Shown here one piece after another: positions 1 through 63,091 of a stretch of DNA of 63,091 nt (positions are counted from its first letter, which is position 1; every line of letters starts with the position of its first letter). This DNA is from Actinoallomurus spadix (GTDB lineage: Bacteria; Actinomycetota; Actinomycetes; Streptosporangiales; Streptosporangiaceae). The notes beneath the pieces are model-generated. The model did no database searches. It was not told where the DNA came from and saw nothing but the letters and a program-made list of their open reading frames with translations. The stretch is from the NCBI RefSeq assembly GCF_024055725.1, contig NZ_JAMXMX010000038.1, positions 1-63,091 on the forward strand, in the 5' to 3' direction. A program made the translations under genes and the position numbers.

Positions 1-1
1 G

Positions 2-163
2 AACCCCGACCACTACACCCACCACGAACCCCAAACAACACCCGCCCGAACCAACGACCCCTGGCGCTCCTCCAGCATCTGCGCAAAGGTCACCACCACC
101 AACGAAAACGGCGAAACACAAGAAGTGACCGCCTGCGTCTCCGTCGCCATCATCACCATCTGA
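2..163 (+). CDS. 3' end of an unidentified ORF cut by the window edge
   Basis: An open frame runs from the first bases of the window to a TGA at 161-163, about 53 codons, with no start inside the window. The readable C-terminus contains a WRSSS motif and ends in a short hydrophobic stretch (VSVAIITI). I do not recognise the family. The stretch is rich in A and C on this strand and uses many ACC, AAC, GAA and ACA codons, unlike the GC-rich genes downstream, so it may belong to an acquired element. It could equally be non-coding. Confidence 0.25.
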   Translation, partial: NPDHYTHHEPQTTPARTNDPWRSSSICAKVTTTNENGETQEVTACVSVAIITI

Positions 164-243
164 ACCCCACCAGCCCAAAGATGAAAACACCCACCGGCCC
201 CTGCCGGCGACAATGATCCACACCGCCCATAGAGCAGACGAGA

Positions 244-447
244 ATGAACGGGACGGACACCGTGGCAGACGCAGCGGATGACCACCAGGCTCAGCGGGTC
301 ATCGCGGTTCGCGACAGCAAAGATCCCGACGGCCCCAAGCTGTTCTTCAGCGTGAGCGCCTGGCGCGACCTACTGACGCGAATCAAAGCCGGGGAACTGG
401 AACTTCCCGAGGACATGCGCGAGACCCTCGACGAACGCTTCCGCTGA
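244..447 (+). CDS. DUF397-family small protein, N-terminally short
   Basis: This 67-residue protein contains the core of the DUF397 family: AVRDSKDPDGP at roughly residues 21-31, then SAWRDLLTRIKAGEL. DUF397 proteins are small actinomycete proteins usually encoded beside an XRE/DUF5753 helix-turn-helix regulator, and a role in regulation or development is suspected. The usual N-terminal half (a WRKSS-like motif and a Cys-Val-Glu-Val-Ala motif) is missing here, and a charged tail of about 14 residues follows the domain. No regulator partner lies between it and the window edge. ATG at 244 has only a weak upstream purine tract; GTG at 262 is an alternative start. Confidence 0.6.
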   Translation: MNGTDTVADAADDHQAQRVIAVRDSKDPDGPKLFFSVSAWRDLLTRIKAGELELPEDMRETLDERFR

Positions 448-689
448 TCGGCACAGGGACGCCTCACCGGCGACCGGTCGTCCTCGCCGAACACAACGGC
501 GCCCACGGCAGGCAACACGACTGGGGCGAGGACAAGGGCCGGCACACACGACCACGCCGGCTGCGGTCCTGGTACAAGCTCTGGAAGGGCTGCTCGTACA
601 CGTCGCGGTCGGCTGCCTGTAGGGCGGTCTCCCGGGCGAATCCATCGTCATCCTGGCGGAGGACCTCGGAGGAGACGTGATCCTCCGAC

Positions 690-850
690 CTCGTTACCGG
701 TTGGCCTCGGCGAGCAGGACCAAGCCGATAATCATCCGGATGCCCCCGAACTGCATCGGCCGCCGGGCGACGATGTGCACCCCCGCTGCTCCCGGACGCG
801 TGCGAGTACCTGAAGACGGTGTCCAACGACCCGATCACGAAGAACGCCGC
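690..850 (-). pseudogene. relic of the small membrane-protein gene family found at 1310-2397
   Basis: The DNA here closely matches the 3' half of the intact gene at 1930-2397, including the stretches encoding the YSHASGS loop and the second membrane segment. The minus-strand reading frame breaks: residues matching FVIG...YSHASGS lie in one frame and the remainder in another. It is therefore a frameshifted third copy, and its 5' half is missing. It abuts the treZ fragment. The preceding 448-690 stretch contains no gene that I can support. Confidence 0.6.
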
Positions 851-1300
851 GCCGGCACGCCGTGGCGGTATTTCAGCGATCATCAGGAGCCCGACCTTGC
901 CCGGGCTGTTAGTGAGGGCCGCCGTCGGGAGTTCGCCGGTCACGGCTGGGCGTCGGAGGACGTTCCCGACCCGCAGGATCCTGAGACCCACCGGGCCTCG
1001 GTTCTGAGTTGGAGCGAACTCGGCGAGCCGGGCCGCCGGGAGCTATACGCGTGGTATCGCGCTTTGATCGCGCTGCGGCGGGCCGAGCCTGAGTTGACCG
1101 ATCCGCGTCTGACGGAGGTGGCGGTCGAGTACGGCGAGTCCTGGCTAATGATCCACCGAGGTTCGCTCGGGATCGCGGCGAACCTGGGCACGGACCCGCT
1201 GCCTCTGCCGGAGGGCGACGTCGTCCTGGCTTGCTCCACCGAGGCGGAGGAGGCGAGACTCCCGGGCGAGTCCTCCGCGACCCTCCGAGTCCTCAGGTGA
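850..1300 (+). pseudogene. treZ: C-terminal fragment of malto-oligosyltrehalose trehalohydrolase (TreZ)
   Basis: The frame carries the TreZ C-terminal region: a PWRYFSDHQEP stretch, then EGRRREF and VPDPQDPETHRAS, a WYRALIALRR helix and a terminal beta domain (GIAANLG). TreZ hydrolyses maltooligosyl-trehalose to release trehalose and normally has about 580 residues with an N-terminal (beta/alpha)8 catalytic barrel. Only about 150 residues remain, without the catalytic Asp/Glu region. The open frame continues upstream to an ATG at 677, but that part is antisense to the membrane-protein relic. No TreY or TreX gene is nearby. I read this as a deletion remnant, although the intact frame suggests the deletion is recent. 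Confidence 0.7.
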
Positions 1301-1309
1301 GGCCGGACG

Positions 1310-1690
1310 TCACCGCCTGCTTTTGGCGAGCAGGACCAGACCGAAGATCATCCGGCCGGCGCCGAGCAGCATCGCCCCCCAGGTGACGAGGGAGACCCCG
1401 CCGCTCTTGGACGAATGCGAGTACGTGAGCACGGCGATCACCAAGGTGCACACGAACACCACCGCGCCGACCCCAATGGCGCGCATGGCCTTGCGCCGCT
1501 CCGCGTCCTTGGCGGGCGCGCCCGGGAACGGCCCGTTCGGGTCCTGCGGGTCCTGCTGGGGGGACCCCTGATCCGGTCCGTTCGGATCCGGAGTCTGGAA
1601 GCCGCCATACTCCCGAGCGCTCGGGGCGGCGGGCGGAGTGCGCGGGTGATCCGGCTGGGGCGGTACGGCCCCTGGAGAGTGCTCTGTCAT
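1310..1690 (-). CDS. small proline-rich two-pass membrane protein, paralogue A
   Basis: A 126-residue protein of unknown function. The N-terminal half is rich in Pro, Gly, Asp and Gln. It is followed by a basic/acidic linker (KDAERRKAMRAIG) and two hydrophobic segments at about residues 70-90 and 101-121, separated by a SHSSKSGG loop. It ends in KSRR. The C-terminal half aligns nearly residue for residue with the product at 1930-2397 and with the relic at 690-850, and the upstream DNA (around 1700-1770) also resembles that of the next copy. This is tandem duplication including the 5' region. The protein is probably in the cytoplasmic membrane with both ends inside. Confidence 0.7.
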   Translation of the reverse strand: MTEHSPGAVPPQPDHPRTPPAAPSAREYGGFQTPDPNGPDQGSPQQDPQDPNGPFPGAPAKDAERRKAMRAIGVGAVVFVCTLVIAVLTYSHSSKSGGVSLVTWGAMLLGAGRMIFGLVLLAKSRR

Positions 1691-1929
1691 CTCTTCGGCT
1701 CATTCGATGGCGGACGGCAGCATGATCTTCGCGCCTACCACCGTAGTGGGCCTCTGCCGATCCCACGTGCCATTCGACTGAGAAGAGCGGATTGCGGCGG
1801 ATGCCCCGGAAGGCTGCGACCATGAAGCCTTGCTCGCCCTTACAGGGCATACCAGGGACCGGGCCGGCTCCCGGGCGAGCCTCAGTCGCGATGCTGCGAA
1901 CGCCCGGCCAGGGCCGGACGTGACCCGCG

Positions 1930-2397
1930 TTACCGCCCGCTCTTGGCGAGCAGGACCAAGCCGGTGATCATCCGGATGACGCCGAACAGCATCGGTCCCC
2001 AGGCGACGACGTAGACCCCGCCGCTCCCGGACGCGTGCGAGTACGTGAGCACGGTGATGAGCAACCCGATCACGAACAACACAGCACCGACGCCGATGGC
2101 GCGCGTGGCCCTGCGCCGCTCCGCGTCGTTCACCGGCACGCCTTGGAACGGCGCGTTCTGCGGCGCACCCGGATACGGCTGCGGCGCGTTCTGGTACGGC
2201 GCGTTCTGATAAGGCGCGCTCTGGTAGGGCCCGTTCGGGTAGGGCGGATTCGGCTGGTACGGGCCATGGCTCGGCGGAGCCTGATACGGCGCCTGGTAAC
2301 CGCCGGCCTGCTGCGGAGCACCCTGGTAGGGGGCGGCGGGCGGCGTCTGCGGGTACTGGGGCGGAGGTGGCACGGCCCCGGGATATTGCTCTGTCAT
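1930..2397 (-). CDS. small proline/tyrosine-rich two-pass membrane protein, paralogue B
   Basis: A 155-residue paralogue of the product at 1310-1690. Its N-terminal 90 residues are low complexity and built from imperfect PYQNAP, PYPNGPY and YQAPY repeats, a composition found in many actinomycete membrane proteins with disordered cytoplasmic tails. A conserved NDAERRRATRAIG linker precedes two hydrophobic segments (about residues 98-118 and 129-149) flanking the SHASGSGG loop. The start codon ATG at 2397 matches the N-terminus (MTEQYPGAVPP) of paralogue A (MTEHSPGAVPP). No function can be assigned. Confidence 0.75.
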   Translation of the reverse strand: MTEQYPGAVPPPPQYPQTPPAAPYQGAPQQAGGYQAPYQAPPSHGPYQPNPPYPNGPYQSAPYQNAPYQNAPQPYPGAPQNAPFQGVPVNDAERRRATRAIGVGAVLFVIGLLITVLTYSHASGSGGVYVVAWGPMLFGVIRMITGLVLLAKSGR

Positions 2398-2479
2398 GTT
2401 CTCCGCTCATTCGATGGCGGGAGGCCGATCTGAGGCAGGACGCCAGCCACCGTAATGGAGCCCCCATCGACCCCACGTG

Positions 2480-3469
2480 CTATTTGACCAAGAACGCCCG
2501 ATCCGGGGGAGTGGCGTGGAAAGTGCGGCGGTAGGCCAGCGGCGAGACGCCGATCGTCGCGTGCAGGTGCTGGCGCAGGGAGACGGCGGTGCCGAACCCG
2601 GCCTGCCGGGCGATCTGGTCCACCGGCAGGTCGGTGGTCTCCAGCAGGTGCCGGGCCAGCTCGACGCGCTGCCGGGTGAGCCAGCGGCCGGGGCTCATTC
2701 CGGTCTCCTCCTGGAACCGGCGGGTCAGCGTGCGCACGCTCATCCCGGCCCGGGCGGCGAGTTCGGACAGCGAGATCGGCCGGTTGAGGTGCTCCAGCGC
2801 CCAGGCGCGGGCGGGCGCGGTGCCCTCGTCGTACGGCTCGGGGACCGGGCGCTCGATGTACTGCGCCTGGCCGCCGTCCCGCCACGGTGGCACGACGGTC
2901 CGGCGGGCCACCCGGTTCGCCACCTCGCTGCCGTGGTCGCGGCGCACCAGGTGAAGGCACAGGTCGATGCCCGAGGCCGCCCCGGCCGACGTCAGCACGT
3001 CGCCGTCGTCGACGAACAGCACGTCCGGGTCGACCCGGGCCCGGGGGAAGAGCCGCTGCAACTCCGCCGCCTCGTTCCAGTGGGTCGTCGCCGGTCGCCC
3101 GTCGAGCAGGCCGGCCGCCGCCAGAACGAATGAGCCGGTGCAGATCGACATGATCCGGGTGCCCGGCCGGATCAGTGCCAGGGCCGCCGCCAGGTCCTCG
3201 GGGAGCCGGTCGATCGGCCGGCAGCCGCCGAACGGCGGGATGACGACGGTGTCCGCGGTGGCCAGCACGGAGGCGTCGTGCTCCACGGCGATCGAGAAGT
3301 CGGCGTGCGTGCGCACGGGCCCGCCGTCCAGCGTGCAGGTCACCACGTCGTACAGCGGCTCGTCGTCCGGCCCGCGGGCCCCGCCGAAGATCCGTCCGGG
3401 AATGCCCAGCTCGAACGGGATCACGCCGTCCAGCGCCAGCACGACGACACGGTGCGGAGATCGGGTCAT
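2480..3469 (-). CDS. GlxA-like AraC-family regulator with DJ-1/PfpI domain
   Basis: This 329-residue protein is a transcription regulator of the GlxA/FtrA type. The N-terminal DJ-1/PfpI (class I glutamine amidotransferase-like) domain spans about residues 8-185 and retains the nucleophile-elbow sequence SICTGS followed by GLLDG and TTHW. The C-terminal AraC helix-turn-helix pair spans about 215-315 (ELAARAGMSVRTLTRRF and QIARQAGFG). Such proteins usually sense a metabolite through the first domain and control adjacent catabolic or redox genes. It is divergent from the oxidoreductase at 3570, separated by 100 bases, and is the natural candidate to regulate it. Start ATG at 3469. Confidence 0.88.
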   Translation of the reverse strand: MTRSPHRVVVLALDGVIPFELGIPGRIFGGARGPDDEPLYDVVTCTLDGGPVRTHADFSIAVEHDASVLATADTVVIPPFGGCRPIDRLPEDLAAALALIRPGTRIMSICTGSFVLAAAGLLDGRPATTHWNEAAELQRLFPRARVDPDVLFVDDGDVLTSAGAASGIDLCLHLVRRDHGSEVANRVARRTVVPPWRDGGQAQYIERPVPEPYDEGTAPARAWALEHLNRPISLSELAARAGMSVRTLTRRFQEETGMSPGRWLTRQRVELARHLLETTDLPVDQIARQAGFGTAVSLRQHLHATIGVSPLAYRRTFHATPPDRAFLVK

Positions 3470-3503
3470 GGCCAGATCTTTTCACAGGATGTCCATATGG
3501 CCA
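3469..3503. promoter_or_regulatory. imperfect inverted repeat at the GlxA-like start, possible operator
   Basis: TGGCCAGAT at 3469-3477 is mirrored by ATATGGCCA at 3495-3503 (eight of nine positions match). It lies in the divergent intergenic region and touches the start codon of the minus-strand regulator. The placement suits an autoregulatory site, but there is no independent support. Confidence 0.3.
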
Positions 3504-3569
3504 CTCCCGATCGGCCTGCGACTGCCAGAGGCTTTGGCTCAACGCAACTCGTTTGGAAGAGGAGATTCG

Positions 3570-4517
3570 ATGAGCACCATGCGGGCGATCATTCAGGAGG
3601 CGCCGGGCGGCCCCGAGGTCCTCAAGGTCGCCGAGATCGAGCGGCCGGAGCCGGGCCTGCTGGAGGTCCTGGTCCGGGTGCACGCCGCCGGCGTGAACCC
3701 CACGGACTGGAAGGGCCGCGCCCGCGGCACGTCGATGACCGGAGTCGCGCTGCCGAGGCTCGGCTTCGACGTGTCCGGTGTGGTCGAGGCCGTCGGGCGG
3801 GGGGTGACGATGTACGAGCCCGGGGACGAGGTGTTCGGGATGCCGCGCTTCCCGCACCCGGCGGGCGCGTACGCCGAGTACGTCACCGCCCCGGCGCGGC
3901 ACTTCGCCCGCAAGCCCGCCGGGATCGACCACGTCCAGGCCGCCGCGCTGCCGCTCGCCGCGCTGACCGCCTGGCAGGGCCTGGTCGACACGGCGCGGGT
4001 CCAGGCCGGGCAGCGGGTCCTCGTGCACGCCGCCGCCGGAGGCGTCGGTCACCTCGCGGTGCAGATCGCCAAGGCCAAGGGCGCGTACGTGATCGGCACC
4101 GCCCGCGAGGCCAAGCACGAGTTCCTCCGCGGCCTGGGCGCCGACGAGGTCGTCGACTACACGAAGGTCGACTTCGCCGAGGTCGCCCGGGACGTCGACA
4201 TCGTGCTCGACCCCATCAGCGGGGACTATGGCCCCAGGTCCCTGGAAACGCTCCGCGACGGTGGCGTCCTGGTCTCCCTCCTGCCCTCGGTCGGGGACGA
4301 CGTGCTCGCCGCGGCCGAGAAGCGGGGGATCAGGGCCGGCTGGACGCTGGTCGAGCCGGACCACGCGGGCATGAAGGAGATCGCGGCGCTCGTCGAGGCC
4401 GGCCGGCTGCGCGCCGAGATCGACTCGGTTTTTCCCCTGGAGGAGGCGGCGAAGGCCCACGAGCGCGGCGAGACGAACCGGACGACCGGCAAGATCGTCC
4501 TGACCGTCGTCCGCTGA
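3570..4517 (+). CDS. NADP-dependent quinone/zinc-less MDR oxidoreductase
   Basis: A 315-residue medium-chain dehydrogenase/reductase of the quinone oxidoreductase (QOR) branch. It has the N-terminal GroES-like fold (HAAGVNPTDWKGR, GFDVSGVV) and a Rossmann domain whose nucleotide loop reads AAAGGVGHLAVQIAKAKG near residues 150-167. The catalytic zinc ligands of alcohol dehydrogenases are absent, as expected for QOR-like enzymes that reduce quinones or enones with NADPH. The frame is open far upstream, but ATG at 3570 is preceded by GAAGAGGAG (3556-3564) and fits the family N-terminus. It diverges from the GlxA-like regulator, which probably controls it. Confidence 0.85.
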   Translation: MSTMRAIIQEAPGGPEVLKVAEIERPEPGLLEVLVRVHAAGVNPTDWKGRARGTSMTGVALPRLGFDVSGVVEAVGRGVTMYEPGDEVFGMPRFPHPAGAYAEYVTAPARHFARKPAGIDHVQAAALPLAALTAWQGLVDTARVQAGQRVLVHAAAGGVGHLAVQIAKAKGAYVIGTAREAKHEFLRGLGADEVVDYTKVDFAEVARDVDIVLDPISGDYGPRSLETLRDGGVLVSLLPSVGDDVLAAAEKRGIRAGWTLVEPDHAGMKEIAALVEAGRLRAEIDSVFPLEEAAKAHERGETNRTTGKIVLTVVR

Positions 4518-4758
4518 CGTCGTTCACTGGAGTTCCGCGGCACGGCGGGCCTTCATCCGCCGTGCCGCCGGACGATCCGGTCACGTCTCGTGACGCCGTA
4601 CCCACCCTGAGCAGGGGAGGCCGGGCCGGGGCCAGGAGTCTTTACTTTGCATTAGCGCGGTTATCGGTATGTCTGGTCCAGCCCTATGACTGGAAGATCG
4701 CAGGTCAAGGCCCCGCTACTGCCGAGGAAACGTTCTTGAATAGCTCTACGATCGGTTC

Positions 4759-5430
4759 ATGACCTCAGTTCTGCTCGCCGAGGACGACACGTCCATATCC
4801 GAGCCTCTCGCCAGAGCGCTGCGGCGGGAGGGATACAACGTCGAAGTCAGTCCCGACGGTCCGCAGGCTCTCGAGCGAGCGCTCGGGGGCGGGGTGGACC
4901 TCATCGTCCTGGACCTCGGGCTGCCCGAGCTCGACGGGCTCGAAGTGGCACGGCGCGTACGCGCCGAGGGCCACGGCGTGCCGATCCTCATCCTCACCGC
5001 CCGCGCCGACGAGGTGGACACCGTCGTCGGCCTCGACGCGGGCGCCGACGACTACGTCACCAAGCCGTTCCGTCTCGCCGAGCTCCTGGCGCGTGTCCGC
5101 GCGCTGCTGCGCCGGGGGAGCACCGAGACGCCGATCGTCCAGGGCGTCCGAATAGACGCCGAGTCCCGTCGCGCCTGGATGGGCGACCAGGAGCTTCAGC
5201 TGACGACCAAGGAGTTCGACCTGCTGCGCGTGCTGGTCCGCGACGCGGGCAAGGTCGTCACCCGGGAACAGATCATGCGGGAGGTATGGGACACCAACTG
5301 GTGGGGCTCGACGAAGACCCTCGACATGCACATCTCCTGGCTTCGGCGCAAGCTGGGGGATGACGCGGGCAGCCCGCGTTACATCACGACCGTACGAGGA
5401 GTGGGTTTCCGCTTCGAGCGCGGTGACTAG
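4759..5430 (+). CDS. OmpR/PhoB-family response regulator
   Basis: A 223-residue two-component response regulator. The receiver domain (residues 1-118) has the acidic pair E8/D9-D10, the phospho-acceptor D52 within VLDLGLPELDG, a conserved Thr in LILTAR and Lys in TKPF. The C-terminal winged-helix DNA-binding domain (about 128-220) shows the usual LTTKEFDLL and TVRGVGFRF signatures. It is followed after 60 bases by its likely partner sensor kinase. Target genes are unknown; the adjoining GtrA-purK-purE order suggests a conserved neighbourhood rather than a direct functional tie. The 240 bases before it contain nothing that I recognise. Confidence 0.92.
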   Translation: MTSVLLAEDDTSISEPLARALRREGYNVEVSPDGPQALERALGGGVDLIVLDLGLPELDGLEVARRVRAEGHGVPILILTARADEVDTVVGLDAGADDYVTKPFRLAELLARVRALLRRGSTETPIVQGVRIDAESRRAWMGDQELQLTTKEFDLLRVLVRDAGKVVTREQIMREVWDTNWWGSTKTLDMHISWLRRKLGDDAGSPRYITTVRGVGFRFERGD

Positions 5431-5490
5431 TCGTGTGAACCCGGCGTGACCACCCCCTGGTCACGTCCCGGGCGAAAGAGAGGGACCCCC

Positions 5491-6771
5491 ATGAGGCGAC
5501 GGCTCCTGCTGTCGACGCTGGCCGTCGCGGTCGTCGCCGTGCTCCTGCTCGGCATTCCCCTGGCGTACTCGACCCATCGGCTTCTCTACGACGAGGCCGA
5601 ACAACAGGTCGAGCGGGAGGCGGCGACCGTGGTGGCCGGCGTGAACCTGAAACAGGAAGGCAAGCAGTCCGTCATCGGCGACCAGATCGCCAAGGAGTTC
5701 CCCAGCCGCTACATCGTCATCACCCTGGCCAACGACGAGGTGATCACGGCCGGGGTCGCGCCGCCCAAGGGCGCGCACGTGATCAAGAAGACCGCGAACG
5801 ACCACGGCGTCCGGGTGCAGGTCTCCCGGGACGCCGCCGACATCGAGGCCGAGGCGCTGCGCACGCTGGTGCTGATCGGCAGTCTCGTCGTGCTCGGCGT
5901 CGGGGTCGCGGTCGGGCTGGCGATGGTCCAGGCGCGCAAGCTGACCCTGCCGCTGATCGACCTCGCGGAGACCGCCGACCGCCTCGGATCCGGCAACGCG
6001 CGACCGCGCCGCCGCCGGTACGGCGTGCCCGAGGTCGACCGGGTCGCGGAGGTGCTGGACCGCAGCGCCGTCCGGATCGCCGACCTGCTGGCGGCGAGCC
6101 GGGAGTTCGCCTCCGACGCCAGCCACCAGCTGCGTACGCCCCTGACGGCGCTGTCCATGCGGCTGGAGGAGATGGTCGAGGCCGCGGAGTACCCCGACGT
6201 CGTACGGGAGGAGGGCGCCGCCGCCGCGGCGCAGGTCGAGCGGCTCGCCGCGGTGGTCGAGCAGCTCCTCGCCCGCGCCAAGCACGACCCCACGGGCGAC
6301 GCGGTGCCCGTCGACGTCGACGACATCGTCGCGCAGCAGGTCGAGGAGTGGGAGCCGGTCTTCCGGCGGGAGGGGCGCCGGCTCGAGGTCTCCGGCGTCC
6401 CGGAGCTCACCGCCGTGGCCAGCCCCGGCGGCCTGTCGCAGATCGTCGCCACCCTGCTGGACAACTCGCTCGTGCACGGGGACGGCACCGTCACGATCCA
6501 CACCAAGGAGACCGCCACGTCGATCGTCGTGGAGGTCGGGGACGAGGGGGTCGGCGTGCCGCCGGAGCTGGAGCGCCGGGTCTTCGACCGCAACGTCAGC
6601 GGGCGATGGCAGGGGACCGGGCTCGGCCTCTACCTCGCGCGCTCGCTGGCGACCGCGGACGGCGGGCGGCTGGAGCTCATCCGCGCCCGGCCCGCCACCT
6701 TCGCGATCTTCCTGCGGAAGGGCGACGAGGTGCTGCGGGCGCGCGAGCGCGTCGTCAGCGGCCCCGCTTGA
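5491..6771 (+). CDS. two-component sensor histidine kinase
   Basis: This 426-residue membrane kinase has an N-terminal membrane helix (about residues 5-27), an extracytoplasmic sensor of about 100 residues, a second helix (about 125-148), a short linker, a HisKA dimerisation helix with the phospho-acceptor H212 in SHQLRTPLTA, and a HATPase domain with an N box (LLDNSLVHG), G1 box (DEGVGVP) and G2 box (GTGLGLYLAR). ATG at 5491 is preceded by AGAGAGGGA and is preferred to an in-frame GTG at 5446. It presumably phosphorylates the regulator at 4759-5430. Its 3' end overlaps the convergent gtrA-like gene by 17 bases. Confidence 0.9.
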   Translation: MRRRLLLSTLAVAVVAVLLLGIPLAYSTHRLLYDEAEQQVEREAATVVAGVNLKQEGKQSVIGDQIAKEFPSRYIVITLANDEVITAGVAPPKGAHVIKKTANDHGVRVQVSRDAADIEAEALRTLVLIGSLVVLGVGVAVGLAMVQARKLTLPLIDLAETADRLGSGNARPRRRRYGVPEVDRVAEVLDRSAVRIADLLAASREFASDASHQLRTPLTALSMRLEEMVEAAEYPDVVREEGAAAAAQVERLAAVVEQLLARAKHDPTGDAVPVDVDDIVAQQVEEWEPVFRREGRRLEVSGVPELTAVASPGGLSQIVATLLDNSLVHGDGTVTIHTKETATSIVVEVGDEGVGVPPELERRVFDRNVSGRWQGTGLGLYLARSLATADGGRLELIRARPATFAIFLRKGDEVLRARERVVSGPA

Positions 6772-7309
6772 CGGCCTGCCCGGCGGGCATCCGGGGCGAG
6801 GGCAGCGCGGCGTCGCCCCGCGCGGTGTCCTCGTCAGGGTTCTCGGGCAGCCCGGTGTGCGGGTCGACGGGCGGCGCGGTCGGCGGCAGGAACACCCACT
6901 TCTTGTACGCCCAGTACCGGAACAGGGTCGCCACGCCGGTGCCGATGATCTGCGACGCGTTGAAGGCCAGGCCGCTGCGGATGCCGAGGACGTAGTGGGT
7001 GAAGCCGATGACGATCCAGGTGATCACCAGGCCGACGCCGTTGAACACGAAGAACAGGACGTACTCCCGGCCCAGGCCCGACCGGTCGCGGTGACGGAAG
7101 GTCCAGAACCGGTTGGCGAAGTACGAGAAGGTGGTCGCCACGACCGTGCCGACGCCGAACGACGTCAGCGGGCCGACGCCGAACCCCAGATGCAGGATGT
7201 CGGAGATGCCGATGGTGATGACGAAGTTGAGCGCGCCGATCGTCCCGAACGCCGCGAGCTCATGGATGAGATGGGCGAATCTCCGATAGAGACGGCTGAC
7301 GAAGCTCAC
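6755..7309 (-). CDS. GtrA-family polyprenyl-phosphate-sugar flippase-like membrane protein
   Basis: A 184-residue protein with four predicted membrane segments in the first 145 residues, the arrangement of the GtrA/DPMS1 family. Family motifs include FGTIGALNF at the first helix, FSYFANRFWTFR after the second and FRYWAYKKWVF at the end of the fourth. GtrA proteins are thought to move undecaprenyl-phosphate-linked sugars across the membrane. The C-terminal 40 residues are hydrophilic and proline-rich. A GtrB/DPM-like transferase lies far away at 41744. A GtrA gene beside purK is also, as I recall, the mycobacterial arrangement. Confidence 0.85.
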   Translation of the reverse strand: MSFVSRLYRRFAHLIHELAAFGTIGALNFVITIGISDILHLGFGVGPLTSFGVGTVVATTFSYFANRFWTFRHRDRSGLGREYVLFFVFNGVGLVITWIVIGFTHYVLGIRSGLAFNASQIIGTGVATLFRYWAYKKWVFLPPTAPPVDPHTGLPENPDEDTARGDAALPSPRMPAGQAVKRGR

Positions 7310-7431
7310 GAAGCGGGACCTCTCGTTCCGGCGTGGGCGCCTACGAGGTTAGACGGCCTTCCCGCGCCTGTTGTTCCCGCGCCCGTCGCCCGGCGAACCC
7401 GCACGCTGAGCACGGCGGATAGGCTTCCCCC

Positions 7432-8598
7432 GTGACGGACAGGCAAGACATACCAGTCGTCGGCATGGTCGGCGGCGGGCAACTGGCCCGGATGACGCAG
7501 CAGGCGGCGATCGCGCTCGGCGTGCCGCTGCGGGTGCTCAGCGACAGCGCTCACGCGTCGGCGGCGAAGGTGATCTCCGGCGTGCGCATCGGCGACCACC
7601 GTTCCCTCGACGACCTGCGGGCCTTCGCCAAGGGCGCCGACGTGGTGACCTGGGACCACGAGCACGTCCCCGGCGAGCACATCCAGGCGCTGGAGGCCGC
7701 CGGCGTCGCGTGCCGCCCGGGATCCGCGGCCCTGCTGCACGCCCAGGACAAACGGGTCATGCGCGAACGCCTCACCGCCCTCGGCGCGCCGTGCCCGGAG
7801 TTCGCCGTCCTCGACCCCGAGGCGCCCCTGACCAGCCTTGAAAGTTTCGCGGAGCGGACCGGCTGGCCGGTCGTGCTCAAGGCGACGCGCGGCGGCTACG
7901 ACGGCAAGGGCGTATGGGTCTGCGCCTCGCCGGAGGAGGGCCGCGCCGTCGTCGAGCGCGCCGCGGCGGAGGGTGTCGGTCTGCTGGCCGAGCGGCACGT
8001 GCCGTTCCGCCGGGAGCTGGCGGCCCTCGTCGCCCGCTCGCCGTACGGGCAGGGCGCCGCGTACCCGATCGTGGAGACCGTCCAGACCGACGGGATCTGC
8101 ACCGAGGTGATCGCCCCGGCGCCGGGCCTGGATTCCGACCGCGCCGAGGAGGCGCAGCGGCTGGCCCTCGGCCTCGCCGACGCGCTGGGCGTGACCGGCC
8201 TGCTGGCCGTCGAGCTGTTCGAGACCGAGGACGGCGTCCTCGTCAACGAGCTGGCGATGCGGCCGCACAACTCCGGGCACTGGACGATCGAGGGCTCCCG
8301 CACGTCGCAGTTCGAGCAGCACCTGCGGGCCGTGCTCGACCTGCCGCTCGGCGACACGACGCCCACCGCGCCGTACACCGTCATGGCCAACGTCCTGGGC
8401 GGCGACGACCCGGAGATCTACAAGCGCTACATCCACGTCATGGCCCACGACCCCGCCGTGAAGGTGCACTTCTACGGCAAGGAGGTGCGGCCCGGCCGTA
8501 AGATCGGCCACGTCACCGCGCTCGGCGACGACCTGGAGGAGACCCGCGAGCGGGCTCGCCACGCCGCCGACTACTTGAGGAAAGGCCCCACCCCATGA
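7432..8598 (+). CDS. purK: N5-carboxyaminoimidazole ribonucleotide synthase PurK
   Basis: An ATP-grasp enzyme of 388 residues catalysing ATP- and bicarbonate-dependent conversion of AIR to N5-CAIR in purine synthesis. Characteristic stretches are the N-terminal [11 protein letters not shown] loop, TWDHEHVP, the ATP-grasp core [14 protein letters not shown] and [17 protein letters not shown] near the active site. Length is normal for the family. The start is GTG at 7432. It overlaps purE by four bases, so the two are translationally coupled and act sequentially. Confidence 0.96.
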
Positions 8599-9077
8599 CC
8601 GTCGGTGTCGTGATGGGCAGCGACTCGGACTGGCCCGTGATGAAGGCCGCCGCCGAGGCGCTCGAGGAGTTCGACATCCCGTACGAGGCGGACGTCGTCT
8701 CGGCGCACCGGATGCCGCACGACATGATCACGTACGGTTCGGAGGCCGCCTCCCGGGGCCTGCGTGTGATCATCGCCGGCGCGGGCGGCGCCGCCCACCT
8801 GCCGGGCATGCTCGCCGCCGTGACCCCGCTCCCGGTCATCGGCGTGCCGGTGCCCCTGAAGTACCTCGACGGTATGGACTCCCTGTTGTCGATCGCGCAG
8901 ATGCCGGCGGGCGTGCCGGTGGCGACCGTCGCGATCGGCAACGCCCGCAACGCCGGTCTCCTGGCCGTCCGGATCCTCGCCGCGAGCGACCCGGAGCTGC
9001 GCGAGCGCATGGAGGAGTTCCAGCGTGACCTGCACGCCCAGGCCAAGCGCAAGGGCGAACGCCTCCGCCGCGGCTGA
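8595..9077 (+). CDS. purE: N5-carboxyaminoimidazole ribonucleotide mutase PurE
   Basis: This 160-residue class I PurE converts N5-CAIR to CAIR, the step following PurK. The family signature [14 protein letters not shown] is at residues 9-22, followed by SAHRMP, with the catalytic His in this region, and [11 protein letters not shown]. The ATG overlaps the purK stop (ATGA). A strong hairpin follows within ten bases, ending the purKE unit. Confidence 0.96.
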
Positions 9078-9084
9078 CCCGCGG

Positions 9085-9114
9085 GCCCCCTGCTCCTGAG
9101 GGAGCAGGGGGCCT
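9085..9114. terminator. bidirectional hairpin between purE and the acyl-CoA dehydrogenase gene
   Basis: A perfect 13-bp stem (GGCCCCCTGCTCC at 9085-9097 pairing with 9102-9114) and a 4-base loop lie between two convergent genes. There is no T-run on either side, as in many high-GC actinobacterial terminators. Confidence 0.75.
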
Positions 9115-9130
9115 CGTCGGGGGCGCCGGA

Positions 9131-10300
9131 TCATTTCAGGAGCTGGCGGGCCATCACCACGCGCTGGATCTGGTTGGTGCCCTCGTAGATCTGGGTGATC
9201 TTGGCGTCGCGCATCATCCGCTCGACCGGGTAGTCCTTCACGTAGCCGTAGCCGCCGAGGAGCTGGACCGCGTCGGTGGTGATCTCCATGGCCGCGTCGG
9301 AGGCGAAGCACTTGGCCGCCGAGGAGATGAAGGTCAGGTCCGCGATCTTCTCGCCCTCCATCGCGCGCTCGGACTTCGCGGCGGCGGCGTAGGTGAGCTG
9401 GCGGGCCGCCTCCAGCTTCATCGCCATGTCCGCGAGCATGAACTGCACGCCCTGGAAGTCGCCGATCGGCCTACCGAACTGCTTGCGCTCCTTGACGTAC
9501 CCGATCGCGTAGTCGAGCGCGCCCTGGGCGATGCCGAGGGCCTGGGCCGCGATCGTGACGCGGGTGTGGTCGAGGGTGGCGAGCGCCGTCTTGAAGCCCG
9601 TGCCCTCCTCGCCGATGATCCGGTCGGCCGGGATCCGCACGTCCTCCAGGATGACCTCGCGCGTCGGCGAGCCCTTGATGCCGAGCTTCTTCTCCGGGGC
9701 GCCGAAGCTCACGCCGGGGTCGCTCTTCTCGACCACGAAGGCGGAGATGCCGCGGGCGCCCTTCTCCGGGTCGGTGACGGCCATCACGGTGTAGTACTCC
9801 GAGACGCCCGCGTTGGTGATCCACCGCTTGGTGCCGTTGAGGACCCAGTGGTCGCCGTCGCGTACGGCCCGGGTCTTCATCGCGGCCGCGTCGCTGCCCG
9901 CCTCCGGCTCCGACAGGGCGTAGGAGAACATGGCCTCGCCGCGGGCCACGGGGCTCAGGTAGCGTTTTTTCAGGTCTTCGGAGCCGGAGAGGAGAATGGG
10001 GACGGTTCCGAGTTTGTTCACCGCCGGGATCAAGGAGGAGGCGGCACAGGCCCGAGCGACCTCTTCGATGACGATCACCGTGGCGAGGGCGTCTGCGCCG
10101 ACTCCCTCGTACGCCTCGGGGACGTGGACGGCGTGCAGGTCCGCCTGCACGAGCGCGTCATAGACGGCCTGGGGGAACTCCCCGGTCTCGTCGGTCTCCG
10201 CGGCCCGTGGAGCGATCTTGTCATCGGCCAGCGAGCGAACCGTCTCGCGGAGCATCCGGTGCTCTTCGGAGAGTTCGTACAGAGGAAAGTCTGCGGTCAT
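9131..10300 (-). CDS. acyl-CoA dehydrogenase (FadE25-like)
   Basis: A 389-residue FAD-dependent acyl-CoA dehydrogenase that introduces an alpha-beta double bond into acyl-CoA. Family signatures are AMFSYALSEPEAGSD (signature 1), WITNAG, QLLGGYGYVKDYPVERMMRDAKI and the C-terminal IYEGTNQIQR, which carries the catalytic Glu. The frame stays open far upstream across the divergent ugd gene, but ATG at 10300 (MTADFPLYELSEEHR) fits the family N-terminus. An acyl-CoA dehydrogenase directly beside purE is, from memory, also seen in Mycobacterium (fadE25 near purE). The substrate chain length cannot be read from the sequence. Confidence 0.92.
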   Translation of the reverse strand: MTADFPLYELSEEHRMLRETVRSLADDKIAPRAAETDETGEFPQAVYDALVQADLHAVHVPEAYEGVGADALATVIVIEEVARACAASSLIPAVNKLGTVPILLSGSEDLKKRYLSPVARGEAMFSYALSEPEAGSDAAAMKTRAVRDGDHWVLNGTKRWITNAGVSEYYTVMAVTDPEKGARGISAFVVEKSDPGVSFGAPEKKLGIKGSPTREVILEDVRIPADRIIGEEGTGFKTALATLDHTRVTIAAQALGIAQGALDYAIGYVKERKQFGRPIGDFQGVQFMLADMAMKLEAARQLTYAAAAKSERAMEGEKIADLTFISSAAKCFASDAAMEITTDAVQLLGGYGYVKDYPVERMMRDAKITQIYEGTNQIQRVVMARQLLK

Positions 10301-10414
10301 GTGCCGATGGTACGCGGTCAACCTACTCGCCAGTAGGGCCGATAGCATGCCGAGCGGCCCGTGGGGGACGTAAACGGGGTCGGGCACGGAACTCTGAGGA
10401 AAGGAGGCGGGACC

Positions 10415-11734
10415 TTGGCACAGCGTTTGACGGTGATCGGTACCGGCTACCTGGGCGCCACCCACGCGGCATGCATGGCCGACCTGGGATTCGAGGTGCT
10501 GGGCGTGGACGTGGACGCCGAGAAGATCGCCCGACTGACCCGGGGCGACCTTCCGGTCTACGAACCGGGCCTCGAGCCGATCCTGCGCCGCAACCTGGAG
10601 AACGGCCGGCTGCGGTTCACGACGTCGTACGAGGAGGCCGCCGAGTTCGGCGACGTGCACTTCATCTGCGTCGGCACGCCGCAGAAGCCCGGGGAGTACG
10701 CCGCCGACATGAGGTACGTCGACGACGCGGTCGACTCCCTCGCGCCGCTGCTCACCCGCGCCTGCGTCGTCGTCGGCAAGTCCACCGTCCCCGTCGGCAC
10801 GGCCGAGCGGCTCGCGCGGCGGCTGACGGAGCTCGCCCCCGCCGGGGACGTCGTCGAGCTCGCCTGGAACCCCGAGTTCCTGCGCGAGGGCTACGCCGTC
10901 GAGGACACCCTGCACCCGGATCGCATCGTGGCCGGCGTCCGGTCCGACCGCGCGGAGAAGGTCCTGCGCGAGGTGTACGCCTCGATGATCGCCGACGGTG
11001 TTCCCTTCATCGTCAGCGACTTTCCCACCGCCGAGCTGGTCAAGGTCTCGGCCAACGCCTTCCTCGCGACGAAGATCTCGTTCATCAACGCGATGGCCGA
11101 GGTCTGCGAGGCCGCGCACGCCGACGTGACGAAGCTCTCCGAGGCCCTCTCCTACGACGACCGGATCGGCGGCAAGTTCCTCGGCCCGGGGCTCGGCTTC
11201 GGCGGCGGCTGCCTGCCCAAGGACATCCGGGCGTTCATGGCCCGCGCCGGCGAGCTCGGCGTCGACCAGGCGCTGTCGTTCCTGCGCGAGGTGGACGCCA
11301 TCAACATCCGCCGCCGCATCCGCATGGTCGACCTGGCCCGCGAGCTGCTCGGCGGGTCCTTCATCGGCCGTACGGTCGGCGTCCTCGGCGCGGCGTTCAA
11401 GCCCAACTCCGACGACATCCGCGACTCCCCGGCCCTCGACGTCGCGACGTCGATCCGCGCGCAGGGCGGGCAGGTGACGGTGTACGACCCGCAGGCGCTG
11501 GAGAACGCCCGCCGGGCGCACCCGGACCTGGGCTACGGCTCGTCCGCGACGGACGCCGTCGAGGGTGCGCACGTCGTGCTGCTGCTGACGGAGTGGAAGG
11601 AGTTCCGGGACCTCGACCCGGAGATCCTCGGCACCGCGGTGGCCGAGCGCAACATCGTCGACGGCCGTAACGCGCTGGATCCGGAGCGGTGGCGCGCGGC
11701 GGGCTGGCAGTACCGCGCGCTGGGGCGCCCGTAG
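10415..11734 (+). CDS. UDP-glucose 6-dehydrogenase
   Basis: A 439-residue NAD-dependent nucleotide-sugar dehydrogenase, most like UDP-glucose dehydrogenases, which make UDP-glucuronate by a four-electron oxidation. It has an N-terminal Rossmann loop GTGYLGATHAA, a VPVGT motif, the central helix (KVSANAFLATKISFINAMAE) and the catalytic Cys in FGGGCLPKD. A C-terminal UDP-binding domain follows (GAAFKPNSDDIRDSP). The start is TTG at 10415, with AAGGAGG seven bases upstream. UDP-GlcA would be a precursor for acidic wall or capsular polymers assembled by genes further right. Confidence 0.92.
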   Translation: MAQRLTVIGTGYLGATHAACMADLGFEVLGVDVDAEKIARLTRGDLPVYEPGLEPILRRNLENGRLRFTTSYEEAAEFGDVHFICVGTPQKPGEYAADMRYVDDAVDSLAPLLTRACVVVGKSTVPVGTAERLARRLTELAPAGDVVELAWNPEFLREGYAVEDTLHPDRIVAGVRSDRAEKVLREVYASMIADGVPFIVSDFPTAELVKVSANAFLATKISFINAMAEVCEAAHADVTKLSEALSYDDRIGGKFLGPGLGFGGGCLPKDIRAFMARAGELGVDQALSFLREVDAINIRRRIRMVDLARELLGGSFIGRTVGVLGAAFKPNSDDIRDSPALDVATSIRAQGGQVTVYDPQALENARRAHPDLGYGSSATDAVEGAHVVLLLTEWKEFRDLDPEILGTAVAERNIVDGRNALDPERWRAAGWQYRALGRP

Positions 11735-11805
11735 TCCACGCCCGTGGTCCCACGCCCGTCGTCCCGCCCGGGAAGCCCGCGGGGTGTGCGGCGGTTGGCA
11801 GAGTC

Positions 11806-12258
11806 ATGAGCGACTCCTACGCCGATGAGGCCGTGATCCGCCGCGTCCTGCTCGACTCGCGGACGTGGGCGTTCGTCGGGCTGCGCGACAACCCGGGCCG
11901 GACCGCGTACGACATGGCCGGGGTGCTGCGGTCGCGCGGCAAGACGATCGTCCCCGTCCACCCCGCCGCCGAGACCGTCCTCGGCGAGCCGGGCGTTCCC
12001 TCGCTCGCCGGCGTCCCGGGGCGGGTGGACGTCGTCGGCGTCTACCGGCGCGCCGAGCACGCGGGCGCGGTCGCCGACGAGGCGATCACGCTGTTCGCGG
12101 CGTACGGTCCGCGCCGGGACGACGAGGTGCGGGCGGTCTGGTTCCCCCTCGACGTGGTCGACGAGGCCGCCGCCCGCCGCGTCCGGGACGCCGGGATCGA
12201 CGTCGTCATGGACCGCTGCCCGGCCATCGAGTGGGCCCGCCTGCGCCTCCCGCGCTGA
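11806..12258 (+). CDS. CoA-binding (YccU-like) protein
   Basis: A 150-residue single-domain CoA-binding protein with a Rossmann-like fold. AFVGLRDNPGRTAYDMAGVL near the N-terminus and PVHPAAETVLGEPGVPSLAGVP are typical of the family. Such proteins resemble the CoA-binding part of succinyl-CoA synthetase and have no settled function. ATG at 11806 is preferred to an upstream in-frame ATG at 11689, which overlaps ugd. It ends five bases from the convergent STAS gene. Confidence 0.85.
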   Translation: MSDSYADEAVIRRVLLDSRTWAFVGLRDNPGRTAYDMAGVLRSRGKTIVPVHPAAETVLGEPGVPSLAGVPGRVDVVGVYRRAEHAGAVADEAITLFAAYGPRRDDEVRAVWFPLDVVDEAAARRVRDAGIDVVMDRCPAIEWARLRLPR

Positions 12259-12263
12259 GGGCG

Positions 12264-12620
12264 TCAGGACGCCACGGCGCCGGCGACGGTGAGGAGGGCG
12301 TCGTCGACCGTGTCATGGACCGGGATGGCGGAGGCGATGCCGGTCAGGGCGACGACCCGGGAGGGTCCGCCGCGCAGGCCCGCCAGGCACGGCCGGCCGC
12401 CGAGCCGGCGCGTCCGCTCGCCGGCGGCCAGGATGACCCCGAGGCCGCCGGTGTCCATGAAGGTCAGCTCGGCGAGGTCGAAGACGAGGTCGTCGCCTTC
12501 GTGCAGGACCTCGGAGAGGAACGTCTCGAGGTGCCGGGCGGTGCCGGCGTCGAGTTCGCCGCCGATCGTGACGACGGTGGTGCCGGGCAGACGTCGGTGC
12601 GTGAGCGTCAGCTCTTCCAT
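12264..12620 (-). CDS. STAS-domain anti-anti-sigma factor-like protein
   Basis: A 118-residue STAS protein related to SpoIIAA/RsbV, which release sigma factors by binding anti-sigma kinases. The core is VVTIGGELDAGTARHLETFL, then VFDLAELTFMDTGGLGVIL. In SpoIIAA the loop reads DSSG and the second Ser is phosphorylated; here it is DTGG, with Gly at the phospho-site and Thr before it, so canonical phosphoswitching is doubtful. No anti-sigma kinase or sigma gene is nearby. ATG at 12620 starts the domain; the longer frame upstream is a shadow. The next gene (12695-12991) lies upstream on the same strand. Confidence 0.82.
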   Translation of the reverse strand: MEELTLTHRRLPGTTVVTIGGELDAGTARHLETFLSEVLHEGDDLVFDLAELTFMDTGGLGVILAAGERTRRLGGRPCLAGLRGGPSRVVALTGIASAIPVHDTVDDALLTVAGAVAS

Positions 12621-12694
12621 GGGGCTTCTCCGTGTATCCGGGTGGTGGGCAGGAGAATCACGTCGGTCGGCGTGCCGGGTCCGGCCGGCCGCCG

Positions 12695-12991
12695 TCAGGC
12701 GAACGCCCAGCCGTCGTCCCGCGCGGGCGCGGGTTCCTCGGCGGGCGGCGCGATGAGGACTCCGGTGAGGGGCTCGGCCGTATCGGTGTGGCCCGGCAGC
12801 GCTTCGAGAAGGGCCTGGGCGAGGGTCTCCAGCAGGCGGGCGTCGGCGCGGGCTCCGGTGTGCAGCGCGCAGACCCAGACGTTGCGGACGCATCGCTCGA
12901 TCGTCTCGGCGGGGACGCGGTCGAACCGCTCGATCAGCCGCCGGGTGGCGATGTCGCAGACGATGGAGGGTTCCCAGACGGAAATGGCCAT
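12695..12991 (-). CDS. small hypothetical protein with helical dimerisation-like segment
   Basis: A 98-residue protein. Residues 10-55 (CDIATRRLIERF followed by VPAETIERCVRNVW) resemble the three-helix-bundle dimerisation segment found in small actinomycete proteins that neighbour regulatory genes. The C-terminal 25 residues are Pro- and Ala-rich and probably disordered. ATG at 12991 has GAAGGA eight bases upstream on its strand; a longer frame to 13084 lacks this support. It sits upstream of the STAS gene on the same strand, 75 bases away, so they may be co-transcribed. No function is assigned. Confidence 0.6.
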   Translation of the reverse strand: MAISVWEPSIVCDIATRRLIERFDRVPAETIERCVRNVWVCALHTGARADARLLETLAQALLEALPGHTDTAEPLTGVLIAPPAEEPAPARDDGWAFA

Positions 12992-13131
12992 GGTGAGAGT
13001 CCTTCTCGCGAAGAGGAGACTGTCCCGAGCCACTTCTTGACCGGTATGCCGGATCTTACGACGTTTGTCCGCTGAACGCCACACCCGCCCGGAGCGTCAC
13101 ATCATTCGCGCGCCGCCACAGCAGCCGCTCT

Positions 13132-13869
13132 TCACTGCGGACGGCGCATCTCCCGAGTGCCGCCGTCCTCGTCCCGGGGGCTGAACGGTGACCGGCCTCC
13201 CTGGGGGCGTTCCGGCTCGTACAGCGGCACGTCGAACTCCGTCTGACCGTACGCGGTGGCGGCCGGCTCCGCGTCGGCGTAGCGGGAGGTGCCGTGCGCG
13301 GGGGTGCCGTGCGCGGGGGTGCCGTGCGCGGGGGTGTTCCCGTCGCCGCGCGCGGCGTGCCGGCCCCGGCCGCCGCCGGAGGCCGAACGCCGCCCGTACG
13401 TCTCGTCGGACTCGGGCAGGCCGTACTCGTACGCCGGGTCCTCGTCGGCGTCCGGCCGGGCCCTCCACCGCGAGGGGAAGAACGACGCGAACAGCAGGCC
13501 GACGCCCGCGAACAGGATGAACCCCTCCTCCTCCAGGCCGGCGAGCGTGACGCGCTGGCCCTTGAAGGGGAACCGGTTGATGAGGTCGGCGGTCGTCTTC
13601 TGGGAGACGAAGAACAGCACGCCGGCGGCGGTGAGGATCAGCCCGCCGACCAGCGAGCCCAGCGGCGAGAGCCGGGAGGCCGCGAGGAGGGCGAAGACGA
13701 CGGCGGCGCCCGCCAGCAGCCCCCCGCCGAGCCACTTGTCGGTCTTGTGGCCCTGCACGACGAAACCGTGCTGCAGGCGGTAGGTGCCGAAGATCAGAAG
13801 TCCCGCGAGCGCGGCGGTGAGGACCACGCCCAGGAGAAGCCCCCAGGTGTGACGGGCGCCGTTCGACAT
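13132..13869 (-). CDS. four-pass membrane protein with disordered tail
   Basis: A 245-residue protein of unknown function. Four hydrophobic segments lie in the first 130 residues (about 9-29, 46-64, 68-88 and 113-130). The C-terminal half is hydrophilic, rich in Gly, Arg, Asp and Glu, and contains the tandem GTPAH repeat encoded by the 15-base repeats at 13289-13333. It may have a structural or scaffold role in the membrane. It lies upstream of the LCP gene on the same strand, 114 bases away, without clear coupling. Confidence 0.75.
   Translation of the reverse strand: MSNGARHTWGLLLGVVLTAALAGLLIFGTYRLQHGFVVQGHKTDKWLGGGLLAGAAVVFALLAASRLSPLGSLVGGLILTAAGVLFFVSQKTTADLINRFPFKGQRVTLAGLEEEGFILFAGVGLLFASFFPSRWRARPDADEDPAYEYGLPESDETYGRRSASGGGRGRHAARGDGNTPAHGTPAHGTPAHGTSRYADAEPAATAYGQTEFDVPLYEPERPQGGRSPFSPRDEDGGTREMRRPQ
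13289..13333. repeat. three exact 15-bp tandem repeats in coding sequence
   Basis: Three identical copies of GTGCCGTGCGCGGGG lie in phase with the minus-strand gene and encode repeated GTPAH/AHGTP units. Exact identity suggests recent slippage, so copy number may vary between strains. Confidence 0.9.
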
Positions 13870-13983
13870 CGCTGTCCTCCCAGTGGCCGACGACCGGCGC
13901 GGCCGCCGGTACAGCAGAAGGCTAGTGGTCCGGCGAACGCGTCAAAAGGCACATTGAGGTCACTCGTGAGATCACGCGCGGGC

Positions 13984-15618
13984 TCACTTGCAGAGGTTCT
14001 GCGTCGCCGTGCGCGCGGTCACCTGCTGCTGGGAGTCGCCGGACGGCGCCTTGGCGGGCGGGCTCACGGTGACCTTCTTCGCCCCCGACCAGGACGGGCC
14101 CACCAGGACCTGCAGCCGCGAGCCGAGCCCGGGCACCTGCCTCAGCCGTGCCCCGGGGATCGCGGCCTTCAGCGTCCGTGCCGAGTCCGCCCGGCCCGGA
14201 CCGTACTGGATGACGGTCGCCGTGGCCCCCGGCCGGGCGCCCGGCACCACGACCGCGCCGAACCCGGCGTCCCGCAGGTCGCCCGCGGCCCGGGCGGCCA
14301 GCCCGCGAGTCCCGACACCGTTGACGACCCGCACGGTGATGTCCCGCGGGGCCACGGTGAGGGCGTCGGGGTCCGGCGAACGCGACGGGGACGCGCTCGC
14401 CGAGGCGCTCTGGGCGGGTTTCGGCGGCTCGACGATCGGCTTGTCCCGCTGGATCTCCTCGAAGAGCCGGCCGGCGGCCCGGTCGTCCCACAGCACGGTC
14501 GACTGCCGCAGCCCCCCGATCGTCGTCAGGTGGTTCTGGTCGGCCAGCGGCACCGTCGTGAAGGCGATGCCGTCGGTGCTCATCCCCTTCATCTGGGTGG
14601 CCAGGGACGTCAGCGTGCCCTTCGACAGCTCCTTGTCGGCCCGGATCGTGCTCAGCGCGGCGCCGAGCACCGCCGGATACTTCGTCGGATCGCTCAGCGC
14701 CTGGTGCGCCACCGCCGACATGAACTGCTGCTGCCGCTGGATCCGGCCGAGGTCGCTGCCGCCGGTCAGGGTGTAGCGGGCGCGCGAGTAGGCCAGCCCG
14801 GTCTTGCCGTCCACGGTGCTCTTGCCGGCCGGCAGCCGCAGGCCGCTCTTCGGGTCGTCGATCGGCTGGTTCGTGCAGATGGTCACGCCGCCGAGCGCGT
14901 CGACGACCTTGATGAAGCCAAGGAAGTTGACCTCGACGTAGTGGTCGACGTGCACCCCGGTGACGCGCTCCACCGTCTGTACGGCGAGCGTCGGCCCGCC
15001 GTACATGTACGCCCAGTTGAGCTTGCCCTGCCGCTCGCCGACCGCGGTGCCCTTCGCGCCCTCACTGCCGTTCGACCGGTGCGACGGGATCGTGACCAGG
15101 GAGTCGCGCGGCAGGCTGACCACGGTGACCTTGTCGTGCTTGGACGAGATGTGCACCAGCATCATCGTGTCGGAGCGCTCGCCGTCGGCCTTGCCGAGGT
15201 GCAGGTCCCGGATCTGCTGGTCGGTCAGCCCCTCACGGCGGTCGACGCCGGCCAGCAGGATGTTCATCGAGCCCTGGGGCCCGGCGTCAGGGCGGTTCTT
15301 CAGCCCGTCGAAGGCGTTGACGCGCCGGACGCTGCCCAGCACGTAGTCCTGGAACGCCCAGCCGCCGCCGGAGAACAGCAGTACGGCCGTGGACAGCAGG
15401 CCCGTCGTCACGAGGTACCGGCGCTGCCGCCGCGCGCCGTCCGGCGCCACCGCAGCCGGTGCCGGTGCCGCGCGCGAGCGGCGCTCGACGCGCACGTGGG
15501 AGGACTCGGTGTCGCCGAGCGCGACGCCCTCCACCTCCGCGGCCTCGTCGTCACCCGGAGCGCCCGGACGGGGACGGAAGTAGCGCTCCTGAGGGTCGGA
15601 CTCCTCGTCGTGTGCCAT
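13984..15618 (-). CDS. LytR-CpsA-Psr (LCP) family glycopolymer ligase with LytR_C domain
   Basis: A 544-residue membrane-anchored LCP protein. A charged cytoplasmic tail of about 65 residues precedes one membrane helix (about 68-88) and an extracytoplasmic LCP domain (about 115-330). Conserved LCP residues lie in GVDRREG, GERSDTMMLVHI, VSLPRDSLV, NWAYMYGG and SRARYTLTGGSDLGRIQRQQ. A C-terminal LytR_C domain (about 415-505) follows a Ser/Pro linker. LCP enzymes transfer polymers from undecaprenyl pyrophosphate to peptidoglycan or arabinogalactan-type acceptors. It is one of two LCP genes in the window and diverges from the GT2 gene at 15700. Confidence 0.92.
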   Translation of the reverse strand: MAHDEESDPQERYFRPRPGAPGDDEAAEVEGVALGDTESSHVRVERRSRAAPAPAAVAPDGARRQRRYLVTTGLLSTAVLLFSGGGWAFQDYVLGSVRRVNAFDGLKNRPDAGPQGSMNILLAGVDRREGLTDQQIRDLHLGKADGERSDTMMLVHISSKHDKVTVVSLPRDSLVTIPSHRSNGSEGAKGTAVGERQGKLNWAYMYGGPTLAVQTVERVTGVHVDHYVEVNFLGFIKVVDALGGVTICTNQPIDDPKSGLRLPAGKSTVDGKTGLAYSRARYTLTGGSDLGRIQRQQQFMSAVAHQALSDPTKYPAVLGAALSTIRADKELSKGTLTSLATQMKGMSTDGIAFTTVPLADQNHLTTIGGLRQSTVLWDDRAAGRLFEEIQRDKPIVEPPKPAQSASASASPSRSPDPDALTVAPRDITVRVVNGVGTRGLAARAAGDLRDAGFGAVVVPGARPGATATVIQYGPGRADSARTLKAAIPGARLRQVPGLGSRLQVLVGPSWSGAKKVTVSPPAKAPSGDSQQQVTARTATQNLCK

Positions 15619-15699
15619 GACGGCTCGCCTCTCCGGGGGGTGCGAAGTCTTGCCTTCATTGCGGCGTTCCTCGCGTTCGTACAGTAGCGTGGCGCCGTC

Positions 15700-16716
15700 A
15701 TGAATCCCTCGCCCAACACACAGGTCGCCCGAAACCGCGTATGGCCGGCCGTGTCAGTGATCATGCCCGTGCTCAACGAGGAACGACATCTCGCGGAGGC
15801 GGTCGGGTCCATCCTCACCCAGGACTACCCCGGTGAGCTGGAGCTCGTCATCGCGGTCGGCCCCTCCCGTGACCGTACGCAGGAGATCGCGGAGAAGCTC
15901 GCGGCCGACGACCCGCGAATCGTCGTCGTCGCCAACCCGACGGGCCGCACCCCCAACGGCCTGAACGCCTGCATCCAGGCCTCCCGGCACCCCATCATCG
16001 TCCGCGTCGACGGCCACTCGCTGCTGCCGTCCGACTATGTCCTCGCCGCCGTCGAGACCCTCGAGGAGACGGGCGCGGACAACGTCGGCGGCGTCATGGC
16101 GGCCGAGGGCGTCACACCGTTCGAGAAGGCCGTCGCCCGCGCGATGACGACCAAGATCGGCATCGGCAACGCGACGTTCCACATCGGCGGGCAGCCCGGT
16201 GAGGCCGAGACCGTCTATCTCGGCAGCTTCCGGCGCAGCGCCCTCGACCGGGTCGGCGGGTACGACGAGACGTTCGTGCGCGCGCAGGACTGGGAGATGA
16301 ACCACCGCATCCGCCAGACCGGCGGCAAGATCTGGTTCACCCCCCGGATGCGCGTGACGTACCGGCCGCGGCCGAACCTTCGCGCGCTGGCCAAGCAGTT
16401 CTTCCACACCGGCAAGTGGCGGCGCGTCGTCGGCCGCGAGCACCAGGGCACGCTCAACCTGCGCTACCTCGCGCCACCGATCGCCGTGGTGGCGATCGTG
16501 GCCGGCGCGGTCGCGGGCGTGTTCGGCTTCTGGCCCGGCTGGATCATCCCCGGCGGGTACGCCGCCGCGATCCTCGCCGGCTCGGCCGCGACCGGGCGCG
16601 GTCTGCCGTTCTCGGCCTGGGTGCGGCTGCCGCTCGTCTACGCGACCATGCACCTCGCGTGGGGCGCGGGCTTCCTGCTCAGCCCGCCGAGCCTCGGCCG
16701 CTCTCCGCAGCGCTGA
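15700..16716 (+). CDS. GT2-family membrane glycosyltransferase
   Basis: A 338-residue GT-A fold glycosyltransferase. The N-terminal catalytic domain has SVIMPVLNEERHL, an RVDGHS stretch in the position of the DxD metal site, and AQDWEMNHRIR near the acceptor site. Two or three hydrophobic helices (about 260-330) follow, as in membrane-bound GT2 enzymes that act on lipid-linked acceptors. The donor and acceptor are unknown. Its 3' end overlaps the convergent ispD-like gene by 38 bases. Confidence 0.85.
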   Translation: MNPSPNTQVARNRVWPAVSVIMPVLNEERHLAEAVGSILTQDYPGELELVIAVGPSRDRTQEIAEKLAADDPRIVVVANPTGRTPNGLNACIQASRHPIIVRVDGHSLLPSDYVLAAVETLEETGADNVGGVMAAEGVTPFEKAVARAMTTKIGIGNATFHIGGQPGEAETVYLGSFRRSALDRVGGYDETFVRAQDWEMNHRIRQTGGKIWFTPRMRVTYRPRPNLRALAKQFFHTGKWRRVVGREHQGTLNLRYLAPPIAVVAIVAGAVAGVFGFWPGWIIPGGYAAAILAGSAATGRGLPFSAWVRLPLVYATMHLAWGAGFLLSPPSLGRSPQR

Positions 16717-17446
16717 CCCGCCCGGTCTCCCCGGCGGTGAGCTGCTCAGCCTGCCGAGCGATGATCTGCTCGGCGATGAGCAGGTCGACCGGGTGCGTGA
16801 TCTTGATGTTCTGCTCGCTGCCCGGGACGACCCTGATGGGCGTCTCGGGCAGGTAGCGGTGCACGACGCCGCAGTCGTCCGTCGGCGGCCGCTCGGCGAA
16901 CCCCGGGTCGGCCAGCGCCCGCTCGTACGCCGCGCGGATGACGGCGAGCCGGAATCCCTGCGGCGTCTGGAAGCGGCGCAGTGAGTCCCGGCGCGGCATC
17001 TCGGCCACCCGGTCGCCCTCGACCACCACCACGGTGTCGGACGAGGGCACCGCGACCGCGACGGCCTCCTCGCGCTCCAGCGTCGCGACGCACTCGGCGA
17101 TGATCCGCGCGTCCACGAACGGGCGCGCGGCGTCGTGGAACAGCACGCGCGCGTCGCCGGGCTCGTGCTCCAGCGCGGCCAGCGCCCGCAGCGTCGACTC
17201 CGTACGGGTGGAACCGCCCTCGATGACCCGGCGGACCTTGGCGTACGGTTCGGCGATCACCTCGGCCTCGGGGACGTGCCCCGCCGCCATGACGACGATG
17301 ACCTCGTCGATGTCCGGCGCCGACTCGAACGCCTCGATGGCGCGGGCCAGGATGGGGCGGCCGCCGACCGCGGCCAGCTGCTTCGGCGCGCCGAGTCCGA
17401 GGCGCAGTCCCGTCCCACCGGCGAGGACGACCGCAACGGTTCTCAT
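16679..17446 (-). CDS. ispD: IspD-family cytidylyltransferase
   Basis: A 255-residue nucleotidyltransferase of the IspD/TarI family. IspD couples CTP to 2-C-methylerythritol 4-phosphate in isoprenoid synthesis; TarI makes CDP-ribitol. The CTP-binding loop is VVLAGGTGLRLG...PKQ, followed by HDAARPFVD, RFQTPQGF, TDDCGVVH and NIKITHPVDLLIAE. The sequence fits IspD well but cannot exclude a polyol-phosphate substrate, and its position next to a CDP-alcohol operon makes that alternative worth testing. No IspF partner is adjacent. ATG at 17446; a GTG at 17455 is an alternative. Confidence 0.8.
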   Translation of the reverse strand: MRTVAVVLAGGTGLRLGLGAPKQLAAVGGRPILARAIEAFESAPDIDEVIVVMAAGHVPEAEVIAEPYAKVRRVIEGGSTRTESTLRALAALEHEPGDARVLFHDAARPFVDARIIAECVATLEREEAVAVAVPSSDTVVVVEGDRVAEMPRRDSLRRFQTPQGFRLAVIRAAYERALADPGFAERPPTDDCGVVHRYLPETPIRVVPGSEQNIKITHPVDLLIAEQIIARQAEQLTAGETGRVSAAESGRGSAG

Positions 17447-17461
17447 TCGCCGCACTTTACC

Positions 17462-17518
17462 GACCGGGTGCGTACGGACCGACCACGCGCGTACGGACCG
17501 ACCGGGTGCGTACGGCCG
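17462..17518. repeat. three 19-bp direct repeats in the ispD/CDP-alcohol divergent promoter region
   Basis: GACCGGGTGCGTACGGACC, then GACCACGCGCGTACGGACC, then GACCGGGTGCGTACGGCCG, head to tail in the 268-base divergent gap, 16 bases before the ispD-like start. Each contains GCGTACGG. They look like regulator-binding repeats. Confidence 0.75.
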
Positions 17519-17714
17519 TGAGGACTCACAGCGCCGAGGCAGCGGTAACCTATGGGGGCTCTCGCCGCGTCACCCGGCTGAACGGATGTTTACGGCGAGG
17601 AGGCGGCGCGCTACTAGTCGCGGTATGGTCGGCGCTCGCATCTCACGGCCCCGGCCGGAGAGAGACCCCCACCCCAGACCTGAGGACTACAGAGATGAAG
17701 TTCGGAGGGTGCCG

Positions 17715-19370
17715 ATGACGTTGGCAGTGGTTCTCGCGACCGAGGCGGTCGCGTCCGGTTCCACGCCGACGGCCGGCCTCACACTCCCGGGCGGCGCCGC
17801 CGTCGTCACCCGGTTGATCGCCCAGCTCCAGTCCCTCGACGTCGCCGACCGGCGCGTGATCGCCCGCCCCGAGTTCGCCGCCGCCCTGCGCGAGGCCGGT
17901 TGCGAGGTCGTCGAGTCCAAGGGGCTCGCGGACGACCTGCGCGAGATCGCCCGGGTGGCTCGCACCGCGAACCGGCCGATGCTCGTCGTGCACGGTGACG
18001 TCGTCGCCCACCGTGAGGTGTTCGCCCGGCTCATCTACAACTCCAAGGCTCCCGCCTCGGCCGTCGTCGCCCGCGTGCCCGTGAGCGACGACCGGCTGAC
18101 CCGTCCCCTCATCCGGATCCGCAGGGGCCGCATCCAGTCCGCGGGCTCCCCGTACCACCAGGTGACCGACCCGAACGCCGTCTTCCGCGGCATCGTGCGG
18201 GTCTCGCAGGAGGAGACCGGGACCCTCGCCACGGTGGCCGAGGAGCTGGCCGACCTGGCGGACAGGCCGGACGGCTTCACGGAGATCAGCCCGCTCCGCC
18301 GGCTGTGGGACGCCCCGGATGACACCGGGGACGTCGAGATCGAACAGGCCGGCGGCGTGCACCTCGAGGCCCTGGCCACCACCCCGGTCACCGGGGACGA
18401 CGCGCCGGCCCTGCTCGTCGTCGGCCTGGTGCGCTCGGGGGTGAAGGTCACCGGCCGTGGCAACAGCACGCTGGTGTGCGAGCGGGTCCTCGACCAGACG
18501 CAGGCGGACGCGGCTCAGCGGGCCGTCGACTCCGTCGACGAGGACAAGGTCCGGCTCGCCGCGGCGGTCAAGAACAACGACGGCTTCTTCACCACCTACG
18601 CGGTCAGCACCTACTCCCGCTACATCGCGCGCTGGGCCGGTAAGCGCGGCTGGACGCCGAACGCCGTCACCGCGATCTCGATGGGCATCTCGATCGTGGC
18701 CGCGGGGTTCTTCGCCCTCGGCCAGCGGTGGGGGATGATCCTCGGCGCCTTCTCGCTGTACTTCGCGTTCGTCTTCGACTGCGTGGACGGGCAGCTCGCC
18801 CGCTACACCCGGCAGTTCAGCACGCTCGGCGCGTGGCTCGACGCGACGTTCGACCGGGCCAAGGAGTACACCGTGTTCGCCGGTCTCGCGGTGGGCTCGA
18901 CCGCGGCCGTGGCCGGCGGCTCGGTGCACGGCGGTGACGTGTGGTTCCTCGCCGCGACGGCCATCACGGCGCAGACCTGTCGGCACATGGTGGACTTCGC
19001 GTTCGGCGCCTCGAAGCGGCGCCTGCCGCCGGAGCCCATCCCGATCGTTCCGCTCGGCACGCCCGGTGACAGCATGCTGGACGAGCCGGAGCCGCCGAAG
19101 AGCCGGCCCAAGGGCAGCGGTCTCAGCCACTTCGCGGTGTGGCTGTCCGCGCGCTCGGAGCAGATCCGGGTCTTCCACTGGTTCAAGAAGATGATCGTGC
19201 TTCCGATCGGGGAACGGTTCGCGCTCATCGCCCTCACCGCCGCGATCTTCAACGCGCGCGTGACGTTCTTCGCCCTGCTCACGTGGGGTGGCGTCGCCGC
19301 CTTCTACACGATCGTCGGCCGTATCCTCCGGTCCCTCACCCAGCCGAGGTCGGTGGCAGTTCCCAAATGA
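17715..19370 (+). CDS. nucleotidyltransferase-like domain fused to CDP-alcohol phosphotransferase
   Basis: A 551-residue two-part membrane protein laid out like the archaeal/thermophile IPCT-DIPPS fusion that makes and uses CDP-inositol. Residues 1-230 follow the nucleotidyltransferase fold, but the signature glycine/arginine loop and the PK pair are lost (AVVLATEAVASGSTPTAG), so this half may be inactive. Residues 290-545 form a CDP-alcohol phosphotransferase with several membrane helices and a complete motif: D355, D358-G359, A362-R363, G372, D376, D380. An NDGFFTTY...WTPNAVT bridge resembles that of DIPPS. ATG at 17715 follows CGGAGGG. It is the first gene of a five- to six-gene coupled operon. 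Confidence 0.85.
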   Translation: MTLAVVLATEAVASGSTPTAGLTLPGGAAVVTRLIAQLQSLDVADRRVIARPEFAAALREAGCEVVESKGLADDLREIARVARTANRPMLVVHGDVVAHREVFARLIYNSKAPASAVVARVPVSDDRLTRPLIRIRRGRIQSAGSPYHQVTDPNAVFRGIVRVSQEETGTLATVAEELADLADRPDGFTEISPLRRLWDAPDDTGDVEIEQAGGVHLEALATTPVTGDDAPALLVVGLVRSGVKVTGRGNSTLVCERVLDQTQADAAQRAVDSVDEDKVRLAAAVKNNDGFFTTYAVSTYSRYIARWAGKRGWTPNAVTAISMGISIVAAGFFALGQRWGMILGAFSLYFAFVFDCVDGQLARYTRQFSTLGAWLDATFDRAKEYTVFAGLAVGSTAAVAGGSVHGGDVWFLAATAITAQTCRHMVDFAFGASKRRLPPEPIPIVPLGTPGDSMLDEPEPPKSRPKGSGLSHFAVWLSARSEQIRVFHWFKKMIVLPIGERFALIALTAAIFNARVTFFALLTWGGVAAFYTIVGRILRSLTQPRSVAVPK

Positions 19371-20053
19371 GTGTACTTCCTGGTATGTCCCCGGCGGCCG
19401 GCAAGCCCGCCGCGGCCCCCGTTCCCGACGCCGAGCTCGCCTACCACGGCAGCCGGCTGGTCGCCTACCGCGACGACGGCCCCATCGCGCTCGCACTGGG
19501 CCGGCTGACCAAGGGTCAGCTGCCGCCGTTGCTGCCGTTGCTCGTCGCCGGGATCGTCACCGCGATCCTGCTGGTGGTCGGCGTCAGCGGCCAGACCAGC
19601 CCGGCGGTCTTCGCTCCGGTGCTGGTGCTGCTGCTGGCCGGTCCCGGTTCGACGCATCCGCACAGCGGGCGCCTCGACTGGCTCGTGCCGCCGCTGATGC
19701 GGGCGATCGAGTACGGTTACCTGGCGACGCTGGGCTTCTCGCACGACGTCTCCAAGCCGCTGGTCTACGCCTTCCTGGGCGTGCTGGCCTACCACCACTA
19801 CGACACCGTCTACCGCACGCGCCAGCGGTTGTGGCCGGCGCGGTGGGTGTTCGTGGCCGGTCTCGGCTGGGAGGGCCGCCTGCTGATCGCGGCTGTCGCC
19901 ACGCTCGCGGGCAGGCTGCCTGTCGTGCTGGCCGTGCTCGGCGTCTACTTCGCCCTGCTGTTCGGCATCGAGAGCGTCTACACCTGGGTGCGGACCGGTA
20001 CCGGCAAGGGCGTGATGGTGAATCTCGAGGATGAGGAGGAAGCCGGCTCATGA
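19367..20053 (+). CDS. DUF5941-like membrane protein
   Basis: A 228-residue protein with about five hydrophobic segments (near residues 53-70, 78-92, 118-140, 160-180 and 183-203). Its middle contains SHDVSKPLVYAFLGVLAYHHYDTVYR, with a His/Asp-rich stretch that could be catalytic or metal binding. I place it in the DUF5941 family, found in actinomycetes next to CDP-alcohol phosphotransferase genes. The start codon overlaps the preceding stop (ATGA), and its own stop overlaps the next start, so it is an integral part of the operon. Function unknown. Confidence 0.7.
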   Translation: MSVLPGMSPAAGKPAAAPVPDAELAYHGSRLVAYRDDGPIALALGRLTKGQLPPLLPLLVAGIVTAILLVVGVSGQTSPAVFAPVLVLLLAGPGSTHPHSGRLDWLVPPLMRAIEYGYLATLGFSHDVSKPLVYAFLGVLAYHHYDTVYRTRQRLWPARWVFVAGLGWEGRLLIAAVATLAGRLPVVLAVLGVYFALLFGIESVYTWVRTGTGKGVMVNLEDEEEAGS

Positions 20054-20781
20054 TCGGCATGGTTCTGGCCGCGGGCGCGGGGCGCCGTCTCCGCCCGTAC
20101 ACGGACACGCTGCCCAAGGCCCTGGTGCCGGTCGACGGTGACACGACGATTCTCGACATCGCACTCGGCAACCTCGCGGAGGTCGAGCTGACCGATGTCG
20201 TCATCGTCGTCGGCTACTGCGCCGAGGCGGTCGAGCAGCGCAAGGCCGCGCTGGAGAGCCGGTACGGCGTGTCCATCACGCTCGTGCACAACGACAAGGC
20301 CGAGGAGTGGAACAACGCCTACTCCATGTGGCTGGCGCGTGAGCACTTCGGCGAGGGCGTCCTGATGGTCAACGGCGACACGGTCCACCCGGTGAGCGTG
20401 GAGAAGACCCTCCTGGAGAACCGCGGCCCGGACATCCTCCTCGCCGTCGACAACGCCAAGAAGCTCGCGGACGAGGAGATGAAGGTCATCCTCGACGCCG
20501 ACGGGCACCTTCAGCGCATCACGAAGCTGATGGACCCCTCCGAGGCGTACGGCGAGTACATCGGCGCGACCCTGCTGGAGCCGGCCGCGGCCGAGCCGCT
20601 CGCCGACGCGCTGAAGGCCACCTGGGAGCGCGACCCCGACCTCTACTACGAGGACGGCTACCAGGAGCTGGTGAACCGAGGCGGGAAGATCTCGGTGGCC
20701 CCGATCGGCGCGGTCGACTGGGTCGAGGTCGACAACCACGACGACCTGGAGAAGGCCCGCCGGATCGCCAAGGAATACTGA
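20050..20781 (+). CDS. LicC/IPCT-like sugar- or polyol-phosphate nucleotidyltransferase
   Basis: A 243-residue nucleotidyltransferase with an intact N-terminal loop (GMVLAAGAGRRLRPYTDTLPKALVPV), an NNAYSMWLAR motif, VNGDTVHP and a C-terminal WVEVDNHDDLEKAR. The NNAYS motif is typical of phosphocholine (LicC) and inositol-1-phosphate cytidylyltransferases, so CTP is the likely nucleotide. It would supply the activating activity that the degenerate N-terminal half of the fusion seems to lack. ATG overlaps the previous stop (ATGA), and its stop overlaps the next start (TGATG). Confidence 0.85.
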   Translation: MIGMVLAAGAGRRLRPYTDTLPKALVPVDGDTTILDIALGNLAEVELTDVVIVVGYCAEAVEQRKAALESRYGVSITLVHNDKAEEWNNAYSMWLAREHFGEGVLMVNGDTVHPVSVEKTLLENRGPDILLAVDNAKKLADEEMKVILDADGHLQRITKLMDPSEAYGEYIGATLLEPAAAEPLADALKATWERDPDLYYEDGYQELVNRGGKISVAPIGAVDWVEVDNHDDLEKARRIAKEY

Positions 20782-21854
20782 TGCCGCTGCTCACGCGGAT
20801 GCTCCCCGCGCCGCTGTCCATCGATGTGCGGCGCGGGGCCATCGCCCACCTCGGGGAGCTGCTCGCGGACCGGCGGATCGCCACGGAGGGCCGCGTCGCC
20901 ATCGCGGTGGGGCCGGGGCAGGGCGACCAGATCGCCGAGCACATCCGGCCGAGCCTGCAGGCGTGCGAGGTGTTCCACGTCGACGGCGGCACGGTCGACG
21001 CCGCCGTCGAGCTCGGCTCCCGGCTGCGCAGCGGATCGTACGAGGCCGTCGTCGGCATCGGTGGCGGCCGGACCATCGACGCCACGAAGTACGCCGCGAC
21101 GCTGGCCGGCATGCCGATGGTCTCGGTCGCCACGAACCTCTCCCACGACGGCATCTGCTCACCCACGGCCTCCCTGGAACACGAGAAGGGCAAGAACACC
21201 TTCGGCGTGACGATGCCGCTGGCCATGGTCGTCGACCTGGACTACGTACGCGCCGCGCCGGAGCGTCTGGTCCGCGCCGGGGTCGGCGACGTGCTGAGCA
21301 ACTTCTCGGCGGTCGACGACTGGCTGCTGGCGGGCCGGGAACAGGGCGACCCGATCGACCGGCTCGCGCTGACCCTCTCCCGTACGGCCGCCGAGGCGCT
21401 CATCTACCAGCCGAAGTCGATCGAGTCGGACGAGTTCCTCACCGTGCTGGCCGAGGGGCTGGTGCTGTCGGGGATGGCGATGTCGTTCGCCGGGTCCTCA
21501 CGCCCGTCGAGCGGCGGCGACCACGAGATCCTGCACGCGATCGACCACCTGTTCCCCGGCACCGCCAACCACGGCGAGCTGGCGGGGATCGGCGCGGCGT
21601 TCTGCTACCACCTGCGTGCCACCCACCTCGGTGAGGGCGCGGAACGCCTCGAGCAGATCGTGACGTGCCTCGACCGTCACGAGCTGCCCAAGACACCGCA
21701 TGACATCGGCCTGACCGAGGAGCAGTTCGCCCAGGCGGTGCTCCACGCTCCCCAGACACGGCCCGGCCGATACACCATCCTCGAGCACCTCGGACTCGAC
21801 GAGGGCGCTGTGCTGAAAGCGGTACGCGAATATGTCGGCACCTTCGCTGGCTGA
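20781..21854 (+). CDS. glycerol-1-phosphate dehydrogenase-like enzyme
   Basis: A 357-residue member of the iron/zinc-containing alcohol dehydrogenase-dehydroquinate synthase superfamily, closest in motifs to glycerol-1-phosphate dehydrogenases (AraM/EgsA and archaeal G1PDH). It has the nucleotide loop GIGGGRTIDATKYAA, the NLSHDGICSPTAS segment typical of G1PDH, and predicted metal ligands D170 (VGDVLSNF), H248 (GDHEILH) and H264 (NHGELAG). G1PDH reduces dihydroxyacetone phosphate to sn-glycerol-1-phosphate. Another polyol phosphate product remains possible. It is coupled by overlap on both sides to the nucleotidyltransferase and the second CDP-alcohol phosphotransferase. Confidence 0.8.
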   Translation: MPLLTRMLPAPLSIDVRRGAIAHLGELLADRRIATEGRVAIAVGPGQGDQIAEHIRPSLQACEVFHVDGGTVDAAVELGSRLRSGSYEAVVGIGGGRTIDATKYAATLAGMPMVSVATNLSHDGICSPTASLEHEKGKNTFGVTMPLAMVVDLDYVRAAPERLVRAGVGDVLSNFSAVDDWLLAGREQGDPIDRLALTLSRTAAEALIYQPKSIESDEFLTVLAEGLVLSGMAMSFAGSSRPSSGGDHEILHAIDHLFPGTANHGELAGIGAAFCYHLRATHLGEGAERLEQIVTCLDRHELPKTPHDIGLTEEQFAQAVLHAPQTRPGRYTILEHLGLDEGAVLKAVREYVGTFAG

Positions 21855-22623
21855 GGTCCGGGCGGGCGGACAGCCACCCGGCCTCAAGGAACGCCGGAAC
21901 GAAGAGCACTGGGCGGGACGGCTGTACATGCGCAGCATCTCGCCCCTGTTCACCTGGCTCTTCATCCGGATCGGGTTCAGCCCGAACCAGCTCACCTACA
22001 TGATGATCGCCTGCGGCGTCCTGGGCGGCGCGGCCGTGGCGGTCGACGGCCGCGGGACGGCGGGCCTGATCTGGGCGGTCGTCGGCGCCCTGCTCATCCA
22101 GGCGTACCTCCTGCTGGACTGCTCCGATGGCGAGGTCGCGCGGTTCCGCAAGCGCACCTCGGTCACCGGCGTGTTCCTCGACCGGATCGGGCACTACATG
22201 TCGGAGGTCGCGCTGCTGGCCGGCCTCGGCGTGCGCGCCCAGGGCGCGTGGGAGAACGGCGGCTACGTCGAGCTGGGCCTGCTCGCCGCGCTCGGCGCGG
22301 CACTGATCAAGGCCGAGACCGACAACGTCGTGGTCGCCCGCGCCAAGTCGGGCCTGCCCGCGGATCCCTCGAGCGGGGACCGCGCGCTGCGCCCGGAGTC
22401 GACGGGCCTGGCGCTCGCCCGCGAGGCCGTGTCGCTGCTGAAGTTCCACCGGATCATCGGCGCGGTGGAGCTGTCGCTGCTCATCGTGGTCGCGGCGGTC
22501 ATCGACCATGTGACGGACGGCCTGACCGCCACGCGGGTCCTCGCCGTCGCCGTCGCGGTGGTCGCGGTCCTGCAGACGGGCCTGCACTTCGTCAGCATCG
22601 TGGCCTCCCGGAGGCTCAAATGA
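21832..22623 (+). CDS. CDP-alcohol phosphotransferase with a variant active site
   Basis: A 263-residue membrane protein of the CDP-alcohol phosphatidyltransferase family, with about six hydrophobic helices. The motif reads D96, D99-G100, A103-R104, G113, D117, but the last position, normally the Asp proposed as the catalytic base, is H121 (DRIGH). The enzyme would transfer a phospho-alcohol from a CDP-linked donor to a lipid or polyol acceptor. It overlaps the preceding gene by 23 bases. The substrate cannot be named; the G1PDH-like neighbour suggests a glycerol-1-phosphate moiety. Confidence 0.85.
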   Translation: MSAPSLAEVRAGGQPPGLKERRNEEHWAGRLYMRSISPLFTWLFIRIGFSPNQLTYMMIACGVLGGAAVAVDGRGTAGLIWAVVGALLIQAYLLLDCSDGEVARFRKRTSVTGVFLDRIGHYMSEVALLAGLGVRAQGAWENGGYVELGLLAALGAALIKAETDNVVVARAKSGLPADPSSGDRALRPESTGLALAREAVSLLKFHRIIGAVELSLLIVVAAVIDHVTDGLTATRVLAVAVAVVAVLQTGLHFVSIVASRRLK

Positions 22624-22675
22624 GGCGATTTCAGATGAGCTCCTCCGGGGTTCACGGCGAGTCGTGGAGGCGCGT

Positions 22676-23536
22676 GTGAGGATCTCCGTCGTCGTGCTGA
22701 CCATGGGGAACCGGCCGGTCGAGCTCGAACGCGCCGTCAAGAGCGCGCTGGGCCAGGTCGGCGTCGAGATCGAGGTCGTCCTCGTCGGCAACGGCGCGGA
22801 CGTTCCCGGTTCCTGGCCCGAGAACGTCAAGGTCCTCCGCCTCCCGGAGAACGTCGGCATCCCGGCCGGCCGCAACCGGGGCGTCGAGGCGTCGTCCGGC
22901 GAGCTCATCCTCTTCCTCGACGACGACGGCTGGTACGAGTCGATGGAGCTGGGCGCGCGGCTGCGGGACATGTTCACCGAGGATCCGAAGCTCGGCATCG
23001 TCTCCTTCCGCGTGCGCGATCCCGAGGGCGGCCCGGGGGAGCGGCGGCACGTTCCCCGGCTCCGCGCCGGCGACCCGCTCCGCTCCTCGGAGGTCACGAC
23101 GTTCCTCGGCGGCGCCTGCGCCATGCGCCGCGCCGCGTTCGACGCGGCCGGCGGGCTCCCCGAGGACTTCTTCTACGCCCATGAGGAGACCGACCTCGCC
23201 TGGCAGGCGCTGAACGCCGGATACCGCATCGTGTACGACGCCGAGTCGGTGATGTTCCACCCGGCCGTCGCGCCGACGCGGCACGAGATGTTCTACCGGC
23301 TCAACGCCCGCAACCGCGTCTGGCTCGCCCGGCGCAACCTGCCCTGGCCGCTCGTCCTCGTCTACCTCGGGGTGTGGGTGGGGATGACCGTCCTGCGCGA
23401 ACGCAAGCCGGCCTCGCTCCGCCCGTGGTTCAGCGGCTTCCTCGAGGGCTGGCGCAAGCCCGCCGGCCGGCGCCGCCCCATCTCCTGGCGCACCGTCTGG
23501 CGCATGACCCGCCTCGGCCGCCCCCCGGTCATCTAG
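22676..23536 (+). CDS. GT2-family glycosyltransferase
   Basis: A 286-residue GT-A enzyme of the rhamnosyl/galactofuranosyl-like GT2 group. It shows VVVLTMGNR at the N-terminus, NVGIPAGRNRGVEASSGE, the metal-binding FLDDDGW, an LGGACAMRRAAF stretch and an HEETDLAWQALNAG acceptor motif, with one C-terminal hydrophobic segment near 225-243. GTG at 22676 has GTGGAGG six bases upstream; GTG at 22664 is an in-frame alternative. It is 53 bases after the CDP-alcohol gene and probably the last gene of the operon, since a large hairpin follows. Confidence 0.85.
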   Translation: MRISVVVLTMGNRPVELERAVKSALGQVGVEIEVVLVGNGADVPGSWPENVKVLRLPENVGIPAGRNRGVEASSGELILFLDDDGWYESMELGARLRDMFTEDPKLGIVSFRVRDPEGGPGERRHVPRLRAGDPLRSSEVTTFLGGACAMRRAAFDAAGGLPEDFFYAHEETDLAWQALNAGYRIVYDAESVMFHPAVAPTRHEMFYRLNARNRVWLARRNLPWPLVLVYLGVWVGMTVLRERKPASLRPWFSGFLEGWRKPAGRRRPISWRTVWRMTRLGRPPVI

Positions 23537-23601
23537 GCGGTCCGCGCGCCTGCCGATCCGGCCAACGCGACAGAACGTCACGGATCGGTACGGAAGCGGC
23601 T

Positions 23602-23694
23602 CCGGGGGAGGCCATGTCTCTTCCAGGGCCGTCTACTCACGCGAGCAATTTCTTGTTTGAGTAGACGGCCCTGGAAAAGAGCGCCCTCCCCCGG
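23602..23694. repeat. long imperfect hairpin with a 20-base loop
   Basis: The core arms 23618-23638 and 23659-23681 pair over an 18-bp run (TTCCAGGGCCGTCTACTC) and three more pairs after a two-base bulge. Outer arms CCGGGGGAG (23602-23610) and CTCCCCCGG (23686-23694) extend it. No T-run follows on either strand. It could be a terminator, a processed RNA hairpin or a MITE-like remnant. The rest of the 23537-23797 gap shows nothing else clear. Confidence 0.7.
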
Positions 23695-23797
23695 GGACCT
23701 GCTTCTCAGGCTTCCGCCTCCGGGCCTGGCGTCGTGTTGTCCACAGCCTGGGGACGACGGTGGATTCGGGCCGGCTTCACGGCGGATGATTGCTGTC

Positions 23798-24109
23798 ATG
23801 TCCGGGGGGAGCAAGCAGCGGATCGGAGCGCTGATCAGGCAGGCGAGGATGATGCGGCGGTTGTCCCTGCGGGAACTCGCCGAGCTGTGCGACGTCAGCG
23901 TGGCGACCTTGAGCGCCATCGAGCGGGGTTCGCGCAACGTCAGTCTTCCGCTCGCCGATCGGATCCTGGGGGCGATGGAGCTGGAGCTGCATCTGGAGAC
24001 CCAGCCACGGTGGGAGACGATCGACGCGGCGATCGCCGAGGCGGCCGGTCGGCCACTCAAGGAGCGGATCGCCGGCTGGGCTCGCTCCTGCGCACGATGC
24101 CCATGCTGA
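23798..24109 (+). CDS. XRE-family helix-turn-helix protein, apparently truncated
   Basis: A 103-residue protein with an N-terminal XRE DNA-binding domain (about 10-65: SLRELAELCDVSVATLSAIERG) and a segment ending ETIDAAIAEAAGRPLKERIAGW. After that the frame reads a Cys/Arg-rich nonsense-like tail and stops. In related antitoxin-like proteins, as I recall them, a longer C-terminal domain follows this point. A different frame downstream (24110-24228) carries a plausible C-terminal remnant. The HTH part could still bind DNA. ATG at 23798; ATG at 23786 is possible; neither has a clear ribosome site. Confidence 0.55.
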   Translation: MSGGSKQRIGALIRQARMMRRLSLRELAELCDVSVATLSAIERGSRNVSLPLADRILGAMELELHLETQPRWETIDAAIAEAAGRPLKERIAGWARSCARCPC

Positions 24110-24228
24110 CCCGGGTGAGACTTCCCCTCGTGCCGCTCGCGGAGGTCGAGACGGCGGACGCCTATGCGCGCAGGGTCCTGGACCGCATGCGCCGGGGCGC
24201 CCGAGTCGGCCGGCGCCGGGTCGGGTGA
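24110..24228 (+). pseudogene. out-of-frame C-terminal remnant of the XRE-associated protein
   Basis: One frame lower, the DNA reads RVRLPLVPLAEVETADAYARRVLDRMRR and a stop at 24228. This resembles the final helix of nucleotidyltransferase-like domains fused to such HTH antitoxins. It is too short to be a convincing gene and is best explained as the tail left after an internal deletion and frameshift. Homology is from memory only. Confidence 0.35.
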
Positions 24229-24229
24229 G

Positions 24230-26416
24230 TCATCCGGTGCCGGACAGGAGGGCCTGCCAGTCGGGGGCGGTGGTGAGGACGGTGAGCCGCTGGGTGGCGC
24301 GCGAGACGGCGACGTAGAGCGTGCGCAGTCCCGTCCGCGCGTAGTCCGCGATCTCCCCCGGCTCGACGATCAGCGCCGCGTCGAACTCCAGGCCCTTCGC
24401 CTCCAGGGCGTCGAGGACCTGCACCCGCTCGGGCAGGCCGGGCAGCGGCGGGGCCGGGCGGCCCACCGGCAGGATGACGCCGACGGTGCCCTCCACCGCG
24501 TCGGCCAGGGCCGCCGCCTCGGCGCGCACGGTGCCGTCGAGCTCCGGGACGTGGCGGATCACGGGGCGGTGGCCGGAGGCACGGACGGCGCGGGCCGGCC
24601 GGGCCTCGGGAACCGCCCGCGCCAGGACCCGCGCGGCCACGTCGGCGATCTCGACGGAGTTGCGGTAGTTGGTGGTCAGCTCGAACGCGTGACGCGGCCG
24701 CCGGCCGAGCGCGGTGTCCATGGCCTTGCGTGCGGCGGCGGAGTCCTCCCACGCGCTCTGGGCCGGGTCGGCCACGATCGTCCAGGTGGCCGTCCGGCCG
24801 CGCCTGCCCAGCATGCGCCACTGCATCGGCGACAGGTCCTGCGCCTCGTCGACGACGATGTGGGCGTACTCCACGGGGAGGTCCTCGTCCTCCTCGTCGT
24901 CACGGCGCATCGCCTGCTCGCGGCGCTCGACGTACGTGGTCAGCTCGCGCAGCGTCGGCTCGTCGTCGTCCTCGGTCTCCACGCGCTCACCGGTGAAGAC
25001 GTTGACGCCGTCGATGACGAACGGGTCCTCCGCCTTGCGTCTCCGGCCGCGCGGCGGTCGTGGCGGCGGCCCCAGGATCGCGCCGGCCTCGTCGAGCAGC
25101 GCGATGTCGAGGTACGACCACGGGCCCTGCCAGGACTCCGCGAGCAGCCGGACCTGCCGGTCGTTCAGCGAGCGGCCGGCGGCGCGGCGCAGCCGGCCGG
25201 GGTCCGCGAGCGCGCGCAGCACCTCGGCCGGCCGGCGGACCGGCCACCAGGCACGCAGGAACTCGACGAAGCGACGCTCGTCGCGGACGTGCGCGGTGAA
25301 CGCCGCGCGGGTCGTCCCGGGTGCGTCGTCCGGCCCGCCGACCTCGCAGAAACGCTCCCACAGCGCGCCGAGGAGCAGGTCGGCGGCGCGGGGGTAGGCG
25401 GTGTTGACCGAGCCGTGCGCGGTGCGGTGGACCTCGCGGCGGATGCCGTCCAGGGCCTCGCGCCGCAGCGTCACGACGACCCCGCGGTAGACGGTGCGGA
25501 GGGTGTCCGGGCTGCCCGGCGGGGCGTCCTGGACGGCCCGCCGCAGGACACGCGTCATCATGGTGGCGCCCTTGACGCGCGCGAGCTCCGGGGCGTCGTG
25601 GGCGGCCGCCTCCGCGCCGGTGACCAGGTCGCCGAGCGAGCGCAGGGTGGCGCCGCCCTCGCCCAGGGACGGGAGCACGCGCTCGATGTACGCGGTGAAG
25701 CGCGGGTTCGGGCCGAGGATGAGCACGCCGCGCGAGCCGAACCTGCGGCGGTGCCGGAACAGCAGGTACGCCACCCGGTGCAGGGCGACGGCGGTCTTGC
25801 CGGTGCCGGGGCCGCCCTGGACGATGACGGTGCCGTCGGCCGGGGCGCGGATCACCTCGTCCTGCTCACGCTGGATGGTGGCGACGATGTCGCGCATCGT
25901 CCCCTCCCGGCTGCGGGCCAGCGACGCGAGGAACGCCCCGTCACCGACGATCGTCAGGTCCGGCCGGGCACCGGGGATGAGCAGGTCGTCCTCCAGGTCG
26001 ACGACCTTACGGCCCCGGCAGTGCAGCACCCGGCGGCGTACGACGCCCCGCGGGTCCTCGGGGGTCGCGCGGTAGAACGCCTCGGCCGCCGGAGCGCGCC
26101 AGTCGATGACGAGCGAGTCGTGCTCGCTGGTGCGGACGCCGACCCGCCCGACGTACAGCGTCTCGCCGCCGGCCAGGTCGAGCCGCCCGAAGACCAGGCC
26201 CTCCTCGGCGACGTCCAGCGCGTGGCTGCGAAGCGCCGCCTGGTGGACCATCGCGTCCCGGTCGACGAGCGACCCCCTGGTACCGGCCTGAGCCTGGCGG
26301 TAACCCTCTTCCAGCATCCGGCGAGCGCCCGCGCGCATCTCCTCGAGACGTGCGTAGGCTTCGTCGACGCGGGACTGTTCCGCGGCGATCTGCTCGTCCT
26401 TGACGGTCGGCACCAT
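24230..26416 (-). CDS. HelD-like UvrD/Rep-type helicase (RNA polymerase recycling factor)
   Basis: A 728-residue superfamily 1 ATPase of the HelD type, which removes stalled RNA polymerase from DNA and in some actinomycetes (HelR) gives rifampicin tolerance. It has an N-terminal coiled-coil arm (residues 1-60) and Walker A GGPGTGKTAVALHR. An insert with the acidic EDDDEPT stretch separates the two ATPase halves. These are followed by Walker B VVDEAQDLSPMQWRML, the TTNYRNSVEIAD motif and EAKGLEFDAALIVEP. The coiled-coil N-terminus and the lack of UvrD DNA-binding elements favour HelD over a repair helicase. It diverges from the gene at 26482. Confidence 0.85.
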   Translation of the reverse strand: MVPTVKDEQIAAEQSRVDEAYARLEEMRAGARRMLEEGYRQAQAGTRGSLVDRDAMVHQAALRSHALDVAEEGLVFGRLDLAGGETLYVGRVGVRTSEHDSLVIDWRAPAAEAFYRATPEDPRGVVRRRVLHCRGRKVVDLEDDLLIPGARPDLTIVGDGAFLASLARSREGTMRDIVATIQREQDEVIRAPADGTVIVQGGPGTGKTAVALHRVAYLLFRHRRRFGSRGVLILGPNPRFTAYIERVLPSLGEGGATLRSLGDLVTGAEAAAHDAPELARVKGATMMTRVLRRAVQDAPPGSPDTLRTVYRGVVVTLRREALDGIRREVHRTAHGSVNTAYPRAADLLLGALWERFCEVGGPDDAPGTTRAAFTAHVRDERRFVEFLRAWWPVRRPAEVLRALADPGRLRRAAGRSLNDRQVRLLAESWQGPWSYLDIALLDEAGAILGPPPRPPRGRRRKAEDPFVIDGVNVFTGERVETEDDDEPTLRELTTYVERREQAMRRDDEEDEDLPVEYAHIVVDEAQDLSPMQWRMLGRRGRTATWTIVADPAQSAWEDSAAARKAMDTALGRRPRHAFELTTNYRNSVEIADVAARVLARAVPEARPARAVRASGHRPVIRHVPELDGTVRAEAAALADAVEGTVGVILPVGRPAPPLPGLPERVQVLDALEAKGLEFDAALIVEPGEIADYARTGLRTLYVAVSRATQRLTVLTTAPDWQALLSGTG

Positions 26417-26481
26417 GGGCCAATTATCGGTGTGAAGCGCCGGAACCCCGTACCCTCGGCGGTGCGTGGCATCAACAGGAG

Positions 26482-28281
26482 GTGATCACGGTCGAGTCCG
26501 CGCGGAGCCGTAGGCACATCATCTTGAGCGTCCTGACGGCCCTGCTGACCGTGATCGTCGGTGGGGTGCTCGCCGACCACTTCGTCCTCCAGGCGGAGTG
26601 GTGGCAGGTGAATCGCACCGTCACGAACGCGCCGCGGCCGCCGCTGGCCGATCTGGGGCCGCCGGCGGCGCCGTTGACCACAAGCTGGCAGCTCAGCACG
26701 CCCGTCGGCGACAGCGACCTGCCCGCCTACGACCGGGTGGCGTACTCCATCGTGGACGGCCAGCTCGTCGTCGTGTCCGGGCGCGGCCTCGACGTACGGG
26801 ACGCGCGCACCGGCCAGGAGCGCTGGCACTACCACCGCGCCGAGTGGTCGATGCTCGGCTGGGCGCGCACCGTCGGCGCCGGCCGCCGGACGGTCCTCGT
26901 CGCGTACCTCGAACGCACCGGGCACCGCGGCAACCGTCTCATGGTCGGCCTGGACGCGGTGAGCGGCACGCTGCTGTGGCGGCAGCGGGGTGACGTGCCC
27001 GCCACGACCGACCGGACGACGCTGCGCTGGCCGGCCGCCGGGGGAGTGGTGTTCGTCACCGAGGACGGGCGGCACACGCTGTACGGCCGGTCGGCGCAGA
27101 CGGGCCGGCTGCTGTGGCGGAAGCGGCTCCCGCACGGCTGCCTGCTGCCGGAGGCGGTGCCGCACGCCTCCGACAGCAGCGAGAGCATCGCGGCGTTCAG
27201 CATCGACTGCGGCGCCGCCGACCGGATCCTGGTCGTCGACCCGGTCAAGGGGCACACGGAGTTCACCGTCCTCACCCGGAACACCGCGCGTTCGGCGCTC
27301 GCGGTCGGCGGGGACGTCACGGTCGTCTTCGACGGCTCGTCGCTGCAGGCGTTCGACCGGAGGGGGCACGTCTTCCTGAATCGCGCCGGTCAGGACCTGT
27401 GCCGGGACATGTGCCCGATCGCGGTGACCGCGGGTCATCTGCTGGTCGCCTACGAGATCGGGCGGCGGCCCCAGGACGCCACGCCGGTGCGCCGCCTGGA
27501 GTCGGTGGACATCGCGTCGGGGTCGTCGTCCTGGCATCGGGACATGCCCGGCTACAGCGCCCTGTCGGTCGCGGGCGGGCTGGTGTACGGGCTGCGGTCG
27601 CGGCTCGCCGATCCGCTGCTGCCCGCCGGGATGGACGTCATCGACCCGGTCAGCGGGCACGGCACGACAGTGCCGATCCCCGTCGTCCTGCGGGCGGGTC
27701 TGGACGGCGTACGGCCCTGGCTCGCCGCGGGCGGCGGGCTCCTGTACGTCGCCGCGCCGGCGGCGCGCCCCCGCCCGTTCGGCGCGGCCCGGCTGGTGGC
27801 CCTGCGCGGCGGCCTGCGCGGTGCGGGCCCTCCCGAGCTGGCCGGCGTACCGGCCCGCCAGTGGCCGGACGCCTGCTCCCTGCTGCCCAAGCGCGACCTG
27901 CCGCGGGGGTACTCCGGCGAGGCGGCGTCGGCCGCCGTCGACGGTCTGCGCCTGCCCGCGGGCTGTGTCTTCCGGCCGCGTCGTGCGCGCGGCCGGGCCC
28001 CCGACGGGCCGGAGCGGGAGGCCGGGGCCCTGTCGGTCACCGTGCAGTGGGTCGCTCCGGACACGCCTGCCGCGAAGGTGCTGTTCGCCGCCGCCCGTGA
28101 CACGCAGAACGGCGCCCGGGACCGGGTGCGCGCCGGCGACGAGGCGTACGCGGTCGGCACCTCGTCGGGCACGGTCGTGATGCGGGTCGGGCGGACGATC
28201 GTGACCGTCAGCTCCGGCCTGCCCGACACGGCTACGCGGCTGGCCACCGTGATCGCCGCGCGCCTGTCCGCCGCGGCCTAG
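26482..28281 (+). CDS. membrane-anchored PQQ-like beta-propeller protein
   Basis: A protein of about 599 residues with one N-terminal membrane helix (about 12-32) and an extracytoplasmic domain containing repeated propeller-like units (for example GLDVRDARTGQERWHY, GLDAVSGTLLWRQ, YGRSAQTGRLLWRKR). After about residue 450 a different Cys-containing C-terminal domain follows (WPDACSLLPKRDL and AGCVFRP). Function unknown; it may sense or scaffold in the envelope. The start is uncertain: GTG at 26482 overlaps an AGGAGGTGATC ribosome site (26477-26487). No normal start lies at the right distance, but GTC at 26491 does. Confidence 0.75.
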   Translation: MITVESARSRRHIILSVLTALLTVIVGGVLADHFVLQAEWWQVNRTVTNAPRPPLADLGPPAAPLTTSWQLSTPVGDSDLPAYDRVAYSIVDGQLVVVSGRGLDVRDARTGQERWHYHRAEWSMLGWARTVGAGRRTVLVAYLERTGHRGNRLMVGLDAVSGTLLWRQRGDVPATTDRTTLRWPAAGGVVFVTEDGRHTLYGRSAQTGRLLWRKRLPHGCLLPEAVPHASDSSESIAAFSIDCGAADRILVVDPVKGHTEFTVLTRNTARSALAVGGDVTVVFDGSSLQAFDRRGHVFLNRAGQDLCRDMCPIAVTAGHLLVAYEIGRRPQDATPVRRLESVDIASGSSSWHRDMPGYSALSVAGGLVYGLRSRLADPLLPAGMDVIDPVSGHGTTVPIPVVLRAGLDGVRPWLAAGGGLLYVAAPAARPRPFGAARLVALRGGLRGAGPPELAGVPARQWPDACSLLPKRDLPRGYSGEAASAAVDGLRLPAGCVFRPRRARGRAPDGPEREAGALSVTVQWVAPDTPAAKVLFAAARDTQNGARDRVRAGDEAYAVGTSSGTVVMRVGRTIVTVSSGLPDTATRLATVIAARLSAAA

Positions 28282-28316
28282 ACGACGCCTGGACCCAGCC
28301 CGCACGCCGCCTGGAC

Positions 28317-28343
28317 GCGCCTGCAGCGCCTGCAGCGCCTGCA
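28317..28343. repeat. three exact 9-bp direct repeats in a convergent gap
   Basis: GCGCCTGCA is repeated three times head to tail just before the end of the minus-strand GT4 gene, in the 68-base gap after the beta-propeller gene. No dyad or T-run is evident. It is probably a slippage product. Confidence 0.7.
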
Positions 28344-28349
28344 CGCCGT

Positions 28350-29432
28350 CTACACTCCGGCCCACTCCTCCAGCTGGGCGACGAACAACCGGCCCTGTTC
28401 GGGCCAGTGAAACCGCGCGCGGGCCGCCTCGTGACCGCGCTTGCCCATCTCCCGCCGCAGCTCCGCGTCGTCGCGCAGCCGCCGGACCGCCGCCGCGGTC
28501 GCCGCGGGGTCCTCGTACGGCACGACGAGGCCGCAGCCCGCCTCCTCGACGATGCGGGCGGCGATCGGGTTCGGCGTGCTGACGACGGGGATCCCGCGTG
28601 CCATGTACTCGACGACCTTGGTGGGCATCGAGTGCCGGTAGTTCGGCGTGTCGTGCAGGAGCGACAGGCCCGCGAGGGCGCCCTCCGCCAAGCGCAGCGC
28701 CCGGTCGTTCGGCACGAACCCGTACCACCGGAGGAGCCCCTCCCGCTGCGCGTCGCGCAGCAGGGGCCGGACGTCGGCGTCGGCGCCGCCGACCAGGTCG
28801 AGCGTGATCCCGTCGGCGTGCACGAGCCGGGCCAGCTCGATCAGGTCGTTCACGCCGCGGGCGAACGAGAGCTGCCCGACGTAGATGATCCGGTCGTCCC
28901 CCGGCGGGGCCGGCGGCAGTTCGGGGACGTGGGTGGTGTTCGGCACAACCGGGTGCGGGCGCCGGAACCGGTCGCGGTAGCCCTCCTCCGCCAGCAGCAG
29001 CTTCAGCCGCCGTTCGGCGCGGCGTTCGACCCGGTGTACGGCGAACCGCAGCGGGACGCGCAGCGGCGCGGGCAGCCAGCCCTTGGCGCCCAGGGCCGCC
29101 GCAGTGTCCTCGTGCACGTCCCAGACCGTGCGCGACCGGAGCCGGCGCGGCACCGCGAGCAGCAACTCGGGGTCGTGCAGCAGGAGGAGGTCGGCGTCCT
29201 TCGCGTGCGCGGCGAGGACGCGCCGCGCCCTGCGCAGCGCGTGAAGCCGGTTCCGGCCGGTCGCCCGCGGCACGTCGAGCGGATCGACCTCCGGCCAGGG
29301 CGTCACATTACAGGCGCGGAACGGCGCCACATAGGTCACGTCGTGTCCGGCGTCCAGAAGCGCACGGATCTGCCGATGCAGAATTCGCGCGTCCTCCGGG
29401 TGGTGCACGACGGTGCACACGAATATCCGCAT
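28350..29432 (-). CDS. GT4-family glycosyltransferase
   Basis: A 360-residue GT-B glycosyltransferase. The N-terminal half starts MRIFVCTVVHHPEDARILHRQ and includes LLLLHDPELLLAV and VWDVHEDT. The C-terminal nucleotide-sugar domain has IIYVGQLSFARGV and the retaining-GT signature STPTKVVEYMARGIPVV-like stretch followed by EEAGCGLVV. The acceptor is unknown; its neighbours suggest a ManNAcA-containing polymer. ATG at 29432 fits the family start. A GTG at 29459 overlaps the preceding stop (GTGA) and would add nine residues by coupling. Confidence 0.85.
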   Translation of the reverse strand: MRIFVCTVVHHPEDARILHRQIRALLDAGHDVTYVAPFRACNVTPWPEVDPLDVPRATGRNRLHALRRARRVLAAHAKDADLLLLHDPELLLAVPRRLRSRTVWDVHEDTAAALGAKGWLPAPLRVPLRFAVHRVERRAERRLKLLLAEEGYRDRFRRPHPVVPNTTHVPELPPAPPGDDRIIYVGQLSFARGVNDLIELARLVHADGITLDLVGGADADVRPLLRDAQREGLLRWYGFVPNDRALRLAEGALAGLSLLHDTPNYRHSMPTKVVEYMARGIPVVSTPNPIAARIVEEAGCGLVVPYEDPAATAAAVRRLRDDAELRREMGKRGHEAARARFHWPEQGRLFVAQLEEWAGV

Positions 29433-29455
29433 CTTAATTTCCGGTGAATTCCACG

Positions 29456-30724
29456 TCACAGCAATTCGACGCGTTCGGCGGCCGTCTCATCGAGGCGGCG
29501 TGTCGCGCCGCGGGTGTCGAACAGCAGCCGCGCGTGCCGGGTGAGGCTCTCCGGGTCGTACTCCCGGTGGTCGGTGAGGACGATCACGAGGTCGGCCTCC
29601 GCGAGCGCCGTGTACAGCACGCGGGCGCGCGGCACCGGTTCGCCGTCGACCTCCCAGGACTCGACGTGCGGATCGTGGAAGCTCAGGTCGGCGCCCATCT
29701 TCCGCAGCCGCCGGGCGACCGGGCGGGCGGGCGACTCGCGCTGGTCGGCGATGTCCGGCTTGTACGTCACGCCGAGGATGAGCACCTTGGCGCCCTTCAT
29801 CGCCAGGCCCTCGCGGTTGAGCAGGGCCTGCGCGCGCTCGACGACGTACCGCGGCATCCGGTCGTTGATCTCCTGGGCCAGCTCGACGAAGCGGAATGGG
29901 TAGCCGAGGGACCGCACCTTGTACGACAGGTAGTTCGGGTCGATCGGGATGCAGTGCCCGCCGACGCCGGGGCCCGGGTAGAACGCCTGGAACCCGAACG
30001 GCTTCGTGGCGGCGCAGGCGATCGAGTCCCACAGGTCGATGCCCAGCTCGTTGCAGAACACCGCCATCTCGTTGACCAGCGCGATGTTGACGTGCCGGTA
30101 GGTGTTCTCCAGCAGCTTGGCCATCTCGGCCTCGCGGGTGCCCTTGGCCTGCACGACGTGCTCGACGAACTTGCCGTAGAACGCGGCCGCGGCGTGCGCG
30201 CAGGACGGCGTCAGGCCGCCGACGATCTTCGGGGTGTTGTGCACGCCGTACACCGGGTTGCCCGGGTCGATCCGCTCAGGGGAGAACGCCAGGTGGAAGT
30301 CCTCGCCCGCGACCAGGCCGGACTCCTCCAGGATGGGCCGGACGACCTCCTCGGTGGTACCGGGGTACGTCGTCGACTCCAGGACCACGAGCGTGCCGGG
30401 GTCCAGATGCCGCGCGACGGTCTGCGCGGCGGACCGGACGGCCGTCAGGTCCGGGCCGCCGTCGTTCGACAGCGGCGTCGGCACGCAGATCACGATGGTG
30501 CGCGCCCCGTCGAGGATGTCCTCGTCCCGGGACGGCGTGAAGCCGGCGGCGAGCATCCGCTCGACGTCCTCGGCGCTCACGTCGTCGACGTGGGACAGGC
30601 CGGCCTTGAGCCCGGCGACGACACGGGCGTCGCGGTCCAGCCCGCCGACCCGGAGGCCGGCGCGGCCGGCCTCCCGCACGAGCGGGAGGCCGACGTAGCC
30701 AAGTCCGATGACCACCAGATCCAC
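29456..30724 (-). CDS. UDP-N-acetyl-D-mannosamine/glucosamine dehydrogenase (WecC-like)
   Basis: A 422-residue nucleotide-sugar dehydrogenase, distinct from the UDP-glucose enzyme at 10415. It has the Rossmann start VIGLGYVGLPLV, a VPTPL motif, ESTTYPGTTEEVV, LAFSPERIDPGN, a KLLENTYRHVNIALVNE helix and the catalytic Cys in GPGVGGHCIPIDP. The ERIDPGN and PGVGGHCIP forms are typical of WecC/WbpA/TviB enzymes acting on UDP-HexNAc. Together with the 2-epimerase at 32245 it would make UDP-N-acetylmannosaminuronic acid. It lies in a minus-strand run with the two flanking GT4 genes. Confidence 0.9.
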   Translation of the reverse strand: MDLVVIGLGYVGLPLVREAGRAGLRVGGLDRDARVVAGLKAGLSHVDDVSAEDVERMLAAGFTPSRDEDILDGARTIVICVPTPLSNDGGPDLTAVRSAAQTVARHLDPGTLVVLESTTYPGTTEEVVRPILEESGLVAGEDFHLAFSPERIDPGNPVYGVHNTPKIVGGLTPSCAHAAAAFYGKFVEHVVQAKGTREAEMAKLLENTYRHVNIALVNEMAVFCNELGIDLWDSIACAATKPFGFQAFYPGPGVGGHCIPIDPNYLSYKVRSLGYPFRFVELAQEINDRMPRYVVERAQALLNREGLAMKGAKVLILGVTYKPDIADQRESPARPVARRLRKMGADLSFHDPHVESWEVDGEPVPRARVLYTALAEADLVIVLTDHREYDPESLTRHARLLFDTRGATRRLDETAAERVELL

Positions 30725-30736
30725 CAGTGGCTCCCT

Positions 30737-32197
30737 TCAGGATGCTGCGGAGGCGAGGTCCCGGTAGGCGCCGAGACAGCGGGCGGTGACGGCCCGCCAG
30801 GTGCGGTTCGCCGCGACCCATTCCCGGGCCGCCTGCCCGATTTCGCCGCGTAGCTCCGGACTGTAAATGAGCTGGTCCAGACAATTCGCCCATGCTTCCG
30901 GGTCTTCTGGAAGAGTTAACGTGCCGGTCACGCCGGGTTCGATGATTTCGCGAAGCGCTTTGACATCACTTGCTATCACCGGGATTCCCGCTGCCATCGC
31001 CTCCAGCGGTTTCAGCGGAGTCACCAGCTGGCACACCCGGTCCGCCCGCCGCGGGACCGCGAAGACATCGAGGACTGCGTGATACCGACGTACCTGATCG
31101 ACCGGCACCCGGCCGGTGAAGATCGCCGGGACATCGAGCTCGGCGGCCCGGCGTTCCAGCGCCGGCCGCTCGGGTCCGTCGCCGACGAGCAGGAGTGTGA
31201 AGTCGCGCCGCAGCGCCGCCGCCTCGATGAGCGTGTCGATGCCCTCGAAGCCGTAGAACGTCGAGGTGAGGCCGACGACGACCTCGCCCTCGGCGATGCC
31301 GAGGTCGGCCCGCAGCTTCCCGCCGTCCGGCAGCGGCTCCAGGAACGTGTCGTCGACGGCGTTCGGCACGACGAGCACGTCGCCGACGCCGCCGCGTCCC
31401 AGGATCTCGGCCCGCATCGCCTCGCCGAGCGTCACGACCAGGTCGGCGTCGCGCATCCGGGCCGTCTCCAGCTCGCGGGTGAGCCGGTAGAACTCGTCCT
31501 CCGTCGAGCGCGCCGGGTCGCGCGACAGCCAGGAGTCCTCCAGGAAGCCGCGGACCTCGTACACCACCGGCAGGCCGTACCTGCGGCGCAGCTCCAGCGC
31601 GACGGCGGCGTTGAGGTGGTTGCTGGCGGCGTGCAGCACGGACGGGCGCAGCTCCTCGACGAGCCGTCCAGCCAGGTCGGCGGCCTTGCGCACCTCGCGT
31701 ACCGGCCCCTTCGGCGGCGTCCACGGCAGCAGCCGGTGGTAGGGGATCCCATCGACCTCGCAGCGCGGCCGCGCGTCCCGGAGGCCCTGGGTCAGCGGGT
31801 AGCCGAGCCGCGTCACGACGTGCGGGTCCAGGCCGAGCTCGCGCTGCGCGGACACGACGCGGTGCGTCCGCACGGTGTACCCGGCCTGCGTGCGCGGCAG
31901 CGCGTTCGTGACCAGGTGCAGCACCGTCATCCGCGCCCCGGACGGGCGGGCGGGGACGGGACGCCCGGCCCGCGGCCTCACCTGAGCGGCGTCGTCGAGC
32001 AGCTCCCGCAGCTCCCGGGACTCACGGTCCTGACGCTGCGGGGCCGGCGCGGCGAGCGCGCGGAACCGCGTGCGCACCGGGCCGGGTGCCACGCGGAGCG
32101 CCAGCCGTACGGCCAGCCGGACCGCCCGGCGGGGATCGGCGCTCACGTGCCGCCACGCGAGCACCGACCAGAAGAAGAACATCTTGGCCACCTGCAT
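30737..32197 (-). CDS. GT4-family glycosyltransferase with N-terminal extension
   Basis: A 486-residue GT-B enzyme. Residues 1-85 form a basic, partly hydrophobic extension (KMFFFWSVLAW near the start) that may attach to the membrane. The GT4 domain follows, with LVTNALPRTQAGYTVRTHR, VYEVRGFLEDSW, VVPNAVDDTFLEP and the signature PLKPLEAMAAGIPVIASDV, then EIIEPGVTGTL. ATG at 32197 is preferred, because the frame beyond it has only TTG at 32242. It sits 12 bases upstream of the WecC-like gene on the same strand and diverges from the 2-epimerase across 47 bases. Confidence 0.82.
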   Translation of the reverse strand: MQVAKMFFFWSVLAWRHVSADPRRAVRLAVRLALRVAPGPVRTRFRALAAPAPQRQDRESRELRELLDDAAQVRPRAGRPVPARPSGARMTVLHLVTNALPRTQAGYTVRTHRVVSAQRELGLDPHVVTRLGYPLTQGLRDARPRCEVDGIPYHRLLPWTPPKGPVREVRKAADLAGRLVEELRPSVLHAASNHLNAAVALELRRRYGLPVVYEVRGFLEDSWLSRDPARSTEDEFYRLTRELETARMRDADLVVTLGEAMRAEILGRGGVGDVLVVPNAVDDTFLEPLPDGGKLRADLGIAEGEVVVGLTSTFYGFEGIDTLIEAAALRRDFTLLLVGDGPERPALERRAAELDVPAIFTGRVPVDQVRRYHAVLDVFAVPRRADRVCQLVTPLKPLEAMAAGIPVIASDVKALREIIEPGVTGTLTLPEDPEAWANCLDQLIYSPELRGEIGQAAREWVAANRTWRAVTARCLGAYRDLASAAS

Positions 32198-32244
32198 GGC
32201 GGGCGAGGTTAGGGATCGTCCGTGAACGAAAGGGAAACGCAACT

Positions 32245-33315
32245 GTGATCTCGCATGTACTCGGCGCGCGGCCGAACTTCGTCAAGGCCGCGCCGGTGAT
32301 CGCCGCGCTGTCCGGGACGGGCCGCGGGCAGCGGGTGATCCACACGGGTCAGCACTACGACGAGCGCATGTCGGAGGTGTTCTTCCGCGACCTCGGCCTG
32401 CCCGAACCCGACGTGAACCTGGAGGTCGGCTCCGGCAGCCACGCGGCCCAGACCGCCGCGATCATGGTGGCGCTGGAGAAGGAGTTCATCGAGCGTTCAC
32501 CCGAGCTCGTCATGGTGTACGGCGACGTGAACTCCACCATCGCCGCCGCCCTCGTCGCGGCCAAGCTCCGCATCCCGGTCGCCCACGTGGAGGCGGGGCT
32601 GCGCAGCTTCGACATGACCATGCCGGAGGAGGTCAACCGCCGGCTCGTCGACCAGCTGTCCGACCTGTGCCTCGTGACGAGCCCGGAGGCGGTCGGCCAC
32701 CTCGCCGCGGAGGGGGTCGCGGTCGAGCGGATCCACTTCGTCGGCAACCCGATGATCGACACGCTGCTCGCGCACCTGGACCGGTTCGACACCGGGGCCG
32801 TGCGGCGGGCGTACGACCTGCCCGAGCGGTACGTCGTCGCGACGCTGCACCGGCCCGCGAACGTCGACGACCCGGAGGTCGCGGCGGGCCTCGTGAAGCG
32901 GCTGCACGAGATCGCCGAACTCGTGGACGTGGTCATGCCGGTGCATCCGCGCGGCCGGAGGGTGCTCACCGAGGCCGGGCTGGACGCGCATCCGCGCGTC
33001 CGGCTGCTCGAGCCGCTCGGCTACGTCGAGTTCGTCGCGGCCGTCCGCGGCGCGGCCGCGGTCGTCACCGACTCCGGCGGCGTGCAGGAGGAGACGACGA
33101 TCCTCGGCGTGCCGTGCCTGACGCTGCGGCCCAACACCGAGCGGCCGATCACGATCACGCATGGCACGAACCGGCTCGTCACCGCCGACGACGTCGTTCC
33201 CGCCGTCGCGGAGGCCCTCGCGGCCGGCCGTGGCGAGGGGGACCGCCCGCCGCTGTGGGACGGCCACGCCGGACCGCGCATCGCCCGCGTCGTGGAGGGA
33301 TGGCTCGATGGCTGA
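32245..33315 (+). CDS. wecB: non-hydrolysing UDP-N-acetylglucosamine 2-epimerase (WecB)
   Basis: A 356-residue epimerase interconverting UDP-GlcNAc and UDP-ManNAc. Family motifs run in order: GARPNFVKAAPV, TGQHYD, VYGDVNST, HVEAGLRSFD, TLHRPANVD, PVHPRG, TDSGGVQEE, and LRPNTERPIT. GTG at 32245 follows GAAAGGGA at 9 bases and gives the standard N-terminus. It is divergent from a minus-strand run that includes the matching dehydrogenase, so both steps to UDP-ManNAcA lie within 4 kb. It overlaps the next gene by eight bases. Confidence 0.93.
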   Translation: MISHVLGARPNFVKAAPVIAALSGTGRGQRVIHTGQHYDERMSEVFFRDLGLPEPDVNLEVGSGSHAAQTAAIMVALEKEFIERSPELVMVYGDVNSTIAAALVAAKLRIPVAHVEAGLRSFDMTMPEEVNRRLVDQLSDLCLVTSPEAVGHLAAEGVAVERIHFVGNPMIDTLLAHLDRFDTGAVRRAYDLPERYVVATLHRPANVDDPEVAAGLVKRLHEIAELVDVVMPVHPRGRRVLTEAGLDAHPRVRLLEPLGYVEFVAAVRGAAAVVTDSGGVQEETTILGVPCLTLRPNTERPITITHGTNRLVTADDVVPAVAEALAAGRGEGDRPPLWDGHAGPRIARVVEGWLDG

Positions 33316-33982
33316 CCGGCAGGTGGCCCGGCTCAAGGCGGCGCTGGCCGACCGTGAGGCCCGGGTGAAGATCCTCGAAGCGCGGGTCGCGGCCCTGGAG
33401 GGCTCCACGTCCCTCAAGGTCGGCCGGGCCGTCACCGACGCCGCCCGCAGGCCAGGCAAGGGCGTCGTCCAGCTGCCGCGCGAGCTGTACCGCATGTGGC
33501 GGCACCGGGGCGCACCGAACGTCGTGACGTCCGTGGACGCCCGCGAGCGCCCGATGTTCACCGCGCGCGACGAGGACCGGCTCATCGCGGCGGCGCCCGC
33601 GACCGGCCTCGTCGTCGCGGGCGTGCTCGGCCCGGCCGCCGCGGAGGCTCTGGCGGAGGTCGCGCACGTCGTGCCCCTGATGCCGCACGACGCCGCGCTC
33701 GTCCTCGACACGACCGACGTCGACCTGGTGATCGTCGACGCCGCCGCGGGGCAGCCCGGCGGCCCGTGGGCCTACCTGGGCGTCCCGGGCGTCCCGGACC
33801 GCGACCGGGCGCTGCTCGCCCTGATGGGCGTCGCCCGCGACCGTGGCCGTCCCGTCGTGCTGGCCGGCTCCGCCCCGGCGATCGCCGGGTTCGGCTGGGA
33901 CGCGACGGTTCCGCCCGGCACGCCGGTCGCCGAGGCGCTGCCGGGCCTGTGCGCCCGGTTCGGCATCGAAGAACTCCGATGA
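33308..33982 (+). CDS. coiled-coil protein associated with glycosyltransferases, function unknown
   Basis: A 224-residue protein with a coiled-coil N-terminus (residues 3-35, LKAALADREARVKILEARV), then a basic amphipathic stretch (RPGKGVVQLPRELYRMWR) and an alpha/beta domain that looks Rossmann-like (VVAGVLGP, VDLVIVDAA, GRPVVLAGSAP). The coiled-coil plus SLKVGRAV pattern occurs at the ends of some wall-polymer glycosyltransferases, so it may be a size regulator or membrane adaptor. It overlaps wecB upstream by 8 bases and the double GT downstream if ATG at 33979 is used. I cannot assign an activity. Confidence 0.6.
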   Translation: MADRQVARLKAALADREARVKILEARVAALEGSTSLKVGRAVTDAARRPGKGVVQLPRELYRMWRHRGAPNVVTSVDARERPMFTARDEDRLIAAAPATGLVVAGVLGPAAAEALAEVAHVVPLMPHDAALVLDTTDVDLVIVDAAAGQPGGPWAYLGVPGVPDRDRALLALMGVARDRGRPVVLAGSAPAIAGFGWDATVPPGTPVAEALPGLCARFGIEELR

Positions 33983-34002
33983 TCCTGCGAGAAGGAGAAC
34001 GC

Positions 34003-36216
34003 GTGCGCGCTCTCGTGTACGGCGACGTCGACCTGAACCTCATCGACGGGTCCGCGATCTGGGCCCAGGGGATGGTGCAGGCGCTTCAGGCCGCCGGCGT
34101 CGAGGTGACGCTGGTCCTCAAGGCCCCGGTGCGGACCGGGCGCCTCGTCGAGCCGCTCGAACGGCTGGCCGGGGTGACCGTACGGCGGCGGCCCGACGAC
34201 GCGACCGCGTCGCTGACCGTCGAGGAGGCCGCCGGGCTGCTCACCGAGCTCGACGCCGAGCGGCCGTACGACCTCGTCGTCGTGCGCGGGAAGCGCCTCG
34301 CCGTACGGCTGACCGCGACGCCGCTGGCCGGGCGGCTGTGGACGTACCTCACCGACGTGCCGCAGACCGTCGCCGAGCTGGACGGGAAGACGCGCGGCGA
34401 GCTGGCGGCGGTCGCCAGGGCGTCGCGGTTCCTGCTCTGCCAGACCGAGGAGCTGCGCTGCCACCTGGAGGGCGTGCTGCACAAGGCGGCGGGCAAGTGC
34501 GTGCTGTTCCCGCCGGTCGTGGCGCTGCCGGAGGGCCTCGAACCCGCGGCGGACCGGACGCCCGGCCGGCCGCTGCGGCTCGTCTACACCGGCAAGTTCG
34601 CGCCGCGCTGGAACACCTACGAGATGACCGCGCTGCCGCGCCGCCTGGCCGCCCAGGAGGTCGACGCCGAGCTGCACATGATCGGCGACAAGATCCACCA
34701 CGACCGGAAGGACCCGGGCTTCTCCCGCCGCATGCGGGTGGCCCTGGAGTCGACGCCCGGCCTGACCTGGCACGGCGGGCATCCGCGCGCCGAGGCCATG
34801 CGGGTCTCGGCCGGCTGCGACGTGGGGCTGTCCTGGCGCCATCCCGAGCTCGACGCGAGCCTTGAGCTGTCGACGAAGGTCCTGGAGATGGGGGCGCTCG
34901 GCCTGCCGGTCGTCCTCAACCGCACGCCGATGCACGAGAACCTCCTCGGCGCGGACTATCCGCTGTTCGCCGCCACCGAGGACGACGTCGTCGACGTCCT
35001 CGCGGCCGTGACCGACCCGGAGGTCTACGCGCTCGCCCGCCGCCGCTGCCTGGACGCGGCGCGGTCGTTCAGTCTCGACGCGGCGGCCGGCCGGCTCCGT
35101 ACGTACCTGCGGCAGGCATTCCCGCCACCGCTGGGCGGCGGCGACGGGACCGGGGACAGAACGCGGATCGTCGTGGCCGGGCACGACCTGAAGTTCTTCA
35201 CCCGGCTGCTCGACCACATCGGCGCGCTGCCGGACGTCGAAATGCGCGTCGACCGCTGGCCCGCCCTCGGCACCCACGACCCGGAGGTCAGCGCCGAACT
35301 CGCCGAGTGGGCCGACGTGATCATCTGCGAGTGGTGCGGCCCGAACGCCGTCTGGTACAGCGAGTGGCGCAAGAAGCACGGCCGCCCGGACCAGCGCCTC
35401 ATCGTCCGGCTGCACCGCTTCGAGCTGTACGGGGCGTGGCCGGGCCGGCTCGACATCGACCTGATCGACCAGGTCGTCTGCGTCAGCCCGTCGTACGCGG
35501 AGCTGACGCGCAAGATGACCGGCTGGCCCGCCGAGAAGATCACCGTGATCCCCAACTGGGTGGACGTCGCGCAGTTCGACCGCGCCAAGCTTCCCGGCGC
35601 GGAGTTCCACCTCGGCATGATCGGGATCGCGCCCTGGCGCAAGCGCCTCGACTTGGCCGTGGACGTCCTGGAGGAGCTGCGCCGGCGGGACCCGCGGTTC
35701 ACGCTGTTCGTGAAGTCGAAGCTGCCCTGGGACCTGCCGTGGATCTGGAACCGCACCGAGGAGCGGGAGGCGTTCGAGGCACTGTTCCGGCGGATCCGGC
35801 GGTCGCCGCTGCTGGCGCGCTCGGTCGTCTTCGACCCGGCCGGGCCGGACGTCGCCGCGTGGCTGCGCCGGATCGGCTTCGTGCTGTCCACCAGCGACGA
35901 CGAGAGCTTCCACCTGGCGCCGGCCGAGGGCATGGCGTCCGGGGCGGTGCCCGCCCTGCTGCCCTGGCCGGGCGCGGACACCATCTACGACCGGCGCTGG
36001 ATCCACGCGTCACCGCCCGCGATGGCCGAGGGGATCGCCGCGACGGTCGCGGAGGGCCGCTGGAACGAGGCGAGGGCGCAGGCCCGCGCGGAGGTCGCGC
36101 GATCCTACGCCCTCGATCTGGTCGGTGAGCGGTGGGTGGAGCTGCTCAGGCCCTCTTCGGCCGCCGCAGCGGCACGAACGCCCACGACATGTCCGGCTCC
36201 AGCGCCCAGTGCATGA
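34003..36216 (+). CDS. double-domain GT4-type glycosyltransferase
   Basis: A protein of about 737 residues that appears to join two GT-B glycosyltransferases. The first half (1-375) has RALVYGDVDLNLIDGSAIWAQG, RLVYTGKFAPRWNTYEM, and the signature STKVLEMGALGLPVVLNR. The second half (about 385-720) restarts with RIVVAGHDLKFFTRLLDH and contains VIPNWVDVAQFD, GMIGIAPWRKRLD and a degenerate signature (HLAPAEGMASGAVPALLPWPGAD). Such fusions could add alternating residues. GTG at 34003 has GAAGGAG 5 bases upstream; ATG at 33979 overlaps the previous stop and is an alternative. The 3' end overlaps the convergent acyltransferase gene by 71 bases. Confidence 0.8.
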   Translation: MRALVYGDVDLNLIDGSAIWAQGMVQALQAAGVEVTLVLKAPVRTGRLVEPLERLAGVTVRRRPDDATASLTVEEAAGLLTELDAERPYDLVVVRGKRLAVRLTATPLAGRLWTYLTDVPQTVAELDGKTRGELAAVARASRFLLCQTEELRCHLEGVLHKAAGKCVLFPPVVALPEGLEPAADRTPGRPLRLVYTGKFAPRWNTYEMTALPRRLAAQEVDAELHMIGDKIHHDRKDPGFSRRMRVALESTPGLTWHGGHPRAEAMRVSAGCDVGLSWRHPELDASLELSTKVLEMGALGLPVVLNRTPMHENLLGADYPLFAATEDDVVDVLAAVTDPEVYALARRRCLDAARSFSLDAAAGRLRTYLRQAFPPPLGGGDGTGDRTRIVVAGHDLKFFTRLLDHIGALPDVEMRVDRWPALGTHDPEVSAELAEWADVIICEWCGPNAVWYSEWRKKHGRPDQRLIVRLHRFELYGAWPGRLDIDLIDQVVCVSPSYAELTRKMTGWPAEKITVIPNWVDVAQFDRAKLPGAEFHLGMIGIAPWRKRLDLAVDVLEELRRRDPRFTLFVKSKLPWDLPWIWNRTEEREAFEALFRRIRRSPLLARSVVFDPAGPDVAAWLRRIGFVLSTSDDESFHLAPAEGMASGAVPALLPWPGADTIYDRRWIHASPPAMAEGIAATVAEGRWNEARAQARAEVARSYALDLVGERWVELLRPSSAAAAARTPTTCPAPAPSA

Positions 36217-37273
36217 GCTTGCGCACCGGCGGGGTGCAGAGCAGCGTCGCCACCACCGCGCCGGTCGCCGCGGTCAGCAGCACGCCGGGGATGGTGTGCA
36301 GGAACGACACGTCCCACCAGCCCATGTACTCCAGCAGCTTCGTCAGGAAGCCGTGCAGCAGGTAGGCGTACAGGGTGGCGGCACCGAGGTCGGTGAACCA
36401 CGTCTGCTTCGCCGGGACGATGGTCAGGAACGCCGCGACCAGGACGGCCGCGGCGATCATGAGGCCCAGCCGCATGCCGGTGCCCATGAGGTTGCCGACG
36501 TGCATCGTGGAGTTCGGGCTGCGCCAGTACACCCACTCGGTCGTCATGTGCCGGTCGGCGACGAGGTAGGTGAAGACGAACCCGACCAGGAGCGTCAGCA
36601 CGCCCAGCACCCGGGCCCTGGTCTGCTTGAGCAGGTCGAAGTGCTCCTGCTTGAGCATGAGACCCAGGACGTAGAACGGCACGAGGCCGATCGTCCGGTG
36701 CATCTCGAGCTCGTCCGGCAGGTCGCTCATGCCCGACAGCAGGGAGATCACCACGGCGACCAGCACCGGCCAGCGGATCTGCTGCCAGACCGGCGTGGAC
36801 AGGCGCCACAGGAACAGCGCCATCAGGAACCAGGTGAGGTAGTACGGGTCGAGCAGGCTGATCTGGAAGTCGGAGTGACCGACCGCCCAGTGGTACGTGG
36901 AGTAGGCCGTCTCGAAGACGACGTACGGCACGCCCAGGTTGGTGAGCAGCTTGCGGGCCTTGCCTCCGGAGAACGTGAAGTTCCGGGAGAAGTAGCCGGT
37001 GATCACGATGAACACCGGCATGTGGAAGGTGTAGACGAACAGGTACAGGGCATGCGCGAACCGGACGTCGCGCAGGTTGACGATCGAGTGGCCCATCACG
37101 ACCAGGACGATCGCCAGGAACTTGGCGTTGTCGAAGAACGGGTCCCGCCGGCGGCGCGTGCGGGACGCGGGCACGGCGGGCAGCGCCGGTGAGACGGCGT
37201 ACAGGTCGGGGATCGTGGTGGCGACGGGGTTCAGCGGAGGTTGTTGTGCGGGGTGCGCTGTCGGCCAGGTCAT
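36146..37273 (-). CDS. acyltransferase family 3 (OafA/WecH-like) membrane protein
   Basis: A 375-residue polytopic membrane protein with about ten hydrophobic segments and the family motif FFDNAKFLAIVLVVMGHS, where His is the proposed acyl-transfer residue, followed by FVYTFHMPVFIVITGYF. Such enzymes O-acetylate or succinylate sugars of surface polysaccharides. The N-terminal 40 residues are Pro/Ala-rich and cytoplasmic. Its position between the glycosyltransferases and the second LCP gene suggests modification of the same glycopolymer. Confidence 0.85.
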   Translation of the reverse strand: MTWPTAHPAQQPPLNPVATTIPDLYAVSPALPAVPASRTRRRRDPFFDNAKFLAIVLVVMGHSIVNLRDVRFAHALYLFVYTFHMPVFIVITGYFSRNFTFSGGKARKLLTNLGVPYVVFETAYSTYHWAVGHSDFQISLLDPYYLTWFLMALFLWRLSTPVWQQIRWPVLVAVVISLLSGMSDLPDELEMHRTIGLVPFYVLGLMLKQEHFDLLKQTRARVLGVLTLLVGFVFTYLVADRHMTTEWVYWRSPNSTMHVGNLMGTGMRLGLMIAAAVLVAAFLTIVPAKQTWFTDLGAATLYAYLLHGFLTKLLEYMGWWDVSFLHTIPGVLLTAATGAVVATLLCTPPVRKLMHWALEPDMSWAFVPLRRPKRA

Positions 37274-37446
37274 GGGTTCCAGAGAGTGGAGACGGTGTTC
37301 CGGGCCCCGAAACCACGGGGGCGAGAAACGACCATACCGACAGTCGGAGGCACATGCAGGGCAACGGCCGAGGCTGTGAGGAACCTTTCAGTTACGCGCG
37401 GCCACCGCGTCACGGACGGCCACCGCGTTACGCGCGGCCGCCCGGC

Positions 37447-38871
37447 TCAGGACTTGTCGGAGCAGACGTCCGCGGCGGCGTTCACCGCGCCGGCGGCGCT
37501 CGAGGAGGGGATGTCGGTCGACTGTGAGGTCTTCAGGCCCTCCCAGTCCGGGCCGAGGACGAGGTCCACGCTGCCGGCCGGGGTGTCCTGCCCGGCGACC
37601 GGCTTGGCGTTCGGGACGACCTGGGCCAGGGCCGCGGCCTGCTGGTCGGCGCCGGTGCCGTAGCGCACCTCGGTCTTGGCCGGCTTCGCGCCGGTCAGGG
37701 TGCCGACCTTGACGACCTGGTAGCCGCGTGCCTTGAGCTGCTCCCCGGCCCGCCCGGCGAGGCCCGGGGTGGCCGTGCCGTTGAGGACCCTGACCGTGAC
37801 CTGCGCGGGCTGGAGCTTGACCTTCTTGACCTTGGCGGGGGCCTGCACCTGGTTGTCGTTGCGGATCGCGGCGAACAGGTTGTCCGCGTCCGGCTGCTTC
37901 CACGCGATGCGGTTGGGGTCGGGGGCGTACGCCCCCCACGGCACGGTGATGAACTGGACCTTGCCCGCCGACATCCCCTGCACGCTGCCCGCGACCTTCT
38001 TCATCTCGTCGAGGCTGAAGTCCTTGTCGGTGGTGACCGACTTGGTCGCGGCGTCGAGGAAGCTCAGCAGTTTCGACGGGTTGGTCAGGGTGCCGTTGCT
38101 CGTCGCCTTCTTCACGACGGCGCCGAGGAACTTCTGCTGGCGCTTGATGCGGTCCGTGTCGGAGCCGTCGCCCAGGCCGTGGCGCGTGCGGACGTAGGCC
38201 AGCGCCTGCTCACCTTTGACGATGTGCCGCCCGGCGGACAGGTACAGCTTGCTGCTCTTGTCGGCGACACGTCTGGGGAGGCAGATCTCGACGCCGCCGA
38301 GGGCGTCCACGACGCGCTTGAAACCGGAGAAGTCGACCTTGACGAAGTGGTCGATGCGGATCTTCGTCAGCGCCTCGAGGGTCCGGATCGTGCAGGCGGC
38401 GCCGCCGTTGTTGAACGACGAGTTGATCATGGCGACGCTCTGCGCCGGGATGGTGCGGCCACTGCTCGTCTTGCAGGCGGGGATCGGCACCATCGAGTCC
38501 CGGGGGAAGCTGATGCCGATGGCCTTCTTCCCGCCCGGGGACAGGTGCAGCAGGATCATCGTGTCGGAGCGCTCGCCGACGTCCCTGCCGTACTTGGCGT
38601 TCGCGCCGTTCCGCTGGTCCGAGCCGATGAGGAGGACGTTCAGCGCGTTGTTGAGCTTGGGCGGGCGCTTCTTGCCCAGCTGCGCGGTGACGTCCTCGTG
38701 CTTGATGTTGCCTTCGAGCTTGCGGTACGCCGCGTACGCGGTCAGGCTCGTCCCGACGAGGACCACCGCCATCGCGATGGACGCCCAGCCGATGACGCGC
38801 CACCAGATCCCCCGCTTCGGCGGGGGGCCGGACGGGTAGTCCTGGTCCAGGTAGTCGTAGTCGCTGATCAT
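37447..38871 (-). CDS. LCP-family glycopolymer ligase with LytR_C domain, second copy
   Basis: A 474-residue LCP protein with a short acidic tail (residues 1-20), one membrane helix (about 25-47), an LCP domain (about 78-290) and LytR_C (about 355-445). Key LCP motifs are LLIGSDQR, GERSDTMILLHLS, SFPRDSMVPIP, INSSFNNGG and YVRTRHGLGDGSDTDRIKRQQKF. It is only moderately similar to the LCP protein at 13984, so the two may prefer different polymers. It lies next to TIGR03089, as an LCP gene does in mycobacteria from memory. Between 37274 and 37446 there is a short 18-bp repeat (GGCCACCGCGT, two copies) and no gene. Confidence 0.92.
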   Translation of the reverse strand: MISDYDYLDQDYPSGPPPKRGIWWRVIGWASIAMAVVLVGTSLTAYAAYRKLEGNIKHEDVTAQLGKKRPPKLNNALNVLLIGSDQRNGANAKYGRDVGERSDTMILLHLSPGGKKAIGISFPRDSMVPIPACKTSSGRTIPAQSVAMINSSFNNGGAACTIRTLEALTKIRIDHFVKVDFSGFKRVVDALGGVEICLPRRVADKSSKLYLSAGRHIVKGEQALAYVRTRHGLGDGSDTDRIKRQQKFLGAVVKKATSNGTLTNPSKLLSFLDAATKSVTTDKDFSLDEMKKVAGSVQGMSAGKVQFITVPWGAYAPDPNRIAWKQPDADNLFAAIRNDNQVQAPAKVKKVKLQPAQVTVRVLNGTATPGLAGRAGEQLKARGYQVVKVGTLTGAKPAKTEVRYGTGADQQAAALAQVVPNAKPVAGQDTPAGSVDLVLGPDWEGLKTSQSTDIPSSSAAGAVNAAADVCSDKS

Positions 38872-38913
38872 GGCCCCATCGGCTAGGCAAAAGGCGTGGA
38901 ACGGGCGATCCGG

Positions 38914-39636
38914 TCAGATCACGGATGTCACATGTTCTACTGAGATCCGGCGCTCCAAACCTGTTTCGTCAAGGTTTTGGCAGATTATTACTGATCCGTC
39001 GGCGGTCAAGGGTCCGAGCAGACCTCTCAGGAGACCTTCAGGTGTGTCGAAGCCCACAGTGGTGAGCACTCGCGCACCCTCCGGCGTGCCCAACGCGCGG
39101 GCCTCCGCGAGGAGTTCCGCCCCCGTCAGGACCCGCCCCGCGAACTCCACCACCGGGGCGTCCGGATCGAGGACGCCGCCGGAGAACCGGTCACCGTACG
39201 CCCGCACCTCCACCGCATAGTCGGTCACACCCGGCGGGCAGTCCGCCAGCGGCGCGCCGAGCGCGTGCAGGGACAGCCCGACGACCTCGGCGTCCGTGTC
39301 GGCCGCTTCGGACAGCCGGGCGGGCCCCGCCGCTACGATGTCGGCGTCGCCCGGGATGGCGCCGTCGCCCACCGGCACCGCCGTCAGCCCGGCCGACCAG
39401 CATGCGAACAGCCAGACGGCGGTCTGCCAGTGCCCCGGAAGGGCGAGGGCCACCCGTCCGGACGGTACCGCACCGAGTCCGTCGACCAAGAGGTTCGCGG
39501 TCTTGGCCACCCAGTTGTCGAACGTCTTCACCGACAGCTCGACACGTTCGCCGGTGGCGTCGTCGTAGAAGGTGACGAGCGGACGGGACGGGTCGGCGGC
39601 CAGGGCCCCGCGCAGGAGCTCAACGGGATGTGACAT
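38914..39636 (-). CDS. TIGR03089-family AMP-binding-like protein
   Basis: A 240-residue actinobacterial protein resembling the N-terminal part of acyl-CoA synthetases (VTFYDDATGERVELSVKTFDNWVAKTANLL, then VALALPGHWQTAVWLFACWSAG). It lacks the adenylate-forming P-loop and C-terminal domain, so it is probably not a full synthetase. The length is normal for TIGR03089, whose function is unknown. The ATG at 39636 (MSHPVELLRG) is preferred to the upstream alternative at 39657. Confidence 0.82.
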   Translation of the reverse strand: MSHPVELLRGALAADPSRPLVTFYDDATGERVELSVKTFDNWVAKTANLLVDGLGAVPSGRVALALPGHWQTAVWLFACWSAGLTAVPVGDGAIPGDADIVAAGPARLSEAADTDAEVVGLSLHALGAPLADCPPGVTDYAVEVRAYGDRFSGGVLDPDAPVVEFAGRVLTGAELLAEARALGTPEGARVLTTVGFDTPEGLLRGLLGPLTADGSVIICQNLDETGLERRISVEHVTSVI

Positions 39637-39697
39637 GAAAGTGAAGATTACGGCCACCCGGCCGTCAGGCTCCCGCGGCCGTTACTCTCCGGACTCG

Positions 39698-41740
39698 ATG
39701 GACGACATCGACGGAGGACTCGGGGCGTCCCGGGCCGACCTCCTCCTCGCCCGCGTCACGGCCGCCCCGGCCCTGCTCCTGGCCTCCTGGCTCGTGGTCG
39801 CCCTGCCGCTGCTGATGGCTGGGATCCTCCGCCCGTGGGCGGCGATCCCGCTGTACGTGCCGGTGGCGGCGCTCGCGCTGTGGTTCGGCCTGCGGGCGGT
39901 ACGGCCCTCCGGGCGGTCGGGCGGATCCCCCCGGTGGCCGGTGATCTGGCTCGTCGTCGTCGCGGCGGCGTTCGGCGCGCTGCAACTCGTGATGTGCTCC
40001 CAGCAGATCGTCGTGCGCCGCGACCCGGCGTCGTACTTCAACTTCGCGACCTGGCTGGCGCACCACGGCTCGCTGCCGATCCCGCAGACGCGGGGGGCGT
40101 TCGGCGGCGGAGACGGCGCGCTGACGTACGGCAGCCCCGCGTTCTACCAGCGCGGCGGCGTGCTGGTCCCGCAGTTCATGGCCGGCATGCCGCTGACCGT
40201 CACGCCGGGCGCCTGGATCGGCGGCCCGTACGCGACGCTGGCGATGATGCCGCTGATCGGCGCGCTGGCCCTGATCTCGTTCGCGGGCACGGCCGCCCGG
40301 CTGATCGGCCCGCGCTGGGCGCCCGTCGCCGCGCTCGCGCTCGGGCTGACCTGGCCGATGATGATGATCTCCCGGTCGATCTACAGCGAGACCGGGGCGC
40401 TGATCCTCCTGTTCGGAGGCGTGTCCCTGACGCTCGACGCGGTCCGCTCGGGCCGCCGCCTGCCGGCGCTCCTCGGCGGCCTGGCGCTGGGCCTGACGAT
40501 CCTCGTGCGGATCGACGGGATCCGCGACGTGCTGCCGGTGGTGGCGTTCGCGGGATTGCTGCTGGCGCTGCGGCGGCGTGCCGGACTGCCGCTGGCGGCC
40601 GGGCTGACGGCCGGCGTCGGCGCGGGACTGCTCGAGGCCGTCGTGATGTCCCGGCCGTACCTGCACTACCTCAGCGCGTCGCTGCACCCGCTCCTGTACA
40701 TCGCGGTGGCCGTGGTCGCGGCCACGGTCGTCGCCGGCCTGGCGATCCGCCGCTGGGGGCTGCCGGACCTCACCCGGTTCCGGCTGCCGGACCTGGCGCT
40801 CCCGGCGACCTTCGCGCTGCTGGCGTTCTTCGCCGCCCGCCCGATGCTGCAGACCGTGCGCCGGGTGCCGAACAACCCCGACGACCGGGTCAACGCCTCC
40901 TTCATCGCCGCCCTGCAGCGGTCCCAGAACCTGCCGCTCGACCCGAACCGCCAGTACTCCGAGCTGAGCCTGCACTGGGTCGCGTGGTACATCGGGATCC
41001 CGGCCGTCCTGCTGGCCGCCGTCGGCGCCGCGCTGGTCCTGCGCGACCTGCTGCTGCGGCGCCGCACCGCCTGGCTCCTGCCGTACGGGCTGATCGTCTG
41101 GACGACGGTGGCGACGCTCTGGCGGCCCGGCATCACCCCCGACCATCCCTGGGCGAGCCGCCGCCTGATCGGCATGGTGATCCCGGGCCTGCTGCTGTTC
41201 GCGCTGTGGGGCGTCGCCTGGGTGGCGCGTCAGGTCCGGCGGTTCGCCCCGGACCGCCGCGCCGTCGCGATCGGCGCGGCCGTCGCCGGCGCGCTGCTGA
41301 TCCTGGCGCCGACCGCGTGGGCCTCGGCGCCGATGGCCGTGGTGCGGACGGAGGAACGCGAGGTGTCCCAGGCCCAGGCGATGTGCCGGGCGATCGGCCC
41401 GAACGCCTCGGTGCTCTTCGTCGAACGCGTCACCGGTGACCGGTTCGCCCAGCTCATCCGCGGGATGTGCGGCACGCCCACGGCCCGTGTCCGCATCACC
41501 CCCGGGTTCAAGACCCCGCCGGCGGCGGACGTCCGGCGGGTGGTGGGGAAGGTCGTCGCGGCGGGCCGCCGCCCGGTACTGCTCGGCGCGGACTCGATCG
41601 ACGTGGCGCCGTACGGCACGGCCCGGCGGGTCTTCCACGTCCACACCCGCCGCGACGCGAGCACCCTGGTGTCACCGCCCCGGGGCACCTGGTCCCTGAC
41701 GATCAACGTCTGGATGACCGATCCCGTGTACGGAGGGTGA
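39698..41740 (+). CDS. polytopic membrane glycosyltransferase-like protein
   Basis: A 680-residue protein with about a dozen predicted membrane helices and a C-terminal soluble domain of about 110 residues. An early extracytoplasmic loop has RRDPASYFNFATWL, with charged residues in the place where GT-C enzymes carry their catalytic Asp/Glu. GT-C enzymes take sugars from polyprenyl phosphate donors. It lies directly before a DPM/GtrB-like GT2 that could make such a donor, three bases apart. No GT39/GT83 family can be assigned firmly by eye. ATG at 39698 is selected; the frame upstream is a shadow of TIGR03089. Confidence 0.72.
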   Translation: MDDIDGGLGASRADLLLARVTAAPALLLASWLVVALPLLMAGILRPWAAIPLYVPVAALALWFGLRAVRPSGRSGGSPRWPVIWLVVVAAAFGALQLVMCSQQIVVRRDPASYFNFATWLAHHGSLPIPQTRGAFGGGDGALTYGSPAFYQRGGVLVPQFMAGMPLTVTPGAWIGGPYATLAMMPLIGALALISFAGTAARLIGPRWAPVAALALGLTWPMMMISRSIYSETGALILLFGGVSLTLDAVRSGRRLPALLGGLALGLTILVRIDGIRDVLPVVAFAGLLLALRRRAGLPLAAGLTAGVGAGLLEAVVMSRPYLHYLSASLHPLLYIAVAVVAATVVAGLAIRRWGLPDLTRFRLPDLALPATFALLAFFAARPMLQTVRRVPNNPDDRVNASFIAALQRSQNLPLDPNRQYSELSLHWVAWYIGIPAVLLAAVGAALVLRDLLLRRRTAWLLPYGLIVWTTVATLWRPGITPDHPWASRRLIGMVIPGLLLFALWGVAWVARQVRRFAPDRRAVAIGAAVAGALLILAPTAWASAPMAVVRTEEREVSQAQAMCRAIGPNASVLFVERVTGDRFAQLIRGMCGTPTARVRITPGFKTPPAADVRRVVGKVVAAGRRPVLLGADSIDVAPYGTARRVFHVHTRRDASTLVSPPRGTWSLTINVWMTDPVYGG

Positions 41741-41743
41741 ACG

Positions 41744-42691
41744 TTGCGTACGCTTGGAACCGTGCACCGGAGTGGGCGACTATCCTCGCCGGGCGTGACT
41801 ACCACGCCCCACGTGACGATCGTCCTGCCGTGTTACAACGAGCAGGACCATGTCATCGACGAGGTCGAGCGCATCTGCAAGGCGATGGACGCCAGCGGGC
41901 ACACCTACGAGTTGCTGGCCGTGGACGACTGCTCGACCGATGAGACCCTCGCCCGGCTCGAGGCGGCGGCCCCGCAGTTCCCGAACATGCGGATCATGCC
42001 GTTCCACCGCAACGGCGGGTCGGGCACCGTCCGGCGGATCGGCTCCCAGCAGGCCCGGGGCGACATCGTCGTCTGGACCGACGCCGACATGACCTACCCG
42101 AACGAGCGGATCCCCGAGCTGGTCGACATCCTCGACCAGGACCCCACCGTCGACCAGGTGGTGGGCGCCCGCACCAGCGAGGAGGGCACCCACAAGGTCC
42201 TGCGGGTGCCGGCCAAGTGGTTCATCCGCAAGGTGGCCGAGCGGCTCGCCGGGCAGAAGATCCCCGACCTGAACTCCGGGATGCGTGCCTTCCGCAAGGA
42301 CGTCGCCGAGCCCTACCTGAAGCTCCTGCCGCCCGGCTTCTCCTGCGTCACGACGATCACCCTGGCGTTCATGTCGAACCAGCACGACATCCGGTACGTC
42401 CCGATCGACTATTTCAAGCGGGCCGGCAGCTCGAAGTTCCACTTCGTGCATGACGCGTACCGGTACATCCTGCAGGTGCTGCGGATGGTGATGTACTTCA
42501 ACCCGCTGAAGGTCCTGATGCCACTCGCGCTGTGGCTGCTGGGACTGGGCGTGGCCAAGGGCATCCTCGACATGGTCCTGCACCCGCTGCGGTTCGCGAT
42601 CAACACGGTGCTGATCTTCGTGACCGGGCTGATCATCGCGTCGATGGCGTTGCTGGCCGACCTGATCGTGCGATCGCGGGGAGACACGTGA
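41744..42691 (+). CDS. GT2 polyprenyl-phosphate sugar synthase-like (DPM/GtrB type)
   Basis: A 315-residue GT2 enzyme with VTIVLPCYNEQDHV, LLAVDDCSTDETL, the metal site VVWTDADMTYPNERI and LNSGMRAFRKDV. Two C-terminal membrane helices (about 245-267 and 278-302) match polyprenyl-phosphate mannose/glucose synthases of the GtrB type. It probably charges undecaprenyl phosphate with a hexose for the membrane glycosyltransferase encoded just upstream. TTG at 41744 has GGAGG seven bases before it; GTG at 41795 is an alternative closer to the family start. Confidence 0.85.
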   Translation: MRTLGTVHRSGRLSSPGVTTTPHVTIVLPCYNEQDHVIDEVERICKAMDASGHTYELLAVDDCSTDETLARLEAAAPQFPNMRIMPFHRNGGSGTVRRIGSQQARGDIVVWTDADMTYPNERIPELVDILDQDPTVDQVVGARTSEEGTHKVLRVPAKWFIRKVAERLAGQKIPDLNSGMRAFRKDVAEPYLKLLPPGFSCVTTITLAFMSNQHDIRYVPIDYFKRAGSSKFHFVHDAYRYILQVLRMVMYFNPLKVLMPLALWLLGLGVAKGILDMVLHPLRFAINTVLIFVTGLIIASMALLADLIVRSRGDT

Positions 42692-43833
42692 GGATCGCCG
42701 TCATCGGGCCCGCGTTCCCGTACAAGGGAGGCGGCGCCCACCACACGACCGAGCTGGCGCACCGGCTGGCCGCCGCCGGGCACGACGTGACCCTGGAGTC
42801 GTGGAAGGCGCAGTACCCGTCCTTCCTCTACCCGGGCGAGCAGACGATCGCGACGCCGGAGGGCGAGCCGTTCCCCGGCACCCGGCACGCGCTGGCCTGG
42901 TACCGCCCCGACGGCTGGCTGCGCACCGGCCGCCGCCTGCGCGCCCAGGACCTCGTGATCCTCGTGGTGCTCTCGCCCGTGCAGGTCCCGGCCTACCTCG
43001 GCATGCTGTTCGGCCTGGGCGGCCGGAACGGCCGGGGCCCGCGCGTCGTCGCGCTGTGCCATAACGTCCTGCCGCACGAGCGCAAGCCGTACGACGTGCC
43101 GCTCATGCGCCGGCTGCTGAAGGGCGCCGACGGCGCCCTGGTGCACTCCGCCCAGCAGGCGCAGCTCGCCCGCGACCTGGCGCCGGGCACGACGGTCCGC
43201 ACGGCCGTGCTGCCCGCGCACCTGCCGACGCCGGGCCCGGGGGCCGGAGCGCGCCCGGGCGCGCCGGAGGGGCCCTGGAACCGCCTGCTGTTCTTCGGCA
43301 TCGTCCGGCCGTACAAGGGCCTGGACGTGCTGCTGCGCGCGCTCGCGCGGGTGGACGACGTCGCCCTGACGGTGGCGGGGGAGTTCTGGGGCGGCACGGA
43401 CGAGACCCGCGCGCTGATCTCCTCGCTCGGGCTGGAGGAGCGGGTGGAGCTGCGGCCCGGATACGTGCCGGCCGCCGAGGTCCCCGGGCTGTTCGCCCGC
43501 GCCGACGCCCTGGTCCTGCCGTACCGCACCGCGACGGCCTCGCAGAACGTCTTCATGGCCTATGAGCACGGCGTCCCGGTCATCGCCACCCGCGCCGGCA
43601 CGCTCGCCGACCACGTCCGCGAGGGCGTCGACGGTGTCCTGTGCGAGCCGGGCGACGTCGACTCGCTCACCGACGCGCTGCGCCGGTTCTACGCGCCGGG
43701 CGAGCCGGCGCGGCTGCGGGCGGGAGTGCGGCCCGTCGACTCCGAGCCGCACTGGTCCGCCTACCTGGAGCAGCTCCTCACGACCGGCCCGCTCGTGACG
43801 AGCGGGACCGATGGTGAGGAGCGTACGGCGTAG
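42688..43833 (+). CDS. GT4-family glycosyltransferase
   Basis: A 381-residue GT-B enzyme. It starts VRIAVIGPAFPYKGGGAHHTTELAHRL, then ALCHNVLPHERKPYDVPLMRRLL, FFGIVRPYKGLDVLLRAL and the donor-site region ADALVLPYRTATASQNVFMAYEHGVPVIAT. The GTG start overlaps the previous stop (GTGA), which gives a three-gene coupled set with the polytopic transferase and the GtrB-like synthase. The acceptor is not predictable. Confidence 0.87.
   Translation: MRIAVIGPAFPYKGGGAHHTTELAHRLAAAGHDVTLESWKAQYPSFLYPGEQTIATPEGEPFPGTRHALAWYRPDGWLRTGRRLRAQDLVILVVLSPVQVPAYLGMLFGLGGRNGRGPRVVALCHNVLPHERKPYDVPLMRRLLKGADGALVHSAQQAQLARDLAPGTTVRTAVLPAHLPTPGPGAGARPGAPEGPWNRLLFFGIVRPYKGLDVLLRALARVDDVALTVAGEFWGGTDETRALISSLGLEERVELRPGYVPAAEVPGLFARADALVLPYRTATASQNVFMAYEHGVPVIATRAGTLADHVREGVDGVLCEPGDVDSLTDALRRFYAPGEPARLRAGVRPVDSEPHWSAYLEQLLTTGPLVTSGTDGEERTA
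43788..43806. terminator. hairpin within the 3' end of the GT4 gene, before convergent trxA
   Basis: CCCGCTCG (43788-43795), a TGA loop and CGAGCGGG (43799-43806) form an 8-bp stem. Only ten bases separate the two convergent stop codons, so the terminator must lie inside a gene if there is one. No T-run. Confidence 0.35.
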
Positions 43834-43842
43834 TCCGAGCGA

Positions 43843-44181
43843 TCAGCCGATGTGCGGCGTGATCTCCTTGAGGAGGGCGCGCTTCGGCTTGGCGCCGGTG
43901 ATCTGCGCGACGACCTCGCCGCCCTTGAAGAGCAGGAGGGTCGGCAGGCCGAGCACGTTGTAGGTGTTCGGGGTCGCCGGGTTCGCGTCGTAGTCGAGCT
44001 TGGCGATCTTGAGCTTGCCGGCGTACTCGGCGGCGATCTCGTCCAGGACCGGCGCGATCATGCGGCACGGCCCGCACCACGACGCCCAGAAGTCCACCAG
44101 CACGGGCGTGTCGCTGGCCAGGACCTCCTGGTCGAACGTCGCGTCGGTCACGGTGATGGGTTCGGCGGCCACGGGAGCCAT
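43843..44181 (-). CDS. trxA: thioredoxin
   Basis: A 112-residue classical thioredoxin with the redox site WCGPC (C36 and C39) and cis-Pro in GLPTLLLF. It reduces protein disulfides in the cytoplasm with electrons from thioredoxin reductase, which is not nearby. ATG at 44181 follows GGAGAGATA and is preferred to an upstream extension to 44235. No link to the surrounding wall genes is evident. Confidence 0.94.
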
Positions 44182-44272
44182 TATCTCTCCTTCCGGTGCG
44201 CCGCAGGAGGCGGCGTCGGGCAACACGCATCTCAAGGCCGGCGGCCCCGGCGATATTCCAGAGCGCCCGAGA

Positions 44273-45220
44273 CTAGTCGACGGGCCGGCCGACCGGTTCG
44301 GCCTCGTCCTCGGCGAGGACCGGGTGCCGGGTGCCGAGGAGCACGGCGGCGCCCGCCCACGCGAGGTCGGCGACGGTCAGCACGACGCGGGAGGCGAGCG
44401 CGACGACGAGCGGCGCGCCGGCCGCCGGCAGCACCGGCCCGAGCGTCACGGTGAGCGCGGCCTCCCGCACGCCCACCCCGCTGGGGGCGATCACGATGAT
44501 GAACCCCGCCGTGAACGCGAGGGCGTACGCCCCGGTGGCGAGGAAGAAGCCGTGGCCGCCGGACGCGCGCACGAGCAGCCAGGTGTGCGCGCCGAACAGC
44601 AGCCACCCCACCGCGGTCCAGGCCACCGCGCGGGCCATCGTGCCGAGCCCGGCGGTACGGGCCAGTGGGGGGCGCTTCACGAGCCGCAGCGCGCGGTTCA
44701 GCGCGAACGCCAGCACCCGCGGGTGCAGCATCGCGAGGAAGACCGGCGCGAGGATCAGCAGCCACCAGTAGCGGCGTGTGGCGTCCGGCGAGGTGAGCGG
44801 CAGCGTCACCGCGGCGACCGCGCATCCCGTGGCGATCGTGGTCGCCATCGACAGGACGCCGGCGCTCGCGCCGCGGTCGCGCGGCACCCGGTGCTCCTTG
44901 GCCAGCTCCATCTGGGCGACCAGCGCCCACACCGAGCCGGGGATGTACTTGCCGAGCTGGGAGACGAAGTAGACCCGCACCGCGGCCCGCAGCGGCAGCG
45001 GTGAGCCCAGGCCGGCCAGCAGGCGGCGCCAGGCGAGCATCCACGCGCCGAGGCCGAGCACGCCCGCCAGCAGCGCGGCGCCGGCGTACGGCCAGGACAG
45101 CCGGCTCAGCGCGTCGCGCGTGTCGTCCCAGCGGGCGAACAGGCCATAACCGCAGAAGCCGAGCGCGACGACGACCAGGGCGACGCGCGCCAGACGGCTC
45201 GCTCGCAAGCGGGAGATCAC
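44273..45220 (-). CDS. flippase-like integral membrane protein (LPG-synthase TM/YbhN family)
   Basis: A 315-residue protein with about eight hydrophobic helices and the family motifs [19 protein letters not shown] and [14 protein letters not shown]. Members include the membrane half of lysyl-phosphatidylglycerol synthase and putative lipid/glycolipid flippases such as AglD-associated proteins. Here it lacks a soluble synthase domain. In a glycan locus without Wzx, it is a possible transporter of lipid-linked intermediates. This is inference from family and context only. Confidence 0.8.
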
Positions 45221-45304
45221 CCCGCCAGACTAGTCGGTACGCGCCGATGAACACTCGGTGATCAGCGGGTACCCGCCCCACCGGGGCCGTACAGTAGGGA
45301 CGCG

Positions 45305-46012
45305 ATGAAACTCAATGACGCGAAGGCCTTCGTCGGCCACCAGGTGCACGTCTGCCGCTTCCGTGAGGCCGGGACCCTCCTGCGCTGGATGGGCGACGAC
45401 CTGCGCGGCAAACGGGTGCTCGACGTGGCGGGCGGCGACGGCTACTGGGCCGGGCAGGCCCGCAAGCGCGGCGCGTACGCCGTCTCGATCGACCTGGCGC
45501 GCGGCAAGATGCTCTACGGCCGGACGCTGAAGCACCCGCCGGCCCTGATCGAGTGCGACGCCCTCAAGCTGCCGTTCGCCGACGGCAGCTTCGACGCGGT
45601 CCTGTCGGTGTGCGCGATCGAGCACTTCGACGACGGCGGCACGGCCCTGGACGAGATGTCGCGGATCCTCAAGCCGGGCGGTGAACTTTTCATGTCCGCC
45701 GACGTGCTGAGCCGGTCCCGCGAGTGGCCCAAACTTCGCGCGGCGCACTGCGAGAAGTACCACGTGCAGCACACCTACACGCATGAGAGCCTCGGCGGCC
45801 TGCTGGCCGAGCGGAACATGGAGCTCGCCGAGTACTCCTACCAGTTCCGCAGCAAGACGACCGAGCGTCTCTACCTCTCCCTGTCGGCGTACGGCGGCCG
45901 GGTCGGGTTCAACGCCGCCGCGCCGCTCACGCCGCTGGTGGCGCTGGCCGACCGGCGCAGCCCGAACGACCGCGGCAGCATCATCCTGATCAAGGCGCGC
46001 AAGAAGGGCTGA
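45305..46012 (+). CDS. class I SAM-dependent methyltransferase
   Basis: A 235-residue methyltransferase. Motif I is LDVAGGDGYWAGQARKRG near residues 40-57, followed by an SIDLARGKM stretch, DALKLPFADGSFDAVLSVCAIEHF (motifs II and III) and ILKPGGELFMSADVL. It resembles UbiE/type 11 methyltransferases that modify sugars, lipids or small molecules. Its place among glycosyltransferases suggests O-methylation of a glycan or lipid carrier, but the substrate is unknown. The promoter gap to the divergent flippase-like gene is 84 bases. Confidence 0.87.
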   Translation: MKLNDAKAFVGHQVHVCRFREAGTLLRWMGDDLRGKRVLDVAGGDGYWAGQARKRGAYAVSIDLARGKMLYGRTLKHPPALIECDALKLPFADGSFDAVLSVCAIEHFDDGGTALDEMSRILKPGGELFMSADVLSRSREWPKLRAAHCEKYHVQHTYTHESLGGLLAERNMELAEYSYQFRSKTTERLYLSLSAYGGRVGFNAAAPLTPLVALADRRSPNDRGSIILIKARKKG

Positions 46013-46091
46013 CGTCCCCCTGTCGGCGATCGATCGGCGTAGGCTTCCGATCGGGGAGTGATCCCGACCACATCGGCACCGAACGGAGGGG

Positions 46092-47231
46092 GTGACAGAC
46101 ACCGTGGTGCCTCGTGTGCTTGTCGACGCGACCGCCGTACCCGCCGACCGCGGGGCGCTCGGCCGCTACGTCGACGGGCTGATCGGCGCGCTGCACCGCG
46201 CGGATGCCGATCTGGCCGTCGTCTGCCAGCGGTCGGACGAGGAGCGGTACGCCAAGCTCGCGCCGAAGGCGCGGGTCGTGGCCGGTCCGCCCGCCATCGC
46301 GCACCGCCAGGCGCGCCTGGCCTGGGAGCAGTCGGGCCTGCCGCTCGTCGCCCAGCAGGTCGGCGCGCACCTCATCCACGCGCCGTACTACTCGATCCCG
46401 CTGCGCCCGGGCCTGCCGACCGTCGTCACGGTGCACGACATGGCCTACTTCACCGACCCGGAGGCGCACAACCCGGTCCGGACGACGTTCGTCCGGTCGG
46501 CGACGCGCACGGCCGTGCGGCGCGCGACGCGGGTGATCGTCCCGTCGAAGGCGACCCGCGACGAGCTCGTCCGGCTGCTCGGCGCGGATCCGACCCGGAT
46601 CGACGTCGCCTACCACGGTGTCGATCACTCGATCTTCCATCCGCCGACCGCGGAGGAGCGGCGGCACGTCTCCGACCGGCTCGGCCTGCACGGGCGCCCC
46701 TACATCGCGTTCCTCGGCGCGCTGGAGCCGCGCAAGAACGTCCCGAACCTGATCCGCGGCTGGGTCCGCGCCGCGGAGGGCCTCGACGGCCCGCCCGCGC
46801 TGATCCTGGCCGGCAGCGGAGGCTGGGACGACGAGCTGGACGCCGCGCTGGCCGACGTCCCCGCCCACCTGAGGGTCATCCGCCCCGGCTACCTGCCGTG
46901 GCCGTCGCTGCCGGGCTTCTTCGCCGGGTCGCTGGCCGTGGCCCTGCCCAGCCGGGGTGAGGGGTTCGGCCTGCCGGTGCTGGAGGCGATGGCCTGCGGC
47001 GCCACCGTGCTCACCACCCACCGCGCCTCGCTGCCGGAGGTGGGCGGCGACGCCGTCGCCTACACCGACCCCGGCGTGGACGACATCGCGGCGGCGCTGC
47101 GGGCGCTGATCGACGATCCGGAGCGGCGGCGGCGCCTCGCGGAGGCGGCGCACGCGCGTTCCCGAGAATTCACCTGGGCTGCATCCGCCGAGGCCCATCT
47201 GGCGGCGTACCAGCGCGCCGTCGAACAGTAA
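46092..47231 (+). CDS. GT4-family glycosyltransferase (mannosyltransferase-like)
   Basis: A 379-residue GT-B enzyme of the group containing WbaZ/MtfB-like mannosyltransferases. It has LVDATAVPADRGALGRYVDGLI, HAPYYSIPLRPGLPTVVTVHDMAY, IAFLGALEPRKNVPNLIRGW and LPSRGEGFGLPVLEAMACGATVLTT with the EX7E-type donor site. GDP-mannose is a likely donor, since the sugar-1-phosphate nucleotidyltransferase gene follows 35 bases later. GTG at 46092 is only two bases from GGAGG (46085-46089); GTG at 46104 is equally possible. Confidence 0.87.
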   Translation: MTDTVVPRVLVDATAVPADRGALGRYVDGLIGALHRADADLAVVCQRSDEERYAKLAPKARVVAGPPAIAHRQARLAWEQSGLPLVAQQVGAHLIHAPYYSIPLRPGLPTVVTVHDMAYFTDPEAHNPVRTTFVRSATRTAVRRATRVIVPSKATRDELVRLLGADPTRIDVAYHGVDHSIFHPPTAEERRHVSDRLGLHGRPYIAFLGALEPRKNVPNLIRGWVRAAEGLDGPPALILAGSGGWDDELDAALADVPAHLRVIRPGYLPWPSLPGFFAGSLAVALPSRGEGFGLPVLEAMACGATVLTTHRASLPEVGGDAVAYTDPGVDDIAAALRALIDDPERRRRLAEAAHARSREFTWAASAEAHLAAYQRAVEQ

Positions 47232-47266
47232 GGTGGCTGGCCGGTACCGGATGAGGGAGGGGCGCC

Positions 47267-48334
47267 CTGGAAGCGATTCTGCTGGTCGGCGGTAAGGGCA
47301 CGCGGCTGCGGCCGCTGACGATCTCGACGCCGAAGCCACTGCTGCCGACGGCCGGGGTGCCGCTGCTGGAGCACCAGCTGCGCAAGGCCGGCGCGGCGGG
47401 CATCCGCCGCGTCGTGTTCGCGACGTCCTACCGCGCCGCGATGTTCACCGAGGCGTTCGGCGACGGGTCGCGGTTCGGGCTGGAGCTGGTCTACGTCACC
47501 GAGGACGAGCCGCTGGGCACGGCCGGCGCCATCCGGAACGCCGCGGCCGAGCTGACCTGCGACGACGACAGCCCGGTCGTCGTGCTGAACGGCGACATCC
47601 TCTCCGGCCACGACCTGGTGTCCCAGGTCGCCATGCACGAGAAGTCCGACGCGGCCGTCACGATGCACCTGACCCTGGTCGACGACGCCCGGCGCTACGG
47701 CGCGGTGCCGACGACCTCGGAGGGCAAGGTCATCGAGTTCGTCGAGAAGTCCCCGAAGCCGCCGACGAACCAGGTGAACGCCGGCTGCTACGTCTTCCGC
47801 CGCTCGGCGATCGACGCGATCCCCACCGGCCGGGTCGTGTCGGTGGAGTACGAGACGTTCCCGCAACTGCTCGCCTCCGGCGAGACGATCATGGGATACG
47901 TCGAGGGCGCGTACTGGCTGGACGTCGGCACGCCGGCCGCGTTCGTGCAGGGCTCCTGCGACCTGGTGCTCGGCCGGATGGAGTCGCCCGCCGTACGGCC
48001 GGGCGGTGGCGTGCTGTTCCTCAACGGCTCGGTGGTCGCCCCGGAGGCCGCCGTCTCCGGCGGCACGACCGTCGGCGCGGGGGCCGTGGTCGAGTCGGGT
48101 GCGACCGTGGAGTCCAGCGTGCTGTTCGACGGCGCCGTCGTCGAGCGCGGGGCGCGGGTGTCGCGGTCGGTGCTCGGCCGGGGCGCGCGGATCTGCGCGG
48201 GCGCGGTCGTGTCGGACGCCGTGATCGGCGACGGGGCGATGGTCGGCCCGGGCAACGAGCTGCGGGACGGCCTGCGCCTGTGGCCGGGCGTGCAGCTGCC
48301 GGAGACGGCCGTGCGGTTCTCCTCCGACGTGTAG
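47267..48334 (+). CDS. sugar-1-phosphate nucleotidyltransferase (GDP-mannose type) with apparent CTG start
   Basis: A 355-residue two-domain enzyme: an N-terminal nucleotidyltransferase (EAILLVGGKGTRLRPLT and TPKPLLP at residues 2-27) and a C-terminal left-handed beta helix (hexapeptide repeats such as GTTVGAGAVVESGATVESS). By gene context it probably makes GDP-mannose from mannose-1-phosphate and GTP. The signature glycine loop begins after an in-frame TGA at 47252. No ATG, GTG or TTG lies between, so CTG at 47267, six bases after GGGAGG, is the only reasonable start. A start at ATG 47357 would delete the active-site loop. Confidence 0.85.
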   Translation: MEAILLVGGKGTRLRPLTISTPKPLLPTAGVPLLEHQLRKAGAAGIRRVVFATSYRAAMFTEAFGDGSRFGLELVYVTEDEPLGTAGAIRNAAAELTCDDDSPVVVLNGDILSGHDLVSQVAMHEKSDAAVTMHLTLVDDARRYGAVPTTSEGKVIEFVEKSPKPPTNQVNAGCYVFRRSAIDAIPTGRVVSVEYETFPQLLASGETIMGYVEGAYWLDVGTPAAFVQGSCDLVLGRMESPAVRPGGGVLFLNGSVVAPEAAVSGGTTVGAGAVVESGATVESSVLFDGAVVERGARVSRSVLGRGARICAGAVVSDAVIGDGAMVGPGNELRDGLRLWPGVQLPETAVRFSSDV

Positions 48335-48343
48335 GACCCGGAC

Positions 48344-49249
48344 ATGCTCACCCGCGAGGCATCCTCGACCCGGACGTGGCGGCCGCCCTGGCCGGTCGAC
48401 GTGCGCCTGACGCTGGCGCCGCACCGCCGGGGCAGCGGTGACCCCGCCTTCGCCGTGACGCCCGACGGGGCGGTGTGGCGGGCGTCGACGACCCCGGAGG
48501 GGCCGGGCACGCTGCGGTTGCTCGCCCGCGGCGACGTGATCGAGGCCGAGGCGTGGGGGCCCGGCGCGGCGTGGCTGCTCGACGGCGTGCCCGATCTCCT
48601 GGGCGCGGCCGACGACCCGGCGTCGTTCCGGCCGGAGCATGAGATCCTGCGCCGCGCGGCGCTGCGCCTGCGGCACTTCCGCGTCGGCCGGACCCGTAAT
48701 GTCTTCGAGGCGCTCGTCCCGGCGGTCCTGGAGCAGAAGGTCGTCGGCAAGGAGGCCTGGCGGGCCTGGCGTTACCTGGTGCGCCGGTTCGGCGAGCCCG
48801 CGCCCGGCCCGCTGGACCTGTGGGCGCCGCCCCCACCCCGCACCTGGGTGACCATCCCGTCCTGGGAGTGGCACAAGTCGGGCATCGAGGCGGTCCGGGC
48901 CCGTACGATCATCGGCGCCGCGCGGGTGGCGGGCCGGCTGGAGTCCGGCGACACGCTGGAGCTGGACCGGCGGCTCCGCTCGCTGAGCGGCATCGGCGTG
49001 TGGACGTCGGCGGAGGTCCGCCAGCGGGCCCTCGGCGACGCCGACGCGGTCTCGGTCGGCGACTACCACATCCCCGGCATCGTCGGCTGGGCACTGAGCG
49101 GCCGGAAGGTCGACGACGCGGGCATGCTGGAGCTGCTCGCGCCCTATGCCGGGCACCGGTACCGCGTGACCCGCCTGCTGGAGCTGTCCGGCGCGGCCCC
49201 GCCGCGCCGCGGCCCGCGCATGCCGGTCCGCGACTACCGCCACTTCTGA
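48344..49249 (+). CDS. HhH-GPD DNA glycosylase (AlkA-like 3-methyladenine glycosylase)
   Basis: A 301-residue base-excision repair protein with an HhH-GPD core. The helix-hairpin-helix is [15 protein letters not shown], followed by a Gly-rich stretch ending [14 protein letters not shown], where D is in the place of the catalytic Asp of Alk[24 protein letters not shown] is the usual N-terminal side of the fold. It would excise alkylated bases. No AdaA or Ogt partner is adjacent, and it starts ten bases after the nucleotidyltransferase stop. Confidence 0.87.
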
Positions 49250-49302
49250 CCGGTCCGGGGGCAGCGCGAGGACCGGATACCGGCCGGGCGTATGTTGCCC
49301 TC

Positions 49303-51855
49303 ATGAGTGATCCGATCGTCCCGGCACCCTCGCCCACCGCCCTCCGCCGTGCGCTCGCCCGCGTGCGCGACGGCAAGTCGATCGACGTGTCCGAGGCCGA
49401 GGTGCTGCTGCACGCCCGCGGCGAGGACCTGGAGACCCTCCTGACGTACGCCGCCCGCGTCCGCGACGCGGGCCTGGAGGCCGCCGGCCGGCCCGGTGTG
49501 ATCACCTACAGCCGCAAGGTCTTCATCCCCCTGACGCGCCTCTGCCGCGACCGGTGCGGCTACTGCACGTTCGCGACGGTCCCCGGCCGGCTGGAGGCGC
49601 CCTATCTCAGCCCCGACCAGGTCCTGGAGATCGCCCGCCAGGGCGCCGCGCTGGGTTGCAAGGAGGCGCTGTTCACCCTCGGCGACCGGCCGGAGGACCG
49701 CTGGAGACAGGCGGGGGAGTGGCTGCACGCGCACGGCTACGACGACACGCTCTCGTACGTGCGCGCCATGGCGATCCGCGTCCTGGAGGAGACCGGGCTG
49801 CTGCCGCACCTCAACCCCGGAGTGCTGGGCTGGCGGGACCTGCAGCGGCTGCGGCCGGTCGCGCCGTCCATGGGCATGATGCTGGAGACGACGTCCCGGC
49901 GGCTCTTCGAGGAGAAGGGCGGCGCCCACTTCGGGTCCCCGGACAAGGACCCGGCCGTACGCCTGCGGGTGCTGGAGGACGCGGGCCGCTCGAACGTGCC
50001 GTTCACGACCGGGATCCTCATCGGCATCGGCGAGAGGGTCCGCGACCGCGCCGAGTCGATCTTCGCCATCCGCAAGGTGATGCGGGAGTACGGCGGGATC
50101 CAGGAGGTCATCGTCCAGAACTTCCGCGCCAAGCCGGACACCAAGATGCGCGCCACGCCCGACGCGGAACTGGAGGAGCTGGCCGCGACCATCGCCGTGA
50201 CGCGCGTCGTCCTGGGGCCGAAGGCGCGGGTGCAGGCCCCGCCGAACCTGGTCGACGCCGAGTACGCCCTGATGCTGCGGGCGGGCATCGACGACTGGGG
50301 CGGCGTCTCACCGCTCACCCCGGACCACGTCAACCCCGAGCGGCCGTGGCCGCAGATCGAGGAACTGGCCGCCCGTACCGCCGACAGCGGCTTCACGCTG
50401 CGGGAGCGCCTCACGATCTACCCGGAGTACGTCCGGCGCGGCGAGTCCTGGCTCGACCCCCGTCTCGCCGCCCACGTCGCCGCGCTGGCGGGCCCGGACG
50501 GCCTGGCCCGCGAGGACGTCACACCGGCCGGCCTGCCCTGGCAGGAGCCGGACGGGAGCTGGGGCGAGGCGGGGCGCACCGACCTGCACGTCGCGATCGA
50601 CTCCGAGGGCCGTACGAAGGACCGCCGGGACGACTTCGATGAGGTGTACGGCGACTGGTCCGAGGTGGGCACCCGGATCCGCCCGGCGGAGCGGTTCGAC
50701 GCCGACGTCGCGGCGGCGCTGCGGAGCGCCGAGCGCGACCCGGGCGGCCTGTCCGACGAGGACGCCCTCGCACTGCTGCACGCCGACGGCCCCGAGCTGG
50801 AGGCCCTGGCCCGGCTGGCCGACGACCTGCGCCGCGACGCCGTCGGTGACGACGTGACCTACGTCGTCACCCGCAACATCAACTTCACCAACGTCTGCTA
50901 CACCGGCTGCCGGTTCTGCGCGTTCGCCCAGCGTCGTACGGACGCCGACGCGTACACGCTGTCGATCGAGCAGGTCGGGCGGCGGGTCGATGAGGCCTGG
51001 GCGGCCGGGGCGACCGAGGTGTGCATGCAGGGCGGCATCCACCCGGACCTGCCGGGCACCGCGTACTTCGACCTCGCCCGCGAGGTGAAGCGGCGGGCGC
51101 CGGAGATCCACATGCACGCCTTCAGCCCGATGGAGGTCGTCAACGGCGCCGCCCGGACGGACCTGTCGATCCGCGACTTCCTGCTGGAGGCGAAGGCGGC
51201 GGGCGTGGACTCGCTGCCCGGCACGGCCGCCGAGATCCTCGACGACGACGTGCGCTGGGTGCTCACGAAGGGCAAGCTGCCGACGTCGGCGTGGGTCGAG
51301 GTGGTCACCACCGCCCATGAGGTCGGCCTGCCGACGACGTCCACGATGATGTACGGCCACGTGGACACCCCGGCGCACTGGGTCGCGCACCTCAAGCTGA
51401 TCCGCTCGATCCAGGAGCGCACCGGCGGCTTCACGGAGTTCGTGCTCCTGCCGTTCGTGCACCACAACGCGCCGATCTACCTCGCCGGCCTGGCCCGGAC
51501 GGGGCCGACGGCCCGGGAGAACCGCGCCGTCCACGCGCTGGCCCGCATCCTGCTGCACGGGGCGATCCCGAACATCCAGTGCTCGTGGGTGAAGCTCGAG
51601 GACGACCTGTGCGCGCAGGTCCTGCGGGGCGGCGTCAACGACCTCGGCGGCACGCTCATGGAGGAGACGATCAGCCGGATGGCCGGGTCGGAGAACGGCT
51701 CGTTCAAGACGATGTCGGCGCTGGAGGAGCTCGCCGCGAAGGCCGGGCGCCCGGCGCGGCAGCGGACGACGCTGTACGGCCCGGTCCCGGAGGAGCGGCG
51801 CGCCGCGGCCCGCCGGACGGATGGCGTCGGCCACTTCCTCCCGGTCGTCGGCTGA
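49303..51855 (+). CDS. fbiC: FO synthase FbiC (CofG-CofH fusion)
   Basis: An 850-residue bifunctional radical SAM enzyme making the deazaflavin FO, the chromophore of coenzyme F420, from tyrosine and a ribityl-diaminouracil. The CofG half has its iron-sulfur Cys at C81, C85 and C88 (CRDRCGYC). The CofH half has C532, C536 and C539 (CYTGCRFC). Further stretches include [10 protein letters not shown] and [11 protein letters not shown]. The fused form is typical of actinobacteria. ATG at 49303 is preferred; the frame upstream is an artefact. The other F420 genes fbiA and fbiB are nearby at 54.5-56.7 kb. Confidence 0.97.
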
Positions 51856-51874
51856 CGCCGTCCCCGGAGAAGGA

Positions 51875-51912
51875 CCGTGCCTCCGGAGGCGGCTGGGCCT
51901 CCGGAGGCACGG
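51875..51912. terminator. perfect hairpin after fbiC
   Basis: A 16-bp stem (CCGTGCCTCCGGAGGC at 51875-51890 paired with 51897-51912) and a six-base loop GGCTGG lie between convergent fbiC and the secreted-protein gene. There is no T-run; it would act in both directions. Confidence 0.75.
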
Positions 51913-51928
51913 AACAGATTCGAGACGC

Positions 51929-52303
51929 TCAGGCCCAGGCGAGGCAGGTGCTGGGCACCCAGCCCACGATCTTGGCGTGGCCCTTGGGCTTGTAGGTGAT
52001 GTGGTCCCAGTAGTTCTTCCAGCCGCTCCTGTCCTTGCAGGATCCCTTGAAGTTGTACTTGCCGCCCTTCTGGAACTTGTCCGAGCAGACGACCTTGCCG
52101 CGGGGCAGGACGCCGAGGGCGGTCGCGCTGATCTTCTTGGACGTGCGGATCTTGACGTTGTACCGGGCCTTGAGGCGGTACGTGCAGGACGCGGCCGACA
52201 CGTCCGAGTGAGAGGAGGTGGCGGCCGAGGCGATGGGGGCCGTGCCGAGGCCGGTGATGGTCAGCGCGGCGGCCGCCGCACCCGCCACCAGAAGCTTCTT
52301 CAT
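51929..52303 (-). CDS. small secreted cysteine-containing protein
   Basis: A 124-residue protein with a Sec signal peptide (KK, then a hydrophobic AAAAALTITGLG core and an ASAA cleavage region near residue 28). The mature part has four Cys (in SCTYRLK, VVCSDKF, SCKDRSG and STCLAW) that could make two disulfides, and it resembles an SH3-like fold of secreted actinobacterial proteins (ARYNVKIRTSKKISATALGVLPRG). Function unknown; possibly a cell-wall-binding or competition factor. Ribosome site AAGGAGA precedes ATG at 52303. Confidence 0.8.
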   Translation of the reverse strand: MKKLLVAGAAAAALTITGLGTAPIASAATSSHSDVSAASCTYRLKARYNVKIRTSKKISATALGVLPRGKVVCSDKFQKGGKYNFKGSCKDRSGWKNYWDHITYKPKGHAKIVGWVPSTCLAWA

Positions 52304-52549
52304 GGGGGAGTCTCCTTTTCGATCATCTCTACCGCCGGTCCGGGCACCCTGTGTCGGCGCTCGGTCACAGGCGGGATGACGGGAATGAAGCTAGTCGGCG
52401 CTCCCGGGATACGGCGAGATCCAAATGACTCAATTGCGAGACCTGAATTAGACCTGGAGTCCTAAAAGGCTCTGAAGTTCCGCAAGATGGCAGCGGGCCG
52501 AGCCGGGAGTCTGGTAGAGGACGGACGCGAGCGCGCTATTCTCCGGATC

Positions 52550-53527
52550 ATGGCCGTGACCAGGAAGGACCCCCGGATCAGGCTGCTGGCCGCCGGTGCG
52601 GTGCTTCTCCTCGCCGGCCTGTCCGCCGGGTGGTACCTCCTGCGCGACCCCCCGCGGGCCTGCCGGGGCGAGACCCTGCCGGTCGGGGTGGTGGCCGCCC
52701 CGGACATCACGCCCGCGCTCGCCGCGCTCGCCGCACGCTTCAACGTGCAGCCCCACGAGATCGGCGGGCGGTGCGCCCGGATCGAGGTCGAGGCGCGGGA
52801 CCCGGGTACGGTCGCCCGTTCCCTCGCCAAGGGTGACGTGTCCGGGGTGGACGCCTGGGTCCCCGACTCCTCGATGTGGCTCGTCCGCGCCCGCGCGACC
52901 GGAGCGCGGACGGCCGGTTCCGGGTCGCCCCTCGCCGCGACCCCGGTGGTGATCGCAGCGCCGCGCGCCGTCGCCGCCGAGCTGCGGGACGACGGGATCC
53001 CCGCCGGCTGGCGCCTGCTGGAGAAGGCCCCACTGCTCGCGGCGGTGCGCGTCCTCGACCCGGCGCGCAACGCCGCCGGCGCCGCGGTGGTCCTGGCCGC
53101 CCGCGCCACGATCGGCCGCGTCACGGCGCCGCGCGCCCCGGACCCCGCACGCCTCTACGCCTCCTTCGCGGGGCTGAAGGACCTCCGCCGCCCTCTCGTC
53201 GCCGCCTCCGAACAGTCGGTCGTCGCCTACAACGACGCCCACCGGCCCAACCCGGCGTCGGTCATCGTCCCCGAAGAGGGCACCCTCCTGCTCGACCACC
53301 CGTTCGTCGCGGTGAGCACCGACCCGCTGCGCGCCCAGGCCGTCGACGCGTTCCGCTGGGCCCTGCGGGCGCGGCAGGCCGCCGACACCTTCCAGTGGTA
53401 CGGCTTCCGCACGCCGGACGGCCGGCTGGGCGCCCGCGACGCGACCCGCCTCGGCCTCCGCGCGACCCTCCCCAAGATCCTCCCGCCCCCGGCCCCGGAC
53501 CAGGTGGCGTCGGCCATGCGCGGCTGA
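52550..53527 (+). CDS. membrane-anchored solute-binding-like protein
   Basis: A 325-residue protein with an N-terminal membrane helix (about residues 11-29) and an extracytoplasmic domain resembling bacterial solute-binding proteins used in actinobacterial substrate-binding/VWA proteins (GVVAAPDITPALAALAARF, DAWVPDSSMWL, PVVIAAPRAV, LDPARNAAG). The von Willebrand A domain that often follows in this family is absent; the product ends soon after the binding domain. No lipobox Cys is evident at a lipoprotein position. ATG at 52550 is chosen over an upstream in-frame start at 52487. It lies divergent from the secreted-protein gene with a 246-base gap in which I see no feature. Confidence 0.72.
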   Translation: MAVTRKDPRIRLLAAGAVLLLAGLSAGWYLLRDPPRACRGETLPVGVVAAPDITPALAALAARFNVQPHEIGGRCARIEVEARDPGTVARSLAKGDVSGVDAWVPDSSMWLVRARATGARTAGSGSPLAATPVVIAAPRAVAAELRDDGIPAGWRLLEKAPLLAAVRVLDPARNAAGAAVVLAARATIGRVTAPRAPDPARLYASFAGLKDLRRPLVAASEQSVVAYNDAHRPNPASVIVPEEGTLLLDHPFVAVSTDPLRAQAVDAFRWALRARQAADTFQWYGFRTPDGRLGARDATRLGLRATLPKILPPPAPDQVASAMRG

Positions 53528-53536
53528 GAGCCGCCG

Positions 53537-53580
53537 GCGCCGAGGATGTCCGTCGTTCCGGCGACGGACATCCTCGGCGC
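53537..53580. terminator. perfect 19-bp hairpin between convergent genes
   Basis: GCGCCGAGGATGTCCGTCG (53537-53555) pairs exactly with 53562-53580 across a six-base loop. It starts ten bases after the solute-binding-like stop and ends at the HxlR-gene stop, so it can serve both directions. Confidence 0.8.
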
Positions 53581-53955
53581 TCAAGACGCCGACCGCTCGG
53601 CCCCCCAGTCCCAGAGCGCCTGCAACACGGGGCCGAGGCGCTCACCGTGCGGGGTCAGCCGGTAGCGGGTCCGGGGCGGCACACCGCTTTCACGATGACG
53701 CTCCAGCACGCCGGCCTCGACCAGGTGGGCCAACCGGTCGGACAGCACCTTGTCCGAGAGCCGGGGCAGTGCCCGGCGGAGGTCGCCGTAGGAACGCTCG
53801 CCTCGGAGCAGTTCACGGAGCACCAGGGTCGTCCAGCGACCACGCAGGGCCGCGAGCGTGATCTCCACCGGGCAGGTCGGCGTCGGCTCGGCGACCTCGG
53901 CGCGTGGGTCGTCGGGCAGTCCCGGGTGGGACTCACTCACCGTTTGGTGAGTCAT
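53581..53955 (-). CDS. HxlR-family transcriptional regulator
   Basis: A 124-residue winged-helix regulator. The conserved Cys begins the domain in CPVEITLAALRGRWTTLVLRELLRG, with the RALPRLSDKVLSDRLAHLVEAG recognition region and a VPPRTRYRLTPHGE wing. HxlR proteins often sense thiol-reactive or oxidative agents through this Cys. ATG at 53955 has AGGAGG seven bases upstream on its strand. It diverges from the SnoaL-like gene at 54016, which is its probable target. Confidence 0.9.
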   Translation of the reverse strand: MTHQTVSESHPGLPDDPRAEVAEPTPTCPVEITLAALRGRWTTLVLRELLRGERSYGDLRRALPRLSDKVLSDRLAHLVEAGVLERHRESGVPPRTRYRLTPHGERLGPVLQALWDWGAERSAS

Positions 53956-54000
53956 GACGGCGCCTCCTAACGTCTGCCGCGTCCGAGTGAAGTCCACTCG
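53935..54000. promoter_or_regulatory. two dyad sequences at the HxlR/SnoaL divergent promoter
   Basis: ACTCACC (53935-53941) is mirrored by GGTGAGT (53946-53952) inside the first HxlR codons. CGAGTG (53984-53989) is mirrored by CACTCG (53995-54000) in the intergenic region. Either could be the HxlR operator; the intergenic one is better placed. No experiment or consensus supports a choice. Confidence 0.35.
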
Positions 54001-54015
54001 TCAAGGAGAAGATGC

Positions 54016-54408
54016 ATGATGCGACTCGCGGATCGCCCCGAGGACGTTCCCCTGGTCTTCGCGGACCGGTTCAACCGCGGTGACGCCGCCGCGGTGGCGG
54101 AGGTCTACGAGAGCGGAGCGGTCTTCATCCCCCAGCCGGGGAGCCCGGTGACCGGTTCGGCGATCCATGCCGCCAACGCCCGGTTCCTGGAACGGGGACT
54201 CCCGATCAGGGTCCTTCCCCGGCACGTCTACACCACCGGTGACCTCGCCCTGCTGATCGTCGACTGGACCATCGAGGGCACGGACCCGGGCGGCCGGCGG
54301 GTGCGCATCGAGGGCACCGCCACCGACGTCACCCGCCGCGGACCCGACGGTCATTGGCGCTACGCGATCGACAACCCTTTCGGCACCGGGCAGGGCATGA
54401 CCTCGTGA
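54016..54408 (+). CDS. SnoaL-like (NTF2 fold) protein
   Basis: A 130-residue protein of the SnoaL/DUF4440 type: FADRFNRGDAAAVAEVYESGAVFI, then LPRHVYTTGDLALLIVDWTIEG, RIEGTATDVTRR and HWRYAIDNP. These small alpha+beta barrels are isomerases, cyclases or stress proteins with unknown substrates. ATG at 54016 is seven bases from AAGGAGA; the ATG at 54019 is a close alternative. Divergent from the HxlR regulator, likely controlled by it. Confidence 0.82.
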   Translation: MMRLADRPEDVPLVFADRFNRGDAAAVAEVYESGAVFIPQPGSPVTGSAIHAANARFLERGLPIRVLPRHVYTTGDLALLIVDWTIEGTDPGGRRVRIEGTATDVTRRGPDGHWRYAIDNPFGTGQGMTS

Positions 54409-54462
54409 GCGCCGACGATCCCCGTCGCTGCAACGCCGGAGATCCTCGGCCGGACCGGGGTG

Positions 54463-54492
54463 AGCGGGTTGCTCTCCCGGAGGCAGCCCGCT
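54463..54492. terminator. hairpin between SnoaL-like gene and fbiB
   Basis: AGCGGGTTGC (54463-54472) pairs with GCAGCCCGCT (54483-54492) with one G-T pair and a 10-base loop, between convergent genes. No T-run. Confidence 0.45.
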
Positions 54493-54497
54493 GCGGT

Positions 54498-55766
54498 TCA
54501 GCGGCGGAGGATGAAGTCGTCGGGGTCGCGGGGCGGGCGGTCGCGCGGGGGAGCGGCGGGGTGGCCGACGCCGACCGCGCCCATCGGGTCCCAGTTCGGT
54601 GGCAGGCCGAGCGTCTCGCGCACGACGTCGGCGCAGAAGAGCGTGCTCGACACCCAGCAGGAGCCGAGCCCCTCGACCGCCAGCGCGACGAGGAGGTTCT
54701 CCACCCCCGCGCCCATCGCGACGAGGAACATCTCCCGCTCGGCGCGGGAGCGGCGCGGGTCCGGGTAGTCGTGCGCGCCGTCCGCCACCAGGCACGGCAC
54801 GACGAGGTACGGGGCGCGGCGCAGCACCTCGCCGCGCCGCAGCCGCCGGGTGATCGACTCCTCGCTGAAGCCGTCGCCGCGCAGGTCGGCCTCCCAGGCG
54901 TCGCGCATCGCGTCGAGCAGCCGGTCCTTGTGCTCCTCGACGAGCACGAACCGCCAGGGCGTCGTGTGGTGGGGGGCGGGCGCGGTGATCGCGGCGGCGA
55001 CCGCCCGGCGGACCGCAGCCGGGTCGACCGGCTCCGGCGCGAACTCCCGGACCGTGCGGCGGGCCGTCAGGACGTCCGACGAGCCGTACCGGAACATGTC
55101 CTCGTCGGCGGACCGTACGAGCGCCCGCGCGCCCGGCCCGTCCTCGTCGGTCACGAGGCCGGTCAGGCCGCGGACGACCGCGACCGGGACGCCGGCGAGC
55201 TTGCCCTTCACGAGTTCGGCGGCCGAGGCGATCTCGTCGGCGACCGAGACGACCGTGGCGTCGAGCCGGTTGCCGTACGCGTCGACGCGGCCCCGCAGGT
55301 CGTCCACCGGCGCGACGCCGGCCGCGCCGATGGCGGCGTCGGTGAGGCCCAGCCGCCAGGGGCGGCCGAGCGTGTCCGAGACGATCACGCCGACCCGGAC
55401 TCCGGTCAGCTCCCGCAGGCGCGCGCGGACGCGCCGCGCGGACGCGTCCGGGTCCTCGGGCAGGAGCAGCACCGTGCCGGGCTCGGTGTTCGAGGCGTCC
55501 ACGCCCGCGGCGGCCAGGACGAGGCCCTGACGGGTCTGCACGATCCGGGTGGCGCCCCGGCGGGCCACGACGCGCGCGGTCTCGGCGTCGATCGCCTTCT
55601 CCCGGTCCTCGGCGACCAGGATCCGTCCCTCCGCCTTACTGATGATCTTTGAGGTGATGACGACCACGTCGCCGTCCCGGAGATCCGCCCCGGCGATCAG
55701 TTCCGCGACGTCGTCGCCCTGACGGACCTCCGGGAGGCCGCCGACGCCGAACACCTCGTATCTCAC
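54498..55766 (-). CDS. fbiB: coenzyme F420:L-glutamate ligase FbiB (two-domain)
   Basis: A 422-residue fusion: the N-terminal CofE-like F420:gamma-glutamyl ligase ([49 protein letters not shown]) and a C-terminal nitroreductase-fold domain ([14 protein letters not shown], and [22 protein letters not shown]). The first extends the glutamate tail of F420; the second reduces the dehydro-F420 intermediate with FMN. The GTG start overlaps the fbiA stop (GTGA). Length matches mycobacterial FbiB. Confidence 0.96.
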
Positions 55767-56704
55767 GCGAGCTCCCCGGCGAGGTCGATGGCGGCGCGGG
55801 CGATGTCCGCGGCCGCGTCCACGTCCGTCATCAGCAGCGGCCGGGCGCGGACGGCGATGCCGCCGAGGTCGCCCTCGAGGGCGGCGTCCGCCGTGTCGAC
55901 GAGCCACCCGTCCAGCAGTTCGGCCCCGTAGTGCGCGGCCACGGCGCCGGCGGAGGTCTCCACGCCGATCGCGGTGAGGCAGGCGTCGGCCATGCCGCGT
56001 ACGGGCGCGCCGCCGATGATCGGGGAGACGCCGACCACGGTCTTGGCCGCGACAGCCGGGCGGATGCCCGGTACGGACAGGATCGTCCCGACGCTCACCA
56101 CCGGGTTGGACGGCGGGAGGATCACGAAGTCGGCGGCGTCGATCGCCTCGAGGACGCCGGGCGCCGGCTTGGCGTCCTCGGCGCCGACCGCGACGATCGA
56201 GCGGGCCGGGACCTGCGCGTGCAGGCGCACCCACCACTCCTGGAAGTGGACGGCCCGCCGGCCCTGCTCGTCCTCGATCACGACGTGGGTCTCCACCCGG
56301 TCGTCGCTCATCGGCAGGAGGCGCACGCCCGGCTTCCAGCGGTCGCAGAGCGCCTCGGTCACGGCGGACAGCGGGTAGCCGGCGCCGAGCATCTGCGTGC
56401 GCACGATGTGCGTCGCGAAGTCACGGTCGCCGAGGGTGAACCAGGAGGGGCCGATCTCATGCGCCGCGAGCTCCTCGCGGATCGTGAACGTCTCGTCCGC
56501 GCGTCCCCAGCCCTGCTCCTCGTTGATGCCGCCCCCGAGGGTGTACATCACGGTGTCCAGATCGGGACAGACACGCAGCCCGAAGAGTGAAATGTCGTCG
56601 CCGATGTTGCCGATGACGGTGATGTCCGCCTCCGGGGCGGCCTGCCGTAGTCCGCGCAGGAAACGGGCTCCCCCGATTCCGCCCGCCAATGCCACGATGC
56701 GCAT
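55763..56704 (-). CDS. fbiA: 2-phospho-L-lactate/phosphoenolpyruvyl transferase FbiA (CofD)
   Basis: A 313-residue transferase attaching the phospho-three-carbon unit to FO in F420 synthesis. Signature regions are [40 protein letters not shown], the GDRDFATHI loop and [15 protein letters not shown]. It precedes fbiB in a coupled two-gene unit on the minus strand, with the FO synthase fbiC at 49.3 kb. fbiD, which supplies the donor, is not in the window. Confidence 0.96.
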
Positions 56705-56803
56705 GCGGACAAGTCTGACACCTCGGGGAGTGGCGGATGCCCACGGGCCGCGGGCCGGTGTGCGAAGCTGGCGGGGATCCGATTACCGACAGGGAGTAAG
56801 CGC

Positions 56804-57637
56804 GTGAACAACGACGCCGCGCAGCGGCTACGGGGACCCGGCGCCTGGGTCCTCCTGGCTTCGGTGGCCCTGCAGTTCGTCAGTGGACTCATCGCCCTAT
56901 CGACGGGCAGGGGGACGGACTTCAGCTACCGCGCCTACAACTTCGTCGCGTACGACAACTTCTTCGCGGGCCTGGCCGTCATCGGGGTGGTCGTGGTCGC
57001 GGTGGCGCTGGCGTCCCGGCTGGGCGGCGCCCCCGTGGCCCAGGCCCGCAACGTCGCCCTCGCGGGCGCGATCCTGCTCGGCGTGATGGGGCTGGTCGAG
57101 GTGATCGCCATCCTGGGCGGCCTCACGGCGGGCGGCGACAGCCCGGGCGTCATCCTCGATGTTCCGGCCAGCGCGAAATTCGCGATGTTTCTCTATGGTG
57201 TCGCAAAACTCGCCGTAGGGGCGGTGGCCACGTTCTACGCGTTCTCCACCTTCCAGTCGCTTCAGCCGGTTCCGCCCGCCGGGCCGCAGTATCCGCAGCA
57301 GGGTTATGGCCAGCCCGCGCAGCCGTACGGGCCGGCGTACGGTCAGCAGCAGCCTTACGGTCAGCCGGGACAGCCCTATGGGCAGCCCCAGGTGCAGCAA
57401 CCGTACGGTCAACAGTCGCCATATCCCCAGCAGGGGTACGACCCGTCGGCCTACTATCAGCAGCGACCCGCCCAGCCCGCCCAGCCGGCGCCGCCCGCGC
57501 AGCCGGCCGGGCAGGGCGAGGGTGAGTGGACGCGTGCCTACGGCAGCACGGACCTGCCGGTGCCGAAGGAGACCTCGTCGGGGTCGGGGGAGTCGGATCA
57601 GTCGTCTTCCGCCGACCCCTACCGGCCTCCGGAGTAG
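56804..57637 (+). CDS. four-pass membrane protein with Gln/Tyr/Pro-rich tail
   Basis: A 277-residue protein with four hydrophobic segments in the first 150 residues (about 11-30, 50-68, 80-103 and 122-147). Its tail consists of imperfect QPYGQPQ- and PYGQQ-like repeats and continues with Pro/Ala/Gln-rich sequence to the end. The tail resembles those of other actinobacterial membrane proteins that self-associate; function is unknown. GTG at 56804 has AGGGAG seven bases upstream. It lies between divergent fbiA and whiB. Confidence 0.75.
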   Translation: MNNDAAQRLRGPGAWVLLASVALQFVSGLIALSTGRGTDFSYRAYNFVAYDNFFAGLAVIGVVVVAVALASRLGGAPVAQARNVALAGAILLGVMGLVEVIAILGGLTAGGDSPGVILDVPASAKFAMFLYGVAKLAVGAVATFYAFSTFQSLQPVPPAGPQYPQQGYGQPAQPYGPAYGQQQPYGQPGQPYGQPQVQQPYGQQSPYPQQGYDPSAYYQQRPAQPAQPAPPAQPAGQGEGEWTRAYGSTDLPVPKETSSGSGESDQSSSADPYRPPE

Positions 57638-57744
57638 TCGGCGACGGTAGGAACGCATAACCGCGGGATTCTGTGGAGTCACTGATCGTCTCCGCAGGTC
57701 AGCACGATTTTCGGTCGTGACACACCGCGCCGTGCCCATTCGGC

Positions 57745-57774
57745 TTGACGTCCCTGGTCATACACGCGTGTAAT
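57745..57774 (+). promoter_or_regulatory. sigma-70-like promoter of whiB with an overlapping palindrome
   Basis: TTGACG (57745-57750) and TGTAAT (57769-57774) are 18 bases apart, a good vegetative promoter upstream of the whiB start at 57860. The spacer ends in the perfect 12-bp palindrome TACACGCGTGTA (57761-57772), which overlaps the -10 element and could bind a repressor. Confidence 0.6.
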
Positions 57775-57859
57775 TTCATGGGTGTAGTTCTGCCTTCCCG
57801 GGGGACTGTGTCGGGGAAGGTGACCAGGGGGGGACTCCACGGGGCGAGGAGGTGCGTCT

Positions 57860-58123
57860 GTGAGCGAAGTGCTCATCCCGCTGGCGCACGGTGCAGACGG
57901 CGAAGAGTTGGGCTGGCAGGAGCGCGCGCTGTGCGCGCAAACCGACCCGGAAGCTTTTTTTCCGGAAAAGGGTGGCTCGACCCGTGAAGCCAAGAAAGTG
58001 TGCCGTGCCTGTGAGGTGCGGGCGGAATGCTTGGAATACGCGCTTGGGCATGACGAGCGGTTCGGGATCTGGGGAGGTCTGTCCGAACGTGAACGCCGAA
58101 AGCTCAAGCGCGCGGCAGGCTGA
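57860..58123 (+). CDS. WhiB-family iron-sulfur regulator (WhiB2/WhmD-like)
   Basis: An 87-residue WhiB protein. Four Cys bind a [4Fe-4S] cluster: C25, C48, C51 and C57 (C-X22-C-X2-C-X5-C). The G-IWGG turn precedes a basic C-terminal helix (SERERRKLKRAAG). WhiB proteins work with sigma factor region 4 in development, division or redox control. Its position between fbiA and phosphomannomutase suggests orthology with mycobacterial WhiB2 (WhmD), an essential septation protein. GTG at 57860 follows GAGGAGG by 7 bases. It has a recognisable promoter. Confidence 0.93.
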   Translation: MSEVLIPLAHGADGEELGWQERALCAQTDPEAFFPEKGGSTREAKKVCRACEVRAECLEYALGHDERFGIWGGLSERERRKLKRAAG

Positions 58124-58228
58124 AACCCGCATACGCGGCGTGTGACGCCCGCGGTGACATTTCACCACCGGGGTCCTGCCGGACGGCTGACGCGGTCCGG
58201 CGGGCCCCGGCGGCACCGCACACCTCCG

Positions 58229-58341
58229 GCCGCTCTCAAGACGCTCTCAGGCGTCCCGCCGCTCTGAGGGGCTCCCAGGAATACGGCCGCGCTGAGGCGC
58301 TTTCAGGAGTACGGCCGCTCTTGAGACGCTCTCAGTCGTCG
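58229..58341. repeat. four degenerate 28-bp tandem repeats between whiB and the metallopeptidase gene
   Basis: Units start GCCGCTCT at 58229, 58258, 58286 (GCCGCGCT) and 58314, and share GAGGCGCTTTCAGGAGTACG-like sequence. The last unit covers the metallopeptidase stop codon, so the array trims or extends its 3' end. Individual units have weak dyads that could form small hairpins. Confidence 0.75.
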
Positions 58342-58763
58342 CGGGAGTCGTAGGTCGGATCGACGGACTCCGGAGCGAGGCCGAGCAGATCCGCGACCTC
58401 CTCGACGACCACGTCACGGACCAGGCGGGCGCGGTCGCGCTCGTCGTCGCCGCCCCGCGCCTCCACGGGCCGCCGGTACACCACGATCCGGGCCGGCCTG
58501 CCGTCCGCCGCGGGCAGCAGGCGCCCGAGCGGAACCGGGTCGGCGGGATCCGCCCACGGCTCGACGGGCGGCACCTCTTCGACGGCGAACTCGACACCCG
58601 TCAACTCGCGGCTCCACCGCTGCTCGAGCCGGCGCGCCTCGTCACGGACCAGATCGTCGAAGCGCTCGGCACGGGTCCGGGCGATCGGCGCATCGGGCGG
58701 CGTGAGCGGTCCGCGCATGCCGCGCCCACGGCGGTCGCGGCGGCGTGTGCTGGAGCGTGTCAC
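58332..58763 (-). CDS. metallopeptidase-family-like protein lacking HExxH
   Basis: A 143-residue protein resembling the small zincin-like family found next to whiB and DUF3499 in actinobacteria. A basic N-terminal tail (TRSSTRRRDRRGRGMRG) precedes a helical domain (FDDLVRDEARRLEQRW), strands with VEFAVEEVP and IVVYRRPVEAR, and a helix VRDVVVEEVADLLGL. Active zincins here have an HExxH motif; this sequence reads EEVAD, so zinc binding is not expected. GTG at 58763 is the chosen start, with AAGGAG about 11 bases upstream. It may now act as a binding protein. Confidence 0.68.
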   Translation of the reverse strand: MTRSSTRRRDRRGRGMRGPLTPPDAPIARTRAERFDDLVRDEARRLEQRWSRELTGVEFAVEEVPPVEPWADPADPVPLGRLLPAADGRPARIVVYRRPVEARGGDDERDRARLVRDVVVEEVADLLGLAPESVDPTYDSRDD

Positions 58764-58909
58764 CCGGGATCGCACTCCTTGAGCATAGTCCGGACCTCGC
58801 CTGACCGCCCTCCCGCACAAAGATCCGTTATGCGGTCGCGCGCCGGAAATACGGCGACACGAAGTGAGGATAGTGGCGCGGGAGCGGCAGGAGGAGATAC
58901 GTTCCCGTC

Positions 58910-59290
58910 GTGAGCCCCGTCCGCATCTGCTCCCGCACCGCGTGCAAGCAGTCTGCTGTCTACACGCTCACGTACGTCTACGCCGACTCGACCGCTGTTC
59001 TGGGCCCGCTGGCAGCGTACGTCGAGCCGCACTGCTATGACCTCTGCGCCGAGCACGCCGAGCGCCTGACCGCCCCCGTCGGCTGGGAGCTCGTCCGCCT
59101 CCCCGCCGAAGAGTCCGAGCCGACCAGCGACGACCTCGAGGCCCTGGCCAACGCCGTCCGTGAGGCCGCCAAACCGGCCACGCCGCGGGAGGAGCCGGTC
59201 GGGCAGGGCATCGAGGTCGGCCGCCGCGGCCATCTTCGGGTCCTCCGCTCGGACACCCCGCTCCGCTCCGACACGCCCCGCAAGCCCTGA
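58910..59290 (+). CDS. DUF3499-family protein
   Basis: A 126-residue actinobacterial protein of unknown function. The conserved N-terminal half contains CSRTACKQSAVYTLTYVYADSTAVLGPL and EPHCYDLCAEHAERLT, where the Cys and His could bind zinc. The C-terminal tail (about 70-126) is Pro/Arg/Ser-rich and variable. It precedes phosphomannomutase on the same strand by about 60 bases. GTG at 58910 is the start. Confidence 0.85.
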   Translation: MSPVRICSRTACKQSAVYTLTYVYADSTAVLGPLAAYVEPHCYDLCAEHAERLTAPVGWELVRLPAEESEPTSDDLEALANAVREAAKPATPREEPVGQGIEVGRRGHLRVLRSDTPLRSDTPRKP

Positions 59291-59351
59291 TCCGCTCCCG
59301 GTAGGCTCATGACCGCAAAGCGACGACCGGGCCGTGAGCAGGGGGGCGCGC

Positions 59352-60707
59352 GTGGGCGACCTGGCCAGGATCTTCAAGGCGTACGACGTCCGGGGGATCG
59401 TCCCCGATGAGTTCGACGAACGGATAGCGGAGGCGACCGGCGCCGCGTTCGTGCGCGTCACCGGCGCCACGGCGATCGTCACCGCCCATGACATGCGCGC
59501 CTCGTCGGGGCCGCTGTCCGCGGCGTTCGCGCGGGGCGCCATCGCTCAGGGCGCCGACGTGACGGAGGCGGGTCTCGGCTCGACCGACCTGCTCTACTAC
59601 GCCAGCGGCAGCCTCGGCCTGCCCGGCGCGATGTTCACCGCGAGCCACAACCCGGCCCGGTACAACGGGATCAAGCTCTGCCGGGCGGGCGCCCGGCCGA
59701 TCGGCCGGGACACCGGGCTCACCGAGATCCGCCGGCTCGTCGAGGAGGGCGTTCCCGCCCATGACGGCCCGGCCGGCACGGTCCGCCGGCTGGACGTGCT
59801 CCCGGGGTACGCCGCGCACCTGCGGTCCCTCGTCGACCTGTCGGGCATCCGCCCGCTCAAGGTCGTCGTGGACGCCGGCAACGGCATGGCCGGGCACACG
59901 GTGCCGAGCGTGTTCGCGGGCCTGCCGATCGAGCCGGTCCCGCTCTACTTCGAGCTCGACGGCACGTTCCCGAACCACGAGGCCAACCCGATCGAGCCGG
60001 AGAACCTTCGCGACCTGCAGGCGGCGGTCCGCGAGCACGGCGCCGACCTCGGGCTGGCCTTCGACGGCGACGCCGACCGCTGCTTCGTCGTCGACGAGCG
60101 CGGCGAGCCGGTCACCCCGTCGGCGATCACCGCCCTGGTCGCCGTGCGCGAGCTGGCCCGGCACCCCGGCGCGCGGATCGTGCACAACCTGATCACCTCG
60201 CGGGCCGTCCCGGAGATCATCAGGGAGCACGGCGGTGAGCCCGTCCGCACCCGCGTCGGCCACTCGTTCATCAAGCAGACGATGGCCGAGACCGGCGCCG
60301 TCTTCGGCGGCGAGCACTCCGCCCACTACTACTTCCGCGACTTCTGGTTCGCCGACTCCGGCATGCTCGCCGCGCTGCACGTCCTGGCCGCGCTCGGCGG
60401 GCAGGAGCGCCCGCTGTCCGCGCTCCTCGCCGCCTACAGCCTGTACACCGCGTCCGGTGAGATCAACTCCGAGGTCGCCGACCAGGCGGCCGCGACCGCG
60501 CGGGTGCGCGCGGAGTTCGCCGGCCGGCCCGGCGTTACCCTGGACGAACTCGACGGCCTCACGGTCGGGCACGCCGACTGGTGGTTCAACCTGCGGCCCT
60601 CCAACACCGAACCCCTCCTCCGCCTCAACGCCGAGGCGGCCGATCCAGAAACCATGGCCGCGGTGCGCGACGAAGTGCTCGCGGTCGTCCGAAAGGAAGA
60701 AAGTTGA
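59352..60707 (+). CDS. manB: phosphomannomutase/phosphoglucomutase ManB
   Basis: A 451-residue alpha-D-phosphohexomutase converting mannose-6-phosphate to mannose-1-phosphate (and probably glucose phosphates). The N-terminus is IFKAYDVRGIVPDEF; the phosphoserine loop is TASHNP; the metal-binding loop is DGDADRCF; the sugar-specificity loop is GGEHSAHYYFRDF; the C-terminal phosphate site is RPSNTEPLLRL. GTG at 59352 fits the family start better than GTG at 59334. It overlaps the Trm112-like gene (TTGA). Confidence 0.93.
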   Translation: MGDLARIFKAYDVRGIVPDEFDERIAEATGAAFVRVTGATAIVTAHDMRASSGPLSAAFARGAIAQGADVTEAGLGSTDLLYYASGSLGLPGAMFTASHNPARYNGIKLCRAGARPIGRDTGLTEIRRLVEEGVPAHDGPAGTVRRLDVLPGYAAHLRSLVDLSGIRPLKVVVDAGNGMAGHTVPSVFAGLPIEPVPLYFELDGTFPNHEANPIEPENLRDLQAAVREHGADLGLAFDGDADRCFVVDERGEPVTPSAITALVAVRELARHPGARIVHNLITSRAVPEIIREHGGEPVRTRVGHSFIKQTMAETGAVFGGEHSAHYYFRDFWFADSGMLAALHVLAALGGQERPLSALLAAYSLYTASGEINSEVADQAAATARVRAEFAGRPGVTLDELDGLTVGHADWWFNLRPSNTEPLLRLNAEAADPETMAAVRDEVLAVVRKEES

Positions 60708-60877
60708 AGATCGACTCCTGGCTGCTTGACATCCTGGCCTGCCCCAACTGCCGGGGGGAGCTGAAGGCCGACGAGGCGGCCGACGAGCTCGTCTGCACCG
60801 GCACGTGCAAGTACGCCTACCCGGTGCGCGACGACATCCCGGTCCTCCTGGTGGACCAGGCGCGGACCCCGGCCTGA
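60704..60877 (+). CDS. Trm112-family zinc-ribbon protein
   Basis: A 57-residue protein with C13, C16, C31 and C35 (CPNC and CTGTC), the zinc-ribbon form of the Trm112 family, which activates methyltransferases in eukaryotes and archaea; bacterial versions are small and uncharacterised. The start is TTG at 60704, overlapping the manB stop, with GAAAGGAAG upstream. It is coupled between manB and the SIS isomerase gene. Confidence 0.88.
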   Translation: MKIDSWLLDILACPNCRGELKADEAADELVCTGTCKYAYPVRDDIPVLLVDQARTPA

Positions 60878-60878
60878 G

Positions 60879-62027
60879 ATGAGCCCGGTCGAGGTCGACC
60901 CCGGCCGCCTCGACGACGCCGAGGCGCTGGCCGCCGCCGATCCCGCAGACCTGCTGCGGTGCGTCGCGTCGGCCGCGGCGCAGGTCCGCGAGGCCCGGCT
61001 GTACACCGCCGAGGCGGGCGTCGAACGCATCGCGCAGGGCGGCCGGCCCCGTGCCATCGTGGTGGTCGGCACCAGCGGCTCCGGCTTCGCCGGGGAGATG
61101 CTGGCGGCCGTCTGCGGCGAGGGTTGCCGGGTGCCGATCACGACGGTGCGCGGTCACCGGCTTCCCGGCTGGGCCGGCGCCGCCGACCTGGTCATCGCCG
61201 TGTCCGGGCCGGGCGGCACCGAGGAGACCCTGACGGCGGCCGTCGAGGCCGTGCGCCGGGGCTGCCGCCTGCTGTGCGTCGGCGCCGCCGGATCCCCGCT
61301 GGCGGACATCGCCGTCCAGGCGGGAATGCCGTTCGTGCCCGTACGGGCGGCCGGGCCGGAGCGGGCGATGCTGTGGGGCCTGACCGTTCCGCTGCTGCTG
61401 GCCGCCCGCGCCCTCGGGCTGACCGACGTCACCGCGGAGGTGCTCGAACGCACGGCCGGGGTGCTGGAGGACGTGAGCCACCAGTGCCGCCCGGCGAGCG
61501 AGTCGTTCGTCAACCCCGCCAAGCAGGTCGCCCTGGAGCTCGCCGGGTCGGTGCCCGTCATCTGGGGTACGTCACCGATGACCGGGGCGGCCGCCCACCG
61601 GTTCGCGAGCCGGCTCGCGGCCGACGCCGCCTGCCCGGCCGTCCACGGTGAGCTGCCGGCCGCCTGGCACGACCAGGCGGCGCTGTTCGACGGCCCGTTC
61701 GGCGCCGGATCCGGCGGATCCGGCGGGTCCGCGGAGGAGGACTTCTTCCGCGACCGGGTCGACGAACCGGAGCCGACCCGGCTGTCCCTCGTGCTCCTTC
61801 ACGACGTGGAGGAGCATCCGCAGGTGACCAGGCGGCGGGAGATCGCCGCCGAGTTCGCCCGCGACCGTGCCGTACCCGTGGTGGAGCTGACGACCAGGGG
61901 AACCCATCCCCTGGAGCGGCTCGCCGGGCTCATCGCGCACATCGACTACATCAGCGTCTACCTGGCCCTGGCCGTCGGCGTCGACCCGTCGGCGACCATC
62001 CGGGAACCCGAAGAGAGGACCCCGTGA
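60879..62027 (+). CDS. SIS-domain phosphomannose/phosphoglucose isomerase-like protein
   Basis: A 382-residue protein with two SIS sugar-isomerase folds: an N-terminal VVVGTSGSGFAGEML...VIAVSGPGGTEETL and a C-terminal VPVIWGTSPMTGAAAHRF...ELPAAWHDQAALF. The layout fits bifunctional PGI/PMI enzymes that interconvert fructose-6-phosphate with mannose-6-phosphate. With ManB and the nucleotidyltransferase at 47267 it would give a full route to GDP-mannose. It starts just after the Trm112-like stop, on the same strand. Confidence 0.85.
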   Translation: MSPVEVDPGRLDDAEALAAADPADLLRCVASAAAQVREARLYTAEAGVERIAQGGRPRAIVVVGTSGSGFAGEMLAAVCGEGCRVPITTVRGHRLPGWAGAADLVIAVSGPGGTEETLTAAVEAVRRGCRLLCVGAAGSPLADIAVQAGMPFVPVRAAGPERAMLWGLTVPLLLAARALGLTDVTAEVLERTAGVLEDVSHQCRPASESFVNPAKQVALELAGSVPVIWGTSPMTGAAAHRFASRLAADAACPAVHGELPAAWHDQAALFDGPFGAGSGGSGGSAEEDFFRDRVDEPEPTRLSLVLLHDVEEHPQVTRRREIAAEFARDRAVPVVELTTRGTHPLERLAGLIAHIDYISVYLALAVGVDPSATIREPEERTP

Positions 62028-62061
62028 GTAACACCGGCCGCGCGACGGAGTGGGAGCGACC

Positions 62062-63018
62062 GTGAGTGCTGAAGGCGGTACCAAGGCGATCATTGCGGCA
62101 CTCGGGGCGAACCTCGGTATCGCGGTTGCGAAGTTCGTGGCGTTCGCGTTCACCGGATCGGCGTCGATGATGGCCGAGGGGGTGCACTCGATCGCCGACT
62201 CGGGCAACCAGGGTCTCCTGCTGCTCGGCAGCAAGCGGTCCAAGCGGGCCAGGGACCGTGAGCACCCGTTCGGCTACGGCAGCGAGCGCTACTTCTACGC
62301 CTTCATCGTCGCGGTCGTGCTGTTCACCGTCGGCGCGCTGTTCTCGCTGTACGAGGGCTGGCACAAGGTCACCGATCCGCACGACGTCGAGGACCCGGTC
62401 TGGGCGTTCGGCGTGCTGATCTTCGCGATCCTCCTCGAGGGCTACTCGTTCCGTACGGCGATCAAGGAGGCGAGCCGGACCCGGGGCGGGCAGAGCTGGG
62501 TGTCCTACATCCGCCGCGCCAAGGCGCCCGAGCTGCCGGTCGTGCTCCTGGAGGACTTCGCGGCCCTGATCGGCCTGGTCATCGCCCTCGTCTGCGTCGC
62601 GCTCGCGGTCGTCACCGGGAACGGCGTCTGGGACGGCGTCGGCTCGATGGCCATCGGCGTGCTGCTGGCGTTCGTGGCGATCGTGCTGGCCACCGAGACG
62701 AAGAGCATGCTCATCGGCGAGGCGGCGTCCACGGAGGTGGAGAAGCGCATTCTGGCCGAGCTGGGGTCCGTCGAGCAGGTCGACCGGGTCATCCACATCC
62801 GGACTCTGCACGTCGGCCCGGAGGAGCTGCTCGTCGCCGCCAAGATCGCGGTCACCCATGACGACACCGCCGCCGAGGTCGCCAAGGCGATCGACGCGGC
62901 CGAGAAGCGCATACGTGCCGCCGTCCCGATGGCCCGTCACATCTACCTCGAACCCGACCTGGACCGCTCCGCCCTCTCCTCGGGCCAGCAGCCCTCGAAG
63001 TCCGGTCGCTCGGCCTGA
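62062..63018 (+). CDS. cation diffusion facilitator (CDF) transporter
   Basis: A 318-residue CDF metal-efflux protein with six membrane helices in the first 220 residues and a cytoplasmic C-terminal metal-binding domain. Metal-site motifs are AEGVHSIADSGNQ in helix II (His and Asp) and VLLEDFAALIG (Asp) in helix V, with DREHPFGYGSERYFYAF between. It exports Zn, Mn, Fe or Co by proton antiport; the ion is not clear. GTG at 62062 is supported by GGGAG six bases upstream; GTG at 62050 is an alternative. The last 73 bases of the window hold nothing that I recognise. Confidence 0.88.
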   Translation: MSAEGGTKAIIAALGANLGIAVAKFVAFAFTGSASMMAEGVHSIADSGNQGLLLLGSKRSKRARDREHPFGYGSERYFYAFIVAVVLFTVGALFSLYEGWHKVTDPHDVEDPVWAFGVLIFAILLEGYSFRTAIKEASRTRGGQSWVSYIRRAKAPELPVVLLEDFAALIGLVIALVCVALAVVTGNGVWDGVGSMAIGVLLAFVAIVLATETKSMLIGEAASTEVEKRILAELGSVEQVDRVIHIRTLHVGPEELLVAAKIAVTHDDTAAEVAKAIDAAEKRIRAAVPMARHIYLEPDLDRSALSSGQQPSKSGRSA

Positions 63019-63091
63019 CACCGGCGCGGTAGCCGCTCCGACGGGCCCGATCCGCCCGCCGAGCATCGTGGCCCGCTCCCGCATGCCGACG

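Follow-up and report, generated by a model that had tools for sequence, protein, structure and literature searches.

An operon of Actinoallomurus spadix, located in a 63,091-nt stretch of DNA (the window), combines a homologue of sn-glycerol-1-phosphate dehydrogenase (G1PDH) with a LicC-like nucleotidyltransferase and CDP-alcohol phosphotransferases (CDP-APs). The gene cluster is conserved among filamentous soil bacteria. The use of sn-glycerol-1-phosphate is what marks archaeal lipids out by their chirality. We tentatively propose that in Actinobacteria such operons provide a dedicated cytosolic supply of CDP-sn-glycerol-1-phosphate, from which CDP-APs, partnered by degenerate sister copies, would build sn-glycerol-1-phosphate into a glycopolymer exported to the wall, in a mirror-image counterpart of teichoic-acid synthesis.

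The locus and its conservation

Table 1. Genes of the A. spadix locus and conserved upstream neighbours, with positions in the window.
Gene product	Position	Strand	Features
LytR-CpsA-Psr (LCP) + LytR_C protein	13984-15618	-	PF03816 1.7e-49, PF13399 2.7e-15; conserved upstream neighbour
Upstream family 2 glycosyltransferase	15700-16716	+	Pfam Glycos_transf_2 5.4e-22; conserved neighbour
IspD-family cytidylyltransferase	16679-17455	-	TIGR00453 182.8 bits versus cut-off 181.3; divergent from operon
NTase-fold pseudo-domain (~1-275) + CDP-alcohol phosphotransferase (~290-545) fusion	17715-19370	+	551 aa; Pfam CDP-OH_P_transf 1e-11
DUF5941 membrane protein	19367-20053	+	228 aa; CDP-alcohol phosphotransferase fold by prediction, degenerate and lacking the motif
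LicC-like nucleotidyltransferase	20050-20781	+	243 aa; Pfam NTP_transferase 3.7e-13
G1PDH homologue (EgsA/AraM family; Fe-ADH_2)	20781-21854	+	357 aa; metal ligands D170, H248, H264
Second CDP-alcohol phosphotransferase	21832-22623	+	263 aa; Pfam CDP-OH_P_transf 2e-6
Family 2 glycosyltransferase (GT2)	22664-23536	+	290 aa; Pfam Glycos_transf_2 4.6e-16

Gene coordinates and domain searches bear out the seven genes from IspD to GT2 as an earlier note on this DNA had described them (Table 1). The five central genes overlap end to start, by 4, 4, 1 and 23 bp in the order 17715/19367/20050/20781/21832, and are followed after a 40-bp gap by the GT2 gene. Gene content and order, conservation, domain identities and motif states are reported here as observed.

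Conservation was assessed in named loci, which are the best 80 of at least 575 relatives, biased to close relatives and with no Streptomyces among them; genes were called by a simple caller of our own, each label is the best BLAST match irrespective of its place in the locus, and contig ends cut off several loci. The nucleotidyltransferase gene is located directly upstream of the dehydrogenase gene on the same strand in all of these best 80 loci. In a phylum sample of 396 genomes, 39 of the 42 genomes with the dehydrogenase also possess the nucleotidyltransferase (hypergeometric p ~4e-43, well outside chance expectation, though the value ignores phylogeny), and all 19 genomes with DUF5941 carry both. 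At the thresholds used, the nucleotidyltransferase occurs without the dehydrogenase in seven genomes and the dehydrogenase without the nucleotidyltransferase in three. With adjacency defined as less than 500 bases apart on one contig, three of the genomes with both genes do not have them adjacent: the distance is 15 kb in G108 and 3.4 kb in G003, and in G058 the genes are on separate contigs with the dehydrogenase gene at a contig end. In G204 the DUF5941 gene lies 0.9 Mb from its nucleotidyltransferase-dehydrogenase pair. The earlier note held that its proposal would fall if the genes did not co-occur in other genomes; they do co-occur, in what appears by sequence to be one conserved unit of one or more CDP-APs, a CTP-type nucleotidyltransferase and a polyol-phosphate-type dehydrogenase, so that this objection fails.

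Beyond the pair, the composition of the locus varies. Directly after the second CDP-AP a GT2 is encoded in 53 of the best 80 loci, and best matches to the LCP protein and the upstream GT2 are found in 48 and 47, respectively. A minimal module, in which a single CDP-AP with all of D1-D4 comes after the pair, is present in 22 of the best 80, which we take to be genera of the Micromonosporaceae (one record title names the family). No LCP, GT2 or TagGH homologues were found in 20 of these 22 loci, several of which are cut by contig ends, so that the wall parts are lineage-dependent, which counts against the wall reading proposed below.

The earlier note included the IspD-family protein in its coherent set, but its place as a sure member of the pathway is not supported. 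The gene lies on the opposite strand and is the only strong IspD match in the genome; its product passes the MEP ispD cut-off and fails the ribitol one, IspF is present and no IspD is encoded between the CarD-like gene and IspF. Its candidature as a core member is thereby weakened, and it is probably, judging from these matches, the MEP-pathway IspD of the genome serving isoprenoid synthesis. That it is nonetheless a working member of the pathway, a second CDP-polyol maker as previously proposed, we consider rather unlikely, although an IspD-type gene lies within 50 of the best 80 loci, 24 of these 50 proteins exceed 400 aa with an IspD-SDR fusion as best match, and a TagF-like gene, which together with IspD makes a TarI/TarJ-like arrangement, occurs in 22 of the best 80.

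The dehydrogenase and nucleotidyltransferase pair

In sequence comparisons, the dehydrogenase comes closest to G1PDH among the characterised families with solved structures. A single-sequence search against solved structures has G1PDHs as top matches (4rgq, 1.9e-42), and with a profile of the family the G1PDH-named solved entries score 153-244 bits and glycerol dehydrogenases at most 92 bits, with the exception of 3ce9, titled glycerol dehydrogenase, at 290 bits. D170, H248 and H264, already highlighted in the earlier note, align with the D/H/H of solved G1PDHs, as do G94-G96 and D100 of the GGG(K/R)xxD dinucleotide site, and a ligand-region pattern written for this analysis matches 110 of 116 dehydrogenase relatives. 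On the other hand, the top profile match is this 3ce9, and the protein scores 249.1 bits against the NCBIfam G1PDH equivalog, well below the cut-off of 413. The assignment rests on the profile scores and on a published G1PDH tree, which in the part available includes a Streptomyces sequence (PMC5059525); that study also lists the G1PDH gene for 14 of 44 bacterial phyla. Elsewhere, bacterial AraM has been treated as an exception (PMC8262930).

The best solved match of the nucleotidyltransferase is LicC (1jyk, 3.1e-14), followed by PntC and inositol-1-phosphate cytidylyltransferase. The GxGxR...PK loop and the NGD and ExD motifs are all present; among 112 relatives, NGD and ExD are found in 106 and the loop in 81, and of 12 misses inspected most are calls with cut starts. 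We propose that the protein is a CTP:sn-glycerol-1-phosphate cytidylyltransferase. As the genome holds a TagF-family gene but no TagD above the cut-off (the best match, 40.8 bits versus 165.4, is RfaE/HldE-like by eye), this enzyme is a candidate source of CDP-glycerol. CpgD bears on this reading in both directions. According to the available part of its description, from which the COG1213 label for LicC-type enzymes is taken rather than from a COG search, it is a COG1213 enzyme that produces CDP-glycerate, which speaks for the reading, and does not use glycerol-1-phosphate, which speaks against it (PMC12275187). A text search for 'glycerol-1-phosphate cytidylyltransferase' found no literature match, and 'glycerol-1-phosphate dehydrogenase' and 'CDP-glycerol' occur together in PMC8262930.

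The missed equivalog cut-off and the varied substrates of the nearest solved relatives of the nucleotidyltransferase would fit a dehydrogenase acting on another keto-phosphate, with CDP-ribitol, CDP-inositol or another CDP-polyol as the activated unit. The scores of G1PDH-named entries well above those of glycerol dehydrogenases, 3ce9 excepted, and the Streptomyces sequence in the published tree make this improbable. A G1PDH homologue would likewise fit archaeal-type ether lipid synthesis as by AraM and PcrB of Bacillus. However, a search of the genome, which is 98.3% complete, gave no PcrB/GGGPS match, and the control search was positive in B. subtilis and archaea, so the resemblance to archaeal lipid chemistry drawn in the earlier note very probably does not extend to the product.

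CDP-alcohol phosphotransferases and DUF5941

Motifs were evaluated in pools from named and unnamed loci, comprising 80 second CDP-APs (54 and 26), 75 fusions (48 and 27, of which eight are shorter than 440 aa, two Micromonosporaceae CDP-APs among them), 68 DUF5941 proteins and the 112 and 116 relatives of the pair, with one duplicate sequence in each of the five pools. The fusion possesses the complete DxxDGxxAR(x)nGxxxDxxxD motif, with D355, D358, D376 and D380 as D1-D4, and the motif is complete, with Asp as D4, in 70 of 75 relatives, three motif-less Nocardiopsis-type homologues standing outside this count. Its N-terminal half matches the nucleotidyltransferase alignment with a profile-match probability of 89.8, and the AF2 model of this half (pLDDT 80.7) matches PntC, GlmU, LicC and the IPCT-DIPPS 4mnd. 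The catalytic loop motif was found in this half in none of the 75 relatives, short or cut calls included. Of the DIPPS-like fusion described earlier, the nucleotidyltransferase fold joined to a CDP-AP is thus retained, while a working cytidylyltransferase half, and with it an IPCT-DIPPS identity, is not.

The second CDP-AP, which aligns with the fusion by profile (3e-17), keeps D1-D3 (D96, D99, D117), but has H121 at the position of the fourth Asp, the presumed catalytic base of these enzymes in the portion available of PMC6506517; of its 80 relatives, 62 have His here, 18 have Ala and none has Asp. DUF5941 is, by structural prediction, a third, motif-less copy of the CDP-AP fold. The DxxDGxxAR motif occurs in none of 68 relatives, a sequence-profile link to CDP-APs was not found (probabilities under 1%) and a short local resemblance is seen by eye (WLDATFDRAKEY versus WLVPPLMRAIEY). 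The predicted model would provide DUF5941 with a fold; a literature text search for the domain found no paper. Because the second CDP-AP type lacks D4 in 80 of 80 relatives and DUF5941 is motif-less, the two membrane transfers envisaged in the earlier note are unsupported. The motif is gone from the Nocardiopsis homologue of the fusion, whereas the D4-less protein is retained there, which counts against our main reading as to which CDP-AP would be the working one.

Proposed pathway and relation to known systems

We lean slightly towards the following scheme, whose reactions, donor stereochemistry, acceptor and destination are all inferred. The dehydrogenase would reduce DHAP to sn-glycerol-1-phosphate, and the nucleotidyltransferase would convert this with CTP to CDP-glycerol (sn-1), the enantiomer of what TagD makes. 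The intact CDP-AP, here the fusion, possibly paired with DUF5941 as a half that lacks the motif and with the altered second CDP-AP, would move glycerol-1-phosphate onto a lipid-linked glycan made by the GT2 enzymes, a TagGH-type ABC transporter would export the product and the neighbouring LCP protein, a putative glycopolymer-peptidoglycan ligase, would join it to peptidoglycan.

A wall or other lipid-linked glycan is favoured by the LCP and glycosyltransferase neighbours and by the TagGH-type neighbours that Nocardiopsis and Streptomyces have in addition. In the Nocardiopsis-type genomes L116, L117, L121 and L136, TagG/TagH homologues are part of the locus itself, and the locus of Streptomyces fungicidicus holds an ABC permease and ATPase; the two ATPases scanned score highest against TagH models, all below the curated cut-offs. 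No TagGH genes are present in the 63,091-nt window, which counts against the scheme, and TagGH-like pairs are encoded elsewhere in the genome. Lipids are the typical products of CDP-APs, and CDP-glycerol (sn-1) might instead be passed to a lipid acceptor such as diacylglycerol, polyprenol, a glycolipid or a hopanoid to give a glycerophospholipid or glycerophosphoglycolipid. The minimal module mostly lacks the wall genes of this locus, the operon of S. fungicidicus directly abuts hopanoid genes, as would fit a lipid product, and CpgD supplies a sphingolipid head group according to the available part of PMC12275187. We nevertheless regard a lipid end product as unlikely, since other lineages repeatedly carry LCP, GT2 and TagGH-type genes, and since both minimal-module loci scanned for them (L160, L170) have glycan genes, GT4 and a Bac_transf polyprenyl-phosphate-type sugar transferase, within ~5 kb.

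The proposed wall route would share with Bacillus wall teichoic acid synthesis (TagD, TagB/F, TagGH, LCP) the CTP activation of glycerol phosphate, a lipid-linked glycan acceptor and, in related loci, a TagGH-type exporter with a putative LCP ligase. It differs in a LicC-type instead of a TagD-type cytidylyltransferase, in an operon-encoded CDP-AP instead of TagF and, if the G1PDH assignment is right, in sn-1 instead of sn-3 glycerol phosphate; CDP-glycerol has been treated as sn-3 (PMC7086022). TarI/TarJ-type pairs for CDP-ribitol equally couple a dehydrogenase tightly with a cytidylyltransferase, but their core families differ, an IspD-SDR type fusion standing beside the pair in relatives of the present locus. 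Bacillus AraM-PcrB has a bacterial G1PDH in common, which here is paired with a nucleotidyltransferase in a genome where no PcrB was found. Caulobacter CpgD, of the ceramide diphosphoglycerate pathway, is a LicC-related enzyme yielding a CDP-C3 unit, with phosphoglycerate as the substrate in the available text (PMC12275187), and Archaeoglobus IPCT-DIPPS resembles the fusion in architecture, but not in the state of the catalytic loop.

The statement in the earlier note that the combination matches none known has to be narrowed, as a Streptomyces region with a CDP-alcohol phosphotransferase, GT2, sugar-phosphate nucleotidyltransferase, araM, tagG and tagH together is listed in a 2026 study, the available part of which gives synteny and gene names without a pathway (PMC13118837). 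No account of the pathway was found in literature searches. If true, the CDP-sn-glycerol-1-phosphate pathway would assign a function to a Streptomyces locus known by synteny alone, add a new activated precursor to wall or lipid chemistry and explain why these actinobacteria retain G1PDH.

With respect to mobile elements, eight plasmid records carry a relative. Of the three regions inspected, one is a Streptomyces operon, and the other two hold non-actinobacterial dehydrogenase genes that do not show the paired arrangement. Among viral contigs, one weak, partial relative shows 31% identity over residues 83-175.

Organization and conservation of the operon

The operon is real and strongly conserved, and its core reaction sequence, in which DHAP would be reduced to sn-glycerol-1-phosphate, activated to CDP-glycerol and transferred by a CDP-alcohol phosphotransferase, is defensible; what surprises in this reading is the donor's stereochemistry, and its weak point is the acceptor. 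The earlier note had described a coherent set of seven genes, and domain searches of the window bore out all seven together with their domains (Table). The DIPPS-like fusion, which most likely starts at ATG 17715 with GGAGG ahead of it, overlaps the DUF5941 gene by 4 bp, which overlaps the LicC-like nucleotidyltransferase gene by 4 bp, followed by overlaps of 1 bp with the dehydrogenase and of 23 bp between the latter and the second CDP-alcohol phosphotransferase, and the GT2 gene is set off by a 40-bp gap. The DUF5941 protein belongs to a family (PF19365) that, to our knowledge, has no assigned function; its predicted structure is a degenerate version of the CDP-alcohol phosphotransferase fold that lacks the catalytic motif.

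Positions of the operon and of associated features in the window and in related loci (L-numbers)
Feature	Location	Coordinates	Strand	Context
Seven-gene set (operon and IspD gene)	window	16679-23536		
DUF5941 gene	window	19367-20053		within operon
Second GT2	window	15700-16716		just upstream of operon
LCP-LytR_C protein	window	13984-15618	minus	just upstream of operon
UDP-sugar dehydrogenase (UDPG/GDP-Man family), glycosyltransferase, UDP-GlcNAc 2-epimerase	window	29456-33315		glycosyltransferase in middle
Second LCP-LytR_C protein (PF03816 + PF13399)	window	37447-38871		
CarD-like gene and IspF	contig 22 of source genome (L072)	8056-8842		
Long IspD proteins of the IspD-SDR type (415-499 aa)	L086, L089, L093-L096, L098-L101			beside or near operon, often adjoining large TagF-like proteins
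GT4 + Bac_transf	L160	12316-16404		near three-gene module
GT4 + Bac_transf	L170	11757-15670		near three-gene module
Operon followed by hopanoid genes	L186 (S. fungicidicus plasmid p1)	6447-19044		

Among the best 80 of 575 relatives, which include Actinoallomurus sp. RYN_221, the complete order from the fusion through DUF5941, nucleotidyltransferase, dehydrogenase and CDP-alcohol phosphotransferase to GT2 is present in 43 loci, and the dehydrogenase followed by CDP-alcohol phosphotransferase and GT2 in 53. Of these best 80 loci, 22 possess the nucleotidyltransferase-dehydrogenase pair followed, mostly with overlap, by one short CDP-alcohol phosphotransferase with complete D1-D4 motif aspartates. 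As this minimal module occurs in Micromonospora, Actinoplanes, Salinispora, Catellatospora and other genera of the Micromonosporaceae, dehydrogenase, cytidylyltransferase and CDP-alcohol phosphotransferase look like an irreducible core. DUF5941 is found in 19 of 396 genomes of the phylum sample, all 19 among those with nucleotidyltransferase and dehydrogenase; in one of the genomes (G204) its gene is located elsewhere than the pair.

The dehydrogenase-nucleotidyltransferase pair and the proposed stereochemistry of the donor

In a single-sequence search, the closest solved match of the dehydrogenase is a glycerol-1-phosphate dehydrogenase (G1PDH; 4rgq, 1.9e-42). A profile built from 17 relatives and run against solved structures gave 229-244 bits for 4rgq, 4rfl and 5fb3 and 153 for 9h4x, all named G1PDH; the top match, 3ce9 with 290 bits, bears the title glycerol dehydrogenase, and other glycerol dehydrogenases score at most 92 bits. 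Residues D170, H248 and H264 align with the ligands of solved G1PDHs. As the score of 249 bits against the NCBIfam G1PDH equivalog model lies below the cut-off of 413, the protein is considered a bacterial G1PDH homologue of putative activity. According to excerpts of a survey, the G1PDH gene occurs in 14 of 44 bacterial phyla, the phylogeny holds a Streptomyces sequence and a group of Gammaproteobacteria and Actinobacteria is named (PMC5059525). In two related loci, the G1PDH relative adjoins a mannitol dehydrogenase-family protein and a GDPD (L060) or a HAD phosphatase (L062), neighbours which suggest other uses of G1PDH relatives.

Among solved structures, the nucleotidyltransferase matches LicC best (3.1e-14), then PntC and a Thermotoga-type inositol-1-phosphate CTP transferase (4jd0). 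Its gene lies directly upstream of the dehydrogenase on the same strand in all of the best 80 of 575 relatives, and in the phylum sample (thresholds 1e-30 for the dehydrogenase and 1e-15 for the nucleotidyltransferase) 42 genomes encode the dehydrogenase, 46 the nucleotidyltransferase and 39 both, within 500 bases of each other in 36. The constancy of the pair is the main argument that the nucleotidyltransferase would use the product of the dehydrogenase; if so, CDP-glycerol of sn-1 configuration would be formed. In the parts of the literature accessible, a COG1213 enzyme makes CDP-glycerate and does not use glycerol-1-phosphate (PMC12275187), and CDP-glycerol is given as sn-3 and lipoteichoic acid as sn-1 (PMC7086022). 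Work on Actinobacillus pleuropneumoniae, likewise available in part, terms bacterial AraM an exception, holds the absence of free sn-glycerol-1-phosphate reasonable to assume and reports two cytidylyltransferases that accept both enantiomers in vitro (PMC8262930). Capsule polymerases are described in an excerpt as able to incorporate sn-1 units from racemic CDP-glycerol (PMC5974469).

IspD and putative polyol-phosphate genes in the genome and its relatives

The window corresponds to contig 31 of a genome of 8.02 Mb, in which the IspD beside the operon is the sole strong IspD match, a weak second match falling within a GlmU-looking protein. IspF is encoded on another contig directly after a gene presumed to be CarD-like, with no IspD between. 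As the window IspD, moreover, scores above the cut-off of TIGR00453 and below that of the ribitol-5-phosphate model, it probably functions in the MEP pathway. Many relatives encode an IspD-SDR fusion at or near the same place, often with a TagF-like gene; of the 50 IspD-bearing loci within the best 80 of 575 relatives, 24 have a protein longer than 400 aa, and the SDR domain was demonstrated in L100. This arrangement looks like a second polyol-phosphate activation pair. Elsewhere in the source genome, a TagF-family gene is located on contig 33 and TagGH-like pairs on contigs 44 and 32; the genome search recovered no TagD above cut-off, with one weak match RfaE/HldE-like by eye, and no PcrB.

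Envelope-glycan context and the putative acceptor

Matches in the best 80 of 575 relatives comprise LCP in 48 loci, the upstream GT2 in 47, IspD or IspD-SDR in 50, TagF-like proteins in 22 and TagG-like proteins in five. TagG and TagH lie between IspD and the operon in four Nocardiopsis-type genomes (L116, L117, L121, L136), and the ABC proteins of L051 and L116 resemble exporters of teichoic acid, capsule and galactan, every score being below the curated cut-off. The window holds a second LCP-LytR_C protein and a further envelope-glycan block (29456-33315), matches of which adjoin the operon in Nocardiopsis-type loci.

No homologues of the window's LCP, GT2 or TagGH genes were found in 20 of the 22 minimal-module loci. 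In the two of these loci scanned, a GT4 gene on the minus strand directly past the CDP-alcohol phosphotransferase gene and a Bac_transf sugar transferase lie within about 5 kb, and a Bac_transf protein is close to the pair in L057 of family f10, so that glycan genes of other families occur near the minimal module and the f10 pair too. In f10 (L057-L059; neighbour families assigned by a scan of L057 only), the pair is accompanied by a type I phosphodiesterase-family protein, a bacterial sugar transferase and a DUF4012 protein, with no adjacent CDP-alcohol phosphotransferases.

No description of this pathway came up among the papers listed in searches of open-licence literature. The accessible part of PMC13118837 lists, without a pathway, a Streptomyces region with CDP-alcohol phosphotransferase, GT2, sugar-phosphate nucleotidyltransferase, araM, tagG, tagH and crtB, the first four of which are likewise together in our operon. 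Excerpts of PMC11481543 and PMC10269677 treat LCP and TagGH functions in Streptomyces with no mention of the operon, and the portion of PMC9385802 available contains nothing on it. In S. fungicidicus, the order is a fusion of CDP-alcohol phosphotransferase and DUF5941, a 'phosphocholine cytidylyltransferase', dehydrogenase, CDP-alcohol phosphotransferase, glycosyltransferase, ABC permease and ABC ATPase, after which hpnC, hpnD, hpnE, a polyprenyl synthetase gene and shc follow, the hopanoid genes lying directly behind the operon.
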